64,000 bases of DNA from Armatimonadota bacterium (GTDB taxonomy: Bacteria; Sysuimicrobiota; Sysuimicrobiia; Sysuimicrobiales; Sysuimicrobiaceae), in contig JAVKGW010000005.1 in the NCBI GenBank assembly GCA_031460175.1, positions 1 through 64,000 on the forward strand, given 5' to 3'. Each line of letters opens with the position of its first letter. Position 1 is the stretch's first letter. The notes under the pieces are model-generated. The model was not told where the DNA came from and made no database searches. It saw only the letters and a program-made list of their open reading frames with translations. The translations under genes were made by a program, and so were the position numbers. Positions 1-64,000 of this stretch are shown here, one piece after another.

Positions 1-1
1 G

Positions 2-790
2 CCGCCTTTACCGGCCCCGGTACGGCCGGGCTTCCGGGGGCTTTCCGGTCCCGTGGTGCTCCGGGGCGTCGCCAAGACGTATGTGAACACCCTCGACCTT
101 TCCCGGATGTCGGGAGAGATCCGGGGGGTCCTCGAGGCCTTCGGGGCGAGGCGGCGGCGCCTGGAACGGGCGGTGCTGCGGGACGTGGATCTCGTCTTTC
201 CGCCGGGATCGGTGTCCGTGCTGTGGGGCGCGAGCGGGGCGGGGAAAACAACTCTGCTGCGGCTGCTCCTGGGCCAGGAACCGGATGCGGGTGAGGTCCT
301 CCGCCCGGAGGGACGGATCCGGGCCTACCTCCCAGGAGAGGCGGAACCGAAGTTCACGGGCGGGCCGGTGCTGGAACAGGTGTACAAGCGGCTGGGAGAC
401 GTGACCGCAGCCATCGAGGTCCTCAACCGGGTGGGGCTCGCGGACGCGGTGCTGTACCGGGCAAGGCCGCAAGAGCTCTCCACCGGGCAGCGGGAGCGGT
501 TCCGGCTTGCCCTGCTGCTGGCGGAGCGGCCAGATCTCCTTCTTCTGGACGAGTTCGCGGCCCACCTGGACGTAGCCACTGCCCAACGGGTGGCGCGGGG
601 CCTCAGTCGGTCCGTGCGGGAGGCCGGGATTACTCTGGTGGCGGCCACCCACCGGCCGGAGGTGCTCGAGGCCCTGGAGCCCGACCAGGTCGTGTACGTG
701 GGCTACGGCTCCGTCTGGTCTGTCAAGCCAGAGAGATCCACCCAGAGCACCCCGCCGGGCCGCAGGGGAACGGGAATGGGCCGCAGGTAA
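2..790 (+). CDS. ABC-type ATPase, 5' end outside the window
   Basis: The protein is a single ABC nucleotide-binding domain. Numbered from the first GTG at 53 it shows Walker A GASGAGKT at 59-66, an LSTGQ signature at 142-146, Walker B LLLLDE at 162-167 and the switch histidine at 200. The frame stays open to the left edge, so the first GTG may not be the real start and an N-terminal domain may lie outside. The long basic stretch before the ATPase core recalls the family in which an ABC ATPase is fused to an acetyltransferase domain; that is an inference. No membrane subunit is nearby, so this is probably not a transporter. The C-terminus overlaps the opposing ASCH gene by 88 bp. Confidence 0.75.
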   Translation, partial: PPLPAPVRPGFRGLSGPVVLRGVAKTYVNTLDLSRMSGEIRGVLEAFGARRRRLERAVLRDVDLVFPPGSVSVLWGASGAGKTTLLRLLLGQEPDAGEVLRPEGRIRAYLPGEAEPKFTGGPVLEQVYKRLGDVTAAIEVLNRVGLADAVLYRARPQELSTGQRERFRLALLLAERPDLLLLDEFAAHLDVATAQRVARGLSRSVREAGITLVAATHRPEVLEALEPDQVVYVGYGSVWSVKPERSTQSTPPGRRGTGMGRR

Positions 791-1089
791 CGTCGGGGCT
801 CCGCAAGAACCCACGCCCACAGCTTCCCTCCTCCCGCGTACCGCCGGAGGAAGTCCGGATCCCCCCGATGGAGGTCGTGGTAGGCCTCCAGCTCTCCCAG
901 CGTGAAGGGACCCTGCACACCCACGATGGATACTTCTCCGATGAGGAATCCCCGGCTCACGATCCCTACAGGGCCTCGGATCCGGGTGGGATGCTTGCGT
1001 AGCTCCCAGGCTTTCCTTCCCTCCACGATCCAGGTGGCATACGGCTCCCGTACCACAAGCCCCCGACGCGGCAAGCGGCCCTCCGCCAT
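703..1089 (-). CDS. ASCH-domain protein
   Basis: This 128-residue protein has the ASCH (PUA-like) fold signature: an N-terminal strand with VREPYATWIVEGRKAWELR, followed by a segment shaped as GIVSRGFLIGEVSIVGVQGP. ASCH domains bind RNA or modified nucleotides, and some act as amidohydrolases. It starts 4 bp after the kynureninase gene on the same strand, so it may be co-transcribed with it. Its 3' end overlaps the convergent ABC ATPase gene by 88 bp. The exact substrate cannot be read from sequence. Confidence 0.8.
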   Translation of the reverse strand: MAEGRLPRRGLVVREPYATWIVEGRKAWELRKHPTRIRGPVGIVSRGFLIGEVSIVGVQGPFTLGELEAYHDLHRGDPDFLRRYAGGGKLWAWVLAEPRRYLRPIPVPLRPGGVLWVDLSGLTDQTEP

Positions 1090-1093
1090 CGCG

Positions 1094-2245
1094 CTACGCC
1101 ACCCCCCGGGTTTTCAGCTCCCCGATGGCCTCGAAGGCGCGCTCCACCTCATCGGGATGGGTGTAGAAGTGGGCGGACATCCGGATGCCGGCCTGAGGCC
1201 GGTAGTCCACGAGGATGTCCCGCTGGACCAGTTCGTGCGCCACCCGCTCTGCACCGGGGAAGTCCACCACCACCATTCCGCCCCGCTGCGCGGAATCCCG
1301 CGGGGTACGGACCTGAAGTCCCAGCTCGTCCGCCCGCTCGATCATGCGCTGGGTGAGCCGCACGGACTTCTCCCGGATCGCCTCCACTCCTACTTCCAGC
1401 ACGACCTCCAGGCCGGCCCGCGCCGCGAAAAACCCGGGAATCCCGGGCGTGCCCGTGGCAAACCGCATGGCGTCCGGTGCCAGGTCCACCTCGAGCGCGA
1501 AGGCAAAGGGGGCCCGGTGGCCGAACCACCCCACCAACCGCGGCCGGAGTTCCGGGATCCGATCGGGGCGCACGTACATCCAGGCGGCCCCCGGCCCCCC
1601 GCACAGCCACTTGTGCGACCCTCCCAGCACCGCATCCGCGCCCCAGGCCCGTACGTCGATGGGCACGCAGCCCGCGGTCTGGTACGCATCCACGATCACC
1701 CAGGCCTCGTGCCGGTGAGCGAGCTCCGTGATGGCCTTCACATCCTGCAGGAATCCCGACCGGAAGATCCCGTGGTCCACCACCACCGCGAGGGTCTCGG
1801 AGTCCACGGCCTCCTCCCATGCTTCGAGGGGAACCGTGATCCCGTCCGGGCTCTGAAGGAGGTGGAGGCGCAATCCGAGGTCTGCGTGCATCTGGAGGGC
1901 ATAGAGGAGGGAGGGGAAGTTCAGGTCCGTGGCCACCACCTTGGTTCGACCGCGGGGCTGGAGGAGGGCCGAGAGGAGGATGCCGAAGAGGGTGGAGACG
2001 TTCTGGTGCAGCACCACGCTGCCTTCCGGAGCTCCAAGGAGGGTGGCGATCCGGTTCGCGTGCTCCTGGACATACGGTTCCCACGCCTCCCACGCCCGCA
2101 CTCCTCCTTCCTCCCACATCCGCAGGTACTCCTCCATCCACTTCCGGGCGGATCGGGGCATGGCGCCCATGGAGTGGGAGACGAGGTAGGTGGTACGGGC
2201 CAGGACGGGGAACTCCTCCCGCCAGCGCAGCAGGGGGTCGTTCAT
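1094..2245 (-). CDS. kynU: kynureninase-like PLP aminotransferase class V
   Basis: This 383-residue fold-type I PLP enzyme probably cleaves kynurenine to anthranilate and alanine. The PLP lysine is K212 in GGSHKWLCGGPG, and the cofactor-binding aspartate is D186 in VIVDAYQ. The C-terminal DYRPQAGIRMSAHFY segment is typical of kynureninases. The ATG at 2245 overlaps the TGA of the tryptophan dioxygenase gene (ATGA), so the two are translationally coupled and the pathway context supports the call. No arylformamidase is visible, so the middle step must be encoded elsewhere or catalysed by an unrecognised enzyme. A related cysteine-desulfurase-fold enzyme is the main alternative. Confidence 0.82.
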   Translation of the reverse strand: MNDPLLRWREEFPVLARTTYLVSHSMGAMPRSARKWMEEYLRMWEEGGVRAWEAWEPYVQEHANRIATLLGAPEGSVVLHQNVSTLFGILLSALLQPRGRTKVVATDLNFPSLLYALQMHADLGLRLHLLQSPDGITVPLEAWEEAVDSETLAVVVDHGIFRSGFLQDVKAITELAHRHEAWVIVDAYQTAGCVPIDVRAWGADAVLGGSHKWLCGGPGAAWMYVRPDRIPELRPRLVGWFGHRAPFAFALEVDLAPDAMRFATGTPGIPGFFAARAGLEVVLEVGVEAIREKSVRLTQRMIERADELGLQVRTPRDSAQRGGMVVVDFPGAERVAHELVQRDILVDYRPQAGIRMSAHFYTHPDEVERAFEAIGELKTRGVA

Positions 2246-3054
2246 TCCTCCCGCTCCACGAAGGTCCGGGCCTCCCACAGGAGGGGGAAGAATTTCTTGG
2301 GAAGGGTACTCCGCAGGTAATCCACCCCGGTGAAGTAGTCCCGATCCGAGGATCCCACCGTCCGCTGCACGTCCTCCTGTCCCGTCCCTGGCCGGGCTCC
2401 GATCATCCGTTCCACCATCAGCACGTGTCGGTGGCGCCACAGGGAGAAGGCCTCGTCGTAACTCAGAAGGGTCTCGCACAGCTCGTCCAGGTCTGCCAGG
2501 GCGGGCTCCCGATGGATACGGATGAGGGTATGGAGCAGTTCTGCGTCGGAGGAGGCGGCAAGCCCTCGGCGGCGCAGCAGGCCCACGAAGGCATCCCACA
2601 CGCTGGGCTCCTCCAACCGGCGCCGGAGCACCCTCAAGTCCTCGGGCATCTCCTCGAAGCTCCGGAGGTACCGGGGATCCTTCAGGCCCGAGAGGAACTC
2701 CACCTCCCGGAACTGCCGGCTCTGGAAGCCACTTGCGGGCCGGAGATGCGACCGGAACTCCAGGAAGTCCCACGGCCGCATGGTCTCCAGCACGTCGAAC
2801 CCGCCCGTCATGACCCGGCAGATCTCCGTCACCCGCCGCAACAGGCGCACAGCCCCCCGCAGCTCGCCCCGCTCCAGGGCCTCCCGCACGGACTCCAGCT
2901 CGAAGAGCAGCAGCTTGAACCACAGCTCGAATACCTGGTGGACGATGATGAACTGCAGCTCATCGTGGGCGTCGCTGAGACGCGTCTGGAGGGAGAGGAG
3001 GTCATCCGTCCGAATGTACGAACCGTAGGTGAGCGGCCGGATCCGCGCCTCCAT
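2242..3054 (-). CDS. kynA: tryptophan 2,3-dioxygenase
   Basis: This heme dioxygenase of 270 residues, the usual family length, opens the indole ring of tryptophan to N-formylkynurenine using O2. The N-terminal HDELQFIIVHQVFELWFK block and the C-terminal WRHRHVLMVERMIGARPGTG block, with the proximal histidine, are diagnostic. I place the start at 3054, with an AAAGGGGG ribosome site just upstream, rather than at an in-frame ATG 42 bp further out. It is the first gene of a kynA-kynU pair feeding anthranilate. Use of O2 shows that the organism is not a strict anaerobe. Confidence 0.92.
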   Translation of the reverse strand: MEARIRPLTYGSYIRTDDLLSLQTRLSDAHDELQFIIVHQVFELWFKLLLFELESVREALERGELRGAVRLLRRVTEICRVMTGGFDVLETMRPWDFLEFRSHLRPASGFQSRQFREVEFLSGLKDPRYLRSFEEMPEDLRVLRRRLEEPSVWDAFVGLLRRRGLAASSDAELLHTLIRIHREPALADLDELCETLLSYDEAFSLWRHRHVLMVERMIGARPGTGQEDVQRTVGSSDRDYFTGVDYLRSTLPKKFFPLLWEARTFVEREE

Positions 3055-3120
3055 ACTCACGCCCCCTTTCCCGGCGGGTTCCGGTTCAGACGCCATGCGT
3101 CCGGCCCTCCCCCTCCGGCC

Positions 3121-3531
3121 TCACCCCTCCTTCCGGGGGATCGCGGCGATCCCCTCGATCTCCACCAGGGCCTCCTCCCGGAAGAAGCCGGTGACCTCGA
3201 AGAGGGCCATGGCGGGGTAGTAGCCGCCGAAGAAGGCCCGGAACACTTCCCCGATGGATCTCCGATGCTCCAGGTAGGCCGCGCGATCCCGCACGAAGAT
3301 GTTGAGCTTCACCACGTCCTGCAGGGTGCCACCCGCCGCCTCCACCACCGCCTGCAGGTTCGCGAGCGCCTGCCGGAACTGCTCCACGAGATCCGGAGCC
3401 AGACGGCCCTGGGGATCGCTGCCGTCCTGGCCGCCCAGGAACAGCAGATCCCGCCCCCGCACGAGGATCCCGTGGCTATACCCCCGGGGGGGCGGAAGGG
3501 AAGGCGGATTGATGATCCGGCGTTCCCCCAT
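3121..3531 (-). CDS. RidA/YjgF-family protein lacking the usual arginine
   Basis: This 136-residue protein has the RidA fold pattern (GGQDGSDPQGRLAPDLVEQ, then VVKLNIFVRD, then ALVEIEGIAAIP). In canonical RidA the catalytic arginine lies in a P-A-R-S/T segment before the final strand; here the segment reads YPAMALFEV. Imine deaminase activity is therefore doubtful. Related RidA proteins act as aminomuconate deaminases in tryptophan and aminobenzoate pathways, which fits its place 66 bp upstream of kynA on the same strand. The start at 3531 follows a GGGGAGAGG ribosome site. Confidence 0.78.
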   Translation of the reverse strand: MGERRIINPPSLPPPRGYSHGILVRGRDLLFLGGQDGSDPQGRLAPDLVEQFRQALANLQAVVEAAGGTLQDVVKLNIFVRDRAAYLEHRRSIGEVFRAFFGGYYPAMALFEVTGFFREEALVEIEGIAAIPRKEG

Positions 3532-3649
3532 CCTCTCCCCTGTGCTGCGGCCCGTGTCACCGGAACCCTTCGATGCCCGGATCCTCTTCCCTCCTTCCAG
3601 CACAGGAAATCTTCGGAAGTGGTGCGAATTTCCCGGGGGAGGTGATCTC

Positions 3650-4759
3650 ATGGAGCCGGATCCCCGGGCCCGCGCGGCCCTGCGCCACATCCCGGCCTAC
3701 GTGGCAGGAGGCTTTCCCGAGCGGTTGCGCCGCGCCCTCGGGGGGCAGAGTCCCGTAAAGCTGGCCTCCAACGAAAATCCCCTCGGCCCTTCTCCCCGGG
3801 CCCTGGAGGCGCTGGTGGCCGCGGGCAACGTCCTCGGCCGCTATCCGGACGACGAGGGCTGGGAACTACGCCGGGCCCTGGCACAGCGGCTTCGGATCCC
3901 CGTGGAGTGGGTGGAGGTGGGTGCAGGCAGCAGCGCGCTCCTAAAACTCCTGGCAGAGGCTTACCTCGACCCCGGGAATTCCGTGGTCTATCCTTGGCCG
4001 ACCTTTCCCCTCTACGCGGTGTTCGCACGGATGCAGGGGGCCCAGGAGGTCGCCGTTCCCCTGGACGAGGGCGGACGGCCTGATCTCCGGAGGCTTCTGG
4101 AGGCGGGGAAAGACGCGCGGATGGTGATCCTGTGCAACCCCAATAACCCCACGGGAACCTACGTATCGGAGCCGGAACTCCGGGAGTTCCTGGAACGGGT
4201 GCCGGAAGGAGCCCTCGTGGTTCTGGACGAGGCGTACGGGGAGTTCGCCCGGGATGCGGCAACGGATTACCCGGACGGGGTGCGGTGGGTACGGGAGGGT
4301 CGTCGGATCGCGGTGCTGCGCACGTTTTCCAAGATGTACGGCCTCGCGGGCCTGCGGGTGGGATACTTGGTGGCCCCGCCGGAGATCCTGGAGGCGGTGC
4401 GGCGGGTCCGGGAGCCCTTCCAGGTGAGCGCCGCGGCCCAGACCGCGGCCCTGGCCGCTCTGGAGGACGAGGAGCACGTGGCCCGGACCCTGGCGGTGGT
4501 GGCCGCGGGCCGGAGGTTCCTCGAGGAGCTGGCCGCGGACCTCGGACTCCGGTTCTACCGAAGCGTGGCGAACTTCGTGTGGTTGGACGTGGGCATACCC
4601 GCCCGCCGGGTAGCCGAGGCCCTGCTCCAACAAGGGGTGCTCGTACGGCCGGGGCCAGGGGATGCCACCTGGATCCGGGTCACCGTGGGCACCCCGCAGG
4701 AGCTGGATCGGTTCGGACGGGCTCTGAGATCCGTTCTCCGGGCCCTCCGGGCCGACTGA
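3650..4759 (+). CDS. hisC: histidinol-phosphate-type aminotransferase
   Basis: This 369-residue PLP aminotransferase (class I/II) has LASNENPLGPSP near the N-terminus, CNPNNPTGT at about 162-170, DEAYGEF at 193-199 and the PLP lysine K228 in RTFSKMYGLAGLRVGY. These are hallmarks of HisC, which converts imidazole acetol phosphate to histidinol phosphate. No other his gene is nearby, so an aromatic-amino-acid aminotransferase of the same family is possible. The ATG at 3650 follows GGGGGAGGTG. It is transcribed divergently from the RidA gene across 118 bp. Confidence 0.85.
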   Translation: MEPDPRARAALRHIPAYVAGGFPERLRRALGGQSPVKLASNENPLGPSPRALEALVAAGNVLGRYPDDEGWELRRALAQRLRIPVEWVEVGAGSSALLKLLAEAYLDPGNSVVYPWPTFPLYAVFARMQGAQEVAVPLDEGGRPDLRRLLEAGKDARMVILCNPNNPTGTYVSEPELREFLERVPEGALVVLDEAYGEFARDAATDYPDGVRWVREGRRIAVLRTFSKMYGLAGLRVGYLVAPPEILEAVRRVREPFQVSAAAQTAALAALEDEEHVARTLAVVAAGRRFLEELAADLGLRFYRSVANFVWLDVGIPARRVAEALLQQGVLVRPGPGDATWIRVTVGTPQELDRFGRALRSVLRALRAD

Positions 4760-4842
4760 CAGGAATCCCGTCCGGGTCCAGAGAACAAAACCACCTGTCC
4801 GCTCCCACCAGGGGCGGAGATCCTCGGAAAGGGGGAAGCAGC

Positions 4843-6075
4843 ATGCGCACGCGGAGGCTCGCGGTGCTGGCCATCCTGGGAATGGTTGCGGTGACCGCGC
4901 CCCGGGCAGGGGCGGGACCCTCCCTCCGGTTCGAGCGCAACATCAAGGTGGGGATCGTGGACACCTACAGCGGGCCGCCCGCGGTCTTCGGGAACGACGC
5001 CCTCAACGGCTTCCGGCTGGCCCTGGAGGAGATCAACCGGGAAGGGGTGCACGGTGCCCGCATCGAGTTCGTGACCCGGGACGAGAAGTTCAGCCCGGAG
5101 ATCGGGCTCAGCATGGCCCGGGAGCTGGTGTTGCAGGAGCGGGTGGACCTCCTGGTGGGCACCATCAGCAGCGCCACCGCCCTCGCCATCTCCGCCTTCG
5201 CCCGGGAGCAGCGGGTGCCCTTCCTCGTGTGGATCAGCAAGAGCGAGCAGATCACCGGGGCCAAAGGCCACCGGTACGTGTTCAGCACCTCGGAGAACAC
5301 CGCCATGGCCGGGAAGGCTCTGGCCTACGCCCTCGCCCGGCGGGGCTACACCCGGTTCTGGATCGGCGCGGAGGACTACGAGTACGGACACGCGGTCACC
5401 AACTCCTTCTGGCGGTTCATGAAGCGCGCGAAGCCCGAGGCCACCCTGCTGGGGCAGACCTGGTGGCGGACGGGGGAGCCGGACCTCGTCCCGTACCTCA
5501 CCCAGATCCTGCAGGCCAGGCCCGACGCCGCCTTCTTCGGAACGGGCGGGGCGGGCATGGCCAATGTGCTGCGCACCATGAAGGTGATCGGGTTCGCGGA
5601 ACGCGTTCCTTCCGCCATCCACACCGCCATCGACGTCACCGTGTTGCGACCCTTGGGCGCGGCGGCGCCGGAGGACGTGTGGGGCACCACGGACTATCTC
5701 TTCTACTACCCGGAGACCCCTGCGAACCGGGAGTTCGTGCGGCGGTTCCAGACCGCCTACCGGGATCCGCCAGGCTTCCCCGCCTTCCACGGGTACATCA
5801 CCGCGCATTTCATCGCGGAAGCGTATCGCCGGGCCCGGTCCCTGGACCGGGAGCGCTTCATCGAAGCCCTGGAGGGCCTGCGGATCCGTACACCCGTGGG
5901 GGAGGTGGAGATGCGGGCCTGCGACCATCAGGCGACCCTGCCCCTGTTCTTCGGGCGCACGAAGCGGGATCCCCAGTTCCCCTTCCTCGTGGCGGGGGAT
6001 CTCATGACCGTTCCGGCCCGGGAGGTCATGCCCACCTGCGAGGACATCCAGCGGGCAAGGACCCAGGGGCGGTAA
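4843..6075 (+). CDS. livK: branched-chain-type ABC substrate-binding protein
   Basis: This 410-residue periplasmic or secreted binding protein belongs to the Leu/Ile/Val receptor family. A signal peptide (basic MRTRR, hydrophobic stretch, APRAGA cleavage zone) is followed by IKVGIVDTYSGPPAVFG, the typical first strand and ligand loop. It heads an operon with two permeases and two ATPases. In purple bacteria importers of this family sit beside 4-hydroxybenzoate genes, so the ligand may be an aromatic acid rather than leucine; this is inferred from the neighbourhood only. A purine-rich ribosome site (GGAAAGGGGGAAGCAGC) precedes the ATG. Confidence 0.92.
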   Translation: MRTRRLAVLAILGMVAVTAPRAGAGPSLRFERNIKVGIVDTYSGPPAVFGNDALNGFRLALEEINREGVHGARIEFVTRDEKFSPEIGLSMARELVLQERVDLLVGTISSATALAISAFAREQRVPFLVWISKSEQITGAKGHRYVFSTSENTAMAGKALAYALARRGYTRFWIGAEDYEYGHAVTNSFWRFMKRAKPEATLLGQTWWRTGEPDLVPYLTQILQARPDAAFFGTGGAGMANVLRTMKVIGFAERVPSAIHTAIDVTVLRPLGAAAPEDVWGTTDYLFYYPETPANREFVRRFQTAYRDPPGFPAFHGYITAHFIAEAYRRARSLDRERFIEALEGLRIRTPVGEVEMRACDHQATLPLFFGRTKRDPQFPFLVAGDLMTVPAREVMPTCEDIQRARTQGR

Positions 6076-6085
6076 GGGGCAGGCC

Positions 6086-6964
6086 ATGGATCCCGTGGCC
6101 GTCCTGGGCCAGATCCTGGTGGGTCTGAGTCGGGCCATGATCCTGTTCATCGTGGCCGCGGGGCTCAGCCTCGTCCTGGGCGTGCTGCGGGTCCCGAACG
6201 TCTTCCACGGATCTCTGTACATGATCGGGGCCTTCGTGGCCTGGACGGTGGCGGAGGCGATGGGAGAGCACCCCGCCCGGCTGTGGGCGGCCCTCGTGGC
6301 CGCCCCGCTTGCCACCGCGGCGGTGGGGCTCGTGGTGGAGCGGACGCTCCTGTGCCGCCTCTACCAGCGGGAGCACCTCATGCTCATCCTCTTCACCTTC
6401 GGGGTCATGCTCATCCTCAACGATCTCGTGAAGCTCGGTTGGGGGCCCACCTACCGCTCCCTGGTGCCGCCGGAGGCCCTCCAGGGGTCGGTTTCCGTGC
6501 TCGGCGTGGCCCTCCCGAGGTACAACCTGGTGCTGCTCCTCGCCGGTCCCCTCGTGGCTACGGCCCTGTGGCTCTTTGCGCACCGCACGCGGATCGGGAA
6601 GATCGCGCGGGCCGCGGCCACGGACCGCGAGATGGTGGCGGTGCTCGGGATTGACGTGGGCCGGGTGTTCGCGGTGGCCTTCGGGGTGGGCTGTCTCCTC
6701 GCGGGGCTCGGGGGAGCCCTGGTGGCCCCCACCACCAGCATCACCCTGGGCATGGACCACACCCTGCTCATCGAGAGCTTCCTCATCGTGATCATCGGGG
6801 GACTGGGGAACCTCTGGGGAGCCCTGGTGGGATCCCTGCTCTTCGGCGTGGCGCATTCCGTGGGGCTGTTGATCTGGCCCCAGTTCGCCATCGCCTTTCC
6901 CTACGCCATCACCGCAGGGGTCCTGCTCCTGCGGCCTCAAGGGTTGTTGCGGTCCGTATGGTGA
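6086..6964 (+). CDS. livH: branched-chain-type ABC permease LivH
   Basis: This 292-residue integral membrane protein with about eight hydrophobic segments belongs to the LivH family. The LVLGVLRVPNVFHGSLYMIG segment near the N-terminus and the GGLGNLWGALVG loop near the C-terminus are characteristic. It forms the membrane channel with LivM. The gene begins 10 bp after livK, and its stop overlaps the livM start by 7 bp. Confidence 0.93.
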   Translation: MDPVAVLGQILVGLSRAMILFIVAAGLSLVLGVLRVPNVFHGSLYMIGAFVAWTVAEAMGEHPARLWAALVAAPLATAAVGLVVERTLLCRLYQREHLMLILFTFGVMLILNDLVKLGWGPTYRSLVPPEALQGSVSVLGVALPRYNLVLLLAGPLVATALWLFAHRTRIGKIARAAATDREMVAVLGIDVGRVFAVAFGVGCLLAGLGGALVAPTTSITLGMDHTLLIESFLIVIIGGLGNLWGALVGSLLFGVAHSVGLLIWPQFAIAFPYAITAGVLLLRPQGLLRSVW

Positions 6965-7923
6965 ACGGCACCCGGTTGGGCATCGGCGCGCTTCTCGCGG
7001 CCCTCCTGGCGGCGCCTGCCTTCCTGCCTCCCTTCTATGTGTACCTGCTGGCCCTCATCCTGGTAACAGGGCTCCTGGCCACCAGCCTGAACCTGGTGCT
7101 GGGGTTCGGGGGAATGTACCAGTTCCACCACGGGGTGTTCTACGGAATCGGGGCCTACACCTTGGCCATCGCCATCACGAAGTTGAACTGGCCCGCGTGG
7201 GCGGGCATGGTGGCGGGCCCGCTGGCGGCCGCGCTCGCGGGACTGTTGATGGGGCTCGTGTGCGTGCGGCTCGAGCGCCTGTACTTCGGCATGCTGCAGC
7301 TCTCCCTGGGCTCTTTCGTGTGGATCGTGGCCCTGCGCTGGTATCCCATCACCGGCGGGGACAACGGCCTCCACGGGATTCCGCTCCCCGCGGGGCTCCA
7401 GCCCCTGGACAGCGCGTACCGGTTCATCCTGGTCACCGTGGCGGCTTCCCTGCTGGCGCTCTGGGCCGTGGTGCGCTCGCCCTTCGGACTCACCCTGCAG
7501 GCCATCCGGGACAACCCGCAGCGATGCCCGGTGGTGGGGATCCCCGTGCGGGCACATCAGCTCGCGGCCATGGTCCTGGCTGCCTTCTTCGCCGGGGTGG
7601 CAGGAATCCTGTACGTGGTCCTCGAGCGGTCCGTGTTTCCGAACATGCTCTTCTGGGTGCTCTCCCTGGAGATCCTCGTGATGTGTCTGTTGGGCGGATG
7701 GTTCACGTTCCTGGGGCCCCTCCTCGGTGCGGCCCTGGTGGTGGCGCTCCGGGTCTTCGCCGGCCGCCACACGGAGTACTGGACCCTGATCCTCGGGGTC
7801 CTGCTCATCCTGCTCATCTTCTTCCTTCCGGAGGGGATCCTGGGGACCCTGAGGGCCCGACGCGCCCAGAATCTCCGAGTCTCGATGCCCCAGCCCACGC
7901 CCGCGGGGGACGCCCATGGGTAA
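6958..7923 (+). CDS. livM: branched-chain-type ABC permease LivM
   Basis: This 321-residue polytopic membrane protein is the partner of LivH. Family blocks include LATSLNLVLGFGGMYQFHHG (LivM proteins usually carry a GxxSxGxA/H variant here), a conserved AIRDNPQRC cytoplasmic loop that contacts the ATPase, and GGWFTFLGPLLGAALVV near the C-terminus. Start and stop codons overlap those of livH and livG, indicating tight translational coupling. Confidence 0.93.
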   Translation: MVNGTRLGIGALLAALLAAPAFLPPFYVYLLALILVTGLLATSLNLVLGFGGMYQFHHGVFYGIGAYTLAIAITKLNWPAWAGMVAGPLAAALAGLLMGLVCVRLERLYFGMLQLSLGSFVWIVALRWYPITGGDNGLHGIPLPAGLQPLDSAYRFILVTVAASLLALWAVVRSPFGLTLQAIRDNPQRCPVVGIPVRAHQLAAMVLAAFFAGVAGILYVVLERSVFPNMLFWVLSLEILVMCLLGGWFTFLGPLLGAALVVALRVFAGRHTEYWTLILGVLLILLIFFLPEGILGTLRARRAQNLRVSMPQPTPAGDAHG

Positions 7924-8665
7924 CCTGCTCCTGGTGGAGGGGCTGCACAAGGCCTTCGACGGATTCCCCGCTCTGCGGGGGGCCACGCTGGAAGTCCGGA
8001 CCGGCGAGGTGGTGGCGGTGATCGGCCCCAACGGCGCGGGGAAGACCACCCTGTTCCATCTCATCACGGGGGTGCTCCAGCCGGATCGCGGACGCGTGGT
8101 CTTCCAGGGTCGGGAAATCACCCGGTGGCCCGCGCACCGCCGCTGTGCCCTCGGCATCGGCCGCACCTTTCAGATCGCCAACGTCTTCCCCCGGCTGCGG
8201 GTCTTCGACAACGTGCACGTGGCGGTGCTGAGTCGCCACCGGAAAACCTTCCACCTAGCGCTCCCCGCCTCCCGGTTCGCCGCCCGGGAGGTGTGGGCCA
8301 TCCTGGAGCACGTGGGGCTGGCGGACAAAGCCCACCATCCCGCGGGGACCCTTTCCCACGGGGATCAGCGCACCCTGGAGATCGCCATCGCCCTCGCCGG
8401 CCGTCCGAAGCTCCTGGTCCTGGACGAGCCCACCGCGGGGATGTCGCCGGAGGAGACCGCGGCCACCCTGCGGCTTCTGGCCCGTCTCAACCAGGAGGAG
8501 GGGCTCACGGTGCTCTTCTGCGAGCACGACATGGAGGTGGTGTTCGCGACCGCCCACCGCATTGCGGTGATGCACCACGGCCGGACCGTGGTACAGGGAA
8601 GCCCCGAGGAAGTACGCCGGCACCCGGAGGTGCAGGCCGCGTACCTGGGGAGCGCGCATGCTTGA
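7916..8665 (+). CDS. livG: branched-chain-type ABC ATPase LivG
   Basis: This 249-residue ATP-binding subunit has Walker A GPNGAGKTTLFHL, the signature region LSHGDQRTLEIAIAL and Walker B LLVLDEPTAGM. The long insertion after Walker A, with RTFQIANVFPRLRVFDNV, is typical of LivG rather than LivF. The usual signature LSxGxQ appears as LSHGDQ, common in this family. It overlaps livM by 8 bp and livF by 8 bp. Confidence 0.94.
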   Translation: MGNLLLVEGLHKAFDGFPALRGATLEVRTGEVVAVIGPNGAGKTTLFHLITGVLQPDRGRVVFQGREITRWPAHRRCALGIGRTFQIANVFPRLRVFDNVHVAVLSRHRKTFHLALPASRFAAREVWAILEHVGLADKAHHPAGTLSHGDQRTLEIAIALAGRPKLLVLDEPTAGMSPEETAATLRLLARLNQEEGLTVLFCEHDMEVVFATAHRIAVMHHGRTVVQGSPEEVRRHPEVQAAYLGSAHA

Positions 8666-9353
8666 GGTGGAGGGGATCCACACCTACTACGGGCAGAGCC
8701 ACGTGCTCTTCGATGTCTCCTTGCAGGTCTGGGAGGGCGAGGTGGTGTTCCTGCTGGGCCGCAACGGGGCAGGCAAGACCACCACCCTCCGGAGCATCGT
8801 GGGCCTCACCCCGCCCCGACGGGGGCGGATCCGGTACCGCGGGGAAGACATCACGGGGCTTCCGCCCCATCGCATCGCGCAACGGGGGGTGGCGTACGTG
8901 CCCGACGATCGTCGCATCTTTCCCGACCTCACGGTCCAGGAGAACTTGGAGATCGCCTCCCACGCCCGCGGATCCCATTACTGGACCCTGGATCGGGTGT
9001 TCGAGCTCTTTCCCGTGCTTCGGGAAAAGCGCCACCACCGGGGAAGCGCCCTTAGCGGCGGGGAGCAGAAGATGCTCGCCATCGCCCGGGCGCTCGTAGG
9101 GAACCCGGATCTCCTGCTGCTGGACGAACCCATGGAGGGACTGGCTCCCCTCCTGGTGCGGGCCCTGGAGGAGCGGATCCGGGTGCTGAAGCGGTCCGGG
9201 CTCACGGTGCTTCTCGCGGAGCAGAACGTGCCCGCCGTCCTCCGGATTGCGGACCGGGGGTACATCATCGACGACGGCCGCATCCGGTTCGAGGGGACGG
9301 TGGAGGATCTGCGACGCCAGGAGGAGGTGCGGCGACGGTACCTCCTGATCTGA
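8658..9353 (+). CDS. livF: branched-chain-type ABC ATPase LivF
   Basis: This 231-residue ATPase subunit is the last conserved gene of the importer. It shows Walker A GRNGAGKTTTLRS, signature LSGGEQKMLAIARAL, Walker B LLLLDEPMEGLAP and the VPDDRRIFPDLTVQENL segment typical of LivF. Together with LivG it energises the permease. Confidence 0.94.
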   Translation: MLEVEGIHTYYGQSHVLFDVSLQVWEGEVVFLLGRNGAGKTTTLRSIVGLTPPRRGRIRYRGEDITGLPPHRIAQRGVAYVPDDRRIFPDLTVQENLEIASHARGSHYWTLDRVFELFPVLREKRHHRGSALSGGEQKMLAIARALVGNPDLLLLDEPMEGLAPLLVRALEERIRVLKRSGLTVLLAEQNVPAVLRIADRGYIIDDGRIRFEGTVEDLRRQEEVRRRYLLI

Positions 9354-9385
9354 GCTCGGAGCTCACGGCCCTGACCTGGCCGCGG

Positions 9386-10147
9386 GTGGAGGCCCTGCTG
9401 CAGGGGGGTCGGATCCCCGTGCTGCTCCTCCCCCTGGGGGCGGTGGAGCCCCACGGCCCTCATGCGCCCCTCGGGACCGATCTCCTCATCAGCCTGGGGA
9501 TGTGCCGGCGGGCCGCGGCGCGCCTCCGGGACGATCCCGAGGTGCAGATCCTGGTGCTCCCGCCCATCCCCTACGGCGTCACCCGCTACGCGGGCACGTT
9601 CCCCGGCGCGGTGAGCCTCTCGGAGGAGACCCTGTTTGCCCTCCTCGTGGACCTGTGCACGGACCTGTTCCGCCAGGGGTTCCGGTACCTGGTGGTGGTG
9701 AACAACCACCTCGAGCCCGAGCACGTGCGGACCATCCACCGAGCCCTGGACCACGTGGAGGCCCGCACCGGGGCCGTGGTGGGATACCTCGATCTCACCC
9801 GGCGGGAGCGCGCCGCGCGGCTTCCGGAGGAGTTCCGGAGCGGCGCCTGCCACGCGGGCCGATACGAGACCTCCCTCGTGCTGGCGGAGCAACCGGAGAC
9901 CGTAGACCGGGAGCGCATGCGGGCGCTGCCACCGGTCCCCGTGAGCCTCGTGGAGGCCATCCAGAGGGGGATTCGGGACTTCCGGGCCATGGGGCTTGAG
10001 CAGGCGTACTGCGGGGCACCCGCGGAGGCCACGCGGGAGGAGGGAGAGGCGATCTTCGAGATCCTCACGGACATGCTGGTGGGGGTCATCCGGGACCTGG
10101 TGCAGGGGGTGGGCGGTCGGGATCGGCCGGGAAGGTTCGGGCGGTGA
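9386..10147 (+). CDS. creatininase-family amidohydrolase
   Basis: This 253-residue protein has the creatininase metal-binding pattern: PLGAVEPHGPHAPLGTD (E, H, D ligands), VVVNNHLEPEH in the centre and CHAGRYETSLVL near residue 155. The family hydrolyses cyclic or linear amides (creatinine, amidated intermediates) or, as MftE, peptides. It directly follows livF, so it may act on an imported amide. The GTG at 9386 is the first standard start, but the frame is open upstream and the preceding residues (LTWPRVEALL) also look like the family N-terminus, so the true start may be near 9350 with a CTG codon. Confidence 0.82.
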   Translation: MEALLQGGRIPVLLLPLGAVEPHGPHAPLGTDLLISLGMCRRAAARLRDDPEVQILVLPPIPYGVTRYAGTFPGAVSLSEETLFALLVDLCTDLFRQGFRYLVVVNNHLEPEHVRTIHRALDHVEARTGAVVGYLDLTRRERAARLPEEFRSGACHAGRYETSLVLAEQPETVDRERMRALPPVPVSLVEAIQRGIRDFRAMGLEQAYCGAPAEATREEGEAIFEILTDMLVGVIRDLVQGVGGRDRPGRFGR

Positions 10148-10152
10148 GCCCT

Positions 10153-10794
10153 CTAGCCGGCTCTCAGGTACGTGAAGATGGCCTGCTTGCACCGCTCCCG
10201 GACCACCGGGTGCGTGGCCTCCAGGTCGGGTTCGTGAAGCCACTGGAGGAAGAACCCGTCCACCACCGCCCGGACCACGGAGGCCGCCTCCTGGACATCC
10301 CGCACCCGGAAGGCTCCCTCCCGCACGCCCTCCTCGATGATGTGCGCGTACACCGCGTCCACGATGTTCCTGAAGGTGGCGCTGAGCTCCTGAAAGCGAC
10401 GTTGGCGGGCCGCGGTACCCACCAGGTCCAGGTACACCAGGTAGAAGTCCCGGTTCGCCCGGGGATCCACGAAGATGGCGTCGATGGTGGCCCGTACCTT
10501 GTCCTCCGCACTCCCTGCCTGGCTCACCGCGGCGTGAATCCGGTGGCCCACCCGGGCCAGGACCCACCGCATGGTGGAGAGGATGAGGTCCTCCTTGGTA
10601 CCGAAGTAATAGAGCAACAGGCCCTTGTTGACCCCGGCCCGCTCCGCCACCCGGCGGAGGGTCATCTGCTTGAGGCCGCATTCTGCCAGGACCTGGTAGG
10701 TGCTGCGGAGCAGCTGGGTCTGCTTGGGGGAAAGGGACTCCTCCAGGGCCGCCACATGCGGCCGGATGGCCGCGGACCCGAACCCCGTCCTCAT
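10153..10794 (-). CDS. TetR/AcrR-family transcriptional regulator
   Basis: This 213-residue repressor-type protein has an N-terminal helix-turn-helix at about residues 40-65 (TLRRVAERAGVNKGLLLYYF) and a helical ligand-binding domain. It sits downstream in the liv direction and opens a minus-strand gene set; its ATG overlaps the TGA of the hemerythrin gene (ATGA in the shared four bases). It is the obvious candidate to bind the TGACC-N4-GGTCA-like palindromes upstream of the bzd and hcr operons; that link is inferred. The ligand would probably be a CoA thioester or aromatic acid. Confidence 0.9.
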   Translation of the reverse strand: MRTGFGSAAIRPHVAALEESLSPKQTQLLRSTYQVLAECGLKQMTLRRVAERAGVNKGLLLYYFGTKEDLILSTMRWVLARVGHRIHAAVSQAGSAEDKVRATIDAIFVDPRANRDFYLVYLDLVGTAARQRRFQELSATFRNIVDAVYAHIIEEGVREGAFRVRDVQEAASVVRAVVDGFFLQWLHEPDLEATHPVVRERCKQAIFTYLRAG

Positions 10795-11330
10795 CCCGTG
10801 CGCAGATGTTCGGCCAGTCGCCTCAGCCGTTGGTGTTCTCCTTCCCCCTGTGCGTGCTCGACCCCATCGTAGCAGCGCCCCACCTGTTCGTCATCCGTCG
10901 CTTCCAGCACCGCCTCCCCCATGGGGAAGAGGATCTCGTTCTCCTTGGCGATGTGGGACCGCAGCAGTTCCAGGTACTGCCATCCCAGGTCCACCACCGC
11001 CTCGGATCCGGATTGACCCGCCTCGTAGCGGTCCAAGGCCTCTGCCATCCGGCGCACCAGCTGCCGGCCCATCTCGTGTTCCATCAACATCACCCCGATG
11101 GGCCCGCCCTCCCGGGGAATCCCCCGCCGCTCCAGGCAGGGGAACAGGCAGTGCTCCTCCTTCCCATGGTGGCACCGATCCACAAAACCCTGGCAGAAGG
11201 CCACCAGGTCCCGCACATACCCGGGCCGGAGGGATCCGCCCTCTTGAACCTGCCGGAGGTGGCGCTCCAGCCCCTCCAGGGCGCCCAGGATGGTCTCGTG
11301 TTCCCGCCTGAGCTCCTCCGTGGACCGCAT
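10791..11330 (-). CDS. hemerythrin-like protein
   Basis: This 179-residue four-helix-bundle protein carries a full set of likely diiron ligands: H11, H54/H55, E59, H60, H85, H126 and E130, in HETIL, HHGKEEH, MEHEMG and HIAKENEILFP. Hemerythrins bind O2 at a diiron centre. Start at the ATG at 11330. It is translationally coupled to the TetR gene and lies 2 bp from a BadH-like dehydrogenase gene. A role in oxygen sensing or protection of the nearby oxygen-sensitive reductases is plausible but inferred. Confidence 0.87.
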   Translation of the reverse strand: MRSTEELRREHETILGALEGLERHLRQVQEGGSLRPGYVRDLVAFCQGFVDRCHHGKEEHCLFPCLERRGIPREGGPIGVMLMEHEMGRQLVRRMAEALDRYEAGQSGSEAVVDLGWQYLELLRSHIAKENEILFPMGEAVLEATDDEQVGRCYDGVEHAQGEGEHQRLRRLAEHLRTG

Positions 11331-11332
11331 GG

Positions 11333-12088
11333 CTACACCATGGTGAGCCCGCCCGAGACGCTGAGGGTCTGGCCCGTGATGAAGGAGGCGCGGTCGGAGG
11401 CCAGGAACAGGACTGCGTCCGCCACCTCCTCGGGTCGGGCCATGCGGCGCATGGGCGTGGAGCGGACGATGGCGTCTATGAGCTTCTCGTTGCCTGCCTC
11501 GATGATCTGCCGCAAGAGGGGCGTGTCCGTGATCCCGGGGGCCACCACGTTCACCCGGATGTTGTGCCGGGCCACCTCCCGGGCCAGGGCCTTGCTGAAG
11601 GCGATCACCGCGCCCTTCGCGCCTGAGTACACGGTCTCTCCACTGGATCCCACCCGGCCCGCGTCCGAGCTGATGTTCACCACCACGCCTCCGCCCTGGG
11701 CCACCATGTGGGGGAGTACCACGTGGCAGGTGTTCAGCACTCCCCGGAAGTTGATGGCGATGATCCGATCCCACAGGTCCTCCGTGCTCTCCAAAAAGGG
11801 CACGATGCGATCCCAGCCCGCGGCGTTTACCAGGATGTCCACGCGGCCCCAGGTCTCCAGGACCCTCTGGAATCCGGACACCACGCTTGCCCGATCCGTG
11901 ACGTCCATGGGAACCGCCAGGGCCTGGCCGTCCGCGCGGCGGATCTCCTCCGCCACGGCCTCCGCCCCCTCCCGGTTGACGTCCGCCACCGCCACCCGGG
12001 CTCCTCCGGCCGCGAAGCCCAGGCATGTAGCCCGGCCGATGCCGCTCGCCCCGCCGGTCACGAGCGCCACCCGATCCCGGAATTCCAT
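11333..12088 (-). CDS. BadH-like short-chain dehydrogenase
   Basis: This 251-residue SDR has the nucleotide motif TGGASGIGRA at 11-20, NAAG at 88-91 and catalytic S140, Y154 and K158. The blocks NAAGWDRIVPFLES and SSDAGRVGSSGETVYS closely match my recollection of BadH, the 2-hydroxycyclohexanecarboxyl-CoA dehydrogenase of Rhodopseudomonas. That would place it after the hydratase step of benzoyl-CoA degradation. A general 3-oxoacyl-ACP reductase-like role remains possible. Start at the ATG at 12088. Confidence 0.8.
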   Translation of the reverse strand: MEFRDRVALVTGGASGIGRATCLGFAAGGARVAVADVNREGAEAVAEEIRRADGQALAVPMDVTDRASVVSGFQRVLETWGRVDILVNAAGWDRIVPFLESTEDLWDRIIAINFRGVLNTCHVVLPHMVAQGGGVVVNISSDAGRVGSSGETVYSGAKGAVIAFSKALAREVARHNIRVNVVAPGITDTPLLRQIIEAGNEKLIDAIVRSTPMRRMARPEEVADAVLFLASDRASFITGQTLSVSGGLTMV

Positions 12089-12102
12089 GGCCTCCCTCCT
12101 CC

Positions 12103-12978
12103 CTAGCCCACGCTGACCGGTGTCTCCAATCGGAACAGGGCCACCGCGTTGTCCCGCACCACCTTCCGGTACACCTCCGGCCGCAGGCCCAACTCCCGCA
12201 ACTGTTGCAGGCTCTCCTTCCACGGGAGACCGTTCGTGCCCCACAGGCACCGGTCCTGCCCCAGGCGGCTGTTCATGAAGCGCACCAACTCCGGCTTCAG
12301 GTACTTGGGCATCCAGGCGTCGATGCCGATCCACACCGTATCCCACTTGTAGCACACGGAGATGAGCTCCTCCACCCACGGCCAGCCCGTGTGTGCGCCG
12401 ATGACCTTCAGGGTCGGGAAGTCGCAGAGGATCCGGTCCAGGTAGATGGGCCGGCCGTGCTCCGAAGGCTGCCCCTCCAGCACGTGCCCCACCTGCATGG
12501 AGACGGGGATGTCCAGCTCCACGCACTTGGCATAGAGGGGGTACATGCGGCGGTCGTGGAGGGGGATGTCGAAGCCATAGACGTGCACATACACGCCCCG
12601 AAAGCCGTACTCCTTCACGGCCCGCTCGATCTCCCGCAGGCTCTCCGGAATGCGGTAGGGATTGTAGCCCGCGAGTCCCACGAACCGGTCCGGGTAACGG
12701 AGGGTGTACTGCAAGACCTCCTCCAGCTGCGTGTCCATGTACATCCAGTGGTTGCGGTAGGACCACATCTTGCACTGGGTGATGAAGACCTTCTCCACCC
12801 CCGCCTCGTCCATGGCGCGCAGCATGGCCTCGATGGTGGGGAAGCTGGGAAGGCTTCCGCCGAGGGCCCGCTCCATGCGGCACACCAGCTCCCCCTCTTT
12901 CGCCTTGTTCCACCGGGCGATGAACTCCGGGGTGGCCACGTAGTACATGAAATCGATGGCCTTCACTTCCTCGAGCAC
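12103..12978 (-). CDS. amidohydrolase-2 family protein with altered metal site
   Basis: This 291-residue TIM-barrel protein resembles the ACMSD/amidohydrolase-2 family. The two later histidines are retained (MQVGHVLEG and VIGAHTGWPW), but the N-terminal HxH is replaced (IDFMYYVATP) and the final aspartate of the GSDxP motif is an asparagine (WGTNGLPW). Normal zinc binding is therefore unlikely. It lies between the BadH-like gene and bzdQ in the same direction, so it probably belongs to the aromatic operon. It may be a metal-independent decarboxylase or hydratase, or a regulatory homologue; I do not assign a reaction. Confidence 0.75.
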   Translation of the reverse strand: MLEEVKAIDFMYYVATPEFIARWNKAKEGELVCRMERALGGSLPSFPTIEAMLRAMDEAGVEKVFITQCKMWSYRNHWMYMDTQLEEVLQYTLRYPDRFVGLAGYNPYRIPESLREIERAVKEYGFRGVYVHVYGFDIPLHDRRMYPLYAKCVELDIPVSMQVGHVLEGQPSEHGRPIYLDRILCDFPTLKVIGAHTGWPWVEELISVCYKWDTVWIGIDAWMPKYLKPELVRFMNSRLGQDRCLWGTNGLPWKESLQQLRELGLRPEVYRKVVRDNAVALFRLETPVSVG

Positions 12979-12993
12979 CCGTCTCCCCTCCGG

Positions 12994-13797
12994 CTAGGCC
13001 GTGGCCCGCTCTTCAAGCCTTTGCAGCCGTCCCTGAGCCAGTTGAGCCGCTCCCAGAGCCGCCACGTACACGCCCTCCTCGTCGGAGGGCACGAGGAACT
13101 GGATCCGGAGGCTCTGTTCCAGCTGGCGGCGCATGAGGGGGACCCGAACGAGCCCTCCCGTGAGCACGTACGCGGGTTCCCCCCGCAGCCGCTTGACGAG
13201 CTGCCCCGCGCGTTCCGCCAGGGCCACGATGGCCCCCGCACACACATCCTCGGGGCTGCGGCCCGCCACCAGGTGATTGATGACCTCGCTTTCCGCGAAG
13301 ACCGCGCACACGCTGCTCACCACCGCGGGTTCCTTGGCGGCTTCCGCCAGCCGGGCGATGTCCGCGGCGGTGTATCCCATGTACCGCATGGTCTTTTCCA
13401 GGAAGGCGCCGCTTCCCGCCGCGCACTTGTCGTTGAGCCGGAAGGCCCGAACCCGGCCGCGCTCGTCCACCCGGATGGCTTTCACGTTCTGCCCCCCGAT
13501 GTCCAGGATGGTGCGGACCTCGGGATACATGCGGTGGACGGCCCAGGCCTGGGCCGTGAGGTCCGTGACGGCCAGGTCCCGGAAGGGCACCATGTGCCGG
13601 CCATAGCCCGTGGTGACCACGTAGCCCACCCGCTCCCGGGGCAGGCCCGCTCCCTCCAACGCCGCCTGCAGAGCCCGCTCCGCGGCCCGGGCGAAGTTGA
13701 AGCCCGTGGGCAGCATGGCACGGCCCACGACCTCCCCGTCGGCCAGGAGAACCGCCTTCGTGTACGTGGCGCCCACATCAATGCCCGCGACCAGCAT
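12994..13797 (-). CDS. bzdQ: benzoyl-CoA reductase ATPase subunit, BzdQ/BcrD-like
   Basis: This 267-residue ASKHA-fold ATPase belongs to the BcrA/BadF/BzdQ family. It has the phosphate loop [10 protein letters not shown] at 5-14, the [11 protein letters not shown] block, and two cysteines expected to hold the intersubunit [4Fe-4S] cluster: C125 in [10 protein letters not shown] and C164 in [11 protein letters not shown]. With its partner subunit it couples ATP hydrolysis to low-potential electron transfer to the dehydratase-like subunits. Both ATPase subunits are short, as in the Azoarcus Bzd type, unlike the longer Thauera BcrA. Its start overlaps the end of bzdP by 20 bp. Confidence 0.85.
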
Positions 13798-14635
13798 CCT
13801 CTCCCTCCCCTGTTCCGGCGCCCACGGGGACCCGCTCGCCCACCAGGACGTGGTCCAGGGCGAAGAGGGCGGCCCCGATGGCGCCGCAGTAATGGGATTC
13901 CTCGCTCACGTTCACGGGGACCCCGCTGAGCTCCCGGATGAGGTGCACCATGGCCACGTTCCGGGAGACCCCGCCCGTGAAGGTCAGCTCCGGCTCGATC
14001 CCCACCCGGCGCAGCAGGGAGAGGCTGCGCGCGGCGATGGCCGCGTGCACCCCCATGAGGATGTCCTCCACCTTCCGGCCCCGGGCGAGCCACCCCAGGA
14101 TCTCCGACTCCGCGAACACGGTGCAGGTGGTGGTGATGGTCACGGGGTTGCGGGCGGTGAGGGCGAGGGGGCCCAGCTCCCCCAGGGGGAGTTCCAGGGC
14201 GGCGCTGGCGGCCCCCAGGAACCGTCCCGTGCCCGCGGAGCACTTGTCGTTCATGCAGAAGTCCAGGACCTCCCCGTTCGGTCCTACCCGGATGGCCTTG
14301 GTGTCCTGCCCCCCGATGTCCAGCACCGTGCGCGTGCCCGGGAAGAGGAACACCGCGCCCCGGGCGTGGCAGCTGATCTCCGTGACCTGGGTGTTCCCGA
14401 ACTCCACCTTGAACCGGCCGTAGCCGGTGCCCACGGTGTAGGCCACCTCGTCCTCCCCGGCCCCGGCGTCCTGTAGGGCGGCCTCGAAGGCGGCCCGGGC
14501 CGCCTCGTTCAACCGGGCCCCCGTGTCCACCAGGGCCCGGCCCAGGATGACCCGGTTCAGGTTCATGATCACCGCCTTGGTCTGGGTGCTCCCCACGTCC
14601 ACCCCGGCCACCAGCGTGCGCGTGGCGATCACCAT
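13778..14635 (-). CDS. bzdP: benzoyl-CoA reductase ATPase subunit, BzdP-like
   Basis: This 285-residue ASKHA-family ATPase is paralogous to the following gene. It has [10 protein letters not shown] at 11-20, [11 protein letters not shown] at about 105-115, and cluster cysteines C132 ([13 protein letters not shown]) and C171 ([11 protein letters not shown]). The order N-O-P-Q of the four genes matches the order I recall for Azoarcus bzd genes, which supports the P/Q assignment; activators of 2-hydroxyacyl-CoA dehydratases look alike, so the reductase call depends on the full context. Confidence 0.84.
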
Positions 14636-14642
14636 AGCTCCC

Positions 14643-15926
14643 TCACCTCCTCGCCGCCTTGTGGGCCGCCAGGGCCTCGAAGAAGGCGTCCACCCGGTTC
14701 TTCACCTGTGCGTCGGACCACAGGCGCGGATCCACCAGGTCGGACTGGATGAAGAGTCCGGGGACATTCCGCTGGACCCGCATCCACTCCCGCACGTCCG
14801 GCAGGCCCGTGGAGACCGTGCGGCAGGACTTCACACCGTGGAAGCAGATGCCATCCACGTGCCACCGCCGTACCACATCATCCAGCCAGTCCTGCTGGTA
14901 GAACATGGACCCCGTGTAGCCCCAGTAGGCAGCGGTCACCATGCGCTCCGCGAAGCTCTCCAGGGGCCGGCTCAGGTCATAGGCGAACCCGGGGACGAAC
15001 CCGCCGCCCGCGAAGACCATGTACGTGCTGTGCACGAACACGCCCCCCCAGGAGGCGAAGAGCTCCACGAACCGGCGGAAGTGGCTGTAACAGGTGGTCC
15101 CCACCAGGACGAGGCGGAACCGTTCATCCGGTACCGCGGCCATGCCGAGCCGGATCCGCTCCTGCATCTCCCGGAGCACCTGCTGGAAGTACCGGCTCCC
15201 TTCCGGGCTTCCTCGGTACAGGTGCGCGATCCCCTGATACGTGACGCCCTCCACCACGGCGTTGAAGGGGGCGGGGACATGGCGGTTCGTCTCGCAGACC
15301 GCATGGTAGAGCTCCGCCATGCGGTTCGCCTCCGCCAGGTGCTCCCGGAAGCGATCCACATCGAAGCGCTTGCCCGTGACCTGCTCACACAGCCCGATCA
15401 GCTCCTGGAGCTGCCCGAGGACGTACCGGGCGTCGTTGTGGAAGGTCTCCCCGTCCAGGTCCGCGGAATCCCGGCCCCGCCATCCGGGCAGGTCCACCAC
15501 GAACACGGGGCACCCGTAGAGGTGCTCCCAGATCTCGGACCACTTGATGTAGGTGTTGCAGACGTTGGAGGTCACTACCAGGGAGGGACGCGGGACCTTG
15601 CCGTACGGGTGTTCCCCCTGCCGGAGCTGGAGTCCCACGTCCGCCTTGACGTAGCCGCACACGTCCGGGGAGAACCCGTAGTCCTCCGCGGTCTGGATGT
15701 ACGCCTGGGACTGCCCGCGCACTGCGATCTGCAGGGAGGTGATCTCCGGGAAGTTCAGCACGAAATCGAAGGTGCGCAGCAGCTCCGCCATGGACCCCAT
15801 GGCGAACACGTATGCGGTGGGCCGTCCCGTCTGGGCGGCCTCCGTCATCTCCTGCCACCACAGGTCCATAAGTCGTTTGCCTTCCCGTCGGGTCGCTCCC
15901 AGGATTTCCTCAGCGGATGTGCCCAC
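14643..15926 (-). CDS. bzdO: benzoyl-CoA reductase subunit, BzdO/BcrB-like
   Basis: This 427-residue member of the 2-hydroxyacyl-CoA dehydratase D family forms, with BzdN, the substrate-binding half of class I benzoyl-CoA reductase. Likely [4Fe-4S] cysteines lie in [16 protein letters not shown] and HGVKSCRT. The start is the GTG at 15926, preceded by AAGGAGG with a 5-base spacer; an upstream ATG would run into bzdN. It follows bzdN by 11 bp and precedes bzdP by 7 bp. Confidence 0.86.
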
Positions 15927-15937
15927 GGCCGCCTCCT

Positions 15938-17098
15938 TCAGGCGAACTGGAACAGCAGGGACTCTGCAAAGGTCTCCACTTCCATCCCCACCTGCTCGAA
16001 GACCGTCATGCTCTCCTCGAACTCCATCACGAGATGTGGAATCCCGGCCGCTTCGAGCGCCCGGGCGTAGTGCACCTGCTCCTCGAGTCCCGGCTCGCAC
16101 ATCTTCGCCGCGGCCACGATGGCCGCCTCCGCCCCGGACTCCCGGATGCGCCGCAGGAGCATCTCCGCCTTGGGCTTGCGCGGATCCCGCTGCACGGGGC
16201 TGTAGCTGCTGCGGTTCAGGTAGCTATCCGCCAGGTTCCGCCAGGGGTCTCCCTCCAGCGGCACGTCCTCCGTAATCCACCGCAGCCCGATCATGAGGTC
16301 GTCGTCCACGATGTAGCAGGCGTTCTGGATGACCGCCAGCATGTCCAGGGCCGGCTGCTCGCAGAACCCGCCCTCGAACACCACCCGGATGCGGTCCTGC
16401 TTCTTGACGGGCCGCTGGGGCAGGAGCTCCAGCACCCGGCGCAGGAGGGCGTTGTGCTCCTCCCGGGGCATGAGACCCGCGGACCGCACCAGGAGGTAGC
16501 TCTCCACCGCGCTCAACAACCACGGGGTCTCCCGCTTGATCCGGTACACCTCCCGGAGCAGCCTGCGGTTCTCGTTGAAGAGCGCAATGCTGGCGCGCAG
16601 GGCCTCATCCGTAATGGGGCGCCCGCCGACCTCCTCCAGAATCCGGCCGATGCGTCGGTACTCCCCCGTGAGGTAGTCCACCGCGTGCGCGCTCGCCGCG
16701 TTGTGGGGGTGGTAGAGGGTCTCCACTCGCATGTGGGGGAAGCTGCGGACCCACACCCCACACGCGTTCCGGGCCGCGTCGCAGATGTTGGGGATCACCA
16801 TGACGCTCAGGAAGTCCAGCCGCCCGGAGAGGGCCAGCTCCAGGGAACTGCGGACGATGGAGCACACGAAGGCCGCGATGCGGGCATCCGCCTGGCGCAC
16901 CTGGATGGTGCCCCCCGCGCCCGCGATCTTGAGGGGGAGCATCCCCGCGGCATGGGCGATCTCCTCCGGGAAGAACACCTGAAAGGACCCCACCACCTTG
17001 CCTCCCGGGTTCTGCGCCAGCCACCGCCGAACCGCGGGGAAGGAGGGATCCTCCACCAGGGCCCTCAGGTCGTCGAAGATCCGTTCCAACTCGTCCAC
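15938..17098 (-). CDS. bzdN: benzoyl-CoA reductase subunit, BzdN/BcrC-like
   Basis: This dehydratase-D-family protein of 386 residues, close to the length I recall for BcrC, is the other substrate-side subunit. Cysteines in AAFVCSIVRS, IPNICDAARNACG and KMCEPG are candidate cluster ligands. I choose the GTG at 17098, preceded by GAGGGGAACC, over a TTG at 17131, because the extra residues would be encoded by a palindromic operator-like sequence just downstream of a good -10 box. It is the first gene of the bzdNOPQ set. No ferredoxin gene follows, so the electron donor is encoded elsewhere. Confidence 0.86.
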   Translation of the reverse strand: MDELERIFDDLRALVEDPSFPAVRRWLAQNPGGKVVGSFQVFFPEEIAHAAGMLPLKIAGAGGTIQVRQADARIAAFVCSIVRSSLELALSGRLDFLSVMVIPNICDAARNACGVWVRSFPHMRVETLYHPHNAASAHAVDYLTGEYRRIGRILEEVGGRPITDEALRASIALFNENRRLLREVYRIKRETPWLLSAVESYLLVRSAGLMPREEHNALLRRVLELLPQRPVKKQDRIRVVFEGGFCEQPALDMLAVIQNACYIVDDDLMIGLRWITEDVPLEGDPWRNLADSYLNRSSYSPVQRDPRKPKAEMLLRRIRESGAEAAIVAAAKMCEPGLEEQVHYARALEAAGIPHLVMEFEESMTVFEQVGMEVETFAESLLFQFA

Positions 17099-17112
17099 GG
17101 TTCCCCTCGTTT

Positions 17113-17129
17113 TATCCAACCGGTCAGTC
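17113..17129 (-). promoter_or_regulatory. candidate TetR-type operator upstream of bzdN
   Basis: The plus strand reads TATCCAACCGGTCAGTC. It shares the octamer GGTCAGTC with the site upstream of hcrC at 26204-26211, and includes the perfect hexamer palindrome ACCGGT. The outer half-site is degenerate. It sits directly downstream of the -10 box. Confidence 0.45.
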
Positions 17130-17131
17130 AA

Positions 17132-17160
17132 AACCTAGCGCGCACATCCAAGACAGACAA
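17132..17160 (-). promoter_or_regulatory. candidate sigma-70 promoter of the bzd operon
   Basis: On the minus strand TTGTCT (17155-17160) and TAGGTT (17132-17137) are spaced 17 bp apart, about 35 bp upstream of the GTG start of bzdN. The expected start of transcription falls inside the adjacent palindromic element, a position suited to repression. Confidence 0.5.
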
Positions 17161-17173
17161 TGCGGGGAATGCA

Positions 17174-17911
17174 TCATTTTTCCTGATGCAGATGGAGGCC
17201 CTTGCCGTCCCGGGGGAACAGCCCCTGTTGGAGGGCACGGGCCACGGCCTCTGCCCGGGTATGGGCCCCCAGCTTGCGCAGGAGGTTCTGCACGTGGTTG
17301 CGGACGGTGGCGGTGGAGAGGACCAGGGTGCGGGCGATGGCCTCCGTGTCCATGCCCTGGGCCAGCAAGGCCAGGACCTCCCGCTCCCTCCGGGTGAGGG
17401 GGTGCTTGACCGCGCCCACGGTGGCGAGAAGCCCCTCCCGCGCCGCCAGCAGCTCCACCAGCTCCTCCACGGTCCGCTGGCGGGTCACATCCCGGAAGAG
17501 GTGTACCAGAAACACGTCCTGGGGGTCTGGACCGGGACGAAGCACCAGGGTGCTGGTGTTCACCCACACGTACCGGCCGTCCCGCGTGCGGTAGCACACG
17601 TCCCGGGGAGGGATGGTTTCCTCCGCGCGGGCCATGGCGAACTCCGGACACCCCGGGCAACACACCAGGTGTCCGTTCCGGTCGTAGCCCGCCACCACCC
17701 GGTAGCACGGCCGGCCCACCACCTCCTCCTGAGACCATCCCAGCAACTTCTCCGCGGCCCGGTTCCACAGGATGATCCGCTGGCGGCCATCCACCACCAG
17801 GGCCGGCTCGCCTGCCCGTTCCAGGGCCTCCAGGGCCACCCGGAGGCCCTCGGACACCCGCCGTGCGCTGCTCACGGCCTCCGCCCGCTTCACGCCCATC
17901 ACCCCCCTCAT
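17174..17911 (-). CDS. PAS-LuxR regulator with a cysteine cluster
   Basis: This 245-residue regulator has a PAS domain at about residues 30-145 and a LuxR-type helix-turn-helix at about 170-235 (LTRREREVLALLAQGM, then STATVRNHVQNLLRKL). The PAS domain contains C69, C84, C85 and C88 plus H81 (HLVCCPGCPE), suited to a metal, FeS or thiol redox sensor. Its ATG overlaps the TGA of dch (ATGA), so it is produced with the aromatic enzymes. An ATG 12 bp upstream is an alternative start. It probably controls the flanking degradation genes. Confidence 0.87.
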   Translation of the reverse strand: MRGVMGVKRAEAVSSARRVSEGLRVALEALERAGEPALVVDGRQRIILWNRAAEKLLGWSQEEVVGRPCYRVVAGYDRNGHLVCCPGCPEFAMARAEETIPPRDVCYRTRDGRYVWVNTSTLVLRPGPDPQDVFLVHLFRDVTRQRTVEELVELLAAREGLLATVGAVKHPLTRREREVLALLAQGMDTEAIARTLVLSTATVRNHVQNLLRKLGAHTRAEAVARALQQGLFPRDGKGLHLHQEK

Positions 17912-18672
17912 CGGTGTTTCCATCTCGCCCCGCGCTTCTCGAGGAAGGCCCGGAGCCCTTCGTGCGCGTCCTCCGTGGACATGAGGTCCCCCAGATAGAG
18001 GCGCTCCGCTTCCTGCAATGCCTCCGCAAACCACCGCCGGAACGTGGCCACGGCCGCCCGCTTCGTGAGGTGAAGGACCGCTGCGCTGTGAGCCCGGAGC
18101 TGTTCCACCACCCGCCGCACCGCCTCCTCCAGCTGGCCGGAGGGGACCACCTCCGTCACCAGGCCCAGCTCCTGCGCCCGCCGGGCGGGGAGGATCTCTC
18201 CGGTGAGGAGGGGCAGGATCCCCCGCTTGCCGAACAGGAAAGGGAAGGCGGCCGCGGCCACGGGCGGAAATACCCCTACCCGGATCTCGGGCTGCCCGAA
18301 GGTCGCTTCCTCCGCGGCCACCACCACGTCGCACAGGGCCACCACCTCGCACCCGCCTCCCAGGGCGGGGCCTTGGACGGAGGCCACCGTGGGCACGTCC
18401 ACCCAGACCAGGGTGCGGCACAGGTCGTGGAAGGCCTCCATCATCTCGTGCACCCTGTCCGCGGTGTGCTCCGCCACGTCCACTCCCGCGGAGAAGGACC
18501 GGCCCCGGGCGCCCAGGACGATGGCCCGCACCGTGCGATCCTCCGCGGCTGCGCGCAATGCGGCCGCGAGCTCCCGCATGACCGCGATGGTGAGGATGTT
18601 GTGGGGCGGCCGGTTCAGGGTGACCCACCGGACGCCCTCCTCGTGTCGGACCTCCACCGCGCCTTCCGTCAT
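17908..18672 (-). CDS. dch: cyclohexa-1,5-dienecarbonyl-CoA hydratase-like crotonase
   Basis: This 254-residue crotonase has the oxyanion-hole segments SFSAGVDV and ALGGGCEV. The blocks [33 protein letters not shown] and [16 protein letters not shown] resemble dienoyl-CoA hydratases (Dch), which add water to the product of benzoyl-CoA reductase. Position 1.2 kb from the reductase operon strengthens the call. It overlaps the acyl-CoA dehydrogenase and the PAS-LuxR gene by 4 bp each. Confidence 0.83.
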
Positions 18673-19859
18673 GGAGCCTCCTCCGCGGGCGCCGTTGAGG
18701 CCGACCGCAGGACCTCCTGGGCCACCACCAGGGTCTGGATCTCCGAGGTTCCCTCGTAGATGCGCAGGGCCCGAACCTCCCGGTACAGCCGCTCCACGGG
18801 GCTCCCGTGCACCACTCCCCGCGCTCCCCACAGCTGCACCGCGCTGTCCACGACCCGTTGCGCGGCCTCCGTGGCGTACAGCTTGGCCATGGAGGCCTCC
18901 CGGGTGGCCCGCCGCCTCAGCTCGTCCTTCACCCACGCGGCCCGGTACACCAGCAGGGCCGCGGCGTCCACCTCCAGGGCCATGTGAGCCAGCTTCTCCC
19001 GCACCAGCTGGAACCGGCTCAGGACCTGCCCAAACGCCACCCGCTCCTGCACGAACTTCAACGCCTCCTGGAGGGCCCGGCGGGCGAATCCCAGGGCAGC
19101 GGCGCCCACCGTGGTCCGGAAGACGTCCAGGGTCCGCATGGCCACCTCGAACCCCTGCCCTTCCTCCCCCAGCCGGTGGCTCTCCGGCACCCAGCAGCCC
19201 CGGAGGCTGAGGGTCCCGAGCGGATGCGGAGCGAGGACCCGGATCCGCTCGCTGACCACAAGCCCCGGTGCATCCGCGTCCACCACGAAGGCGCTGAGCC
19301 CCTCTCTGCCGGGGCCGCCCGTGCGGGCGAACACCACGTAGTGGTCCGCGAGCCCCGCGTTGGAGATCCAGGTCTTCACGCCCTCCAGCACGTACCCCCC
19401 CTCCGATCGGCGGGCGGAGGTGGTGATCCCGGCGACATCCGAGCCCGCCTGGGGCTCGGAGAGGGCGAAGGCCGCGATGCGATGGCCGCGGGCCACCTCC
19501 GGGAGGTAGCGGGCCCGCAGGGAGTCGCTCCCGAAGAGGGTGATGGGCGCGCTCCCCAATCCCTGCATGGCGAAGGCGAAGTCCGCCAGCCCGGAGTACC
19601 CCGCCAGGATCTCCCGGACCAGGCACAGGCTCCGCACGTCCAGGCCCTCGAACACCCCCCCGTAGGCCCGGGGCACGCAGTACCTCAGCCAGCCCGCTTC
19701 CCCCAGCCTGCGCACCAGCTCCCGGCTCACCCGATCTGGATCCTCCTCCTCGTGGGCCGCGAGCGGCTCCGCCTCCTGTTGGGCCCACGCCTCCAACTCC
19801 CGCGCCAGGCGGCGGTGGGTTTCCCCGAAGAAGGGCCAGAGGAGGTGGTCCCGGTTCAC
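18669..19859 (-). CDS. acyl-CoA dehydrogenase
   Basis: This 396-residue flavoprotein has [14 protein letters not shown] and the C-terminal [10 protein letters not shown] block; the glutamate of YEGT is the position of the catalytic base in many family members. The start is the GTG at 19859, which shares its G with the TAG stop of the upstream crotonase. Neighbours suggest a ring or side-chain CoA thioester substrate, for example a cyclohexanecarboxyl-CoA or phenylpropanoyl-CoA; sequence alone does not decide. Confidence 0.88.
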
Positions 19860-20668
19860 TAGTCGCCCTCGAAGGTGGGGCTGCGGCGCTCCACGAAGGC
19901 CTGGTATCCCCGGGCGAAGTCCCGGGTGAGCATGCACAGGGCCTGGGCCTGGGCCTCCGATTCGATGGCCTCGTCCAGCGGCATCTCCCACTCCTTGTGG
20001 AGCATGCGCTTGGTCATGGCGTGCGCAAAGGTGGGCCCCTGTGCGATCTGGCGCGCCAGCTGCTGGGCTTCCTGGAGCAGGGTCTCCGGCGGGCACAGGC
20101 GGTTGAAGAAGCCCCACCGCTCCGCCTCCTCCCCGCTCATCTCCCGCCCCGTGTACAGGAGCTCCGCGGCCCGCCCCAGGCCCACGATGCGGGGCAGGAG
20201 CGCGCACGCGCCCATATCCGAGCCCGCAAGCCCCACCCGCACGAACAGGAAGGCCACCCGGCTCCGGGGAGTCCCCAGGCGCAGGTCGCACGCGGCCGCG
20301 ATCACCGCCCCTGCCCCCACACACACCCCGTCCACCGCGGCGATCAGGGGCTGCGGGCAGTGCCGCATGGCGATCACCAGGTCCCCCGTCATGCGGGTGA
20401 ACGCCAGCTTCCCGCGCACGTCCATGTCCAGAAGGGGCCGGATGATCTCGTGCACGTCTCCTCCGGAGCAGAAGTTGCCGCCGGCTCCCGTGATCACCAC
20501 GGCCTTCACGTCCTCCACCCGGTCCAGAAGGCGAAACGTGTCCCTGAGCTCCGCGTAGCTCTCGAAGGTGAGGGGGTTTTTCCGCTCCGGACGGTTCAGG
20601 GTGATGGTGGCGATCCCGTCCTGTACCTCCCACAGGAAGTGCTGGGGGTTCAGGTCTGCTCCGCGCAT
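19859..20668 (-). CDS. enoyl-CoA hydratase/isomerase family protein
   Basis: This 269-residue crotonase has [31 protein letters not shown] (oxyanion hole) and [12 protein letters not shown]. Close relatives, as I recall, occur with acyl-CoA dehydrogenase and ligase genes in aminobenzoate or aryl-acid clusters. It is shorter than ring-opening hydrolases of the Oah/BamA type (about 375 residues), so it is not an obvious ring hydrolase, though a BadI-like role cannot be excluded. Confidence 0.85.
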
Positions 20669-20684
20669 GCCTTCCTCCTCCGGG

Positions 20685-22253
20685 TCAGGATCGGGTGGCG
20701 GTGGCCTCAGCGCTCCGACGGCGTTCCTGCTCGGCCAGCACCTTCCGGAGCACCTTGCCCACCGCGGACTTGGGAAGCTCGGACACGAACTCCACCTCCC
20801 GTACCTTCTTGTAGGGGGCCACCCGTTCCTCCACGAACCGCAACAGCTCTGCCGCGGTGACTTCCCCCTGGAGGACCACGAAGGCCTTGGGGATCTGCCC
20901 GACTTCCGGATCGGGTTTCGGGATCACGCACGCCTCGCGAACCGCGGGGTGCTGGCGCAGGACCTCCTCCAGCTCCGCGGGGGCGATGGAGTAGCCCTTG
21001 TACTTAATCATCTCCTTGCGACGGTCCACCCACCACATGTACCCGGACTCGTCGAACCGCACGAGGTCGCCCGTCCGGAACCAGCCGCCTTCCAGGGAGG
21101 CTTCCTCGTCCGCCTCCGGGTTCCTCCAGTACCCCACGGTGACCATGGGACCCCGGACCACAAGCTCTCCTACCTCTCCGGGACCCAGGTCCCGGCCCGT
21201 GTCCGGATCCACCACCCGCTCCTCCAGGTTCGGCACCGGAGGCCCCACGGACCGGGGCTTCCAGGGCATGGGAGGGAGGAGGAGGTTCATGAGTCCCGCG
21301 CACTCCGTCATCCCGATGTGCTCCGTCACGGGGCATCCGAACACCCGCTCCGCCCGGGCTTGAAGTTCTGGGTCCAAGGGCAGGGCCGCGGTGTTCACGA
21401 ATCGCAGCCCCCGGTACCCGAACCCACGGGTCTCCGCGGCCTCCACGAGGGCCCTCAGGGCGGGGGGAACCGCGTAGAGCTGCGTGGCCCGGTGGTACTC
21501 GATCCAGTACAGGACTTCCTGCGCCTCGAACTGCGGCAGGAGGATCTGCCGGGCCCCCGCGCAGACCCCCGCGTTCAGCAGGGTCAGCAGGCCCATGCAG
21601 TGGCTGAAGGGGAGGAAGTGCACGTACACGGCTCCCTCCCCCACGAACCCCAGGGCGCGGGCCGCCAGGACGTTGGCGAGCACGTTCCGGTGGGTGAGCC
21701 GGGTCCCCTTCGGGAGCCCCGTGGTCCCGCTCGAGAAGAGGATGCAGGCAAGATCCCGGTCGGGGCGGATCGAGACGGGTTCCGGATCCCCGAACGGCTC
21801 CGCCGCCTCCAACAGCTCCTCCAGGTTCAGGATGTGGCGGACGGATGGCAAGGCTCGGGTTCGAAGGTCCTTGCTCCACTCCGGGGAGGCCATCACCACG
21901 CATGCCTCCACCTCGCCCAGGCACCGCTCCACCTCCGCGGGCTTCAGGAGAGGGTTCAGCGGGACCACCACGCCCCCCGCCCGCAGGATCCCGTAGAAGG
22001 CCACGGGATGTGCCAGGGCGTTGGCCGCGATCAGGGCCACCCGGTCACCCTTGCCCACCCCCATTTCCTGAAGGGCCCGGGCTACCTTTCCGGAGGCGGT
22101 CCAGAGGTGGCCATAGGTCACCACCTGACCGGTGGGCGCCCACACGAGGGCAGGGCGGTCCGGCTCCATCCGGGCCCGCTGTTCCACGGGCTGAAAGCAG
22201 GGGACCTCAGGTGTAGGGAAAGGGGCCACAAAGGGATTGCGGAACATCTCCAC
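20685..22253 (-). CDS. AMP-forming acyl/aryl-CoA ligase
   Basis: This 522-residue ANL-superfamily enzyme has the P-loop [28 protein letters not shown], the hinge region [19 protein letters not shown] and the C-terminal catalytic lysine in [12 protein letters not shown]. It activates a carboxylic acid to its CoA ester. Lying 3 bp upstream of the 4-hydroxybenzoyl-CoA reductase genes' continuation, it is a candidate 4-hydroxybenzoate- or cinnamate-type CoA ligase. Confidence 0.88.
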
Positions 22254-22256
22254 CCC

Positions 22257-23258
22257 CTATGCCACAAGGGCCTCGAGGGCCCGACGGACCTGGACTGGAG
22301 CGATGCGCCGGCGGTAGTACACGGTGAAGTCCACGTTGTCCATGGGGTGGACGGCCCGGTACACGGCTTCGGCCACCCGCTCCAGCACCTGCGGCTCCAC
22401 CCTCTGCCCCACCAGCAGGCCCGCGGCCTCCTCCAGCACCAGGGGCCGCGAGGCCACGCCTCCTAGGACGATGCGGCACCTCTGTACCGTCCCGTCCGCC
22501 TCCTGCTGCAACGCCACCGCCACCCCCAGGGCCGCGAAGTCCAGGGAACCCCGGCGCCGCACCTTCCGGTACGTGCTGCGCACCCCGTCCGCGGGTGGCA
22601 GCAGGATCTCCGCCACCAGCTCCTCGTGCGCCTTGTTCAGGTACCGGATGCCGTCATCCAGGTACAGGTCCTCCAGGGGAACGACCCGCTCCCCCGCGGG
22701 TCCCACGAGCCGAACCCGCGCGCCCAGGGCGATGAGGATGGGGGCTCCGTCGCTGCTGGAGACGGCCCAGCATCGCCCTCCTCCGGGCGCCACCCGGCAG
22801 GGCACTTCCGCGGGATCCGCCTTGCCGGGGGCCTTCATGCACCACCCCAGGGCCTCCCGCCACAGGTCGGTCTGGTCGTAGTAGTTGCACCGGGTATCGA
22901 GGCAGAGATTCCCGCCAATGGTGCCCATCTGGTGCAGGAGGGGGTTTGAGCAGACGGCCACCGCCTGCGCGAGCCCCGGGTAGCCCGCGCGGATCATGGG
23001 GTGTGCCGCCAGCTCCGCGAGGGTGCATCCCGCCCCGATCCGGAGCCCCTCCCCGGGATTGCCCCAGATCCCACGCAGCTCCCGGATCCGGCGCAGGCTC
23101 ACCAGGTGTTTCGGGAGGATCTGGCGGCGCTTCATCTTCGGATACACATCCGTCCCGCCGGCCACGGGCATCGCCTCCGGTCCCAGATCCGCGAGGATCC
23201 GGGTGGCCTCCGGCAGACTGGCGGGGCGGTGGAGCTGAAAACCCGGTAACCGCAGCAT
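22257..23258 (-). CDS. hcrB: 4-hydroxybenzoyl-CoA reductase FAD subunit (beta)
   Basis: This 333-residue FAD-binding subunit of the xanthine dehydrogenase family has PVAGGTDVYP at 31-40 and MGTIGGNLCLD at 111-121. It carries the extra cysteine loop special to 4-hydroxybenzoyl-CoA reductase: C124, C140, C154 and C163, where the Thauera enzyme is known to bind an added [4Fe-4S] cluster. The spacing 16-14-9 is longer in the middle than I recall for Thauera (16-8-9). This loop is the best evidence for the function of the whole operon. Confidence 0.9.
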   Translation of the reverse strand: MLRLPGFQLHRPASLPEATRILADLGPEAMPVAGGTDVYPKMKRRQILPKHLVSLRRIRELRGIWGNPGEGLRIGAGCTLAELAAHPMIRAGYPGLAQAVAVCSNPLLHQMGTIGGNLCLDTRCNYYDQTDLWREALGWCMKAPGKADPAEVPCRVAPGGGRCWAVSSSDGAPILIALGARVRLVGPAGERVVPLEDLYLDDGIRYLNKAHEELVAEILLPPADGVRSTYRKVRRRGSLDFAALGVAVALQQEADGTVQRCRIVLGGVASRPLVLEEAAGLLVGQRVEPQVLERVAEAVYRAVHPMDNVDFTVYYRRRIAPVQVRRALEALVA

Positions 23259-23267
23259 GGCCGCCTC

Positions 23268-25676
23268 CTAAGCGGGTTTCGCCTCCAGTTCCCATTGCGG
23301 GGGTCGGGCCACCCGTTCCGGGGTGGGGAAGGAGAAAGAGGGAAGCTTGGTGGGTCCCACCCGGGCGGGCCGTCCCTTTCGACGCTCTTCCAGGGCTTTG
23401 AGGATCTTCTCCGGGGTCACGGGCACCTCGTCCACCCGGATCTTGAGGGCATCCGCGATGGCGTTCAGGATGGCCGGGGTCACGCACAGCAGCGGCCCCT
23501 GTCCCACCTCCTTCGCGCTGAAGGGGGCCCGGGGATCCTCCGTGTGGACGAAGAAGGTGATGACCTCCGGCATCTCGTGAACCGTGGGGATCTTGTAATC
23601 CAGCAGAGACGGGCCCCGGTGCAGGTGCTTGCGGAAGGCCTGCTCCTCCAGCAGGGCCTCGCCTAGGGCCATGTGCACGCTGCCCTCCACCTGCCCTTCT
23701 GCCAGGGTGGGATTCAGAGGACGCCCGATATCGTGGGCGATCCACACCCTCTCCACCCGAACCTCGCCCGTCTCCGGATCACACCGCACCTCCGCCACGC
23801 AGGCGGAGAAGGTGTGGGTGGGGGAAGGTCCCACCCCCGATCCCTTGTAGGTGCCGAGCTTCTCGGGCGGCCGGTAGCTCCCGGAGGTGGACAAGCATCC
23901 GAACCTCGCCTCCGCCCACTGGGCCGCCTGGGCGAAGGCAACCCCGACTTCCGGGTTCTCCTCGTCGTAGATGCGTCGCCCCCGGCAAACCAGCCGGTGT
24001 CGGGGGATCTGGAGCTTCTCCGCCACCGCCTCCACCAGGAGGTCCCGTGCCCGGCAGGCGGCCTCGTAGGCCGCGTTGCCCACCATGATGGTCACGCGGC
24101 TGCTGTAGCTGCCGAGGTCGATGGGCGTGAGGTCCGTGTCGGAGGTGACGAGACGGATGTCCTGGGGTGCGAGCCCGAGGACCTCTGCCACGATGGTGGC
24201 GATGGCGGTGGCGGACCCCTGACCGATCTCCGTGGCCAGGGTGTACACGGTGACCACGCCCGTGCGGTCCACCCGGAGATGCACCTCGGAGTGGGGCATG
24301 TCGCTGAAGTAGATGGACCCTCCCGCCCCCGTGAGGTAGGCGCTGCACGCGAACCCGATCCCGTGCCCGTACGGGAGCCGCCCGCGCTTCTCGTACCACC
24401 CGCTCGCTTCCACCACCCTCTCGATGCACTCCCGGAGACCGTTGCTGGTGATCTCCAGCCAGTTCACCGTGAGCTCGTGGGGTCCCGTGAGGTTGCGCAG
24501 CCGAAGCGCCACGGGGTCCAGGCCCAGATCCTCGCTCAGCTTGTCCAGGTGGACCTCCAGGGCGCACCGGGCCTGTGGGGTGCCGTGTCCCCGCTTGGGG
24601 CCACAGGGGGGCTTGTTGGTGAACACCCGCACGCCCTGGAACCGGTAGTGGGGAATGCGGTAGCTCACGGGCTCATGGGTGCCCGCGTACAGCAGGGTGG
24701 CCGGCCCGAAGGAGCAGTATGCCCCGCCGTCGAGGTAGGCCTCCACGTGTATGGCCGTGATCCGGCCGTCCCGGGTAACTCCGGTGCGGATGCGCAACAG
24801 CTCCGGGTGTCGGCCTCGGTGGGCGTAGAACACCTCCTCCCGGGTGAGGGTGATCTTCACGGGGTGACCCGTGAGCATGCTGAGCTTCGCCGCGCACACC
24901 TCGTGGTGGAAGATGTCCAGTTTCCCGCCGAATCCCCCGCCCACCGCGGGCACGATGATCCGCACCTGGTGCTCCTCCAGCTGCAAGGCCTTCGCGAGAC
25001 CCTTGTGGAGGTAGTGCGGTGCCTGGTGGGAGGTCCACAGGGTGAGCTGCTTCGCCCCGGGATCCCACCAGGCGAGGGCACTGTGGGGCTCCATGGGCGC
25101 GTGGGTGCTGCCCTCGTAGAAGAACAGGTCCTCCCGCACGTAGTCCGCCTCCGCGAACCCCTTCTCCACGTCCCCGAACTCCAGGGATGCCAAGCGGTGC
25201 ACGTTCCCGAAGGGTCCGTAGTCGTGGATGCGGGGCTCCGGGTGCGCCAATGCCTCCTCGATGCTCATGCGGGCTGGAAGGGGCTCGTAATCCACCTCGA
25301 TGAGGCGGACCGCCTCCTCCGCGGTGTAGGGGTCCACCGCGGCCACCGCGGCCACGGGCTCCCCCACGTAGCGCACCTTGTCCACCGCCAGGGCGGTCTC
25401 GTCCTGTCCCACCGGGAACACCCCATACCGGATGGGGAGGTCCTTCCCCGTGATGACCGCCACCACCCCCGGCAGCTCCAGGGCCCGCTGCACCCGGACT
25501 TCTCGGATCCGGGCATGTGCCTGGGTGCTCCGGGCGAGCCTGCCGAAGAGCATCCCGGGCAGGGAAAGATCATCCGCGTACTGGGCCCGACCCATGACCT
25601 TGGCCCAGCCGTCCACCCGCGGGAGACGCTGCCCCACCACCGCGAGGACTTCCTCCCGTTCCTTGACCACCGCCAT
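23268..25676 (-). CDS. hcrA: 4-hydroxybenzoyl-CoA reductase molybdenum subunit (alpha)
   Basis: This 802-residue molybdopterin subunit of the xanthine dehydrogenase family removes the phenolic hydroxyl of 4-hydroxybenzoyl-CoA, with HcrB and HcrC. It has the aldehyde-oxidase a/b hammerhead at about 20-130 and Mo-cofactor segments VGGGFGGKLD and GPKRGHGTPQARC. The conserved VGE motif, whose glutamate is catalytic in the family, reads KEVGQGPLL, a Glu-to-Gln change. The ATG at 25676 follows GGGAGGAG; an upstream ATG would overlap hcrC. moaC and moeA for cofactor synthesis lie at 46-48 kb. Confidence 0.88.
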   Translation of the reverse strand: MAVVKEREEVLAVVGQRLPRVDGWAKVMGRAQYADDLSLPGMLFGRLARSTQAHARIREVRVQRALELPGVVAVITGKDLPIRYGVFPVGQDETALAVDKVRYVGEPVAAVAAVDPYTAEEAVRLIEVDYEPLPARMSIEEALAHPEPRIHDYGPFGNVHRLASLEFGDVEKGFAEADYVREDLFFYEGSTHAPMEPHSALAWWDPGAKQLTLWTSHQAPHYLHKGLAKALQLEEHQVRIIVPAVGGGFGGKLDIFHHEVCAAKLSMLTGHPVKITLTREEVFYAHRGRHPELLRIRTGVTRDGRITAIHVEAYLDGGAYCSFGPATLLYAGTHEPVSYRIPHYRFQGVRVFTNKPPCGPKRGHGTPQARCALEVHLDKLSEDLGLDPVALRLRNLTGPHELTVNWLEITSNGLRECIERVVEASGWYEKRGRLPYGHGIGFACSAYLTGAGGSIYFSDMPHSEVHLRVDRTGVVTVYTLATEIGQGSATAIATIVAEVLGLAPQDIRLVTSDTDLTPIDLGSYSSRVTIMVGNAAYEAACRARDLLVEAVAEKLQIPRHRLVCRGRRIYDEENPEVGVAFAQAAQWAEARFGCLSTSGSYRPPEKLGTYKGSGVGPSPTHTFSACVAEVRCDPETGEVRVERVWIAHDIGRPLNPTLAEGQVEGSVHMALGEALLEEQAFRKHLHRGPSLLDYKIPTVHEMPEVITFFVHTEDPRAPFSAKEVGQGPLLCVTPAILNAIADALKIRVDEVPVTPEKILKALEERRKGRPARVGPTKLPSFSFPTPERVARPPQWELEAKPA

Positions 25677-25689
25677 GTGCGCTCCTCCC

Positions 25690-26178
25690 TTACCTCGATC
25701 CGGACGTGCCCGCGGAGAGGTGCCTTGCCGCGGTTCCAACCGCCTCGATGATCTTCACGTATCCCGTGCACCGGCAGAACACCCCGGACAGGGCATCCCG
25801 GATTTGCTCCGGGGTCGGTGTGGGGTTCTCCTCCAGGAGGGCCTTCGCGGTGAGGATCATGGCGGGCGTGCAGTACCCGCACTGGAGGGCGCCGAGCTCC
25901 GCAAAGGCCTTCTGGAGGGGGTGCAGCGCTCCATCTTGGCCGAGCCCCTCGATGGTGGTGACCTCGTGGCCCTCCGCGTCCACGGCCAACAGGAGGCAGG
26001 AGAGCGTGGGTTTGCCGTCCACCAACACCGTGCACACCCCGCACTCCCCCAGCTCACACCCGTGCTTGGTCCCCACGAGCCCCAGGTCTTCTCGCAGAAC
26101 CTCCAGGAGGGTCCGGTGAACGGGCACCAGCAGGCGGTACTCGCGGCCGTTCACCTGGAGGCGTACCGGCTGGTCCAT
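25690..26178 (-). CDS. hcrC: 4-hydroxybenzoyl-CoA reductase iron-sulfur subunit (gamma)
   Basis: This 162-residue protein carries two [2Fe-2S] clusters: the plant-ferredoxin type motif GCELGECGVCTVLVDG with a following C (PTLSC), and the helical-domain motif CGYC plus CRCTGY. It transfers electrons from ferredoxin toward the molybdenum site. It is the first gene of hcrCAB, and a palindromic TGACC-N4-GGTCA element lies 17 bp upstream of its ATG. Confidence 0.92.
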   Translation of the reverse strand: MDQPVRLQVNGREYRLLVPVHRTLLEVLREDLGLVGTKHGCELGECGVCTVLVDGKPTLSCLLLAVDAEGHEVTTIEGLGQDGALHPLQKAFAELGALQCGYCTPAMILTAKALLEENPTPTPEQIRDALSGVFCRCTGYVKIIEAVGTAARHLSAGTSGSR

Positions 26179-26194
26179 GAGGCACCCCCGGTTT

Positions 26195-26211
26195 TGACCG
26201 GATGGTCAGTC
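26195..26211 (+). promoter_or_regulatory. candidate TetR-type operator upstream of hcrC
   Basis: TGACC-GGAT-GGTCA is a 14-bp inverted repeat with 5-bp perfect arms, extended by GTC. It resembles known operators of TetR-family regulators of acyl-CoA metabolism and shares GGTCAGTC with the bzd site. The TetR gene at 10153-10794 is the nearest candidate. Confidence 0.5.
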
Positions 26212-26292
26212 TAGGGGAAGTCTACGCTCCCGGGCGGTTCCCTGAGCAATCCGGCCGAGAACCGAGGATGAATACTGCGGAGAACCGATGCG

Positions 26293-27015
26293 TTAGGCCA
26301 GGGGGAGTTGCCCGGCAGACCCCTCTGTACGGAGAATCACCCGGGCGTCCACCGCCACGCAGCCTTCCGGTCCCGCCACCACGGGGTTCAGATCCAGCTC
26401 CTGGATGTCCTGCTCTGCCAGCAGCAGCTCCCCCACCCGTACCAGCATCTCTCCCACGGCCCGGATGTCCGCGGGAGGATTCCCCCGGAGGCCCTGGAGG
26501 AGGCGGTGTGCCCGGGTCTCGGCCAGCTGCTGCAGGGCCTCCTCCAGATCGAGCGGGGCGAGACGGAAAGAGACGTCCCGCAGGAGTTCCACGAGGACCC
26601 CGCCCGAGCCCACCATGACCACGGGACCGAACTGCGGGTCCACGAGCCCCCCCACCACCAGTTCCGCGCTTCCCCTCTCCATGCGCTGCACGAGGACGCC
26701 CTCCACGGAGGCTTGAGGGGCAGCGCGGGACACCGCTTCCAGGAGCTGGAGGTACGCGGCCGCCACCTCCTCCCCCGACCGCAGGCCCACCACCACCCCT
26801 CCCACGTCGGACTTGTGCAGGATGTGGGGGGAGACCACCTTGAGGACCACGGGATACCCCATGCGGTCCGCGGCCGCCACCGCCTCCTCCGCGGTGCGGC
26901 AGGTGGCGAAGGGCGCGTGCGGGATCCCGTACGCCTGGCACAGGGCGTAGCTTTCCGGCTCCAGCAGGAAGCCGCGACCCTGTTCAAGGGCCCGCGCGAT
27001 CACGGGATGGGGCAT
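26293..27015 (-). CDS. acdB: ADP-forming acyl-CoA synthetase beta subunit (ATP-grasp)
   Basis: This 240-residue ATP-grasp domain protein has YPVVLKVVSPHILHKSDVGGV, the signature of the beta part of NDP-forming acyl-CoA synthetases, and LDLNPV near the C-terminus. With the alpha subunit it interconverts acyl-CoA + ADP + phosphate and acid + CoA + ATP. It follows the alpha gene by 12 bp. The substrate may be an aryl, acetyl or other acyl group. Confidence 0.88.
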   Translation of the reverse strand: MPHPVIARALEQGRGFLLEPESYALCQAYGIPHAPFATCRTAEEAVAAADRMGYPVVLKVVSPHILHKSDVGGVVVGLRSGEEVAAAYLQLLEAVSRAAPQASVEGVLVQRMERGSAELVVGGLVDPQFGPVVMVGSGGVLVELLRDVSFRLAPLDLEEALQQLAETRAHRLLQGLRGNPPADIRAVGEMLVRVGELLLAEQDIQELDLNPVVAGPEGCVAVDARVILRTEGSAGQLPLA

Positions 27016-27027
27016 GGGCGGACCTCC

Positions 27028-28473
27028 TCACGAACTTCTCCGCGCCCGGTAGCGGGCGTATCGCACCACCTGGGCCAGGGCCTGGACCGCGGCATCCGGG
27101 AACTCGAAGGTCGGCAGCCCTCCGGCCTCGAGCCTTCTGCGGGCCCGGGCCACCGTATCCCCGAAGGTGAGCACGGGCAGCACGGGCTTGCGGGGTTCCG
27201 GCTGGGCCCGGTAGGCGCTCAGGATGGCCTCGGCCACCTCCTCCTCGTCGAGGAACGCGGGTGGGGTGGTGAGGAGGAGGACCGCATCCACCTCCGGCGC
27301 CTCGAGCACCACCCGCAGGACCTCCCCATGGGTCTGGGCACGGATAGAACCCGTCATGTCCAGGTAACCGTCGGGCCTGCCGATGGTGGCGGTGGGTGCC
27401 AGCACCCTCCGCAGGGCCTCCCGGACCGCCTCCGAGAGGTGGGCCAGCTGCAGCACGCCGCTTGCGGCCACCTCATCCACGCAGATGGTGCCCGGGCCCC
27501 CGATGGCGCTGCAGACGCAAACCCGGTTGCCCGAAGGGAGCGGCAGCTTCTCCAGGACCCGGACGAGGTCGTAGAACTCCGATACGCGGTGCGCCCGCAG
27601 GACGCCCGCCTGCCGGAAGGCCCCCTCGTAGATCTCGTCCCGGCCCGCGAGAGAACCCGTGTGGCTGCTGGCGGCCCGGGCTCCCAGTTCCGTGCGCCCG
27701 GCCTTGTAGACCACCACGGGCTTTTTGGGGGTCACCTCCCGGGCCGCCAGAACGAACGCCCGGGCGTCCCGGATCCCCTCCATGTACACGCCAATCACCC
27801 GGGTATGTGGATCCGCTCCCAGGTAGCGGACGAGTTCCGTCAGGTCCACATCCGCCATGTTCCCCACGGACACCAGCTTCGCTAGCCCCACCATGCCGAG
27901 GGGACGGGCCCACTGGAGGAACGAGATGGCAAACGCTCCGCTCTGGGTGATCAGGGAGAGACCGCCCTCTGGGTAAGTCCCGAGGTCGAAGGTGGTGGTC
28001 ACGCCCGTGTGAGTGTCCAGCACGCCCATGCAGTTGGGCCCCACCACCCGGATGCCCCGGGATCGGAGAGGTTCCAGGAGCGCCTCCTGGAGGGCCCGCC
28101 CTTCCGGGGTTTCCGTCTCCGCGAACCCGCCGGAGACCACCACCACCGCGGCCGCGTCCCCGCGCTCGTCGTGGCGCTGCGCGATCTGCCGGGCCACCTC
28201 CACGCACACCCGGGCCGGCACCGCGAGGACCACGAGGTCCACCGGACCCGGGACCTCCAGGACGGAGGAGTAGGCGCGCAGGCCCGCCACTTCCCGCGCG
28301 GAGGGGTGCACGGGGTACACGGCACCGGGGAAGTGGGTCTGGGTGGCGAATCGGAGGATCTGGTGGCCCGGGGAGCCTGGATCCGGACTGGCTCCCACCA
28401 CGGCCACCCCGCGGGGACGGAACAACGCGTCGAGACTCCGGGCGGTCCGCGGTGCTTCGCCTAGCTCAGACAT
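27028..28473 (-). CDS. acdA: ADP-forming acyl-CoA synthetase alpha subunit
   Basis: This 481-residue protein has an N-terminal CoA-binding Rossmann domain (VAVVGASPDPGSPG), two flavodoxin-like ligase domains and the phosphohistidine loop ASSHTGSLAG. It pairs with acdB. In an aromatic degrader the enzyme can save ATP by conserving thioester energy or can activate acids cheaply. The spacing to the divergent DUF364 gene is 122 bp. Confidence 0.88.
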   Translation of the reverse strand: MSELGEAPRTARSLDALFRPRGVAVVGASPDPGSPGHQILRFATQTHFPGAVYPVHPSAREVAGLRAYSSVLEVPGPVDLVVLAVPARVCVEVARQIAQRHDERGDAAAVVVVSGGFAETETPEGRALQEALLEPLRSRGIRVVGPNCMGVLDTHTGVTTTFDLGTYPEGGLSLITQSGAFAISFLQWARPLGMVGLAKLVSVGNMADVDLTELVRYLGADPHTRVIGVYMEGIRDARAFVLAAREVTPKKPVVVYKAGRTELGARAASSHTGSLAGRDEIYEGAFRQAGVLRAHRVSEFYDLVRVLEKLPLPSGNRVCVCSAIGGPGTICVDEVAASGVLQLAHLSEAVREALRRVLAPTATIGRPDGYLDMTGSIRAQTHGEVLRVVLEAPEVDAVLLLTTPPAFLDEEEVAEAILSAYRAQPEPRKPVLPVLTFGDTVARARRRLEAGGLPTFEFPDAAVQALAQVVRYARYRARRSS

Positions 28474-28595
28474 CGGAGGTTCGCTCCTGCAAGCGCATCA
28501 TCGCGCCTATTTTACAACACGGCCTCCTTCCCCCCTCGCGCATCGCCCATCCGGGGGAGTACTAAAGAAAGCAGAGGTCCACGGGGAGGTGCGGC

Positions 28596-29459
28596 ATGCA
28601 GCTCGTCGAGGCTTGGACGGAAGCGCTTCGGGCTCGGCTCTCGGGTGAACCGGTCGCGGTCCAGGACGCCCGGGTGGGTGTCTTCTACACCGCGGTGGCC
28701 CTCGCCACGGGCCACGTGGGAGTGGCCTTCACCCCCCGCGGGCTTGCGGACACCGTCTGTTGTCCCCGCTCCGCGGCCTCCGCCCCGCCCGCGGGACGTC
28801 TGGTGGGCCAGGACGCGTGGAAGTTGGCCGCGGACGCCCGCTCCCCGGTTCCCCTCCGGCGGGCGGTGGGGGTAGCCACTCTGAACGCCCTTTCCGCCCT
28901 CGCCGTGGATCGCTTCGGGGTTCCCGGAGGCGTGCAGATTCCGGGCCTGGATGCCCTGGAGGCCGCGGGGGTCCTCCCGGAGGACCGCGTGGCCCTCGTG
29001 GGCGCTTTCTCCCCCTTCATCAAGGCCCTGAAGAACACCGTGTCGGCCCTCTGGGTCGTGGACCGCCATCCGGAGGCCCTGCGGGAGGAGGAACGCCCCC
29101 TGTGGCGGCCTCCGGAAGGCGCCTCGGAGGTGCTCCGGGAGGCCACGGTGGTGGTCATCACGGGGTCTGCCCTGGTGGAAGGAGGAATGGACGAGCTCCT
29201 GGAGTCCTCCCGCCGGGCGCGCCGGGTGGTCGTGGCGGGCCCCACGGCCCCTCCCTGGCCTGAACCGTTCTTCCAGCGGGGCGTGCACGTCCTGGGCGGG
29301 ATCCGGGCACTGGACGGACCGCGCCTTGTGCGCATCGTAGGCGAGGGCGGCAGCGGGTACTTCTTCCAGGAGGCCGCGGAAAAGATCTGCCTGGTCCGCG
29401 AGGACGTGGTCCCGGACCTTCGGGCGGTCTCCGCTCAAGAGGCCCTCCGTCGCTCCTGA
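28596..29459 (+). CDS. DUF4213/DUF364 protein
   Basis: This 287-residue protein matches the two-part DUF4213-DUF364 family (possible heavy-metal chelation). It has an N-terminal enolase-N-like segment with VGVAFTPRGLADTVC and a Rossmann-like C-terminal part with RVALVGAFSPFIKALK and VVITGSALVEGGMDELLE. Its 3' end overlaps the convergent ligase gene by 25 bp. The start ATG follows GGGGAGGTGCGGC. I cannot assign a function. Confidence 0.78.
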   Translation: MQLVEAWTEALRARLSGEPVAVQDARVGVFYTAVALATGHVGVAFTPRGLADTVCCPRSAASAPPAGRLVGQDAWKLAADARSPVPLRRAVGVATLNALSALAVDRFGVPGGVQIPGLDALEAAGVLPEDRVALVGAFSPFIKALKNTVSALWVVDRHPEALREEERPLWRPPEGASEVLREATVVVITGSALVEGGMDELLESSRRARRVVVAGPTAPPWPEPFFQRGVHVLGGIRALDGPRLVRIVGEGGSGYFFQEAAEKICLVREDVVPDLRAVSAQEALRRS

Positions 29460-31012
29460 CGGAGGGCCTCCCGCAGGCGGTAGCGTTGCAGCTTTCCGGT
29501 GACGGTCCGGGGGAGTTCCGGCACGAACCGGAACCAGCGGGGGTGCTTGTAGCGGGCAAGCCGCGCCTGCACGAGCTCCCTGAGCTCCCGCTCCAGCGCG
29601 GGCGAGGGCGTGTAGCTCTCCCGGAGCACCACGAAGGCCATGGGCTTTTCCAGACCCATCTCATCCGGCGCTCCCACCACCGCGCACTCCGCCACCGCGG
29701 GATGCTCCAGCAAGGCCCCCTCTACCTCCAGGGGAGAGACCCAAAGGCCCCCGGGCTTAAGCAGGTCGTCCGCCCTGCCCATGTACCAGTGGAACCCGTC
29801 GTCGTCCAGGGAGAAGAGGTCACCCGTGACGAACCACTCCCCCTGCAGGGCCTGCCGGGTCCTCCGGGAGTCGTTCCAGTAGCCCGCAAAGATCCCGTCG
29901 TTCTTCACCCAGAGGATGCCCACGCTCCCCCTCGGGACCTCCCGGCCTCCCTCGTCCAACAACTTCCCCTCGAATCCCGGGAGCAGCACTCCGCTGCTCC
30001 CGGGCCGGAGCTTGCGGGGGGTGTTCGAGAGGTAGATGGCGCCTACTTCCGTGGAGCCCACCCCGTCGAAGATGGGGACGCGGAACCGCTCCCACCACCG
30101 ATCGAACACCGACTTGGGCAGGGGCTCCCCCGCGGAGACGCAGCACCGCAGGAAGGAGAGGGAGACGCGCCGGCCCGTGCGGTGCAGGTGGTCCAGGAGG
30201 GCCGCGTAGAAGGTGGGAACGCTGTAGAAGACCGTGGGCCGGTGGGCCTCCAGCAGGTCCAGGACCGCGCCGGGCTCGGGCCGGTCGGGATTCAGCACCA
30301 CCTGGGCCCCGTACAGGAAGGGGCCGTCCAGGGAGTTGTTGCGGCCGTAGGAGAAGTACAGCTTGGAGGTGGAGTACACCCGGTCCTCTGGCCCCAGGCC
30401 CACCACCTCCCGGCAGTGCGGCGGCATGAAGTGCAGGAGATCCCGGTGAAGGTGGACCACGGCCTTGGGCCGGCCCGTGGTCCCGGAACTGTACATCCAG
30501 AAGGCCATGTCGTCCGGGGAGGTACAGGCAGGCCCCGGTTCCGGCACGGTCCCGCTCAAAAGATCCTCCCAGCTGACCTCGGAAGGCCCTGGTTCTCCCA
30601 CGACCACCACGTACCGTAGGGATGGCGGAGGATCGTCCACGCACCGCAGGCGGGCCGCCACCGCCTCCTCCACCACCGCCACCTTCGCCCGGCTATGCCG
30701 GAGGAAATAGGCATAGTCCTGGGGGCTCGCGAGGGTGCTGACCAGAACGGGCACCGCTCCGATCTTCAGCGCGGCGAAGTACGCGACGTAGAACTCGGGA
30801 CGATCCGCGAGGCCGAGGAGCACGCGGTTCTCGGGCTCCACCCCGAGCCGACGGAGGGCAGACGCCAACCGGTTTGACCGCTCGAGGAGGACCCGAAACG
30901 AAACGGTCTGATCCTGGAAGTACAGAACAGGCCGGTCTCCCCGTCCCTCCCGTACGTGCCGATCCAGCAGGAACTCCGCCAGGTTGAACGTCTCGCCGCT
31001 CGTGTCCCCCAC
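29435..31012 (-). CDS. benzoate-CoA ligase family protein
   Basis: This ANL-family enzyme of about 525 residues has MYSSGTTGRPKAVVHLHRDL, IFDGVGSTEVGAIYLSN and the catalytic lysine in LPRTVTGKLQRYRLRE. The segment KLYFSYGRNNSLDGPFLYGA resembles benzoate/4-hydroxybenzoate-CoA ligases. It would form the CoA thioester entering the reductases. I prefer the GTG at 31012 (AAGGGAGG upstream, 5-base spacer); an ATG-type start at 31069 adds 19 residues rich in G and R that do not look like the family. Confidence 0.85.
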   Translation of the reverse strand: MGDTSGETFNLAEFLLDRHVREGRGDRPVLYFQDQTVSFRVLLERSNRLASALRRLGVEPENRVLLGLADRPEFYVAYFAALKIGAVPVLVSTLASPQDYAYFLRHSRAKVAVVEEAVAARLRCVDDPPPSLRYVVVVGEPGPSEVSWEDLLSGTVPEPGPACTSPDDMAFWMYSSGTTGRPKAVVHLHRDLLHFMPPHCREVVGLGPEDRVYSTSKLYFSYGRNNSLDGPFLYGAQVVLNPDRPEPGAVLDLLEAHRPTVFYSVPTFYAALLDHLHRTGRRVSLSFLRCCVSAGEPLPKSVFDRWWERFRVPIFDGVGSTEVGAIYLSNTPRKLRPGSSGVLLPGFEGKLLDEGGREVPRGSVGILWVKNDGIFAGYWNDSRRTRQALQGEWFVTGDLFSLDDDGFHWYMGRADDLLKPGGLWVSPLEVEGALLEHPAVAECAVVGAPDEMGLEKPMAFVVLRESYTPSPALERELRELVQARLARYKHPRWFRFVPELPRTVTGKLQRYRLREALRQERRRAS

Positions 31013-31109
31013 TCGGGCCTCCCTTCCCCAGCCACGCCCATGGGAGCGGGGCGGCGGGACGTCCGTCAATCCTCCGGCTGCACTAAGTCGGGGGCTCTGT
31101 CTGCATCAT

Positions 31110-31763
31110 CTACAGCCCCACGAACCGCAACCCGATGTCCTTCCTGCCGTAGCGCTGGTTGAGCTGGATGACCAGGGCCGCGAGGCGTTCCAGGGTCCCG
31201 GCCTGGTGCAGTCCTCCGGCGTCCAGGCCGCGCAGGCCGATCTGCGAGCTCAACCGGATCACTCTCTCCTTGGCCTCCGGATCATCCCCACAGACCAGGG
31301 TATCCTCCTCCAGGGGGGCTTCCAGCCGCTGGAGCCGGTGGGCGGAGATGGTGTGGAAGGCGGCCACCACCCGGGCTTCCGGCAGGAGGCGCTGCGCCTG
31401 CTGGGCCGCGGAGCCCGCCAGGGGAACTTCCAGTTCCGGGGGTCGAAGCCGGCGAAGGGGGACGGTGGTGTCCACCACCACCTTGCCCCGCACCGCCTCC
31501 CGGATGTCCGAGAGGATGGCTTCCTGCGCCGCGAAGGGAACGGTCAGCACCACCACGGTCGCGGCCTCCGCCGCCTCCCGGTTCAGGGATCCGGAGATCC
31601 GCGCTTCGGGCCGGAGGGTCCGGGCCCGGAGGGCGGCCTCCTCGGCCCGCTCTCGGCTCCGGGATCCGAGGATCACGGGAAGACCTGCGGCGGCCCATCG
31701 GAGCCCGAGCCCGAATCCCTCTTTGCCCGTCCCGCCGATCACGGCAATCACCTCGTGCTCCAT
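31110..31763 (-). CDS. npdG: F420-dependent NADP reductase
   Basis: This 217-residue protein has the NADP-binding motif IAVIGGTGKEGFGLGLRWA and GSRSRERAEEAA, followed by VVLTVPFAAQEAIL and the C-terminal AFHTISAHRL region. This matches F420:NADP oxidoreductases, which move hydride between reduced F420 and NADP. It indicates use of cofactor F420. The start overlaps the metallo-beta-lactamase gene by 16 bp, linking it to the glutaryl-CoA dehydrogenase operon. Confidence 0.85.
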   Translation of the reverse strand: MEHEVIAVIGGTGKEGFGLGLRWAAAGLPVILGSRSRERAEEAALRARTLRPEARISGSLNREAAEAATVVVLTVPFAAQEAILSDIREAVRGKVVVDTTVPLRRLRPPELEVPLAGSAAQQAQRLLPEARVVAAFHTISAHRLQRLEAPLEEDTLVCGDDPEAKERVIRLSSQIGLRGLDAGGLHQAGTLERLAALVIQLNQRYGRKDIGLRFVGL

Positions 31764-32746
31764 CCACCACCTCCGGAGTTCAGGGCGTAGCGGATCGGAT
31801 CCCCTTCCTCGGCCCGAACCCTTCCCCGCCGCTCCAGGTACGTGAGGTGGGCCATGGCCTCCACGAGCCCGAACCGCTCGTTGTGGGGATCCAGGTCCGT
31901 CCCGAAGAGCGCCAGGTGCACCTCGTAACCGGTGCGGGATCCTGTCCGCAACACGGCCTCCACGGTCTCCAGGCGGGAGGCGTGGTGGGCCAGTAGCTCC
32001 GCGACGCGCTCCGCGTATCCCTCGTAAGGATCTCCATGCCCCGGAAGCACCCGCCGAACGGGCAGGGCTCTTAAGCTCCGGAGGCTTCCGAGGAAATCCG
32101 CGAGGGGATCAGAACCCCCAAGGGGCCACAGCCCGATGTTCGGAGTGATCCGGGGGAGGAGGTGGTCTCCCGCGAGGAGCGTACCCGTCCGTTTTTCGTA
32201 CAGGCACACATGGGCTGGCGCATGTCCCGGGGTGACCAGCACCTCCCACGCACTCTCTCCCAGATTCAGGACCTCTCCCTCGCGCAGGAAGCGATCCACC
32301 CGGGGGGGATGAGCGGGCTCCCAGACCTGCTTGCCGCTTTCCACGGTCCGGCGGACCCGTTCTGCGGGCATGCCCGCCCGGAGGAATTGAGCGGCTACCT
32401 CCTGCCAGACTTCTCCTTCCGGGCGGTACGCCCAAGCCACCTGGAGCTCCCGGGCTTCCATCCACACGGAGCAGCCGAAGGCCTCCTGGAGCTCCCGGGC
32501 CAACCCGAAGTGGTCGGGGTGTGCATGGGTGACGAGGAGGACGGCCGGACGCAACTTAGCCTCCCGGAGAGCCCTGAAGAGGATCCGGCGGCCTTCGGGG
32601 ATGGGATAGCCCGCGTCCACCAGCACCGCGTCTACGCCGTCCCCCACCACGTACACGTTGACCCACCGGGTGGGGAAGGGAACGGGGACCCGAAGCCGGC
32701 GGACGCCCGGCGCGGCCTCCTCGAACCGCGGGGCAAAGCCCTCCAC
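31748..32746 (-). CDS. metallo-beta-lactamase fold hydrolase
   Basis: This 332-residue protein has the zinc motif THAHPDHFG, TPGHAPAHVCLY and LPGHGDPY. The C-terminal part beyond residue 270 is helical and typical of the glyoxalase-II-like group that carries a small domain (RGRVRAEEGDPIRY). The likely job is hydrolysis of a thioester or ester. The GTG at 32746 lies 4 bp after the stop of the acyl-CoA dehydrogenase. Confidence 0.85.
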   Translation of the reverse strand: MEGFAPRFEEAAPGVRRLRVPVPFPTRWVNVYVVGDGVDAVLVDAGYPIPEGRRILFRALREAKLRPAVLLVTHAHPDHFGLARELQEAFGCSVWMEARELQVAWAYRPEGEVWQEVAAQFLRAGMPAERVRRTVESGKQVWEPAHPPRVDRFLREGEVLNLGESAWEVLVTPGHAPAHVCLYEKRTGTLLAGDHLLPRITPNIGLWPLGGSDPLADFLGSLRSLRALPVRRVLPGHGDPYEGYAERVAELLAHHASRLETVEAVLRTGSRTGYEVHLALFGTDLDPHNERFGLVEAMAHLTYLERRGRVRAEEGDPIRYALNSGGGGWSTR

Positions 32747-32750
32747 GGAC

Positions 32751-33941
32751 CTAATCCCGGCCGAAGGCGGACTGTCCCGTGATCTCCCGGCCCACGATGA
32801 GGGTGTGGATGTCGTAGGTGCCCTCGTAGGTGTCCACGGACTCCAGGTTCGCCGCGTGCCGCATGGCGTGGTACTCCGCGGTGATCCCGTAGGCGCCCAA
32901 GATGAACCGGGCGTCCCGGGCCACCTCCAGGGCCGCCCGCACGTTGTGCCGCTTCGCCAGGGACACCTGGGCATAGTGCATCCGCCCCGCGTCTTTGAGC
33001 TGCCCCAGCCGGTGGGCAAGTAGCTGGCTGCTGGTGATCTTGGTGAGCATGTCCACGAGCCGCTCCTGGATGATCTGGGTCGCCGCGATGGGCCGTCCGA
33101 AAGCGATGCGACCCTGCGCGTAGCTGAGGGCCTCCTCGAAGCAGGCCACCGCCGCGCCCACGGCTCCCCACGCGATCCCGTACCGGGCCTGGGTGAGGCA
33201 GCTCAGCGCCTTGCTGAGCCCCACGGCGTTGGGCAGGGCCAGCTCCTCCGGAACCTCCACCTCCTCCAGCACCAGCTCGCTCGTGACCGAGGCCCGCATG
33301 GAGATCTTCGTGTGGATGTCGTGGGCGGAGAACCCCTGGAGGTCCGTGGGCACGAGGAACCCCCGCACGGTATCGGATTCGTCCTTGGCCCACACAACGG
33401 CCAGGTGGGCGATGGAGCCGTTGGTGATCCACATCTTGGTGCCCGTGATCACCCAGCCCCGGGCGGTGCGGCGGGCGCGGGTGTTCATGGCCGCGGGGTC
33501 GCTTCCCGCGGTGGGCTCCGTAAGCCCGAAGCACCCGATGAGCTCACCCCTGGCCAGTTTGGGCAGGTAGTGCCGGCGCTGCTCCTCGCTGCCGAAGGCG
33601 TAGATGGGGTACATGACCAGGGAGCCCTGCACGCTCACGAAGGATCGGAGCCCGCTGTCGCCCCGCTCCAGCTCCCGCATGATGACCCCGTAGGAGATGT
33701 TGTCGAGCCCCGCGCACCCGTACGCCTCGGGCAGGTTTGCCCCCAGCACCCCGAGCTCCGCCAGCCGAGGAACCAGCTCCACGGGGAAGCGTCCCTCCAG
33801 CCACCACCGCCCGATGTGGGGCAGCACTTCCCGGTCCACGAACCGCCGCACCGTGTCCCGCACGGATCTCTGGACGTCCGTGAGGAGGTCATCCACCGCA
33901 TAGAAGTCCGAAGCCACCCGGTACGCCACTTCCTGCGCCAT
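32751..33941 (-). CDS. gcdH: glutaryl-CoA dehydrogenase
   Basis: This 396-residue acyl-CoA dehydrogenase matches glutaryl-CoA dehydrogenases along its length: SFVSVQGSLVMYPIYAFGSE, CFGLTEPTAGSDPAAM, TGTKMWITNGSIAHLAVVWA and the catalytic glutamate in SVDTYEGTYDIHTLIVGREI. It oxidises glutaryl-CoA to crotonyl-CoA, and the decarboxylating type also releases CO2; this is the expected end of ring degradation through pimeloyl intermediates. The next upstream genes supply hydroxyacyl dehydrogenase and hydratase. Confidence 0.92.
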   Translation of the reverse strand: MAQEVAYRVASDFYAVDDLLTDVQRSVRDTVRRFVDREVLPHIGRWWLEGRFPVELVPRLAELGVLGANLPEAYGCAGLDNISYGVIMRELERGDSGLRSFVSVQGSLVMYPIYAFGSEEQRRHYLPKLARGELIGCFGLTEPTAGSDPAAMNTRARRTARGWVITGTKMWITNGSIAHLAVVWAKDESDTVRGFLVPTDLQGFSAHDIHTKISMRASVTSELVLEEVEVPEELALPNAVGLSKALSCLTQARYGIAWGAVGAAVACFEEALSYAQGRIAFGRPIAATQIIQERLVDMLTKITSSQLLAHRLGQLKDAGRMHYAQVSLAKRHNVRAALEVARDARFILGAYGITAEYHAMRHAANLESVDTYEGTYDIHTLIVGREITGQSAFGRD

Positions 33942-33958
33942 CGCCTTCCCTCCCGTGT

Positions 33959-35572
33959 TCAGTTCCCTGGTTCATCACCCCGCCCCCGCCTGCCCGGCCA
34001 ACGTCCCAGCCACGCTGCCCGCCGGAGCCAGGGTGCGGTGCGATACCGTTCCTCCCCGTAGTAGACCCGAAGCCCCTCCAGGACCCCCACCAGGGTCCGG
34101 ATCCCCACCCGTTCCGCCCACGTGAACGGGCCGAAGGGATGGTTGGTGCCCAGCTGCATGGCGATATCCACGTCCTCCGGGGCCGCCACGCCCTCCCCAC
34201 ACGCGAACGCGGCCTCGTTCACCAGGGTCGCCAGAACCCGGGGAAACACCCCGCCTGGACTGTCCCCCACCCGGAGGAGCGGAAGGCCGAGGGCCGCCAG
34301 GTAGGGCTCGGCTTTTACCTCCGTGCGTTCGTGCACGGTCCACTCCAGCAGCTTCCGATCCGAGAGGGGCGGAAGGGTCACGTATCCGGCGAGCCGCTCC
34401 GGCCGTCCCACCCAGGCGGCGCATTCCGCGCATGCGGCGTTCGTGCACGCCGCGAGCACCACCGCCTCCCCGGGCATGGCACCGTCCAGGGCCCGCAGCA
34501 TCTCCCGCTTCCGGGTCCGATCCTCCACCTCCGCCTCGAAGGCGGCCCGGACCGCGAGGGGTTCACGGGGAGGATCGGGGACCTCCACCACCGCGTATCC
34601 CCGGTCCCGCAGCCCGCGGACGAGCTCCTCCGCCAGGCCCGTCCGCCCCGCCACCGCGTAGGGTCCGGGATCCGCCTCCGGAAGGGACAGGGGAGGAGAG
34701 GGAGGGCGTTTGCCTTCCTCGTAGACATAGAACCCGCCTCCCGTCTTCCGGCCCAGCCGCCCCGACAGGACCATCTCCCGCTGGAGGGGGTGAGGCCGGA
34801 AGCGGCTTTCCCCGAAGAAGGCGTGGTAGAGGGCCTGGGAGACCGCGTATCCCACGTCGATGCCCACGAGGTCCATGAGCTCAAACGGCCCCATGCGGAA
34901 CCCGCCCGCCTCCCGGAGGGCACAGTCCACGGTGGGAGGATCCGCGAGCCCTTCTCCGACCATCCGGAGGGCCTCCCCGTAGAAGGGTCGGTTCACCCGG
35001 TTCACCACGAAACCCGGGCGATCCCGCACCACGATGGGGGTCTTCCCGATTCCCCGGGCAAAGTCCACCAACCGCTCCACGACCTCCGGCGCGGTTTGCA
35101 AAGCCCGCACCACTTCCACCAAGGGCATCACGGGCGCGGGGTTGAAGAAGTGCAGCCCCGCCACCCGCTCCGGGCGGGGCGTGGCCGCCGCGATCTCCGC
35201 CACGGACAGGGAACTGGTGTTGGTGGCGAGGAGCGCCGCGGGGCACACCTCCCCGAGCCGGCGGAAGAGGTCCCGTTTCAGCTGCAGGTCCTCCGGGGCG
35301 GCCTCGATGACCAGCTCGCACGGGCCCAACGCCTCCAGGATCTCCGTGGGAACGATCCGCTCCAGGGCCTGTTCCTGGGCGTCCCGTCCGAGCCGCCCTC
35401 CTTCCACCGCCCGCTCCAGATCCCGCCGGATCCGCTCCAGGGCCCGGGGCAGAGCCTCCGGGATCGCGTCGTACAGCACCACCCGGAGGCCTGCCAGGGC
35501 GCATACCTGCGCGATCCCGGCACCCATGGTTCCGGCCCCGCACACGCCCACCGTTTGGATCCCGTGGGCCAT
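33959..35572 (-). CDS. 3-hydroxyacyl-CoA dehydrogenase, two-domain (PaaH-like)
   Basis: This 537-residue NAD-dependent enzyme has GVCGAGTMGAGIAQVCALAG at the N-terminus, ATNTSSLSVAEIA and HFFNPAPVMPLVEVV. Length and the repeated C-terminal domain (QLGTNHPFGPFTWAERVG near the end) match PaaH-type proteins, about 500 residues. The middle contains a second NAD-fold-like segment (VVLAACTNAACAECAAW). It oxidises 3-hydroxyacyl-CoA in beta-oxidation of dicarboxylic or aromatic intermediates and is followed by the glutaryl-CoA dehydrogenase gene. Confidence 0.9.
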   Translation of the reverse strand: MAHGIQTVGVCGAGTMGAGIAQVCALAGLRVVLYDAIPEALPRALERIRRDLERAVEGGRLGRDAQEQALERIVPTEILEALGPCELVIEAAPEDLQLKRDLFRRLGEVCPAALLATNTSSLSVAEIAAATPRPERVAGLHFFNPAPVMPLVEVVRALQTAPEVVERLVDFARGIGKTPIVVRDRPGFVVNRVNRPFYGEALRMVGEGLADPPTVDCALREAGGFRMGPFELMDLVGIDVGYAVSQALYHAFFGESRFRPHPLQREMVLSGRLGRKTGGGFYVYEEGKRPPSPPLSLPEADPGPYAVAGRTGLAEELVRGLRDRGYAVVEVPDPPREPLAVRAAFEAEVEDRTRKREMLRALDGAMPGEAVVLAACTNAACAECAAWVGRPERLAGYVTLPPLSDRKLLEWTVHERTEVKAEPYLAALGLPLLRVGDSPGGVFPRVLATLVNEAAFACGEGVAAPEDVDIAMQLGTNHPFGPFTWAERVGIRTLVGVLEGLRVYYGEERYRTAPWLRRAAWLGRWPGRRGRGDEPGN

Positions 35573-35578
35573 CCCGTC

Positions 35579-36355
35579 CTACCTTCCCTGGAAGACAGGC
35601 TTGCGCTTCTCCAGAAACGCCCGCACGCCCTCCTCCCGGTCCTCCGTGCCGAACACCAGGGCGGACAACCGCCGCTCGTACTCCAGTCCCACCTCCACCG
35701 TGGTGTCCATGGACCGCAGGATCGCCTCCTTTGCGAGCCGTACCGCCACGGGGGCCTTCGAGGCGATCTCGCGGGCCAGGGCGAGGGCCTCCTCCAGGTA
35801 GCGTTCCACGGGAGCCACCCGGTTCACCAGGCCCCATGCGTGGGCCTCCTGCGCGGTGATGTGCCGGCCCGTGAGGATCATCTCCATGGCCCGGTGCTTG
35901 CCCACCACGCGCGGCAGCCGCTGGGTGCCTCCCGCTCCCGGGATGATGCCGATGTTCACCTCCGGCTGCCCGAACCGGGCGGTCTCCGAGGCCACGATGA
36001 GATCGCACAGCATGGCGAGCTCGCACCCGCCCCCCAGACAGTACCCGCTCACCGCGGCCACCAGGGGCTTGGTAAACCGCCGGATCCGTTCCCAGGCCAC
36101 GGGACGGTGACCGCCGAGCATCTTCAGGGCCGTCATGCCCTGGAATTCCTGGATGTCCGCACCCGCGGCGAAGGCCCGGTCGTTCCCCGTGATCACCACC
36201 ACCCGGATCTCCGGATCCGCCTCGAAGTCGTCCAGGGCCCGAACCAGCTCATCGAGCAGCTGGGTCCTCAGGGCGTTCAACTTGTCGGGGCGGTTCAACC
36301 GGATCAGCCCCACATGGGCTTCCGGGATCTCCACCAGGATGTCCTCGTACGGCAT
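35579..36355 (-). CDS. enoyl-CoA hydratase
   Basis: This 258-residue crotonase has both catalytic glutamates of true hydratases: LGGGCELAMLCD and QPEVNIGIIPGAGGTQRLPR. It shows AFAAGADIQEF at the oxyanion hole. The ATG at 36355 follows GAAGAGGAGGTGGAC. It forms an operon with the 3-hydroxyacyl-CoA dehydrogenase (6 bp gap) for beta-oxidation. Confidence 0.91.
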   Translation of the reverse strand: MPYEDILVEIPEAHVGLIRLNRPDKLNALRTQLLDELVRALDDFEADPEIRVVVITGNDRAFAAGADIQEFQGMTALKMLGGHRPVAWERIRRFTKPLVAAVSGYCLGGGCELAMLCDLIVASETARFGQPEVNIGIIPGAGGTQRLPRVVGKHRAMEMILTGRHITAQEAHAWGLVNRVAPVERYLEEALALAREIASKAPVAVRLAKEAILRSMDTTVEVGLEYERRLSALVFGTEDREEGVRAFLEKRKPVFQGR

Positions 36356-36442
36356 GTCCACCTCCTCTTCCGGGATGTCCACTCCAACCTTACGACATCC
36401 ATGGCCGCGGTCGCCCGGAGGCGTCCTCACCAAAAATCTGCT

Positions 36443-37069
36443 TCATCTGGAGGGGCGAACGGCCTTTCGCGCCTCCTCCACCGCCCGCCGGATTTCCCGG
36501 GCCGCGTGCTCCGGATCCTCGGAGCGCAGGATCGCCCCCCGGACCGCCACACCCCATGTCCCCGCCTCCACCACCTCCCGAACCCGGCCCGCTCCGATCC
36601 CGCCGATGGCGAGCACGGGAATCCCGCCGGCGGCCCGCACGATCGCCCTAAGTCCCTCCCGCCCCAGGGGCAAACCACCGGGCTTGGAGTCCGTGGGATA
36701 GACGGGCCCCGCGATGAGGTAATCGGGGTTTTCCCGGGCCGCGCGAACCGCGGCCTCGGGCGAGTGCACGGACCGCCCCCACAGGGGCCAGTTCCCCTGC
36801 GGGGGCGGGCTCGCTTCGGGGAGGTGCAGCCCGAGACCAAGACGGCGTGCGAGGTGCGGACGGTCGTTGAGGAGGACGACGGCCCTCTCCTCCACCGCAT
36901 CCAGGATCCGGTGCACCAGGCGTTCCAGCGCCTCATCCGGGAGGTCCTTCTCCCGTACCTGAACCCCTTCCACCCCGCCCCGCACCGCCGCCCGGATCAC
37001 GCTCACCAGGCGCTCCTCCCCCACCAGGTGCCGGTCCGTGACGAGGAGCAAGCGGGGGATGGGCTTCAC
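36443..37069 (-). CDS. thiE: thiamine-phosphate synthase / TenI family
   Basis: This 208-residue TIM-barrel protein has [36 protein letters not shown], the [10 protein letters not shown] loop and [10 protein letters not shown]. These are ThiE family blocks; the ThiE loop for pyrophosphate is only partly preserved, so a TenI-type aminopyrimidine/thiazole tautomerase is possible. The GTG start overlaps the thiG stop (GTGA). Confidence 0.82.
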
Positions 37070-38076
37070 GGGCCTTGCCCGGTGCGGCGCTGGGGTTCCA
37101 GGATGCGGCCCGTCAGGGGGCTGGTGGGCTCCGCCAGGAGCTTGACGGGCATGCGGCCCGCGAGGTAGGCCTCCCGGCCCGCGATGGCCGCGTGCCGGAT
37201 GGCCCGGGCCATGCGCACGGGGTCCCGGGCCCGGGCCACCGCGGAGTTCAGCAGCACCCCGTCGCATCCCATCTCGAAGGCCACGGCCACGTCTGAGGCG
37301 GTGCCCACGCCCGCGTCCACGATCACGGGGATCCGTACGGATTGCCGGATGAGGAGGATGTTGTGGGGGTTGCGGATGCCGAGCCCGCTTCCGATGGGAG
37401 CCGCGAGCGGCATCACCGCCGCGCACCCGATGTCCTCCAGCTTCCGGGCGGTGACCGGGTCGTCGTTGGTGTACGGGAGCACCTTGAACCCCTCCCGCAC
37501 CAGGATGCGGGCCGCCTCCAGCAGCCCCTCCACATCCGGCAGCAGGGTCTCCTCGTCCGCGATCACCTCCAGCTTGATGAGGTCTGTCCCCAGGGCTTCC
37601 CGCGCCAGCTGCGCGGTGAGCACCGCCTCCCGGGCCGTGTAGCAACCCGCGGTGTTGGGGAGGATGTGGTAGCCCTCCTCCTTGAGGATCCGGTACAGGT
37701 TCTCGGGCCCCTCCCCGAACCCCACCCGCCGGAGGGCCACCGTCACCATCTCCGTCCCCGTGGCCCGCAGGGCGTCCAGCATCACCTGGAGATTGGGGTA
37801 GCGGGCGGTGCCCAGGATCAGGCGGGAGCGCAGGCGGATCCCCGCAAGCTCCCAGTGGTCGTCCTCCGAGCCGCCCGCCACGGGCCGCACGATCTCCACC
37901 GCATCCCCCGGACGCAGGACGTACGTGGCCCACTGCGTCCGGGGGATCACCTGCTCGTTCACCGCAATGGCGATCCCCTCGGGATCCACCCGCAGTTCCC
38001 GGAGAAGACCCAGCAACCCGTCCTCCGGGAGGGGCCGGCGCTCCCCGTTTACCACGATCCAGCCCCGCTCGCTCAC
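37066..38076 (-). CDS. thiG: fused ThiS-ThiG (sulfur carrier / thiazole synthase)
   Basis: Residues 1-69 form a ubiquitin-like ThiS domain ([16 protein letters not shown] to [10 protein letters not shown]), and residues 77-336 form thiazole synthase ThiG with [26 protein letters not shown] (Schiff-base lysine) and [20 protein letters not shown]. ThiS needs a free C-terminal Gly-Gly to carry sulfur; here GG is followed at once by [10 protein letters not shown]. Such fusions are known as bifunctional proteins. Processing or an internal start must free the tail, or sulfur is delivered differently. Confidence 0.88.
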
Positions 38077-38114
38077 CCTCTCGCCTCCTCGCCCTCAGCT
38101 TAACACACCCATGG

Positions 38115-38143
38115 TTTCTGGGCGTCTGGCGCGTCTGTACAAT
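38115..38143 (+). promoter_or_regulatory. candidate promoter of the MEMO-family gene
   Basis: TTTCTG (38115-38120) and TACAAT (38138-38143) are separated by 17 bp. A GGAGGGAGA ribosome site and the GTG start at 38164 follow. Confidence 0.5.
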
Positions 38144-38163
38144 GGGGCACCGGAGGGAGATCC

Positions 38164-39360
38164 GTGCCGCTCCCGAAGCTGAGACCCCTGGAGTTCTTCC
38201 CCGTACGCCTCCACGGCCGGGAGATGATCGGGGTGCGCGATCCGGAAGGGATCGTGGAGGACACCCTGCTCCTCCCGCCCGCGGTGGCCCTGGTGGCGTC
38301 GTTGCTGGACGGCGACCGGGACGTGGTGGACGTCCAGACGGAGTACGCGCGCCGGTCCGGGGGGGAGATCCTGTTCCGCACGGATCTGGAGCGGATCGTG
38401 GCGGAGCTGGACCGAGCGGGCCTATTGCTCACGGAGTCCTTCGAGGCCCGGAAGCGGGAACAACGGGAGGCCTACCGCCGGTCGGAGGTGCGGGCTGCGT
38501 ACCTCGCGGGCCGCTCGTATCCCGCGGACCCCCAGGCCCTGCGGGCGTTGCTGCGTCGGCACCTGGACGCGGTGGATTCCGCGGAACTGGACGGGCTCCG
38601 GCCGAGGGGCGTGGTGGCCCCGCACATCGACTTCGCCCGGGGCGGGTGGTGCTACGGATGGGCGTACGCGGCCCTCCGCCGAAGCTCCGCCCGCACCTTC
38701 CTCCTGCTCGGAGTGGCCCACGCGGGGCCTCCCGTGCCGTTCGTGCTCACGGAGAAGCCGTTCCAGACGCCGCTTGGAACCGTCCCCGTGGACACCGACC
38801 TCGCGCGTGCGCTGCGGGCTCAGGCCGGGGACCTCACGGAGCACGAGGTCGTGCACCGAAACGAACACTCCCTGGAGTTCCAGGTGCTCTTCCTCCAAGC
38901 GGCCCTGGAGGATCGGCCGTTCGTCATCGTTCCCATCCTCTGCTCCGGGTTCGAGCGGTGGTGCGGCTCCGGCTCTCCCCGGGAGGTTCCGGAGATCGAG
39001 CGGGTCGTGCAGGCCCTGCGGGGCCTGGTCCGCCCCCGGGAGGACGTGGCCGTGGTGGTGGGGGTGGACCTGAGCCACGTGGGGCCCCGGTTCGGCGATC
39101 CCGACCCTCCAGATGCCCGCCTCGCCTCCCGCACCGCCCTGCGGGACCACGCGGTCCTCGGGGCCGTGGTACGGGGAGATCCGGAGGGATTCTGGCGGGA
39201 GGGGATGGCGGACGGGAACCGCCAGCGGATCGATGCCCTCTCCGCGGTGTACACCGCCCTGCGGGTGCTGGAGCCCGTGCGCGGAAAACTCCTGAGGTAC
39301 GGGCAGGCCCCGGACCCCGCGGGCGGCATCGTCTCCTTCGCGAGTCTAGCCCTCATGTAG
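38164..39360 (+). CDS. MEMO-family protein with N-terminal extension
   Basis: This 398-residue protein has the MEMO (AmmeMemoRadiSam system B) core from about residue 115: AYLAGRSYPADP, VVAPHIDFARGGW, LLLGVAHAG, NEHSLEFQVLFLQ and VVVGVDLSHVGPRFG. The histidines are those that bind metal in dioxygenase relatives. About 110 residues precede the core (DPEGIVEDTLLLPPAVALVA, a DUF-like region). The AMMECR1 and radical SAM partners are not adjacent. The GTG start follows GGAGGGAGATCC. The 3' end overlaps lutC by 15 bp in convergent orientation. Confidence 0.85.
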   Translation: MPLPKLRPLEFFPVRLHGREMIGVRDPEGIVEDTLLLPPAVALVASLLDGDRDVVDVQTEYARRSGGEILFRTDLERIVAELDRAGLLLTESFEARKREQREAYRRSEVRAAYLAGRSYPADPQALRALLRRHLDAVDSAELDGLRPRGVVAPHIDFARGGWCYGWAYAALRRSSARTFLLLGVAHAGPPVPFVLTEKPFQTPLGTVPVDTDLARALRAQAGDLTEHEVVHRNEHSLEFQVLFLQAALEDRPFVIVPILCSGFERWCGSGSPREVPEIERVVQALRGLVRPREDVAVVVGVDLSHVGPRFGDPDPPDARLASRTALRDHAVLGAVVRGDPEGFWREGMADGNRQRIDALSAVYTALRVLEPVRGKLLRYGQAPDPAGGIVSFASLALM

Positions 39361-40038
39361 GAGGCCGCCGTCCGGCGGGAAAGCGGTCCGGCGCTCCGCC
39401 GGTCCGACCAGCACCACGTGCACCACCCCGGGGCCGTGCACCCCGGGCGTAAGGGTCTGCTCGATGTCCGCGGTGCGGCTGGGCCCGGTGATGAAGGTCA
39501 GGGCAGCGGGCAGATCGCACGGTGCCAAGCGCTCAAAGAGGGCATCCAGGTCGGCCACGATGCGGTCTTCGGGGAGCAAGGCGATGTGTACGGGCGGAAG
39601 GAGGGAGAGAAGGCGGTCCTGCGCCGGGCCCACGAGGAGCACGAGGCTTCCGGTCTCCGCGATTCCCCAGTCGGCGCCCGTGAGGCCCGCATCCGCTTCG
39701 CGGGCCACCTCCACCCCTCCCACCTCAAACCCCGCTGCGCATAGGGGTCCGACGAGCCTCCACACGCCCTCCGCCACCCCTACCTGCCTTGCGCCTTCGG
39801 CCCGCAGGATCTCCGATACGGTCCGTACGAGCTCGCCCTCACAGCTCCGGTGAACCCGTACGCCAAGTCTTGCTGCCTCCTGTACGAACCGCCCCACGAG
39901 GTCTTTCTGAAGATCCGCCCGGTACGGCGCGGCCTCGGGCACGGGGCCTTCGGGCGGGAGGGGAAGGGCCTGGACCCCGCGCAGGGCCCTCCGGATGCGG
40001 CTCAGGATCTCCGACCGGGCGTCCGCCATCTCCTCCAT
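39346..40038 (-). CDS. lutC: LUD-domain protein LutC
   Basis: This 230-residue LUD-domain protein has WGIAETGSLVLLVGPAQDRLLSLLP and the C-terminal TGPSRTADIEQTLTPGVHGP motif typical of LutC. It works with LutA and LutB in L-lactate oxidation. It overlaps lutB by 37 bp; a second ATG at 40029 is an alternative start. Confidence 0.88.
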   Translation of the reverse strand: MEEMADARSEILSRIRRALRGVQALPLPPEGPVPEAAPYRADLQKDLVGRFVQEAARLGVRVHRSCEGELVRTVSEILRAEGARQVGVAEGVWRLVGPLCAAGFEVGGVEVAREADAGLTGADWGIAETGSLVLLVGPAQDRLLSLLPPVHIALLPEDRIVADLDALFERLAPCDLPAALTFITGPSRTADIEQTLTPGVHGPGVVHVVLVGPAERRTAFPPDGGLLHEG

Positions 40039-41420
40039 CGCTCCCGGAAGGTCTGCGGGGCAAGGCGCGGGAAGTCGCGCATCCGCGTCCAGGCCCAAAG
40101 CGGGCCCGGGAGGGCTCGGATGGGCCGATCTCCCCACACCAGCTGCTGCGCGATCCGCGCAAGCCGGCCGCTGAACCGGTACCGCGCGGGAGAGCGCAAA
40201 ATCCAGCCCAACAGCCGCATGCCCAGGCGCTCCACCGGTCGCGCACCGCCCGAGGCGGCCGCCTGCGCCCGCAGGTGCACCAGCATCCGGGGGATGTCAA
40301 TCCGCACCGGGCACACCTCCCGGCATGCCCCGCACAGGGTCGAGGCGTAGGGGAGCTCCGTGGCCCGTCCAAGCCCCAGGAGCTTTGGCGTGAGCACGGC
40401 GCCGATGGGCCCTCCGTACACCCAGCCGTAGGTGTGTCCCCCCACCCGCTCGTACACGGGGCAGGCGTTGAGACACGCCCCGCACCGCAGGCACTGCAGG
40501 GCCTCCCGCAGGTCCGGATCCGCGAGGATGGCGGTACGGCGGTTGTCCACCAGCACCAGGTGGAACTCCTCCGGACCGCCCCGGTCTCCGGGCCGCCGTG
40601 GGCCGGTAAGCACGGAGACGTAGCTGCTGAGCTTCTGGCCCGTGGCGCTGCGCACCAGCACCGGCAGGAACACCGCGAGGTCCCGCAGGCGCGGGATCAC
40701 CTTCTCGACGCCCGCCATCGCGATGTGCACCCGGGGAAGGGAGGTCACCAGGCGCGCGTTCCCCTCGTTCTCCACCAGCACCACGCTCCCCGTCTCGGCC
40801 ACGAGGAAGTTGGCGCCCGTAATCCCGACGTCTGCGGTGAGGAAGGCCTGGCGCAGGTGGACCCGGGCGGCCCGGGTGAGGACCTCCACGGGCGCGTCCG
40901 GCGGCGTCCCCAGGTGCCGGCTGAACAGGGCCGCCACCTCCTCCCGCCGCTTGTGGATGATGGGCGCGATGAGGTGGGAGGGCCGGTCCCCGTCCAGCTG
41001 CACCACGAACTCTCCCAGATCCGTCTCCACCACCCGGATCCCGGCCCGCAGCAAGGCCCGGTTGAGCCCGATCTCCTCCGTGAGCATGGACTTGCTCTTG
41101 ACCGCGGTGCGGGCGCCCGCCCTCCGGCAGATCTCCACCACCACCCGGCAGGCCTCCTCCGCGTCCCGGGCCCAGTGCACCATCCCGCCCCGCTCCCGCA
41201 CCTTCGCCTCCAACCGCTCCAGGTAGTGGTCCAGGTGGAGGAGGGCGTGCGCCTTGATCCGCTTGGCCCAGTCCCGGAGGGCGTCGAAGTGCGGCAGCTC
41301 CGCGGTGGCCCGGGTCCACTTCTCCCGGAGGTCCTCCGTGGCCCGGCGCAGGGCCTCCCGGAGCCGCGGATCCTGCAGGGCCCGCACGCTCTGCTCGGAG
41401 AACCGGATGGGGGAGCTCAC
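40002..41420 (-). CDS. lutB: iron-sulfur protein LutB
   Basis: This 472-residue protein has an N-terminal LUD domain (LVAETGSVVLVENEGNARL) and two [4Fe-4S] motifs at the C-terminus, CLRCGACLNACPVY and CGACREVCPV. This is the LutB arrangement of the lactate utilisation complex. The GTG start overlaps the lutA stop (GTGA). Confidence 0.92.
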   Translation of the reverse strand: MSSPIRFSEQSVRALQDPRLREALRRATEDLREKWTRATAELPHFDALRDWAKRIKAHALLHLDHYLERLEAKVRERGGMVHWARDAEEACRVVVEICRRAGARTAVKSKSMLTEEIGLNRALLRAGIRVVETDLGEFVVQLDGDRPSHLIAPIIHKRREEVAALFSRHLGTPPDAPVEVLTRAARVHLRQAFLTADVGITGANFLVAETGSVVLVENEGNARLVTSLPRVHIAMAGVEKVIPRLRDLAVFLPVLVRSATGQKLSSYVSVLTGPRRPGDRGGPEEFHLVLVDNRRTAILADPDLREALQCLRCGACLNACPVYERVGGHTYGWVYGGPIGAVLTPKLLGLGRATELPYASTLCGACREVCPVRIDIPRMLVHLRAQAAASGGARPVERLGMRLLGWILRSPARYRFSGRLARIAQQLVWGDRPIRALPGPLWAWTRMRDFPRLAPQTFRERWRRWRTPGRRS

Positions 41421-42169
41421 GGCTCCCTCGCGTTCAGGAGCTCCGCGAGGTGCAGGGTGCGGATGGGGCTCTTGCGTCGCTGCAGGACGCCCCGGAGATG
41501 CATGAGGCACCCCACGTCCGTGCTGACCACCGCCTGTGCCCCCGTGGCCTCCAGGTCCGCCAGCTTGTCCAGGAGGATCGCTTCGGATAGCGCCCCGAAC
41601 TTCACGGAGAAGACCCCGCCGAACCCGCAGCAGGCTCCCGGCTCCCGGAGGGGCACGAACTCCAACCCCTCCACGTTCCGGACGAGCTGCTCCGCACACG
41701 CCGCCGCCCCGAGCCCCCGCAGCAGGTGACAGGAGGGATGGTAGGTCACGCGGCCCCGCAGCCGCGCTCCGAGCCGGGTCACGCCGAGCACCCGCACCAG
41801 GAACTCGCTGAGCTCATAGGTGCGGCGGGCCACCTGTCGTGCCTGCCCTTCCAGGGCCGTCCCCCGCAAGAGTTGCGGGTAGAACTCCCGGACCACCGCC
41901 ACGCAGCTTCCGCTCGGAGCCACCACGGCCTCGTAGGGCGCGAAGATCTCCACGAACCGCCGGGCGAGCGCCGCGGCCTCTTCCCGGAACCCGTCGTTGA
42001 GGAGCACCTGCCCGCAGCAGGTCTGGGCCTCCGGGAACGCCACCTCCACCCCCACCCGCTCCAGGACCGCCACCGTGGCTTCCCCCACCTCCGGGAAGAA
42101 CTGGTCCACCAGGCACGTCACGAACAGCGCCACCCGGGCGGGGTTTTCCACTTGCCAGGTCTGACCCAT
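41417..42169 (-). CDS. lutA: CCG-domain iron-sulfur oxidoreductase LutA
   Basis: This 250-residue protein has two cysteine-rich CCG domains: VTCLVDQFFP with QTCCGQ, and YHPSCHLLRG with GACCGFGG. It is the LutA/GlcF-type electron transfer subunit. The gene order lutA-lutB-lutC and overlaps indicate one operon for lactate oxidation. The gene starts 77 bp downstream of the tmRNA gene on the same strand. Confidence 0.92.
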   Translation of the reverse strand: MGQTWQVENPARVALFVTCLVDQFFPEVGEATVAVLERVGVEVAFPEAQTCCGQVLLNDGFREEAAALARRFVEIFAPYEAVVAPSGSCVAVVREFYPQLLRGTALEGQARQVARRTYELSEFLVRVLGVTRLGARLRGRVTYHPSCHLLRGLGAAACAEQLVRNVEGLEFVPLREPGACCGFGGVFSVKFGALSEAILLDKLADLEATGAQAVVSTDVGCLMHLRGVLQRRKSPIRTLHLAELLNAREP

Positions 42170-42246
42170 CGGATCCTGCCCAAGTCGGAGCGTATCCGAA
42201 GTCCGTCCCGTTTCCTCCGGGGGAGGACCGGAAAGTACCCCGGAAG

Positions 42247-42600
42247 TGGTGGAGGCGGCGGGAATCGAACCCGCGTCCGAGGTGAGTGAGGGCAGAGCGT
42301 CTACGAGCGTAGCCTGCGTTTTCCTCTCGCACCCGGAGGCTCCCGCAGGCGGGATCCCCCGGGCACCAGCCCCACCGGTCTTAGTCACGCCACCGGGGGC
42401 GGAGCGGCGCGACGCAGCCGACTCATGACGCCCCGTCCCGGCCCGTCGGCCCTGCCGGGGGGACGGCCGCGGGGATTAGGCCGCGGCGGCGAGAGCAGGT
42501 TGCGTGACGCGTATTGCGTCTTCCAGGTTTTTTTACGAGGACCCTGGGACCTCGGCTCGCAGCCCTGCTTCTTCCCACCCCGTCGAGCCCATTCGCCCCC
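42247..42600 (-). ncRNA. ssrA: transfer-messenger RNA (tmRNA)
   Basis: The 3' end on the minus strand is GGTTCGATTCCCGCC then GCCTCCACCA with the CCA encoded, and the 5' end GGGGGCG pairs with CGCCTCC through a G3.U pair, the alanine identity element of tmRNA. The tag frame reads approximately KNLEDAIRVTQPALAAAA and stops at TAA, ending in the ALAAAA degradation signal. Length is 354 nt. Its partner smpB lies 2.9 kb away. The exact resume codon is uncertain by one residue because of a run of seven A. Confidence 0.93.
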
Positions 42601-42646
42601 AGGGAGGGAAACCGCGGCAGGACCTTCTGCGCTTCCCTCAGGTGTC

Positions 42647-42652
42647 ATTGTA
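42647..42652 (-). promoter_or_regulatory. candidate -10 box of the tmRNA gene
   Basis: Minus-strand TACAAT lies about 47 bp upstream of the mature 5' end of tmRNA, with a weak TTCGCC 17 bp further upstream. This would give a 5' leader of about 40 nt removed by RNase P. Confidence 0.4.
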
Positions 42653-42689
42653 CCATGGGGAGAGCGCGCGGCGAACCCGCGATCCAGGG

Positions 42690-45461
42690 ATGACCCAGGA
42701 GCGGACCCCCATCGATCGCCTGCGGGACGATGTCCGGCTGCTCGGGACGGTCCTCGGGCAGGTCCTCACCGAGCAGGGGGGGCCGTCCCTGCTCGAGCTC
42801 GTAGAGGGCATCCGGCAGCTGGCCATCCGGCTGCGGACGGAATACTCCGAGGAGGGGGACCGTCTTCTCCGGGCCACCGTGGAGAGCCTGGATCCGGAAA
42901 GCGCCTTCCAGGTGGTGCGGGCGTTTACCGTGTACTTCCACCTCATCAACCTCGCAGAGCAGAACCACCGCCTCCGGAGGCTCCGGGAGCAGGAGCGGGA
43001 AGCCTACCCGGCCCCCCGTCAGGAGTCCCTGCGGGCTGCGGTGGCGGAGCTCGCGGGTCGGGGGATCCCCCCGGAGCGCATCCGGGAAGCGGTGGGGCGC
43101 CTGGAGCTGTATCCCGTGTTCACCGCCCACCCCACGGAGGTGCGCCGCCGCGCGGTGCTCCGACACCTCCAGCACATCGGGGAGTACATCGCCCAGCTGG
43201 ACAACTCCGACCTCCCCCCCACGGACCGCGGACGGGTCCTTGAGGCCCTCCGCGCGGAGACCACGGCCCTGTGGCAGACGGACGAGGTCCGCACCCTCCG
43301 TCCTCAACCCCTCGAGGAGGTTCAGACGGGGCTGTACTACTTCGCGCAAAGCGTCTACCGCGCGGTGCCCATCCTGTACCGGGACCTCGCGGAAGCCCTG
43401 GAGGCCCACGGGGTTCCCGGCCCTCCGCCCTGGCCCGTGGTCCGGTTCGGGTCCTGGATGGGGGGGGATCGGGACGGAAACCCCTACGTGGACGCCCAGA
43501 CCACGGCCCGCACGCTGGAGCTGCACCGCGTTCTTGTGCTGCGCCGGTACCTGGAGGAGGCGGAGGCCCTCCGGGACGAGCTCACCTCCTCCACCCGTCG
43601 CGCGGAGATCTCCGGAGCCCTGCGGGCGTCTTTGGCGGCGGACCTGGCGCGGTTCCCGGAGCTCGAGGAGGTCGTCCGACGGTATCCGCACGAGCCCTAC
43701 CGACAGAAGCTCAGCTGTGTGGTGGAACGCCTGCGGCACACCCTGGAAGATCCCCAAAGCCCCCTCGCCTACTCCGGGCCGGAGGAACTGCTGGAAGATC
43801 TCCAGTGCGTGCAGCGCAGCCTCGAGGCCCACGGAGGGGTCCGCATCGCACGCGCCCGGTTGCTGGATTTCCTCGTGCGGGTCCAGACCTTCGGGTTCCA
43901 CCTGGCAAAGCTCGACATACGGCAGGAAAGCGGGGTGCACGGGCGGCTCGTGGCCCACCTCCTGCGGCGGGTGGGGGTGACGGAGGATTACGAGGGACTG
44001 GCGGAGGGGGAGAAGGTGGCGCTGCTCGTGCAGCTGCTCTCCGGCCCGTCCCTCGCCACGCCGCACCGGGAGATCTCCGCGGAACCCGAGCGGAGCACCT
44101 GGGAGGTGTTCCGGAGGCTTCCGGAATGGCAGGCCCGATACGGGCCAGAAGCCTGCGGCACGTACATCATCAGCCTCACGTCGGGCCCCAGCGACGTCCT
44201 CGAGGTCCTGTTTCTGGCGCGGGAGGCGGGGCTCGTGCGGTACGACTCCGCGGGCCGCGCCACGAGCCGACTGGACATCGTGCCCCTCTTCGAGCGGATC
44301 GCAGAGCTGCGGGCGTGCGGGGAGATCCTGGAAGCGCTGCTGCGCCTGCCGTGCTACCGGGCGCACCTGCACGCCCGGGGAGATCTCCAGGAGATCATGC
44401 TGGGATACTCGGACAGCAACAAGGACGGAGGGTATCTGGCAGCGGAGTGGGCCCTCTACCGGGCCCAGAAGGTGATCCCCGAGGTGTGCCGCCGACACGG
44501 GTGCGAGGTGCGGCTCTTCCACGGGCGGGGCGGGGCCATCGGCCGAGGGGGAGGGCCCGCGGAGCGGGCCATCCTGGCCATGCCACCGGAGGCGCTCAAC
44601 GGCAGGCTGAAGCTCACGGAGCAGGGGGAGGTCCTCTTCGCCCGGTACGCGAACCCCCTCATCGCCCGCCGCCATCTGGAGCAGCTCCTGCACGCCCTGC
44701 TCCGGGCGCACGGGTGGAGTCCTGAGGCCGCGGACCCCGGGCGGTTGGAGCGCTGGGAGGCGGTGATGGAGGAGCTGGCGGAGGCAGCATTGCGCGCCTA
44801 CCGGTCCTTGGTGTACGAGACCCCGGGGTTTTCGCGGTACTTCTTTGAAGCCACGCCCATCGAGGAGATCGGCCGGCTCAACATGGCCTCTCGCCCCGTC
44901 AGTCGCCGGGAGGTGCGGCGCATCGAGGACCTCCGGGCCATCCCCTGGGTCTTCAGCTGGACCCAGACCCGCACCAACCTCCCGGGATGGTACGGGCTCG
45001 GAAGCGCCCTCGCGGGATTCGCGGACCGCAGCCCCGCCCACCTCGCAGAGCTCCAGGAGATGTACCGGGATTGGCCCTTCTTCCGGAGCGTGCTGGACAA
45101 CGCGCAGATCAGCCTGGGGACCGCGGACCTGCGCATCGCGCGTCTCTACGCGGAGAACGTCACGGACCGGCGGCTGGCGCAGGAGATCTTCGGCCGCATC
45201 CGGACGGAGTACGAGCGCTCCGTGGAGGCCGTGCTCCGGATCACGGGGCAGCGCCGGCTCCTGGACAATGCGCCCACCCTGCAACGCCTGGTGGCCCTGC
45301 GGAACCCCTACGTGGACCCCATGCACTACATCCAGGCGCACCTGCTCAGGAGCCTGCGCCGGGCCCTGGAAAGCGGGGACATCGAGCGGGCGGAACGGTG
45401 GCGGTGGATCGTGCTCCACGCCATCAACGGCATCGCGGCGGGCATCCAGACCACGGGATAG
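42690..45461 (+). CDS. ppc: phosphoenolpyruvate carboxylase
   Basis: This 923-residue enzyme carboxylates PEP to oxaloacetate. Catalytic motifs are FTAHPTEVRRR (His), GSWMGGDRDGNPYV, LDIRQESGVH, GYSDSNKDGGYLAAEW and FHGRGGAIGRGGGP (the mobile loop). The C-terminus GIAAGIQTTG is the usual small-residue tail. The ATG at 42690 sits on a GGATCCAGGG segment; an ATG at 42655 is out of frame. It is divergent from tmRNA and converges with smpB with only 3 bp between the stops. Confidence 0.96.
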   Translation: MTQERTPIDRLRDDVRLLGTVLGQVLTEQGGPSLLELVEGIRQLAIRLRTEYSEEGDRLLRATVESLDPESAFQVVRAFTVYFHLINLAEQNHRLRRLREQEREAYPAPRQESLRAAVAELAGRGIPPERIREAVGRLELYPVFTAHPTEVRRRAVLRHLQHIGEYIAQLDNSDLPPTDRGRVLEALRAETTALWQTDEVRTLRPQPLEEVQTGLYYFAQSVYRAVPILYRDLAEALEAHGVPGPPPWPVVRFGSWMGGDRDGNPYVDAQTTARTLELHRVLVLRRYLEEAEALRDELTSSTRRAEISGALRASLAADLARFPELEEVVRRYPHEPYRQKLSCVVERLRHTLEDPQSPLAYSGPEELLEDLQCVQRSLEAHGGVRIARARLLDFLVRVQTFGFHLAKLDIRQESGVHGRLVAHLLRRVGVTEDYEGLAEGEKVALLVQLLSGPSLATPHREISAEPERSTWEVFRRLPEWQARYGPEACGTYIISLTSGPSDVLEVLFLAREAGLVRYDSAGRATSRLDIVPLFERIAELRACGEILEALLRLPCYRAHLHARGDLQEIMLGYSDSNKDGGYLAAEWALYRAQKVIPEVCRRHGCEVRLFHGRGGAIGRGGGPAERAILAMPPEALNGRLKLTEQGEVLFARYANPLIARRHLEQLLHALLRAHGWSPEAADPGRLERWEAVMEELAEAALRAYRSLVYETPGFSRYFFEATPIEEIGRLNMASRPVSRREVRRIEDLRAIPWVFSWTQTRTNLPGWYGLGSALAGFADRSPAHLAELQEMYRDWPFFRSVLDNAQISLGTADLRIARLYAENVTDRRLAQEIFGRIRTEYERSVEAVLRITGQRRLLDNAPTLQRLVALRNPYVDPMHYIQAHLLRSLRRALESGDIERAERWRWIVLHAINGIAAGIQTTG

Positions 45462-45464
45462 CCT

Positions 45465-45920
45465 CTACCGCCGGCCCCGGAGGGCCCGGGCGATCTCCCG
45501 CTCCGCCTCCCGCCGGGCGATCTCCGCCCGACGGTCCACCAGCCTCTTCCCTCGCGCGAGACCCAGCTCCACCTTCGCAAACCCCCGCTCGTTGAAGTAC
45601 ACCCGGAGGGGGATGAGAGTGTAGCCGCGCTGCTGCACCTTGCCCACGAGGCGCCGCAGTTCGGACCGGTGCAGCAGGAGCTTCCGGGGACGGACGGGGT
45701 CGTGGCCAAAGGGACCGGCCTTCTCGTAGGGACTGATGTGCATGTTCACCAGCCACGCCTCTCCGCCCTGAAACCGGGCGTAGGCGTCCTGCAGGGAGGC
45801 CCGGCCCGCCCGCAGGGCCTTCACCTCGCTCCCCGTGAGCACGAGCCCCGCCTCGTACGTCTCCTCAATGTGGTACTCGTGCCGGGCCCGCCGGTTGGTG
45901 ACCACCGTCCGTTCAGGCAC
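45465..45920 (-). CDS. smpB: SsrA-binding protein
   Basis: This 151-residue OB-fold protein delivers tmRNA to stalled ribosomes. Motifs are NRRARHEYHIEETYEAGLVL, TGSEVKALRAGRASLQDAYA and KRLVDRRAEIARREAEREIARAL, the basic C-terminal helix. The tmRNA gene is close by. Its first bases overlap the thioesterase gene by 8 bp. Confidence 0.96.
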   Translation of the reverse strand: MPERTVVTNRRARHEYHIEETYEAGLVLTGSEVKALRAGRASLQDAYARFQGGEAWLVNMHISPYEKAGPFGHDPVRPRKLLLHRSELRRLVGKVQQRGYTLIPLRVYFNERGFAKVELGLARGKRLVDRRAEIARREAEREIARALRGRR

Positions 45921-46308
45921 GGCCTTGGCCCCGCGGACGCACGAAAATGGCCCGGGCGGAGCACACCCGCTCCCCGTCCCGGAGGATCTCCCCCCGGGCC
46001 ACCACCGCCCGGGAACCCTCCTCCTCCAGCCAGCCCCGCACGTGCAGCACCTCCCCAGGACGGGCGGGCGCGTGGAAGCGCAGCTCCATGCGGGCGGTGA
46101 GGGCGTATTGCCCGCGCCGGTACAGGAGATTGGCCATGACGTCGTCCAGCACTGCGGCCAGGATGCCGCCGTGCACGATGCCCTCGTAGCCCACGTGCAG
46201 GTCCGTGGGCCGGAACTCCCCGGTGAGTATGCCCTCCTGCTCCACGAAGCGCAGCCGCAGCCCCACAGGATTGTGGGGGCCGCACACGAAGCAGCGGTCC
46301 GCGCGCAT
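45913..46308 (-). CDS. PaaI-type hotdog thioesterase
   Basis: This 131-residue hotdog-fold protein has a CFVCGPHNPVGL motif and the catalytic helix segment YEGIVHGGILAAVLDDVM. It hydrolyses acyl- or aryl-CoA thioesters. The N-terminal CxxC may bind a metal. It lies 2 bp from moaC and overlaps smpB. Confidence 0.88.
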   Translation of the reverse strand: MRADRCFVCGPHNPVGLRLRFVEQEGILTGEFRPTDLHVGYEGIVHGGILAAVLDDVMANLLYRRGQYALTARMELRFHAPARPGEVLHVRGWLEEEGSRAVVARGEILRDGERVCSARAIFVRPRGQGRA

Positions 46309-46310
46309 CC

Positions 46311-46805
46311 CTACTCCTCCCCGGTCCTGTGCCCGCGCTCGAAGGTCCCGGACCGCCCGCCCGTCTTGCGTTCCAGCCACACGTCCGTGATGACCATCTC
46401 CCGATCCAGGGCCTTGCACATGTCGTAGATGGCGAGCGCCGCTCCCATCACGGCCACCAGCGCCTCCATCTCGACCCCGGTGCGGGCCACCGCCCGGGCG
46501 GTGGCCCGGATCTCCACGCACGACCGTGCCTCATCGAGCCGGAAGGAGATCTCCAAGCCCGCGAGGGGGATCAGGTGGCAGAGGGGGATCAGTTCCCAGG
46601 TGCGCTTTGCGGCCTGGATCCCCGCGAGCTGCGCCACCGCCAGCACATCGCCCTTCGCCACGGTTCCCTCCTGGATCCGGCGCAGGGTCTCCCGCCGCAT
46701 GCGGATCTCGCCCCGGGCAGTGGCCTCCCGCAAGGTCTCGGGCTTGTGCGCCACATCCACCATCCGGGGCCGGCCCGCGGCGTCCAGGTGGGTCAGATCT
46801 CCCAT
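46311..46805 (-). CDS. moaC: cyclic pyranopterin monophosphate synthase MoaC
   Basis: This 164-residue MoaC has MVDVAHKPETLREA, KRTWELIPLCHLIPL and the VRTGVEMEALV-like block GVEMEALVAVMGAALAIYDMCKA. It forms cPMP in molybdopterin synthesis. I use the ATG at 46805 (AGGAGG 5 bases upstream) rather than the GTG 6 bp before it. It supplies cofactor needed by the hcr-encoded molybdoenzyme. Confidence 0.94.
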   Translation of the reverse strand: MGDLTHLDAAGRPRMVDVAHKPETLREATARGEIRMRRETLRRIQEGTVAKGDVLAVAQLAGIQAAKRTWELIPLCHLIPLAGLEISFRLDEARSCVEIRATARAVARTGVEMEALVAVMGAALAIYDMCKALDREMVITDVWLERKTGGRSGTFERGHRTGEE

Positions 46806-46814
46806 CTCCACCTC

Positions 46815-48050
46815 CTAGCCAAAGAGCCGCACCCGCACCGTGCTCCCCTCGGGGAGCGTGACCCCGCGCGGAACCCGCACATACCCGTCCGCCCGGGTCA
46901 TGGTGGTGATCATGCCCGACAGCCCCAGGATGGGCTCGGCCCGTAACCCTTCCCCTTCCCACCGCACCGCCACCCGCACGAACTCGTCCCGCTCCCGGGG
47001 CGCCTGGAGGGTCTTCTGCAGGCGGGCGGGCACCTCCCGCGGGCCCCGGAGATCCGCCCGCAGTCCCAGCATGGCCTCCAGCAGGGGACGCACGAACACC
47101 TCGAAGACCACTTGAGCGGAAACCGGATGACCCGGCAGTCCCACCACCGCCCGGCCATGGCACACCGCCAGGAGGGTGGGCTTTCCGGGCTTGATGGCCA
47201 CCCCGTGCACCACAATCCCGGGCTCTCCCAGCCGCGGGATCACCGCGGCCAGCACATCCCGGGCCCCCACGGAGCTCCCCCCGGAGACGAGCACCACCTC
47301 GCTCGTGCGCAGGGCCTCCCGGAGCCCGGTCGTCACCGCCTCCTCGTCGTCGGGGAGGATCCTCCCGGGAAGGGGGACTCCGCCCAACCGGGCCACGAGC
47401 CCGCTCAAAGCGTGGGTGTTCATGTCCCGCACCTGTCCCGGCCGCGGCAGCTGATCCGGGGACACCACCTCGTCCCCCGTGCTGAAGATCGCCACCCGGG
47501 GCACCAGCCACACGGGGACGTCCACGATCCCCAGGCCCGCGAGGAGCCCGAGCTCCTGGGGCCGCAAGCGGGTGCCCGCGGGGACGGCCACCTCGCCCCG
47601 GCGGATGTCCTGGCCCTGCCGGATCACGTTCTCCCCGGAAGCCACGGGACGCGGGACCTCGACCTGGTCTCCGACCAGGCGGCAGTGCTCCTGCATCACC
47701 ACCGCGTCCGCCCCTCCAGGCAGCATCCCTCCCGTGGGGATCCGGGCGGCCTCGCCGGGTCCGATGCGGAAGGTAACCACCTCGCCCATGCGGATCTCCC
47801 CCACCACCCGCAAGCGGGCCGGACGATCCTCCCGAGCCTCCCTCACGTCCTGGGCCCGGACCGCGAACCCGTCCACCGTGGACCGATCAAAAGGGGGGAG
47901 GTCCTGGGTCGCCAGGAGATCCTCGGCCACCACCCGATCCAGGGACCGCTCCAGGGGCACCACTTCCCTCCCCCGGGGCTGAGGAGCCGCGGCCTGGAGA
48001 AACCGCTCCAGGGCCTCCTCCACGCTGGCAAGCCGCGTGAATGCCCGCAT
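46815..48050 (-). CDS. moeA: molybdopterin molybdenumtransferase MoeA
   Basis: This 411-residue protein inserts molybdenum into molybdopterin. Signatures are DLPPFDRSTVDGFAVRAQD, IPTGGMLPGGADAVVMQEH, IFSTGDEVV, RDMNTHAL, VSGGSSVGARDV and the GLPGHPVSA loop. It sits 9 bp upstream of moaC, forming a molybdenum cofactor pair. Confidence 0.95.
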   Translation of the reverse strand: MRAFTRLASVEEALERFLQAAAPQPRGREVVPLERSLDRVVAEDLLATQDLPPFDRSTVDGFAVRAQDVREAREDRPARLRVVGEIRMGEVVTFRIGPGEAARIPTGGMLPGGADAVVMQEHCRLVGDQVEVPRPVASGENVIRQGQDIRRGEVAVPAGTRLRPQELGLLAGLGIVDVPVWLVPRVAIFSTGDEVVSPDQLPRPGQVRDMNTHALSGLVARLGGVPLPGRILPDDEEAVTTGLREALRTSEVVLVSGGSSVGARDVLAAVIPRLGEPGIVVHGVAIKPGKPTLLAVCHGRAVVGLPGHPVSAQVVFEVFVRPLLEAMLGLRADLRGPREVPARLQKTLQAPRERDEFVRVAVRWEGEGLRAEPILGLSGMITTMTRADGYVRVPRGVTLPEGSTVRVRLFG

Positions 48051-48056
48051 GGGACC

Positions 48057-48377
48057 TCAGCGGGGAGGCGTGGGAGAGGGGGACGGGGAGAGGAGGGTGA
48101 TGGGCACGATATCCGACGGTTCCCCCGCCCGCCGCACGATCTGCCAGGCCCGCCGCTGCGGATCGTAGCGCACCTTGTCCCCCACCTGCACGGTGACGAA
48201 GAAGGAGTACGGCACCGAGTACGGCTTGCGGTCCACCACGATGACGTAGTGCGGCGGTTCCTCGTACTTGTCGTCCACCCAGCCCAGCACCACCTTCCCC
48301 TGCTCCTCGCAGGAGGGGAGGATCTGGGCAAAGACCATGGCCGCAACCAACACGCCCAGCAGGGCCTTGAGTCCCAT
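48057..48377 (-). CDS. small exported protein of unknown function
   Basis: This 106-residue protein begins with a hydrophobic segment (LKALLGVLVAAMVFAQIL) followed by LPSCEEQ, which could be a weak lipobox with Cys23. The rest is short, with a strand-rich centre and a PSPSPTPPR tail. The ATG follows CGAGGAGGTGGT. It lies 6 bp from moeA. I do not recognise a family. Confidence 0.65.
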   Translation of the reverse strand: MGLKALLGVLVAAMVFAQILPSCEEQGKVVLGWVDDKYEEPPHYVIVVDRKPYSVPYSFFVTVQVGDKVRYDPQRRAWQIVRRAGEPSDIVPITLLSPSPSPTPPR

Positions 48378-48536
48378 ACCACCTCCTCGGCTCGGTCAGA
48401 AGGGTCCCTTACAAGCCTACTACGTGTCCCCTCGGTCCGCCCACCCACCCTGCCCGCGGCCGCCTCCAGCCCGTGCTATGCTGGGCGTGGGGCCTCGTGA
48501 CACGGGCGTGACGAACCCGTGTCCTTGGTGAGGCGG

Positions 48537-49265
48537 ATGGGCCACAGGATCCTCGTGGTGGACGACGAGCCCCACATCGTGGAGCTCGTCCGGTACAACC
48601 TCGAGCAGGAAGGGTTCGAGGTTCGGGTGGCGTACGACGGCCAGGAGGCCCTGCGGCTCGCCCGCGCGGAATCTCCGGATCTGCTCATCCTGGACCTCAT
48701 GCTGCCCTACGTGGACGGGCTGGAGGTCTGCCGCATCCTGCGCCGGGAGAGCACGGTCCCCATCCTGGTCCTCACCGCGAAGGACGCGGAGATGGACCGG
48801 GTGGTGGGGCTGGAGTCCGGAGCGGACGATTACGTCACCAAACCCTTCAGCCCCCGGGAGCTGGTGGCCCGGGTACGGGCCATCCTCCGGCGTACCCGCC
48901 CGGATCCCAGCCTTCCCCATCCCTCCCCGCCCCTCACCGCGGGGGACCTGGTACTGGACCCCAACACCCGGGAGGTTACTCTCCGCGGACGGCCCGTGGA
49001 GCTCACCACGAAGGAGTTCGAGCTGCTGCGCCTCATGATGGCCCACCCCAACCGGGTATTCAGCCGGGACGCGCTCCTGGAGCACATCTGGGGCTACGAC
49101 TACTTCGGGAGCAGCCGCACCGTGGACATGCACATCAGCCGTCTGCGGGACAAGATCGAGGACGATCCCGCCTCCCCCACCTACATCGTCACCGTGCGGG
49201 GGGTGGGGTACAAGTTCAGGCCGCCGGAGGGCGGCCTGCGCCGGACCCGGAAAAGCCCCCGATGA
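48537..49265 (+). CDS. OmpR/PhoB-family response regulator
   Basis: This 242-residue regulator has a receiver domain with acidic pocket D9-D10, phospho-acceptor D53 and K102, and a winged-helix DNA-binding domain (TTKEFELLRLMMAHPNRVF to IVTVRGVGYKFR). The ATG at 48537 gives the usual MGHRILVVDDEP start; a GTG at 48519 is an alternative. Its TGA overlaps the kinase ATG (ATGA). PhoB/PhoR-like architecture suggests phosphate or envelope stress control, but the target is not known. Confidence 0.93.
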   Translation: MGHRILVVDDEPHIVELVRYNLEQEGFEVRVAYDGQEALRLARAESPDLLILDLMLPYVDGLEVCRILRRESTVPILVLTAKDAEMDRVVGLESGADDYVTKPFSPRELVARVRAILRRTRPDPSLPHPSPPLTAGDLVLDPNTREVTLRGRPVELTTKEFELLRLMMAHPNRVFSRDALLEHIWGYDYFGSSRTVDMHISRLRDKIEDDPASPTYIVTVRGVGYKFRPPEGGLRRTRKSPR

Positions 49266-51040
49266 GCCTGCGGGGCCGTCTCCTGCTGAGCTACCTCGGG
49301 GTGGTCACGGTGGCCCTCCTCAGCGCGGGGACCTACGTGGTCCGGGCCGTGGAGCGCCGGTACACGGAGAGCTACACCTACGCCCTCCAGGTGCAGGCGC
49401 GGCTCGTGGCGGAGGGCATCCGGCCGCACTTCCGCGCGGGCGCGGACTTCCAGCGACTTGAGGAGCGGGCCCAACGGTTCACCTGGCGGCGGGGCGTGTA
49501 CATCGGGATCCGGGACCCCCACGGCCGCAAGCCCCACCTCGGCCCCGCGCAACCCCCTCCCCCGCGGGAGGTCCTGGAGGCCCTGCGGCGGGGGGAGCCC
49601 GTCTCCGGCCAGCGGTGGGACCCCTCCACGGGGGAGGTCCGTCTCTTCGCCGCCTACCCCGTGGTGGAGCGAGGCCGCGTGCTGGGAGTGGTACACGTCA
49701 CCGCGCCCAGGCGGTGGGTGGACCGGCAGCTCCTGCCCATCTGGTGGGCCTTTGCCACCGCGGGCGCGCTGGCCCTCTTCGTGAGCGCCTTCTTCGGGTT
49801 CCGGATCGCCCGGGGCGTCACCCGACCGCTCAAGGAGTTGGAGCGGGCCGCGGAGGCTCTGAGCCGGGGAGAGTACACCCACACCGTGCCCGCCACCGAC
49901 CGGGACGAGGTGGGACGACTGGGGCTGGCTTTCAACCGGCTGGGACGACGGCTCCAGCAGACCATGGAGGACATCCGTGCGGAGCGCAATCGCCTGGAGG
50001 CGGTCCTGGCGGCCATCCAGGACGGGGTGGTGGCCATCGGCCCCACCGGAGAGGTGCAGCTGTACAACCGGGCCGCGGAGGAGCTGCTGGGACTGCGGCC
50101 GGAGGCCCTGGGTCGCCCCGTGGAGGAAGTCCTCGGCGGTTCCCCTCTGGCCAACCTGCTCCGGGAGGCCGCGGGGGGCAAGGTCCTCAGCGAGGAGCTG
50201 GTGCTTGCCGGGGAGGGGAGCCGGGTGGCGGAGGTCAGTACCAGTCCCATCCGGAGCGGGACAGGGCGGTTTGAGGGAGCGGTGGCGGTGGTACGGGACG
50301 TTACGGAGCTGCGGCGCACGGAACGCATGCGCCGGGAGCTCATCGCCAACGTGAGCCACGAGCTCCGCACGCCCCTCACCTCCATCAAGGGATTCGCGGA
50401 GACCCTTCTGGCCGGGGCTCTACACGACGAGAAGCATGCCCGGAAATTCCTGGAGATCATCGAGCTGGAGGCAAACCGACTCATGAAGCTAGTGGACGAT
50501 CTGCTGGATCTCTCCCGGCTCGAAACCAAAGGGGTCACGTTTGAGCTGCGGCCCGTGGACCTGGACGGGATCTGCCGGAGTGTGGTGGAACGGATTCTCC
50601 CCCGCGCGGAGGAAGCGGGCATCCGGCTGAGCTACGCGGGGGAGGGTCCCCTCCTCGTGGTGGCGGACTCCGACCGGGTGGAGCAGGTCCTTACGAACCT
50701 GGTGGACAACGCGCTCAAGTTCACCCCCGAGGGCGGCGAGATCCGCGTGCAGGCGCGGCGGGAGGGGGGGGAGGCGGTGGTCTCCGTGCAGGACACGGGC
50801 CGGGGGATCCCCCCGGACGACCTCCCGCACATCTTCGAGCGGTTCTACCGGGCGGACCGTTCCCGGACCCGGGGGGAGGGCGGGTCCGGACTCGGGCTCG
50901 CCATCGCCAAGCACCTGGTGGAGATGCAGGGGGGCCGGATCTGGGCCACCAGCCGTCCGGGGGAGGGCAGCACCTTCTGTTTCTCCCTCCCCTCCGCACG
51001 GGAGGGGATCGCCTCTGAACCGACATCCGAACACCGGTGA
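49262..51040 (+). CDS. sensor histidine kinase (PhoR-like)
   Basis: This 592-residue membrane kinase has a first membrane helix at about 8-28, an extracytoplasmic domain of about 125 residues, a second helix at about 158-182, HAMP, a PAS domain at about 245-350, the phospho-acceptor histidine in NVSHELRTPLTS, the N box NLVDNALKFTPEGG, and G boxes DTGRGIPPDDLPHIFERFYR and GSGLGLAIAKHL. It pairs with the preceding response regulator. Confidence 0.93.
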   Translation: MSLRGRLLLSYLGVVTVALLSAGTYVVRAVERRYTESYTYALQVQARLVAEGIRPHFRAGADFQRLEERAQRFTWRRGVYIGIRDPHGRKPHLGPAQPPPPREVLEALRRGEPVSGQRWDPSTGEVRLFAAYPVVERGRVLGVVHVTAPRRWVDRQLLPIWWAFATAGALALFVSAFFGFRIARGVTRPLKELERAAEALSRGEYTHTVPATDRDEVGRLGLAFNRLGRRLQQTMEDIRAERNRLEAVLAAIQDGVVAIGPTGEVQLYNRAAEELLGLRPEALGRPVEEVLGGSPLANLLREAAGGKVLSEELVLAGEGSRVAEVSTSPIRSGTGRFEGAVAVVRDVTELRRTERMRRELIANVSHELRTPLTSIKGFAETLLAGALHDEKHARKFLEIIELEANRLMKLVDDLLDLSRLETKGVTFELRPVDLDGICRSVVERILPRAEEAGIRLSYAGEGPLLVVADSDRVEQVLTNLVDNALKFTPEGGEIRVQARREGGEAVVSVQDTGRGIPPDDLPHIFERFYRADRSRTRGEGGSGLGLAIAKHLVEMQGGRIWATSRPGEGSTFCFSLPSAREGIASEPTSEHR

Positions 51041-51050
51041 AGGGCCCGCG

Positions 51051-51080
51051 TTGACACCGCCAGAAAGCGGTTCCTAGAAT
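51051..51080 (+). promoter_or_regulatory. promoter of tRNA-Ile
   Basis: TTGACA (51051-51056) and TAGAAT (51075-51080) with an 18-bp spacer lie 10 bp before the tRNA. This is the most canonical sigma-70 promoter in the window. Confidence 0.8.
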
Positions 51081-51089
51081 CGAGGTGCG

Positions 51090-51166
51090 GGGCCGTTAGC
51101 TCAGGTGGTCAGAGCGCAGTCCTGATAAGACTGAGGTCGGTGGTTCGAGTCCACCACGGCCCACCA
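51090..51166 (+). tRNA. tRNA-Ile (anticodon GAT)
   Basis: The cloverleaf is complete. The acceptor GGGCCGT pairs with ACGGCCC, the anticodon loop is CTGATAA with GAT, the T arm is GGTGGTTCGAGTCCACC, the discriminator is A and CCA is encoded. The tRNA stands alone rather than in an rRNA operon. Its 3' side abuts recombinase remnants. Confidence 0.96.
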
Positions 51167-51366
51167 CAGGCAACGGTATCCAGAACCCTTGTCCGCTCCT
51201 CTGGCCCCACAGGAGGCAGGGGCACCGTGTAACGCAGAACCGCCTCCTTCCCCTCCACCACGACCTCCCGCACGAAGGACTGGATGAACGCCCTCCGTTC
51301 CGGGACGCTCCCTTCCATCAACAGCACCCACAGGTCCTCCGCATACCGCGCCACTTCCAGAAGGCC
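51167..51366 (-). pseudogene. remnant of a large serine recombinase (C-terminal end)
   Basis: Minus-strand translation gives ARYAEDLWVLLMEGSVPER, RRAFIQSFVREVVVEGKEAV and LRYTVPLPPVGPEERTR, which resemble the distal part of large serine recombinases of transposons or phages. The catalytic domain is absent, and reading continues into antisense of the tRNA. It abuts the tRNA-Ile 3' end, suggesting past integration there. Confidence 0.6.
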
Positions 51367-51896
51367 CCAACCGACTGTGGGTGGCAGACCTGGTATACGT
51401 ACCCACGCAGGAAGGGGTGCTGTAAAGTGAGCGTGGTTCTGGACGTGTGGAGTCGGAGGGTCGTGGGATGGGCGATGCGCCCAGATGCCCGAGCGGAGCT
51501 GGTGGTGGATGCCGTAGCTTGACCGCTGTGGAGGCGGAAGCCCGCACCGGGCCTGGTGCACCACTCCAACCGAGGCTCGCAGTACACGAGCCTGCGCTTT
51601 GGGGCCCGGCTGGAGCGAGCTGGGATCCTGCGTTCCATGGGCCGCAAGGGAGACGCCTACGAGGTCGCTCTGTGCGAGGCGTTCTTCGCCACGTTGAACC
51701 GGGAGGTCCTCAGCCGGTGCCGTTTCCGCACCCGCGACGAGGCTCGCTCTGTGCTGTTCGCGTAGGTGGAGGGCTTCTACAACCGCTCATGAGCGGCACT
51801 CGGCGCTAGGGTACCTGTCGCCGGAGGAGTTCGAGAGGAGGTGGTCAGCGGATCTGGAACCTACTAGCGTTACCCTCTCCACGAAAGCGGGGTAGA
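51366..51896 (+). pseudogene. degraded IS3-family transposase (OrfB) remnant
   Basis: Fragments in more than one frame read VADLVYVPTQEGVL, then VSVVLDVWSRRVVGWAMRPD, LVHHSNRGSQYTSLRFGARL, MGRKGDAYEVALCEAFFATL and GYLSPEEFERRWSAD. These are the DDE integrase core and the C-terminal tail of IS3-family OrfB. At least two stops and a frame change break it. The N-terminal third and orfA are missing. Confidence 0.8.
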
Positions 51897-51981
51897 CCCA
51901 AACCGGGCGGTCCGGGAGGCCCCGACAGGGGGCCCGGGAGCCCTGGCCGGCCGGAAGGGCCGACGCGGTAGCGGGCCAGCA

Positions 51982-52029
51982 ACGGGTGTACCGGTAGCCT
52001 GGGTAACCCCGGGCTACCGGTACACCCGT
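51982..52029. repeat. perfect 18-bp inverted repeat with 12-nt loop
   Basis: Arms 51982-51999 (ACGGGTGTACCGGTAGCC) and 52012-52029 are exact reverse complements around the loop TGGGTAACCCCG. It lies between the IS remnant and a coiled-coil gene. It could be a terminator-like hairpin without a T tract, a transposon end or a protein-binding site. Confidence 0.85.
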
Positions 52030-52093
52030 CTTCCCCGGCGCCTGATCCGACCTCGCGGGAGTGGCACATCCTCACCCCACCGGTACGGCGCGT

Positions 52094-52099
52094 TACAAT
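52094..52099 (+). promoter_or_regulatory. candidate -10 box for a very short or absent leader
   Basis: TACAAT stands 9 bp before the ATG at 52109. If used as a -10 element, transcription would start at about the start codon. No clear -35 box is seen. Confidence 0.4.
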
Positions 52100-52108
52100 G
52101 GCGGTGAG

Positions 52109-52897
52109 ATGCCGTTCACGGTGAAGGACTTCCAAGACCTCCTGAGGCTGCTGCAGGAGCGCCCGGAGTGGCGGGACCAGCTGCGCCGGGTGCTGCTCAC
52201 CGACGAGATCCTCCAGCTCCCCAGAGCGATGCGGGAGCTCACGGAGGAGGTGCGCCGCCTCGCGGAAGCCCAGACCAGAACCGAGGAGCGGCTGGGGCGG
52301 CTGGAGGAAGCCGTCACCCGCCTCGACCAGGCCGTCGTCCGCCTCGCGGAAGCCCAGGCCCGAACCGAGCAGCAGCTGGAGGCCTTGAGCGCGGCCCAGG
52401 TGCAAACCGAGAGACAGGTGGCAGCGCTGACGGAGACCGTCCGCGCCCTGGTGCGGGACGTGGGCGATCTCAAGGGGGAGAGCCTCGAACGGACCTACCG
52501 CGACCGCGCCCCCGCCTACTTCGGACGGATCCTCCAGAGGATCCGGGTCCTGGACGCCCAGCGGCTCGGACTGCTGCTGGACGAGGCGGTGGAGGCCGGC
52601 CGGATCACCCCGGACGAGCGCATAGACGCCCTGGAAGCCGACGTGGTGGTGGAGGGGCGGAGGGACGGGGAAGAGGTCTACCTGGTGGCAGAGGTCTCCT
52701 GGCAGATCGGAGCCGAGGACGTGGAGCGCGCAATCCGCCGGGCCTCCGTGGTCGAACGCGCGCTTCAGCGGCGCACCCTGGCGGCGGTGGCGGGCAAGGG
52801 ATTGGGCAGGGACCGCAGGACGCAACGGGCCGTCTCCGCGGTGTGGCAGGTGCTAGACGGTACGGTCAGCCCGCCCGCGGACCGTCGAGGGATCTGA
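52109..52897 (+). CDS. coiled-coil protein with putative PD-(D/E)XK-like C-terminus
   Basis: This 262-residue protein has a long coiled coil at about residues 35-140 built on repeated RLAEAQxRTEE/QQLE units, and a C-terminal domain with DALEADVVVEGRRDGEEVYLVAEVSW, which resembles DUF3782-type nuclease-like proteins. Positional D, E and V/S residues fit a degenerate D-ExK core; activity is uncertain. It opens the accessory island after the IS remnant and is followed by a Uma2 gene. Confidence 0.7.
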   Translation: MPFTVKDFQDLLRLLQERPEWRDQLRRVLLTDEILQLPRAMRELTEEVRRLAEAQTRTEERLGRLEEAVTRLDQAVVRLAEAQARTEQQLEALSAAQVQTERQVAALTETVRALVRDVGDLKGESLERTYRDRAPAYFGRILQRIRVLDAQRLGLLLDEAVEAGRITPDERIDALEADVVVEGRRDGEEVYLVAEVSWQIGAEDVERAIRRASVVERALQRRTLAAVAGKGLGRDRRTQRAVSAVWQVLDGTVSPPADRRGI

Positions 52898-52981
52898 CTC
52901 CGGGGAAGTCGTGCGGAAGAAGCGGGAGATCTACCGCCTTTGGGTTGGGCGATGAAGGTCCGGTAGGGGAGGCCGACGGGC

Positions 52982-53584
52982 ATGCGGCTGAGGAAGTGGA
53001 CCCTGGAGGAGTATGAGCGCCTCGTTGCCCTCGGCGTGCTAGGGGAGGACGAGCGGGTGCAGCTCGTGGAAGGGGAGATCGTGGAGATGAGCCCGCAGAA
53101 CGCACCCCACATGGCCGCAGTACGGCTCGTGGAGGACGCCTTGCGGGAGGCCTTCCGTCAGGGCTTCGATGTACGGGTGCAGGGCCCGCTGGCCCTTGCT
53201 CCCGACTCCGAGCCCGAGCCGGACGTGGCAGTGGTGAGAGGGGGACCCCGTGACTACCGAGACCACCACCCCACGGGCAAGGACACCGTCCTCGTGGTGG
53301 AGGTGGCCGACACCACTTGGCGGTTCGACCGGGAACGAAAAGGCCGGGTGTATGCGGCGGCCCGCATCCCCGAGTACTGGATCCTGAACCTCGAGCACCG
53401 ATCCCTGGAGGTCTACCGACGGCCGGAGGAAGGGGAGTACCGGGAACAGCTGATCCTGCGGGAGGAGGACTCGGTGGCCCCGCTCCTGCGGCCGGAGGTA
53501 CAGATCGCGTCGCGGATCTCCTGCCCTGATCGCACCTTCCCGTCTCCTCGCCCAGCTGGGCCTTTTGGCCGTTCAGGGGTCTGA
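52982..53584 (+). CDS. Uma2/DUF820 family endonuclease-like protein
   Basis: This 200-residue protein has the DUF820 pattern: EYERLVALGVLGEDERVQLVEGEIVEMSP, DSEPEPDVAVVRGG and LVVEVADTTWRFDRERKGRVYAAARIPEYWILN. The catalytic-type D and ExK-like residues are present. The C-terminus seems shifted: the adjacent frame would read TDRVADLLP then a stop, a normal family end, whereas this frame runs on to a repeat element at 53575. The family is common in mobile and accessory DNA. Confidence 0.82.
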   Translation: MRLRKWTLEEYERLVALGVLGEDERVQLVEGEIVEMSPQNAPHMAAVRLVEDALREAFRQGFDVRVQGPLALAPDSEPEPDVAVVRGGPRDYRDHHPTGKDTVLVVEVADTTWRFDRERKGRVYAAARIPEYWILNLEHRSLEVYRRPEEGEYREQLILREEDSVAPLLRPEVQIASRISCPDRTFPSPRPAGPFGRSGV

Positions 53585-53589
53585 CCCCT
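53575..53589. repeat. GGGGTCTGACCCC-type palindromic repeat, copy 1
   Basis: AGGGGTCTGACCCCT is a perfect 7+1+7 inverted repeat overlapping the stop of the Uma2 gene. It is preceded by GGCCGTTC, shared with copies near 54400 and 56980. Confidence 0.85.
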
Positions 53590-53631
53590 GCTATCCTAAT
53601 TAAGAGGTGTTGCAGGAGACGGGGCAGGGAG

Positions 53632-53841
53632 GTGACCGGCGGTGCGGGACGAGTCGGAGAACGAGTACGAGGAATCGGGCGTCCCGAAGGAGTGGGTCGA
53701 ATTCTGGAAGGAAAGGAGCTGGAGAACACCCTGATCGCGTACGTCCCGCCGCCAAAGCCGTCCACGGACAAGCCTTCGAAGAAGCGGTCCAGGAAGAAGT
53801 CCGGGCAGCCGGACGCGCCCGACGCCGGGGACAGGACCTGA
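53632..53841 (+). CDS. possible small basic protein, perhaps frameshifted
   Basis: A GTG-started 69-residue frame ends ELENTLIAYVPPPKPSTDKP then a Lys/Arg-rich tail. In the next frame a GTG at 53642 encodes RDESENEYEESGVPKEWVEF then stops, and its acidic sequence looks more protein-like than the first part of this frame. A natural fusion of the two would need a shift near 53708-53720 in a GGAAGGAAAGGAG tract. It ends 2 bp before the lipoprotein gene. Confidence 0.4.
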   Translation: MTGGAGRVGERVRGIGRPEGVGRILEGKELENTLIAYVPPPKPSTDKPSKKRSRKKSGQPDAPDAGDRT

Positions 53842-53843
53842 AC

Positions 53844-54407
53844 GTGGCCGTCCGCTTCCTGGAAGCCTTCCGTGGAGCCGCCGCCGGATCGCTTGCGGCC
53901 CTGGCGCTGCTCGCGGGGTGCGGGGCTGCCGCGGCGCCCGGGGCACCTCCGGCCTCCCCGACCTCCAGCCCGTCCGCATCGCCCTCTCCATCGCCCGCTC
54001 CGATCTCCGTGGATCTCCTCCCGGCGGCCCAGGGCTCCGTGTGCAGGGACGGTGCAGCCTTCCCGGACCGGACGCGGGAGGTCCGCGGCGCGGTGGGGTG
54101 GGTCGCAGACCTGTTGCCGAAGCCCGGAGGGAACCCCTGCCCGGGAGGACCCGCGGCCAAGAACGTCACGTGCCGCAGGACGGGCTCCGAGCGGATCGGC
54201 GGCCGGGTCGCGGACCGGTGGGAGGTGGTGTTCGAGGCGGGCGGCAGGAAGCTCGTGGTAAGGCGCTGGGTGGACCGGGAGCTGGGAGTCTGGCTCCGGT
54301 ACGTAACCTACGAGGGGGCCACGTTCGAGGTAGTGGGGATCCGGGTTGGGTCCCAGCCGGCGTCCCTGTTCCAGGTGCCCAGGGACTACAAGCCCGCGGG
54401 CCGTTGA
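53844..54407 (+). CDS. lipoprotein related to the 56.4-kb secreted protein
   Basis: This 187-residue protein has a signal peptide with lipobox LLAGC (Cys26) and a Pro/Ser linker (PTSSPSASPSPSPAP). The C-terminal domain (PKPGGNPCPGG, TCRRTGSERIGGRVADRWEV, RRWVDRELGVWLRYVTYEGA, PASLFQVPRDYKPAG) is paralogous to the gene at 56368-56979. The fold may be of the outer-surface DUF4412 type. GTG start at 53844. The stop codon overlaps repeat copy 2. Confidence 0.7.
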   Translation: MAVRFLEAFRGAAAGSLAALALLAGCGAAAAPGAPPASPTSSPSASPSPSPAPISVDLLPAAQGSVCRDGAAFPDRTREVRGAVGWVADLLPKPGGNPCPGGPAAKNVTCRRTGSERIGGRVADRWEVVFEAGGRKLVVRRWVDRELGVWLRYVTYEGATFEVVGIRVGSQPASLFQVPRDYKPAGR

Positions 54408-54419
54408 GGGGTCTGACCC
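54400..54419. repeat. GGGGTCTGACCCC-type repeat, copy 2
   Basis: GGCCGTTGAGGGGTCTGACC plus C has the same extended unit as copy 1 with one change, and the lipoprotein TGA stop lies inside it. Confidence 0.75.
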
Positions 54420-54498
54420 AGCGGGGGAGCGGCACGGAACTTGCTAGTCGGGGATAGGAAGCGCAGACGAGTCTGAGTCCGGGATCGGGAGGCGGACC

Positions 54499-55881
54499 GT
54501 GAGCCGGTTCTGGATGCGCAGGCCGATTTTTCTCGCGACCGCGGCGTTGCTCCTCGTGGCCGCGTGCGGCATCACGCAGGGGCAGGGGCCCGTCCCCCAG
54601 CCACCCGGCCTCCCCTCCCAACCCCAGGTCACCCTCCAGCAGGCGGGGCCCCACGCGCCGGACAGGGTTCTGGTGCGGTTCCGGCCCGGCACCCCGCCCG
54701 ACAAGATGGAAGCCCTCCACCGCCGGGTGGGGGGGCGCGTGGTGGACACCATCCCCCAGATCGGGGTCCTGGTGGTCCAGGTGCCGGCCAACACCGTGGC
54801 GGGCGCCATCGGGGTCTACACCTCCGACCCCGCCACGGAGTTCGCGGAGCCGGACGGGGTGGTCCAGGCCCTGGTGGTTCCCAACGACCCCATGTTCGGC
54901 CAGCAGTGGGGCCCGCAGAAGGTGGAAGCGCCAGCGGCCTGGGACCTCACCACGGGAAGTTCCTCGGTACGCATCGCGATCCTCGACACCGGGATCAGTT
55001 CCGGCCACCCGGACCTCGCCGGAAAGGTGGTGACGGCACGGAACTTCACCACCTCCCCCACGGTGGAGGACGTGGACGGCCACGGGACCCACGTGGCCGG
55101 GATCGCCGCCGCGGTCACCAACAACGCCACGGGAGTCGCGGGGATGGACTGGAACGCGCGGCTCATGAACGGCAAGGTCCTGGGCGACGACGGGAGCGGC
55201 TACTACTCCTGGGTGGCGAGCGGCATCGTGTGGGCCGCGGACAACGGGGCGAAGGTGATCAACATGAGCCTCGGGGGGCCCTTCCCCAGCTCGACCCTGC
55301 AGAGCGCGGTGGACTACGCCTGGAACCGGGGCGTCGTGCTGGCCTGCGCCGCGGGCAACAGCGGGACCACGAGCCCCAGTTACCCCGCGTACTACACCAA
55401 CTGCATCGCGGTCGGAGCCACCACCCAACTCGACACCCAGGCCAGCTTCAGCAACTACGGGAGCTGGGTGGACGTGGGAGCTCCGGGGGTCGGGGTCCTC
55501 AGCACGGTGCCGGGAGGGTACACCTCCTACAGCGGGACTTCCATGGCGACCCCGCACGTGGCGGGGCTCGCGGCCCTGGTGTGGACCCGGCAGGGTTCGA
55601 ATTCCGCGGTCCGGAACTGCATCGAGTCCTTCACCGACCCGGTAACGGGGAACCCCTTCGCGCGGGGGAGGATCAACGCGCGAAAGGCGGTGGAGTGCAC
55701 GGGGGCGAGCCCCACCCCGTCCCCATCGCCCACACCGACACCCTCCCCCACGCCGACCCCTCCCCCAACTCCCAAGCCCCGGTGGACGCCCTCACCCACC
55801 CCGAGCCCCACGCCTACGCCTTCTCCGACTCCCACCCCGACGCCGACCCCTTCTCCGACCCCGACGCCGAGGTGGAAGTGA
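54499..55881 (+). CDS. subtilisin-like (S8) lipoprotein protease
   Basis: This 460-residue protein has a lipobox LVAAC (Cys23), an inhibitor-like propeptide at about 53-125 (DRVLVRFRPGTPPDKMEALH), a Fn-like Q-rich lead and an S8 domain with catalytic D163 (AILDTGIS), H195 (GHGTHVAG), N287 (AAGNSG) and S348 (SGTSMATPHVAG). A C-terminal tail of about 60 residues is PT/SP repeats, a flexible wall-spanning linker. Thermitase-like. GTG start. It lies downstream of repeat copy 2. Confidence 0.92.
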   Translation: MSRFWMRRPIFLATAALLLVAACGITQGQGPVPQPPGLPSQPQVTLQQAGPHAPDRVLVRFRPGTPPDKMEALHRRVGGRVVDTIPQIGVLVVQVPANTVAGAIGVYTSDPATEFAEPDGVVQALVVPNDPMFGQQWGPQKVEAPAAWDLTTGSSSVRIAILDTGISSGHPDLAGKVVTARNFTTSPTVEDVDGHGTHVAGIAAAVTNNATGVAGMDWNARLMNGKVLGDDGSGYYSWVASGIVWAADNGAKVINMSLGGPFPSSTLQSAVDYAWNRGVVLACAAGNSGTTSPSYPAYYTNCIAVGATTQLDTQASFSNYGSWVDVGAPGVGVLSTVPGGYTSYSGTSMATPHVAGLAALVWTRQGSNSAVRNCIESFTDPVTGNPFARGRINARKAVECTGASPTPSPSPTPTPSPTPTPPPTPKPRWTPSPTPSPTPTPSPTPTPTPTPSPTPTPRWK

Positions 55882-55885
55882 TCCC

Positions 55886-55912
55886 GGGGTCTGACCCCAG
55901 GGGTCAGACCCC
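55886..55912. repeat. GGGGTCTGACCCC-type repeats, copies 3a and 3b
   Basis: Two back-to-back units, GGGGTCTGACCCC (55886-55898) and GGGGTCAGACCCC (55900-55912), form a strong 13-bp inverted-repeat pair just after the protease stop. Confidence 0.85.
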
Positions 55913-55916
55913 ACTC

Positions 55917-55945
55917 TTGTCCGGGAAGACCAGGCGGGGTAGCAT
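55917..55945 (+). promoter_or_regulatory. promoter of the coiled-coil membrane protein, probably leaderless
   Basis: TTGTCC (55917-55922), 17 bp, TAGCAT (55940-55945), then 6 bp to the GTG start. The copy at 61.8 kb has TTGCCC, 18 bp, TAGGAT and the same 6 bp to GTG, so the arrangement is conserved between the paralogues. Confidence 0.65.
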
Positions 55946-55951
55946 ATGCCC

Positions 55952-56224
55952 GTGGCGTGGGAGCAGGTGGCCACCATCGTGGTGACCGTGGTCCTGGCAG
56001 TACTCGCCGGGATCCTGTACAACAACCGCCGCTTCGACGACGTGAACCGCCGGTTCGACGATGTCAACGCGCGCTTCGACGACGTCCACCGCCGGATCGA
56101 CGACCTCCGGTCCGACATGAACGCCCGCTTCGCCCAGGTGGACGCCCGGCTCGCGGAGCTGCGCGAAGACCTGCGGGAAATCCGGACCCTGCTCCAGGAC
56201 GCCCTGCGGACCAGGACCCCGTAG
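55952..56224 (+). CDS. one-helix membrane protein with heptad coiled coil, copy A
   Basis: This 90-residue protein has an N-terminal membrane helix (ATIVVTVVLAVLAGILY) followed by heptads NRRFDDV-NRRFDDV-NARFDDV-HRRIDDL and a charged amphipathic coil to LLQDALRTRTP. It is paralogous to 61432-61788. I use the shared GTG start at 55952; an ATG 6 bp upstream is not conserved in the paralogue. Function unknown; it may be a membrane-tethered oligomer. Confidence 0.75.
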   Translation: MAWEQVATIVVTVVLAVLAGILYNNRRFDDVNRRFDDVNARFDDVHRRIDDLRSDMNARFAQVDARLAELREDLREIRTLLQDALRTRTP

Positions 56225-56260
56225 ACCCCACCGTGTCCACCACCCAGGTGCAAGTGAGGC

Positions 56261-56288
56261 AGGGGTCTGACACCAGGGGTCTGACACC
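56261..56288. repeat. tandem 14-bp repeat AGGGGTCTGACACC
   Basis: Two exact adjacent copies (56261-56274, 56275-56288) are variants of the palindromic repeat in this island, downstream of the coiled-coil gene. Confidence 0.85.
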
Positions 56289-56317
56289 GTGGCGATGGCC
56301 CCGGTGATCCTCCGGGT

Positions 56318-56357
56318 GGTGTACACTCCGTGATAGGGGTGTACACTCCGTCATAGG
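56318..56357. promoter_or_regulatory. tandem GTGTACAC palindromes, 20-bp period
   Basis: GGTGTACACTCCGTGATAGG and GGTGTACACTCCGTCATAGG are consecutive 20-bp units that differ at one base. Each contains the perfect octamer GTGTACAC. They end 10 bp before the ATG at 56368, in operator position, with two helical turns between centres. Confidence 0.6.
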
Positions 56358-56367
56358 AGCGTGAGGA

Positions 56368-56979
56368 ATGCGGTTGCGCAGGGCTTTTGTGTTTCGCCTT
56401 CTGGTCGGTGCGGCGGCGCTCGGCCTCATCGCGGGGCAGGTCCCGGATGCGTCCGCCGCGCCGTGGTACAGCCAGCAGTTCTCCGCCACCTTGGTCCAGA
56501 CCCCACCCCCCGGGCGGGGCGGCAGCAAACGCACGGGAAGGCTGTTCGTGGGAGATGCGGCTCTCCGGTTCGAGCTGGCTGCTCCGGGACCTGTGTACAT
56601 CTACGACGTCCGCCGGGACAGGAGGTGGATCCTCTTCCCCGACCAGAGGCGGTACGCGGAGACGAAGGGGGCCGGACCCCTGGCGGACTTCCTCCCCAGG
56701 CCCGGCGGAAACCCGTGCGCGGGGATTCCCGCCACAGGAGTCACGTGCCGGAGGACGGGCACCGAGCGCGTCAACGGACGCGTGGCGGACCGCTGGGAGG
56801 TGCAGCTGCAGGCGGGAGGCAGGAAGTTCGTCGGCTTCAGGTGGGTGGACCGTCAGCTGGGAGTCCCGGTCCGGCTCGTGACGTATGAAGGAGCCAGGGT
56901 CGACCTGCTGGACATCCGGACCGGCCCCCAGCCCCCGAGCCTGTTCCGGCTGCCGGCGGACTACCGGCCTGCCCGGTGA
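56368..56979 (+). CDS. secreted protein, paralogue of the 53.8-kb lipoprotein
   Basis: This 203-residue protein has a signal peptide (LLVGAAALGLIAGQ to ASAAP) and a mature domain with YSQQFSATLVQTPPPGRG, GRLFVGDAALRFEL, YIYDVRRDRRWILFPDQRRY and the shared NPCAG...TCRRTGTERVNGRVADRWEV part. The N-terminal half, absent from the lipoprotein, resembles LolA/DUF4412-type domains that bind lipids. Start at ATG 56368 with AGGAGCGTGAGGA upstream. Confidence 0.75.
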   Translation: MRLRRAFVFRLLVGAAALGLIAGQVPDASAAPWYSQQFSATLVQTPPPGRGGSKRTGRLFVGDAALRFELAAPGPVYIYDVRRDRRWILFPDQRRYAETKGAGPLADFLPRPGGNPCAGIPATGVTCRRTGTERVNGRVADRWEVQLQAGGRKFVGFRWVDRQLGVPVRLVTYEGARVDLLDIRTGPQPPSLFRLPADYRPAR

Positions 56980-56998
56980 GGCCGTTCAGGGCCTGACC
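56980..56998. repeat. degenerate copy of the GGCCGTTCAGGGG repeat
   Basis: GGCCGTTCAGGGCCTGACC shares the extended lead GGCCGTTC with copies 1 and 2 and covers the stop codon of the minus-strand BsuPI gene. Confidence 0.55.
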
Positions 56999-57465
56999 AC
57001 CAGGCGGGCGGGCCGGGTCCTCCGGAACTCCGGGGGCTCGAGGTACAGGACGCCGTAGACGAAGTACGTCCCGGGAGGCACCGGGTTCCCTTCGAGGTCC
57101 TTCTGGTCCCACTCGCCGGCGAACTCCACCGCTTCCCCCGGCGCCAGTGTCCTGAGGTCCAGGACGTCCCGGACCGCCCGTCCGTGCCTCCACGTCCAGA
57201 CGGTCCTGCCCCTGCGGACCACCACGAAGTCGTGGGGAGGACGGCCCCCGAGGTGCAGGACGCAGGGACGCACAAACCGGTTGCGGGCCACGAGGGCGAG
57301 CCGGACGGTCTGCCCGGCGCTGGCCGAACTCGGTGCCCTCAGGGACAGCGCCGGGTCGCACCTCCCGGCGGCCTGCCCCGCACCCGGAAAGGCGACCACT
57401 CCGGCCAGGAGGCCTGTAACGAGGAGGGGGGCTGCGGCCGCTGGCCGCAGCCCCCCCGACACCAC
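56986..57465 (-). CDS. BsuPI-type proteinase inhibitor domain protein
   Basis: The mature domain (LVARNRFVRPCVLHLGGR, DFVVVRRGRTVWTWRHGRAV, LAPGEAVEFAGEWDQKDL, GNPVPPGTYFVYGVLY) matches the intracellular proteinase inhibitor BsuPI family, here behind a signal peptide (LLVTGLLAGVVAFPGAGQAAG), so it is exported. It is encoded 4 bp after the S1 protease gene and beside two S8 proteases, so it may protect the cell or control them. I choose the GTG at 57465; a GTG at 57504 would overlap the protease gene by 35 bp. Confidence 0.78.
   Translation of the reverse strand: MVSGGLRPAAAAPLLVTGLLAGVVAFPGAGQAAGRCDPALSLRAPSSASAGQTVRLALVARNRFVRPCVLHLGGRPPHDFVVVRRGRTVWTWRHGRAVRDVLDLRTLAPGEAVEFAGEWDQKDLEGNPVPPGTYFVYGVLYLEPPEFRRTRPARLVVRP
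57425..57456. terminator. GC-rich hairpin after the S1 protease gene
   Basis: GGGGGGCTGCGGCC and GGCCGCAGCCCCCC are 14-bp arms around GCT. The hairpin lies 14 bp after the protease stop and inside the signal-peptide codons of the BsuPI gene. No T tract follows, so it may slow transcription or translation rather than terminate it. Confidence 0.45.
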
Positions 57466-57469
57466 CCCG

Positions 57470-58654
57470 CTACGGGGTGAGGAGGAACGTCCCAACCGGC
57501 ACACCGAGGTCCTGCTCGAACCCGTAGATGGGCGAGTGGATACCCAGGGTGTGGGCAGAGCTTGCTTCTAGACTCGCGGAGTGGATCGCGACCAGCCTCA
57601 CGGACGTCTGGCTGGGCGAGACGATGTACAGGCCGCTCCCGCTGTCGCCCGGTGCCGTGCCGAGGTTGCCCGGGAGCTTGTACGTCAGGATCTGCGCGAT
57701 CTGGAACTGGTTCGGCGCAAACTGCCAGTCGAAGTTGTTCGACATCACCACGCCGACCAACGTGGTCCCCGTCGTGCGTCCCACCTTCCACAGGTAGGAG
57801 CCCGGCGGGATGTCCGCGGGGCTCATCGCGCGGCCGACCACCGTGGAGTTACCGACGATAGGGGCCAGCGGGTTGTTCAGGACGCCGCCCTGGTAGGCGA
57901 TCCTGCCCCGGGAGAAGTTGGTGAATCCCGCGTCCCACGTGGCGAAAAGGACATCACTGCGCCGGCACTGCGAACCCGCTGGGTAGCCAGCCGGGCAGGC
58001 AGCGAGTAGGGGGTCGTTCGCCTCCGCGGCGACCAGGTTCGCGGCGTCGGGCTGCCCGTACTGTGTTCCGTCAGGTCCGAACGTGGTGGTGGAGCAGTGG
58101 GAGGCGGTCAGGAACCCCTCCTGCCCGGTGTCCAGGCGCCGGGCCAGGGCGCCGATGGTGCAGTTGCTGGTGGGGTTCGGCAGGGGGAAAGCGATCTGCA
58201 CGCCCGCCACCACCGGCCGGACCACGCCCTGCAGGTTGTCCCTCCGGAACTGCCCCACGTACACGACGAGACCCGAAGCGGGCACTCCCTTGGAGGCCGC
58301 CAACTGCCGGACCTGCTGGGCCTTGGCTTCGTCGGGGACCACCACGACCACCCGGTTGTCACCCGTGGTCCCGATCCCGACTCCGGGGCCGAGCTGCCAG
58401 AAGTCGGGCTTCATGGCGGCCGCCCACGCGTTCGCATCCCCTGACGCCGCAGGCGGCTGGCCTCCCGGAGGCTGCGCAGATGGCGGCTGGCTACCCGGAG
58501 GCTGCGCAGACGGCGGCTGGCTACCCGGAGGCTGCGCCGCAGGCGGCTCGCCTCCCGGAGGCGGCGGGACCACCCCGGAGTACTGGGAGGTACCGCAGGC
58601 CGCCACGAGCGCAGCCACGGCCAACAACGCGGTGAACCTCAACACGTCTCGCAC
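57470..58654 (-). CDS. trypsin-like (S1) lipoprotein protease
   Basis: This 394-residue protein has a lipobox LVAAC (Cys20), a Pro-rich linker of repeated QPPGSQPPSA units, and a chymotrypsin-fold domain with catalytic His in FLTASHCS and Ser in APGDSGSGLY. The Asp is less certain (perhaps in VLFATWDAGF). Cysteine pair SNC...HC fits streptogrisin-like enzymes. GTG start at 58654 after AGGAGGTGGAAGA. It precedes the BsuPI inhibitor gene. Confidence 0.86.
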   Translation of the reverse strand: MRDVLRFTALLAVAALVAACGTSQYSGVVPPPPGGEPPAAQPPGSQPPSAQPPGSQPPSAQPPGGQPPAASGDANAWAAAMKPDFWQLGPGVGIGTTGDNRVVVVVPDEAKAQQVRQLAASKGVPASGLVVYVGQFRRDNLQGVVRPVVAGVQIAFPLPNPTSNCTIGALARRLDTGQEGFLTASHCSTTTFGPDGTQYGQPDAANLVAAEANDPLLAACPAGYPAGSQCRRSDVLFATWDAGFTNFSRGRIAYQGGVLNNPLAPIVGNSTVVGRAMSPADIPPGSYLWKVGRTTGTTLVGVVMSNNFDWQFAPNQFQIAQILTYKLPGNLGTAPGDSGSGLYIVSPSQTSVRLVAIHSASLEASSAHTLGIHSPIYGFEQDLGVPVGTFLLTP

Positions 58655-58833
58655 TCTTCCACCTCCTCTCTGTACTGCCTTGTTTCCGTACTGCGGTGTC
58701 AGCGCCCGGGCACCGGATCGCCGGTCTTCACGGTTTCCCGGCGTCCCCGAAGTGCCAGGGCTGCGTGGGAGCCTTCCGGCAATCCAGTCTCGCTTCCACC
58801 TCCCTTCACCCTCAGGCTGTGCCTTGCCCCGTG
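58655..58833. other. intergenic region upstream of the S1 protease
   Basis: About 180 bp between the foldase stop and the protease start. It holds a ribosome site for the protease (AGGAGG near 58662) and GC-rich sequence. I see no convincing promoter or RNA element. Confidence 0.5.
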
Positions 58834-59835
58834 TCACCTGCCCGGCGAGGGTGAGACCGCGGGCGTCGGGCTCTCCGCCGGGGGCCAGTACCGCTCCACC
58901 TTTGCCCTTGACCGCAGGTCGGTAACGAGCTCTGCGAGCAGCCGGTTCTGTTCGGCCGTCCGCAGGATACGCTCGATTGTCGGCCTCGCCTCCTCCAGGG
59001 GGGTGGTGCGCTCGGGCTGCCGGCTCAACACCTTGAGGACCGCGTAGCCCCCCTCGATGGTCTTCACCACCTCGCTCACCCCGCCCTGCGGTAGCCCCCA
59101 GGCGGCCCGGGTCCGTTCCGGGTCCGTGGCCCCCTGCACCAGCAGGGTCCTGCGTGGCTCGGTGCCGAACTCCTTCGCCACCTCTTCTGTGGACCTGCCC
59201 CGCAGGAGTTCCCTCCGGGCCGCCTCCGCCCTCTCCCGGGTGGGCAGCACCACCTCCTCGGCCACCACCGAAGGGGGCTGGCGGAACAGACGGTCCCGGT
59301 TCTCCCGGTAGTAGGCCTCCACCTGCTCGGCCGTCACCTTCACCTTCGCCCGCAGGTCTTCCAGGAGCTTGTTGCCCAGCACGGACCAACGGGCGAACCG
59401 GACCAGCTGCTCTCCGTACCGGCCGGCCGCAAGCCTCCTCGCGAGCTCGGTCCGCTGGGGCACCCGGCCGAGCAGCCGGTCGCGTTCGGTCCGCACCTCC
59501 TCCTCGGTGGCCCGGTACCCGCGGCGGGTGGCTTCCTTCACCAGCAGGAGCCGGTCCACGAGGGCGTCGAGGACCGCCTTCCGGAGCTCGTCGAGCTGCC
59601 TTTCGCCTGCAGGCCCCTCGTACAGGACCCCGGCGGCGGCCTGCCTCGCGAGGACCTCGAACTCCAGGTCTTCCCACCTGACCTCCTCCCCGTCCACCCG
59701 GGCCACCACCCGGACGGGCGGGGTGGCCTCCGCCTGAGGGGCAGGACAGTGAGGCCGGAACTTCCAGGCCCCAACCGCCACCCCGGCCGCCACCACCCAC
59801 CCTAGGGCAGTCACACTGAGCAGGGCCCGGTCCAT
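58834..59835 (-). CDS. SurA/PpiC-type peptidyl-prolyl isomerase
   Basis: This 333-residue protein has an N-terminal membrane anchor (LLSVTALGWVVAAGVAVGAW), a SurA-N helical chaperone part and a parvulin-type domain (PPSVVAEEVVLPTRERAEAA, EFGTEPRRTL, LPQGGVSEVVKTIEGGYAVLKV). It probably folds exported proteins of this island. A short P/S tail ends the protein. It is encoded in the same direction as the S1 protease. Confidence 0.85.
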   Translation of the reverse strand: MDRALLSVTALGWVVAAGVAVGAWKFRPHCPAPQAEATPPVRVVARVDGEEVRWEDLEFEVLARQAAAGVLYEGPAGERQLDELRKAVLDALVDRLLLVKEATRRGYRATEEEVRTERDRLLGRVPQRTELARRLAAGRYGEQLVRFARWSVLGNKLLEDLRAKVKVTAEQVEAYYRENRDRLFRQPPSVVAEEVVLPTRERAEAARRELLRGRSTEEVAKEFGTEPRRTLLVQGATDPERTRAAWGLPQGGVSEVVKTIEGGYAVLKVLSRQPERTTPLEEARPTIERILRTAEQNRLLAELVTDLRSRAKVERYWPPAESPTPAVSPSPGR

Positions 59836-59961
59836 GCCCCTAGACCACCGATCCGCACTCGCAAGTTCCGAAATTTCATCGACACGCTCCTAAAGATCTC
59901 CATAGGGAAGGTCCGGGCAGACCGGCCGGTCCGCCCGGACCACCCCGTCACAGCCGCAGGA

Positions 59962-61107
59962 CTAGTGCCAGAACGTCACCTGCAGCGTGAAGCCGCCCAC
60001 CTGCAGCATGTCGTCCCCACCGTCGCCGTCCGTGTTCTCCTGACCAGCGGGGTTCGTCACTCCCCACTCGAACCGCAGGCCCAGGTACGGGGTCTGACCG
60101 GGGACCGTCACGGGCGGAGCGCCCACAGCGGTCTGCACCATCCCCGTCACGTCCACGGACGCGGGAGCAAGGAAGTTGTTGCTGTTGAACACCACAAGCC
60201 ACTGGCCCACAGGACCCATCGCGTAGTCCCCCTGGTCCAGCGCTCCGTTGTTCAGGTAGTCCACCCGCACCACGCCAAGCGGCCCACCCATCACAGCGTT
60301 GAAGGGATCCGTAACCTGCCATGCCCGGGTGAGCAGCGACACCGTCAGCGTCGCGTTCTGCACCGCCGCCACCGGAGCCAGCATCTGACCCGGAATCGCA
60401 AACGCCACAAAGCCCCGGATCCGGGCAGGCGGGTTGGCCCCACCGAGGACGGGCGCAGTGCACGGCGTACCCGCTAGCGCGCCACCCTCGCAGTCCCCGG
60501 TCCACACGCCGCCGGCTGCTGTACCACCGCTGAACACCGCCACCCCGGCGTTGCCCGGGGCGGACGCCCAGCCGTTCACACCCGGAATCAGAGCCAGTGT
60601 CGCGTTCGTCAACTGCCCCGTCCGCGTCGTGAAGGTGAACATGAAGTTGCTCCCCAGACTCCGACCATCCTGGCTAGATACCTGCGCCGGAATCGTCACC
60701 GTGTACGTGGTCGTCCCACGCAGCACCAAACCCGTCCAGAACGCAAAGTTCCCAATCACCGTGCAGCCCGTGGGACCCGCAACCGGCGCCGGAGCAATCA
60801 CAATCCCAGCCACGCACGGGTTCCCTCCACTCCCAGGCTGATTGTTCACCGGCGCGTTGAACTCCACCACAATCCCCGTCACCGGACCTACCCCAGGAAC
60901 CACCCGGGTCCCACCAGCCAACGGCACCTCCGTCGTATTGTTCGCAGGCGTCGTGCTCTGGACCGCGAAGGCGGGCTGGACCGGGGCCGCCGGTGGTTGC
61001 TGGGGCGGCTGCTGAGGCGGGGCCGTGGGCGAAGTACCGCAGGCCGCGGCCACGAGGATCGCGACCACCGCCAGGGCCGCGCCCCTCAACGCACGAAATC
61101 GCACCAT
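59962..61107 (-). CDS. lipoprotein with Ig-like and DNRLRE-like domains
   Basis: This 381-residue protein has a lipobox (VAAAC, Cys23) and a PQQPPQQPP linker. An Ig-like (Big_5) part (TTPANNTTEVPLAGGTRV to NFMFTFTTRTGQ) is followed by a beta-rich domain with ATLTVSLLTRAWQVTDPFN and LGLRFEWGVTN, like the DNRLRE-type cell-wall modules; the C-terminus shares this style with 63293-63991. ATG start after AAAGGAGGGAATGCG. Confidence 0.7.
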   Translation of the reverse strand: MVRFRALRGAALAVVAILVAAACGTSPTAPPQQPPQQPPAAPVQPAFAVQSTTPANNTTEVPLAGGTRVVPGVGPVTGIVVEFNAPVNNQPGSGGNPCVAGIVIAPAPVAGPTGCTVIGNFAFWTGLVLRGTTTYTVTIPAQVSSQDGRSLGSNFMFTFTTRTGQLTNATLALIPGVNGWASAPGNAGVAVFSGGTAAGGVWTGDCEGGALAGTPCTAPVLGGANPPARIRGFVAFAIPGQMLAPVAAVQNATLTVSLLTRAWQVTDPFNAVMGGPLGVVRVDYLNNGALDQGDYAMGPVGQWLVVFNSNNFLAPASVDVTGMVQTAVGAPPVTVPGQTPYLGLRFEWGVTNPAGQENTDGDGGDDMLQVGGFTLQVTFWH

Positions 61108-61431
61108 CGCATTCCCTCCTTTCGAACTGGGTTTTCACCCGCGGGTAGCCCCGCAGGCTGCTTCATAGACCACACCCCCACTCGGGAGTCCTCCTCGTTT
61201 CCTCCCGGGCGGGCGCTCCACCCCGCCGCCCGTTCTCCCTTGTATCCCCCCTTTCCCGGGCAGGGTCTTGCGGGGTACTCAGATTTCCGTCCTTTCTGTC
61301 GGTCCCCGGGGCCCGAAGGTTCAATCCCCCACCCCAGGAACCGATGCTAATTTTTGCACGATTCGTAAGGGCTCCGCAAGACCCGGGAACGCCCGGGCGG
61401 AGGGTGGAGCACGTTCTGTGTCGTGAGGGGG
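61108..61431. other. 324-bp intergenic region
   Basis: It contains the ribosome site and promoter region for the minus-strand lipoprotein, and a hairpin at 61372-61402 (CTCCGC...GCGGAG enclosing CCCGGG-AACG-CCCGGG) downstream of the coiled-coil gene at 61432. I found no ORF with coding character and no riboswitch I could recognise. Confidence 0.6.
61372..61402 (-). terminator. possible hairpin terminator after the coiled-coil gene
   Basis: CTCCGC and GCGGAG enclose a CCCGGG-AACG-CCCGGG hairpin, 30 bp past the stop of the minus-strand gene at 61432. The run following it is not T-rich, so termination efficiency is uncertain. Confidence 0.4.
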
Positions 61432-61788
61432 CTAGGAGGTGCGGGTGCGGAGGGCGTCCTGGAGGAGGCCGCGGAGCTCCCGGAGGTCTTCGCGAACCTC
61501 CCCAAGCCGCGCCTCCACCTGGGTGATCCGGGACTCCACCTGGGTGAGCCGCGCCTCCACCTGGGCGATCCGGGACTCCATCTGGCCGAACCGTGTGTCC
61601 ACGTGGGCCAGGCGGGCGTTCAGGTCGGCCCGCAGGTCGTCGAGGCGGCGGTGGACATCGTCGAACCGGCGATTGACGTCATCGAACCGGCGGTTGACGT
61701 CGTCGAACCGGCGGTTGTTGTACACGATCCCCGCGAGCACCGCGAGGACCACGGTGATCACGATGGTCGTCACCTGCTCCCACGCCAC
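61432..61788 (-). CDS. one-helix membrane protein with heptad coiled coil, copy B
   Basis: This 118-residue paralogue of copy A has the same membrane helix (VTTIVITVVLAVLAGIVY), heptads NRRFDDV repeated three times, and a longer series RIAQVEA-RLTQVES-RITQVEA-RLGEVRE. The length difference to copy A (28 residues) is exactly four heptads. GTG start at 61788 follows TAGGAT by 6 bp with TTGCCC upstream, so it is probably leaderless. Opposite in direction to copy A. Confidence 0.78.
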   Translation of the reverse strand: MAWEQVTTIVITVVLAVLAGIVYNNRRFDDVNRRFDDVNRRFDDVHRRLDDLRADLNARLAHVDTRFGQMESRIAQVEARLTQVESRITQVEARLGEVREDLRELRGLLQDALRTRTS

Positions 61789-61794
61789 GGGCCT

Positions 61795-61824
61795 ATCCTA
61801 CCCGGGGCGGGTCTTCGGGGGCAA
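61795..61824 (-). promoter_or_regulatory. probable leaderless promoter of the coiled-coil gene B
   Basis: On the minus strand TTGCCC (61819-61824), 18 bp, TAGGAT (61795-61800), then 6 bp to the GTG at 61788. Confidence 0.6.
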
Positions 61825-61835
61825 GGGCGGCTCCC

Positions 61836-61841
61836 TATAAT
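61836..61841 (+). promoter_or_regulatory. -10 box TATAAT of the second S8 protease
   Basis: A perfect TATAAT stands 31 bp before the GTG at 61872; a weak -35 region lies about 17 bp upstream. The element shares the divergent intergenic space with the promoter of the coiled-coil gene. Confidence 0.6.
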
Positions 61842-61871
61842 GGAGCAGAATGCCCTCTGCGGAGAAGGAGC

Positions 61872-63233
61872 GTGAACCGATACTGCGTTTCCGTCCTCCT
61901 CGCCTTCACTCTCGTGGCGACCGGGTGCGGGCTCTTCGGGGGAGGTCCTCCGGGGTCTTCGGGGTCCGCCTGCCTTCCCCTCTCCTCGGTCCTCTCCCAG
62001 GCACCGGCTGGTCGGGGAGGGACGGAGGGGAAGGAGCCGGGGGGAGGGATGAGGGCGTGGCCCGCGCGGGCCGTGGACCGGATCCTGGTGCGCTTCCGAG
62101 CGGACGCCCCGACATCGGAGCGTCAGGTGCTCCTGGCTCGGGTGGGCGGGGAGGTGATCCGGGAGGTGGCGCCGCTGCGGATGCGGGTGGTGCGGGTTCC
62201 CGGAGGGCAGACGGAAGCGGCCCTGGCGGCCTACCGGACCTCGGGACTCGTGGAGTACGCGGAGCCCGATGCCCTCGCCTTCCTCCAGAGAGAGCCCAAC
62301 GATCCTCTGTACCGGAACCAGTGGAACTACCCTCAGATCCGCCTCCCCCAGGCGTGGGAGTGCACGGTGGGTTCGGGCGGGGTGGTGGTGGCGGTCATCG
62401 ACGACGGGATCACGGACCATCCGGACCTCCGGGGGGTCACGGTGCCGGGGTGGGACTTCGTGGATGGGGATACGGATCCCACCTGGCCGGGGTGCCGGAT
62501 CCACCCGGAGGAGTTCAGCCACGGGGTACACGTGACGGGAATCATCACGGCCCTCACGGACAACGGCCTGGGAGTGGCGGGGGTGAACTGGGGGCCGGGC
62601 GGGGCGAGGATCATGCCCCTGCGGGCCTTCGGGCCGTGCCCCGAGGACGGCGGCTTCATCTCGGATATCGTGGCGGCCATCGTCTACGCGGCGGACCGGG
62701 GAGCCCGGGTGATCAACATGAGCTTCGGCACCCCGTACTTCAGCGAGTTCCTGGCGGCCGCGGTCCGGTACGCGTACCAGAGGGGGGTGGTGATGGTGGC
62801 CGCGGCCGGAAACGGGTATCCCGCGCCCATCCAGTACCCCGCCCGGTTCCCGGAGGTGATCGCGGTGGGAGCGGTGAACTGCCGGAACGATGCCACCTAC
62901 TACTCCGCGGAGGGTCCGGAGCTGGAGGTGGTGGCGCCCGGAGGGAGCTCGGTAACGGAGTGCGGGTTGGACGGGGCAACGGACGGGGACCTGGTGTGGA
63001 GCACCAGCACCAGCCTCGCCCAGGGTCACGGGTACTTCCGGGCTCAGGGCACCTCCATGGCGGCCCCGCACGTCACAGGGGTGGTGGCCCTAATGATGGG
63101 GCGGGGCTTTTCGGGGGTGGAGGCGATCCGGCAGCGGCTGCGCAGTACGGCCATAGACCTCGGGCCCGCGGGCCGGGACGACCGGTTCGGGTGGGGCTTG
63201 GTGAACGCGCAGGAGGCCGTGGGGGCGAGGTAG
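61872..63233 (+). CDS. subtilisin-like (S8) lipoprotein protease
   Basis: This 453-residue protein has a lipobox VATGC (Cys19), a propeptide-like segment (VDRILVRFRADAPTSERQVL) and an S8 domain with D177 (AVIDDGI), H217 in SHGVHVTG, N314 in AAGNG and S395 in QGTSMAAPHVTG. The usual HGTHVAG block carries a V for T change. No PT tail is present, unlike the protease at 54.5 kb. GTG start after AAGGAGC. Paralogue of 54499-55881. Confidence 0.9.
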   Translation: MNRYCVSVLLAFTLVATGCGLFGGGPPGSSGSACLPLSSVLSQAPAGRGGTEGKEPGGGMRAWPARAVDRILVRFRADAPTSERQVLLARVGGEVIREVAPLRMRVVRVPGGQTEAALAAYRTSGLVEYAEPDALAFLQREPNDPLYRNQWNYPQIRLPQAWECTVGSGGVVVAVIDDGITDHPDLRGVTVPGWDFVDGDTDPTWPGCRIHPEEFSHGVHVTGIITALTDNGLGVAGVNWGPGGARIMPLRAFGPCPEDGGFISDIVAAIVYAADRGARVINMSFGTPYFSEFLAAAVRYAYQRGVVMVAAAGNGYPAPIQYPARFPEVIAVGAVNCRNDATYYSAEGPELEVVAPGGSSVTECGLDGATDGDLVWSTSTSLAQGHGYFRAQGTSMAAPHVTGVVALMMGRGFSGVEAIRQRLRSTAIDLGPAGRDDRFGWGLVNAQEAVGAR

Positions 63234-63292
63234 ACGGCCGGCAGGAGAGCGGGTTTGATCCGCCGAAATCTTGAGGCGGGGAGGTGATGGGA

Positions 63293-63991
63293 ATGGCCCG
63301 GCGGAGCATCCTGGTGACGGCCGCGGTAGCGGTGGCGATCCTCGCGACCGCGTGCGGCCAGATGGGAGGCGGGCCGACTCCCACCCCAACCCCGACCCCG
63401 ACGCCGACCCCTACACCCACGCCCCCTCCGCAGACCGTGACCCTCATGATGGTTCCGGGAGGGGGGACGGTTTGCGCGGACGGCGCTCTGGCCACTGGTG
63501 TGTTCCAGGTCGGGGTTGACGTGGCGGCGGGCGGCACCAATAACGGAATCTGCCCTGATCCGGATCCGGACGGGGACCTGGACTCCACGGACGTCGTGCG
63601 CGCCTTCCTCGCCTTCGTGCGGTCTCCCATCCCCACGGGTGCGACGATCCTCTCCGCGATCCTCACGGCCCAGCGAACCCAGACGGGGAACCCTTACCCG
63701 GCCGGCCAGCAGCTCCTGGTGGAGGCCACGCCGTGGGTGACAACCGGCGGAGGCCTGGACGCCTCTGACTTCATCGCCCCGAACCTGGGCGGCACGGTCT
63801 CCATGGTGGCGGCCACCGGGCCCGGAACCACCCTGCTTGTGGACATTCGGCCCCTCGTGCAGGCCTACGTCAGCCTGGGATCCCCGACCATCGACCTGCG
63901 GCTGCGGCTCCTGAACGAGTCGCTTGCCGCTGGGGATCTCGACACCCTGGTGCCCGGCAGCATCGCGCTCCAGGTGACCTACCAGCCGTAG
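63293..63991 (+). CDS. lipoprotein with DNRLRE-like domain
   Basis: This 232-residue protein has a lipobox (LATAC, Cys21), a (PT)n linker at about 26-43 and a beta-sandwich domain with STDVVRAFLAFVRSPIPTGA, TILSAILTAQRTQTGNPYP and LLVDIRPLVQAYVSLGSPT. It is related in style to the lipoprotein at 59962. I use the ATG at 63293, preceded by GGGGAGG at a spacing of 8; a GTG at 63284 is also in frame. It follows the S8 protease by 59 bp. Confidence 0.72.
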   Translation: MARRSILVTAAVAVAILATACGQMGGGPTPTPTPTPTPTPTPTPPPQTVTLMMVPGGGTVCADGALATGVFQVGVDVAAGGTNNGICPDPDPDGDLDSTDVVRAFLAFVRSPIPTGATILSAILTAQRTQTGNPYPAGQQLLVEATPWVTTGGGLDASDFIAPNLGGTVSMVAATGPGTTLLVDIRPLVQAYVSLGSPTIDLRLRLLNESLAAGDLDTLVPGSIALQVTYQP

Positions 63992-64000
63992 GGACTCCAT

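Follow-up and report, generated by a model that had tools for sequence, protein, structure and literature searches.

Known ring hydrolases and amidohydrolase-fold proteins

In the known aryl-CoA pathways, reduction of the ring is followed by hydration and oxidation, and the resulting beta-oxo ring thioester is then hydrolysed by Oah or BadI, both of which adopt the crotonase fold. The step that we propose here for a protein encoded in the window, that is, the whole 64,000-nucleotide stretch of an Armatimonadota genome that was analysed, is identical to that of Oah (BamA, TIGR03200) and BadI (TIGR03210), but the fold is unrelated. An amidohydrolase, BamU (Gmet_2147), is encoded in the anaerobic benzoate cluster of Geobacter metallireducens, with no function assigned, and Geobacter possesses Oah (BamA) as well. 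In the excerpted text of PMC12016498, BamU of Geobacter is described as a homologue of ThnN (43% similarity), which is singled out there as the strongest candidate still left for opening the first ring in anaerobic naphthalene degradation, a metal-activated water being assumed; the same text states that neither N47 nor NaphS2 was found to have oah, and that one hydratase of the thn pathway likewise has no identified gene.

A barrel of this type devoid of the metal ligands is already known from the solved structure of BB4693 (PDB 3irs/3k4w), annotated as uncharacterized. As in the window protein, both the HxH motif (IDFRLRP) and the Asp (GTAYP) are gone, although the replacements are different and our tree separates the BB4693 relatives, which show R,R,D,P,H,A at the six positions, from the window protein. 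The BB4693-like genes at loci L152-L160 carry this signature, and their neighbours in the fetched stretches match no CoA-pathway reference. A further member of the amidohydrolase superfamily, LigI (2-pyrone-4,6-dicarboxylate lactonase, cog3618), is reportedly a metal-independent hydrolase; it is said to keep HxH and Asp and to differ from the window protein in subfamily and substrate. We know of no amidohydrolase-superfamily enzyme that acts on acyl-CoA.

The window operon and its amidohydrolase-fold protein

The operon, on the minus strand, spans 28473 to 11333 and ends with the amidohydrolase gene, followed by a BadH-like SDR gene. Domain and profile searches identified, in the order of transcription, two genes for an NDP-forming acyl-CoA synthetase (26293-28473), three molybdenum hydroxylase-type genes (22257-26178; all matches below cut-offs), of which beta and alpha are nearest to 4-hydroxybenzoyl-CoA reductase and gamma is about equally near to other members, an AMP-forming acyl-CoA ligase (20685-22253), an enoyl-CoA hydratase family protein (19859-20668; NF006107 above cut-off), an acyl-CoA dehydrogenase (18669-19859, start approximate), a Dch-like enoyl-CoA hydratase (17908-18660; TIGR03189, 160.8 bits versus a cut-off of 292.5) and a PAS-LuxR regulator (17174-17900, start approximate). 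These are followed by a class I benzoyl-CoA-reductase-like system consisting of two HGD-D subunits, BcrC-like (15938-17131; 310.1 bits, cut-off 421.15) and BcrB-like (14643-15990, start approximate), and two BcrAD/BadFG activase subunits, BcrA-like (13778-14635, 285 aa) and BcrD/BzdQ-like (12994-13797). The terminal SDR dehydrogenase (11333-12088) has BadH as its best model (TIGR03206, 304.9 bits versus 431.2).

The sequence-only reading had placed the gene in an aromatic operon, which the aryl-CoA reductase genes support, and specifically in a bzd operon next to bzdQ. The neighbour is indeed an activase gene for which bzdQ is the best benzoyl-CoA-specific model, but its 171.6 bits are far under the cut-off of 380.2, bzdN (145.6 versus 453.8) and bzdO (98.3 versus 448.6) fall short as well, and for the remaining three subunits bcr models outscore bzd models; none of the reductase subunits reaches any bcr or bzd equivalog cut-off. 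HGD2 of the window is 50-51% identical to that of two Aromatoleum genomes and 47-60% identical to matches in G065, G101 and G102, compared to 36-37% for a Paramagnetospirillum genome (G100), and G072 yielded no HGD2 match. Judged by these scores and identities, the operon is benzoyl-CoA-reductase-like and nearer to bcr and to the Aromatoleum set than to bzd. At the Aromatoleum toluolicum locus (L080), Had, Oah and Dch all score above their cut-offs, HGD1 comes first and ABC-transporter genes lie on the opposite strand, an arrangement that resembles the mbdO/mbdB1 layout in the excerpted text of PMC4424350 and would make this set mbd-like.

Other features of the window include a Hemerythrin-HHE-like frame, recognized by eye, downstream of the SDR gene (10791-11330, minus strand), a creatininase-family gene (9386-10147, plus strand) that comes after branched-chain ABC transporter genes and is convergent with the operon, and a tmRNA gene (42247-42600, minus strand) with a tag ending in VTQPALAAAA.

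The gene of interest (12103-12978, minus strand, stop codon included) starts with GTG and encodes 291 aa. The product belongs to Amidohydro_2 (PF04909; E 1.2e-35, 124.1 bits versus a cut-off of 26.4), and no NCBIfam model matched it at E values up to 0.1. AlphaFold2, with a 43-row alignment (A3) as input, predicts a TIM barrel (mean pLDDT 90.2, pTM 0.90). The closest solved structure to this model is that of BB4693 (3irs_A; Z 28.4, rmsd 2.9, 268 residues), followed by 3cjp (Z 23.5) and then by decarboxylases near Z 22; the fold neighbours include 5-carboxyvanillate, dihydroxybenzoate and ACMS decarboxylases as well as LigJ hydratase structures (2gwg, Z 20.2; 6dxs, Z 20.1). The translation, PF04909 match, predicted model and clade conservation described below point to a ThnN-type protein of the amidohydrolase-2 fold that lacks HxH.

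That HxH is replaced (DFMYY) and the terminal Asp changed to Asn (GTNG), as claimed from the sequence, is borne out by translation and alignment. The beta-1 site reads I8-D9-F10-M11-Y12-Y13, with His at neither ligand position and the codons of M11-Y12-Y13 (12940-12948) in place of HxH, and the beta-8 site reads G247-T248-N249-G250, with N249 (12232-12234) in place of Asp. The same reading counted two remaining histidines. Both are present, namely, H165 in beta-5 (MQVGH165; 12484-12486) and H196 in beta-6 (GAH196TGWPW; 12391-12393), but the count is three, with H132 (12583-12585) at the end of beta-4, a site that we take to be outside the canonical ligand positions. Conservation across A3 is complete for H132 and H196 and at least 90% for H165. 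DSSP places strands of the predicted model at residues 7-12, 128-131, 159-163, 192-196 and 244-246, so that the six key residues, M11, Y13, H132, H165, H196 and N249, are located inside barrel strands, at their ends or slightly beyond them; the three histidines are at or just past the ends, on the side where the active site normally lies.

Relatives, their neighbourhoods and the distribution of Oah and BadI

Relatives were collected by scanning genome contigs, mostly from MAGs. At least 593 stretches matched, 588 of the 593 listed encode a relative, and the 80 best loci were retained. Among these, the titles of loci near the window protein name Armatimonadota, Rokubacteria, Acidobacteria, Acetothermia, Binatia, TA06, Fraserbacteria, Planctomycetota, Myxococcota, Methylomirabilota and Deltaproteobacteria, and among the relatives listed the replaced positions and the three histidines are fixed across about ten phyla. 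In the tree of 123 rows (rows under 240 aa and three near-duplicates omitted; a further alignment, A2, excludes L006, L007, L008 and L028), HxH is lost in 111, intact in 8 and falls in missing columns in 4, proportions that carry no information on PF04909 at large because the rows were picked by similarity to the window protein. The latter belongs to a clade of 41 rows (SH-aLRT 96), in which all 40 rows that cover the sites show M,Y,H,H,H,N; on this alignment, the loss of HxH is the mark of a family wider than the clade. Comparison of the window gene with two relatives gave dN/dS ratios of 0.11 (0.056/0.49) and 0.13 (0.086/0.66), as expected of a gene under purifying selection, and these values together with the strict clade conservation rule out decay. 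Six peptide patterns of the window protein found no match in viral contigs.

To label neighbouring genes, we compared them by BLAST with a reference set drawn from annotated plasmids, from L080 and from the window itself; matchless frames were left without a label, so another hydrolase could be hidden among them. The 40 close loci of the best 80 (at least 67% identity) encode a reductase subunit in 27 cases, the full four-subunit set in 22 and none in 13. SDR or Had is found in 32 of the 40, with an SDR among the neighbours in 28, and a hydratase in 24, often similar to the Dch-like one of the window, whereas Oah is not seen in any of the fetched stretches. All 22 loci with the full set carry SDR (19) or Had (3) and 13 carry ECH/Dch, with Oah in none. 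Several of the 13 loci without reductase are on short contigs, yet L034, L039, L049, L050, L065 and L084 exceed 10 kb. In the remaining 40 loci (below 67% identity), reductase subunits are found in 5 and Oah in 3, and a recognized aryl-CoA reductase is absent from 35. Relatives on plasmids likewise reside in clusters without a recognized aryl-CoA reductase, some of these being ligase/ACAD clusters. The HxH-less relatives on Paracoccus and Natrinema plasmids (L022, L023) are accompanied by SDR, acyl-CoA dehydrogenase and enoyl-CoA hydratase, with no thiolase in the (incomplete) gene table, a content compatible with oxidation of an alicyclic ring that is then opened by hydrolysis.

Searches of 48 genome entries, covering the close loci other than L059, L065, L066, L071 and L084, detected neither Oah nor BadI above cut-off in any of the 40 entries of the clade (two of which, G004 and G061, are apparently one genome), compared to 4 and 2, respectively, of the 8 others. 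The Oah-positive entries are two Aromatoleum, Paramagnetospirillum caucaseum and one Tectomicrobia MAG, and the BadI-positive ones are the two Aromatoleum. The presence of BadI in the window genome was rejected: the 311-bit match there is MenB, and the matches in G000 and G020 are MenB; in G076, a BadI-like match scores 363 bits against a cut-off of 467.6. Oah shares a cluster with a relative of 49-52% identity in each of Aromatoleum toluolicum, A. buckelii and Paramagnetospirillum caucaseum, and HxH-less relatives from outside the clade of the window protein stand beside Oah at L080, L081 and L086; in the Tectomicrobia genome with L097, Oah is found elsewhere in the genome.

Across 395 genomes of one phylum, genes of this group and Had are weakly anticorrelated (12 genomes shared, 19.9 expected, P 0.014; the 74 genomes with the former include carriers of BB4693-like genes, and the 106 with Had include two below cut-off). 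Of the 20 stretches surrounding Had that were fetched from genomes of a single phylum (one of them only 4.5 kb long), 4 contain a PF04909-like gene, and all 4 genes have kept HxH and Asp. In L177-L179, the gene directly follows Had-Oah-Dch, and in L183 it is one gene before Had-Oah. These genes (L177, 4733-5620; L178, 11124-12050; L179, 11317-12177; L183, 6401-7231), from the phylum of G096, are possibly BamU-like. Thus, metal-type relatives can occupy Oah clusters, whereas members of the window protein clade occupy Oah-free ones, a division that these sequences suggest.

A link to naphthalene degradation comes from a thn-ordered operon (L197, positions 1-12980 of G106:C68), which runs from a pyridine-nucleotide oxidoreductase through an unassigned 183-aa frame, two MaoC genes, thiolase, 3HCDH, two ECH genes, the amidohydrolase, acyl-CoA dehydrogenase, SDR and acetyl-CoA hydrolase/transferase to AtuA, within which the contig ends. 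Apart from the oxidoreductase ahead, this is the NaphS2 order thnH-I-J-K-L-M-N-O-W-P-Q in the table of PMC12016498, and by gene order the amidohydrolase would be ThnN. It shares 40% identity and all six residues, M,Y,H132,H165,H196,N249, with the window protein; as in the window genome, Oah above cut-off is absent, with no match at E up to 1e-30 in G106. Among the 11 genomes covered by that search, Oah is above cut-off in one, G286, in which the relative (L201) has the same six residues and there is no reductase in the stretch. The systems differ in that the window reductase is mbd/bcr-like, the best HGD match in the L197 genome being only 30% identical and partial, and in that no MaoC or AtuA gene is seen in the window operon. 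The labels of L172-L173 in G161 also suggested a thn-like locus, which the surrounding genes did not bear out.

Possible functions

The labelled clusters supply reduction, oxidation and often hydration together with a recurrent amidohydrolase-fold protein, but no known ring hydrolase, and we therefore propose ring-opening hydrolysis, at slightly below even odds (about 0.45): the window protein may be a hydrolase of the ThnN type that opens the ring and lacks the canonical metal site. The fixed set of M11, Y13, H132, H165, H196 and N249 would have taken the place of that site, and the protein would act in a CoA-thioester pathway after aryl-CoA dearomatization. Hydratase and dehydrogenase would make a beta-oxo ring CoA ester, which the window protein would open hydrolytically, the role of Oah or BadI elsewhere; His, Tyr and Asn might polarize the ring ketone, and one conserved His might activate water, the C-C bond being split by retro-Claisen cleavage. 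The missing hydrolysis suspected in the sequence-only reading fits these clusters, the lack of Oah and BadI above cut-off and the recurrence of the signature in the thn-ordered operon, at the place of ThnN. The main contrary fact is that Aromatoleum, Paramagnetospirillum and G286 have Oah besides the protein, whose substrate in these cases may be a methylated intermediate or one further down the pathway. Also counting against the proposal are the ThnN homologue BamU in an organism with Oah, the Oah gene of the Tectomicrobia genome, the 13 close loci and many distant relatives without a reductase, the BadI-like match in G076 and the fact that we know of no superfamily member acting on acyl-CoA. 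Alternatively, the ring could be opened by an operon crotonase or MenB.

The 'metal-free' label of the sequence-only reading is tentative. The three conserved histidines at the predicted strand ends could still bind a metal, and a metalloenzyme with a rearranged site on H132, H165 and H196 would be compatible with any of the reactions considered here. The invariance of all three in a 14-row alignment that includes the thn-type relative, and their location on the active-site side, speak for such an enzyme; with Tyr or Gln at the H165 position of some relatives and H132 presumably off the canonical ligand sites, we consider it a doubtful, albeit substantial, alternative. It is unlikely that the protein hydrates dearomatized CoA esters without opening the ring and thereby feeds a separate ring hydrolase: although LigJ, a hydratase, shares the fold, relatives co-occur with Oah in Aromatoleum, and the thn pathway also needs a hydratase (PMC12016498, excerpted text), Dch-like hydratases are already present in many close loci and the clade genomes are devoid of Oah and BadI above cut-off.

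An accessory CoA-ester hydrolase, that is, a thioesterase or an enzyme repairing dead-end intermediates, would account for the occurrence in Oah-containing, Oah-free and reductase-free clusters, with contexts ranging from anaerobic reductase clusters to plasmid ligase/ACAD clusters, but the tight operon place and strict conservation in Oah-free clusters suggest a main-line step and make this role quite unlikely. Decarboxylation of an aromatic or ring acid entering or leaving the pathway, also raised from the sequence, is favoured by nothing beyond the fold shared with 5-carboxyvanillate, dihydroxybenzoate and ACMS decarboxylases, and these enzymes are metal-dependent, which counts against it, as does the recurrence of reductase and dehydrogenase, often with hydratase, as in a ring-oxidation module; we deem it very unlikely. 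Finally, the loss of the canonical ligands could signify that catalysis has been lost altogether and that the protein has a structural or regulatory role instead, an option to which we give hardly any weight given that the replaced positions and the three histidines are fixed across about ten phyla.

The ring-opening reading, if correct, would add a third, non-crotonase solution, in which a C-C hydrolase of the amidohydrolase fold cleaves CoA esters but does not have the superfamily metal site. About ten phyla would use it in aryl-CoA-reductase pathways devoid of Oah, and naphthalene degraders would use it in the form of ThnN; judging from the sequences, we put forward this broader scheme tentatively. 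Titles and the beginnings of abstracts in open-licence PMC yielded no statement of a ring hydrolase with a non-canonical site. According to the excerpted text of PMC12016498, the first-ring opener of anaerobic naphthalene degradation is still being sought, and the ThnN reading assumes metal-activated water; the non-canonical site shared by the thn-type relative and the reductase-linked group cautions against taking a zinc enzyme for granted. The proposal would provide one testable prediction that applies to many uncultured aromatic degraders.

What the first reader, a model, noticed from the sequence alone, without database searches (positions are those of the whole stretch)
55952..61788. Heptad expansion between two paralogous coiled-coil membrane proteins
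From the shared GTG start, lengths are 90 and 118 residues, a difference of exactly four heptads (84 bp); 21-bp repeats underlie NRRFDDV and xIxQVEx units. The family may vary reach by heptad gain and loss.
Basis: seen in the sequence. Interest (0 to 1): 0.6.

Follow-up and report, generated by a model that had tools for sequence, protein, structure and literature searches.

The report
Membrane coiled-coil family gaining whole heptads
Two small bacterial genes encode membrane-anchored rods that differ in length by exactly four seven-residue coil turns, and every intact relative found also differs by whole turns, so the family lengthens and shortens its rod without breaking its register; what the rods do is unknown.

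Summary
Gene A (55952-56224, +) encodes 90 residues and gene B (61788-61432, -) 118 from a matching GTG start; the 28-residue difference is four heptads, and 21-bp periodicity far exceeds codon shuffles. It is not a two-gene coincidence. A third paralog lies elsewhere in the genome and seven more intact relatives are known. All ten have lengths 83, 90, 97, 104 or 118, all 6 mod 7. Variation sits in two tracts either side of a conserved 12-residue joint: NRRFDDV (1-5 copies) and xARFAQVD (1-5); one distant relative adds a heptad inside the joint. A and B differ only in the second tract. TM segment and C-terminal cap are fixed. dN/dS (0.10-0.36) shows real, constrained proteins. A TAnnnT box 12 bases before the start codon in 11 of 13 copies points to leaderless transcripts and fixes the GTG. 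The family is multi-copy, patchy (absent at all three loci in the sister species) and often decayed. No database family fits. Heptad-step evolution is supported; that it tunes "reach" is untested, and neutral length drift under a register constraint fits equally well. This is a lineage-restricted family showing a known mode of coiled-coil evolution.

The parts
55952..56224 (+). Gene A: 90-aa single-pass membrane coiled-coil protein, GTG start
   Evidence: dN/dS 0.12-0.27 against intact relatives
61432..61788 (-). Gene B: 118-aa paralog, GTG start
   Evidence: predicted single helix, residues 2-117
55917..55945 (+). Promoter of A: TTGTCC, 17-bp spacer, TAGCAT; GTG follows 6 nt later (leaderless arrangement)
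61795..61824 (-). Promoter of B: TTGCCC, 18-bp spacer, TAGGAT; GTG follows 6 nt later
55967..56023 (+). TM segment of A, residues 6-24 (VATIVVTVVLAVLAGILYN)
   Evidence: mean Kyte-Doolittle 2.34, RR directly after it
61717..61773 (-). TM segment of B, residues 6-24 (VTTIVITVVLAVLAGIVYN)
   Evidence: mean Kyte-Doolittle 2.24
56024..56086 (+). Heptad tract I of A: NRRFDDV x3
   Evidence: TRF
61654..61716 (-). Heptad tract I of B: NRRFDDV x3
   Evidence: TRF
56087..56122 (+). Conserved joint of A (HRRIDDLRSDMN), with a hendecad-like 3-4-4 core spacing
   Evidence: hydrophobic core positions 49, 52, 56, 60; conserved in A2
61618..61653 (-). Conserved joint of B (HRRLDDLRADLN)
56123..56143 (+). Heptad tract II of A: one unit, ARFAQVD
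61513..61617 (-). Heptad tract II of B: five units (ARLAHVD TRFGQME SRIAQVE ARLTQVE SRITQVE); this is the four-heptad difference
   Evidence: 42-bp array
56144..56221 (+). Conserved C-terminal cap of A
61435..61512 (-). Conserved C-terminal cap of B

Best explanation
Genes A and B belong to a small, lineage-restricted, multi-copy family of membrane-anchored coiled-coil rods. Each has one N-terminal TM helix, probably with the coil on the cytoplasmic side (inferred from RR just after the TM and no positive residue before it), then two heptad tracts joined by a conserved 12-residue joint, and a conserved helical cap. The 21-bp units are gained and lost by slippage or unequal recombination, one or two units at a time (inferred). 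Only whole-heptad changes survive because they keep the TM, joint and cap in one continuous coiled-coil register. The protein most likely works as a self-associating stalk that holds its cap a variable distance from the membrane, to pair with itself or an unknown partner. Shown by sequence: architecture, whole-heptad steps, purifying selection, conserved promoter. Inferred: topology, oligomerisation, slippage mechanism, tether function.
For: Ten intact members, lengths 83-118, all 6 mod 7; four independent class differences by chance p about 4e-4. Tract counts (I,II): A 3,1; B 3,5; C 5,1; D 2,3; E 3,1; F and G 2,1; H 1,5; I 1,2; K 2,1 plus one extra heptad in its joint. N-terminus, joint and cap conserved. 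dN/dS 0.10-0.36 wherever computable. One TM, RR on the C side. Single uninterrupted helix predicted, residues 2-88 in A (pLDDT 90) and 2-117 in B (pLDDT 92). -10 box at -12 in 11 of 13 copies, 0.05 expected, the leaderless signature described in PMC3160421.
Against: Recent local duplication is only weakly visible: units are not more alike within a copy than between copies over all sites (p about 0.3) and only marginally at third positions (p 0.04-0.06). Oligomeric state was not modelled. No conserved gene neighbour identifies a partner. Patchy presence and broken copies fit a dispensable role.
Confidence: 0.6

Rival explanations
1. Neutral length drift: any heptad number works, and purifying selection removes only register-breaking changes, so the counts carry no functional meaning.
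For: Two length classes are reached by different tract mixtures (83: 2+1 or 1+2; 104: 5+1 or 1+5); no context or partner goes with a given length.
Against: Nothing here speaks directly against it; it shares every structural step with the best explanation and differs only in whether length matters.
Confidence: 0.5
2. Adaptive reach: paralogs keep different lengths to span different distances, as with longer Lpp variants.
For: One genome keeps 90, 104 and 118; adding 2-3 heptads to E. coli Lpp widens the periplasm by 3-4 nm (PMC5736177); four heptads would add about 4 nm to a straight helix (arithmetic, 1.5 A per residue).
Against: Topology points to a cytoplasmic coil with no known target; the genes are absent from the sister species at all three loci.
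Confidence: 0.2
3. Phage-derived i-spanin (Rz-like): N-terminal TM plus extracytoplasmic coil.
For: 7 of 10 members match PHROG 7686 'Rz-like spanin', best E 1.9e-8, over TM and coil.
Against: Positive residues follow the TM, opposite to an i-spanin; no match in phages, plasmids or viral contigs; coiled coils match many unrelated models.
Confidence: 0.05
4. The gene is a mobile or selfish unit that spreads through genomes.
For: Three dispersed copies in G000, about eight places in G005 including fragments, none in G001, empty sites at the three loci; truncated copies common.
Against: No transposase, terminal repeats or target duplication seen; homology mostly stops at the promoter and stop codon; A-E synonymous divergence (pS 0.34) is not clearly below that of orthologues between the genera (0.40-0.57); old duplication plus loss explains it equally well.
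Confidence: 0.15

Closest known systems
Lpp (Braun lipoprotein), natural and length-engineered
   Same: Small membrane-attached coiled coil whose length can be changed in whole heptads without losing function (PMC5736177)
   Different: Lpp is an outer-membrane lipoprotein cross-linked to peptidoglycan; here there is a TM anchor, no lipobox seen and probably a cytoplasmic coil; no LPP family hit for A or B was listed
Chemoreceptor (MCP) cytoplasmic coiled coil, heptad length classes
   Same: Membrane-attached coiled coil occurring in discrete heptad-number classes (PMC6628036)
   Different: MCPs are antiparallel hairpins changing by paired heptads and carry signalling domains; this is a bare single helix
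Borrelia Bdr family
   Same: Multi-copy paralogs of unknown function with in-gene repeats whose number differs between strains (PMC3303823)
   Different: Bdr repeat units are different and the membrane anchor is C-terminal (recalled, not tested); plasmid or prophage borne
TM plus NARFDDV short proteins in Acidobacteria and Gammaproteobacteria MAGs (L060-L063)
   Same: Short TM followed by a RFDDVHRRIDD coil; two members differ by exactly one heptad, NARFGDV
   Different: Profile similarity covers only 30 coil columns; TM and tail differ; homology not established

Membership tests
UPF0184 (Pfam PF03670) | Score over the gathering cut-off | tested here: met
   22.7 and 25.7 bits against 21.5, in the coil region only
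UPF0184 (Pfam PF03670) | Full-length match of the same architecture | tested here: not met
   The match starts at residue 26-29, after the TM; dozens of unrelated coiled-coil models also match. Not filed here.
Rz-like i-spanin (PHROG 7686) | Profile match over TM and coil | tested here: met
   7 of 10 members, best 1.9e-8
Rz-like i-spanin (PHROG 7686) | N-in, C-out topology | tested here: not met
   No K or R before the TM, RR directly after it; a prediction, not a measurement
Rz-like i-spanin (PHROG 7686) | Phage or prophage setting with lysis genes | tested here: not met
   No homologue in phages, plasmids or viral contigs; neighbours recognised near A and B are subtilases; not every locus was annotated
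NCBIfam families | Score over a curated cut-off | tested here: not met
   None of the listed matches for A or B passes
Known fold or solved relative in PDB | Sequence or fold match | tested here: not met
   No match
Heptad-step length-variable coiled coils (a mode, not a family) | Homologue lengths differ by multiples of 7 in a heptad register | tested here: met
   10 of 10 intact members
Heptad-step length-variable coiled coils (a mode, not a family) | Protein forms a coiled-coil oligomer | not testable with these tools
   Only monomer models available: continuous helix

The most novel reading that the evidence does not exclude
A naturally length-tuned membrane ruler: one bacterium keeps several paralogous cytoplasmic stalks of graded heptad number, all from leaderless promoters, to hold a conserved cap at set distances from the inner membrane.
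Probability: 0.12. Interest if true: 0.65.

Novelty: new member of a known kind. Interest (0 to 1): 0.35.

Why it matters
It is a compact, clean example of evolution by whole coiled-coil turns: two independent 21-bp tracts, fixed ends, strict register. With five natural lengths it would make a convenient test of whether coil length matters or only register does. It also adds an uncharacterised family to an uncultured lineage related to hot-spring bacterium HR32. The mode itself is known from chemoreceptors and from engineered Lpp.

Tried and rejected
Phage or plasmid origin: no matches. Spanin, UPF0184, SMC-like and other coiled-coil family hits: judged to be coil composition artefacts. Recent horizontal transfer between genera: the high DNA identity (A-E 90%) comes mostly from few amino-acid changes; synonymous divergence is near the orthologue range. 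Concerted evolution of units: not significant over all sites (a first version of the test, dropped some units and was replaced). Phylogeny of copies: unresolved, only F and G group. Operon with a neighbour: no conserved partner; a second multi-copy coiled-coil protein lies within 400 bp of the coil gene in 3 places but not near most copies. Subtilase association (A, B and HR32): noted, but the subtilases share only 37-47% identity and lie in different orientations.

Full report
Gene A (window 55952-56224, +) and gene B (61788-61432, -) encode 90 and 118 residues from a matching GTG. The ATG six bases upstream in A is not shared by B. It lies between a -10 box and the expected transcript start, so GTG is the better start. 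The coil parts have strong 21-bp periodicity: identity at lag 21 is 0.54 and 0.66 against 0.35 for shuffled codons, p=0.0002 each, and TRF finds the arrays directly.

The pattern extends beyond the two genes. The same genome holds a third paralog, C, of 104 residues (G000 contig 1, L008:5312-5626 -). Related genomes add D (97), E (90), F and G (83, 83), H (104), I (83) and K (90, from another family of the order). Among 43 genomes of the order, only those of one family and one genome of a second family carry it. All ten intact lengths leave remainder 6 on division by 7. With five length classes the chance of that is about 4e-4.

Parsing the proteins gives a simple plan: a 24-residue N-terminus with one TM segment; tract I, (N)RRFDDV, one to five units; a joint, HRRIDDLRADMN; tract II, ARFAQVD-like, one to five units; and a fixed cap ending LLQEALRARTx. 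Counts (I,II) are A 3,1; B 3,5; C 5,1; D 2,3; E 3,1; F and G 2,1; H 1,5; I 1,2; K 2,1 plus one extra heptad inside its joint. So A to B is four units, all in tract II, while A to C is two units, all in tract I. Core hydrophobic residues follow 3-4 spacing except for one 4-4 step at the joint, which is hendecad-like. Both A and B are predicted as one unbroken helix, 2-88 and 2-117.

The genes are real. Between copies dN/dS is 0.10-0.36 where computable; one pair (H-K) has saturated synonymous sites. Eleven of 13 copies have TAnnnT starting exactly 12 bases before the start codon, against 0.05 expected from shuffles, and many have TTG 17-18 bp further upstream. This matches the leaderless-gene signature of Zheng et al. 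(PMC3160421). The distant, more AT-rich copy K has the best promoter (TTGTTC, 17 bp, TACAAT), so the arrangement is old.

Distribution is patchy. The sister species G001 (99% complete) has no copy. At the three loci the flanking sequences are present with the coil gene missing: 146 bp instead of 490 bp at B; S8 protease and next gene close together at A; a 1.7-kb difference beside tRNA-Ser at C. HR32, G004, G005 and G006 hold frameshifted, truncated or stop-bearing copies. Whether G001 lost the genes or G000 gained them cannot be decided: paralog dS (0.46-0.75) is close to the between-species value (0.57-0.71), and the tree is unresolved. The A-E similarity across genera is not clear evidence of transfer once synonymous sites are compared.

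Function is inferred. The TM has no positive residue before it and RR after it, which favours a coil in the cytoplasm. An Omp85 homologue suggests a two-membrane host, so a periplasmic coil is not impossible. I favour a self-associating membrane-anchored stalk whose register is under selection. Neutral drift in whole heptads fits at least as well, since equal lengths are reached by different tract mixtures. Evidence for recent slippage is weak: within-copy units are only marginally more alike at third positions (p 0.04-0.06) and not over all sites.

No named family applies. UPF0184 and Rz-like spanin models match, but coiled-coil composition gives dozens of such hits, and topology and setting argue against spanins. 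PDB sequence and fold searches return nothing. The finding is a new, lineage-restricted family showing a known mode of evolution. HR32 has no phylum in NCBI taxonomy; I did not establish the lineage further.

Noticed in passing
window 53576, 54408, 55886, 55900, 56262, 56276: GGGGTCTGACCCC-type palindromes (some in tandem) cluster in the gaps around gene A and at neighbouring gene ends; no other matches in the window.
   Followed up: partly
window 56318-56357: Two tandem 20-bp units containing TGTACACTCCGTCATAGG just before the ORF at 56368; could be operator sites.
   Followed up: no
window 52109-52897: Another coiled-coil protein with a conserved C-terminal part, multi-copy in these genomes and within 400 bp of coil-gene copies in G005 C37 and C14 and G009 C44; no Pfam family passes its cut-off.
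   Followed up: partly
L008:3908-3975 and 5686-5775: A tRNA-Ser(TGA) beside paralog C, with a partial tRNA-Ser-like stretch 1.7 kb away at the other edge of the segment missing in G001.
   Followed up: partly
window 54499-55881 and 61872-63233: Two subtilases with Fervidolysin-type prodomain neighbour A and B; the HR32 coil copy is also divergent from a subtilase, 47% identical to that of B.
   Followed up: partly
L065:4979-5095: In G009 the 3' end of a second coil gene lies just behind the neighbouring coiled-coil gene, a tandem-duplication remnant.
   Followed up: no
L060-L063: Short TM plus RFDDVHRRIDD proteins in Acidobacteria and Gammaproteobacteria MAGs, two of which differ by exactly one heptad.
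   Followed up: partly
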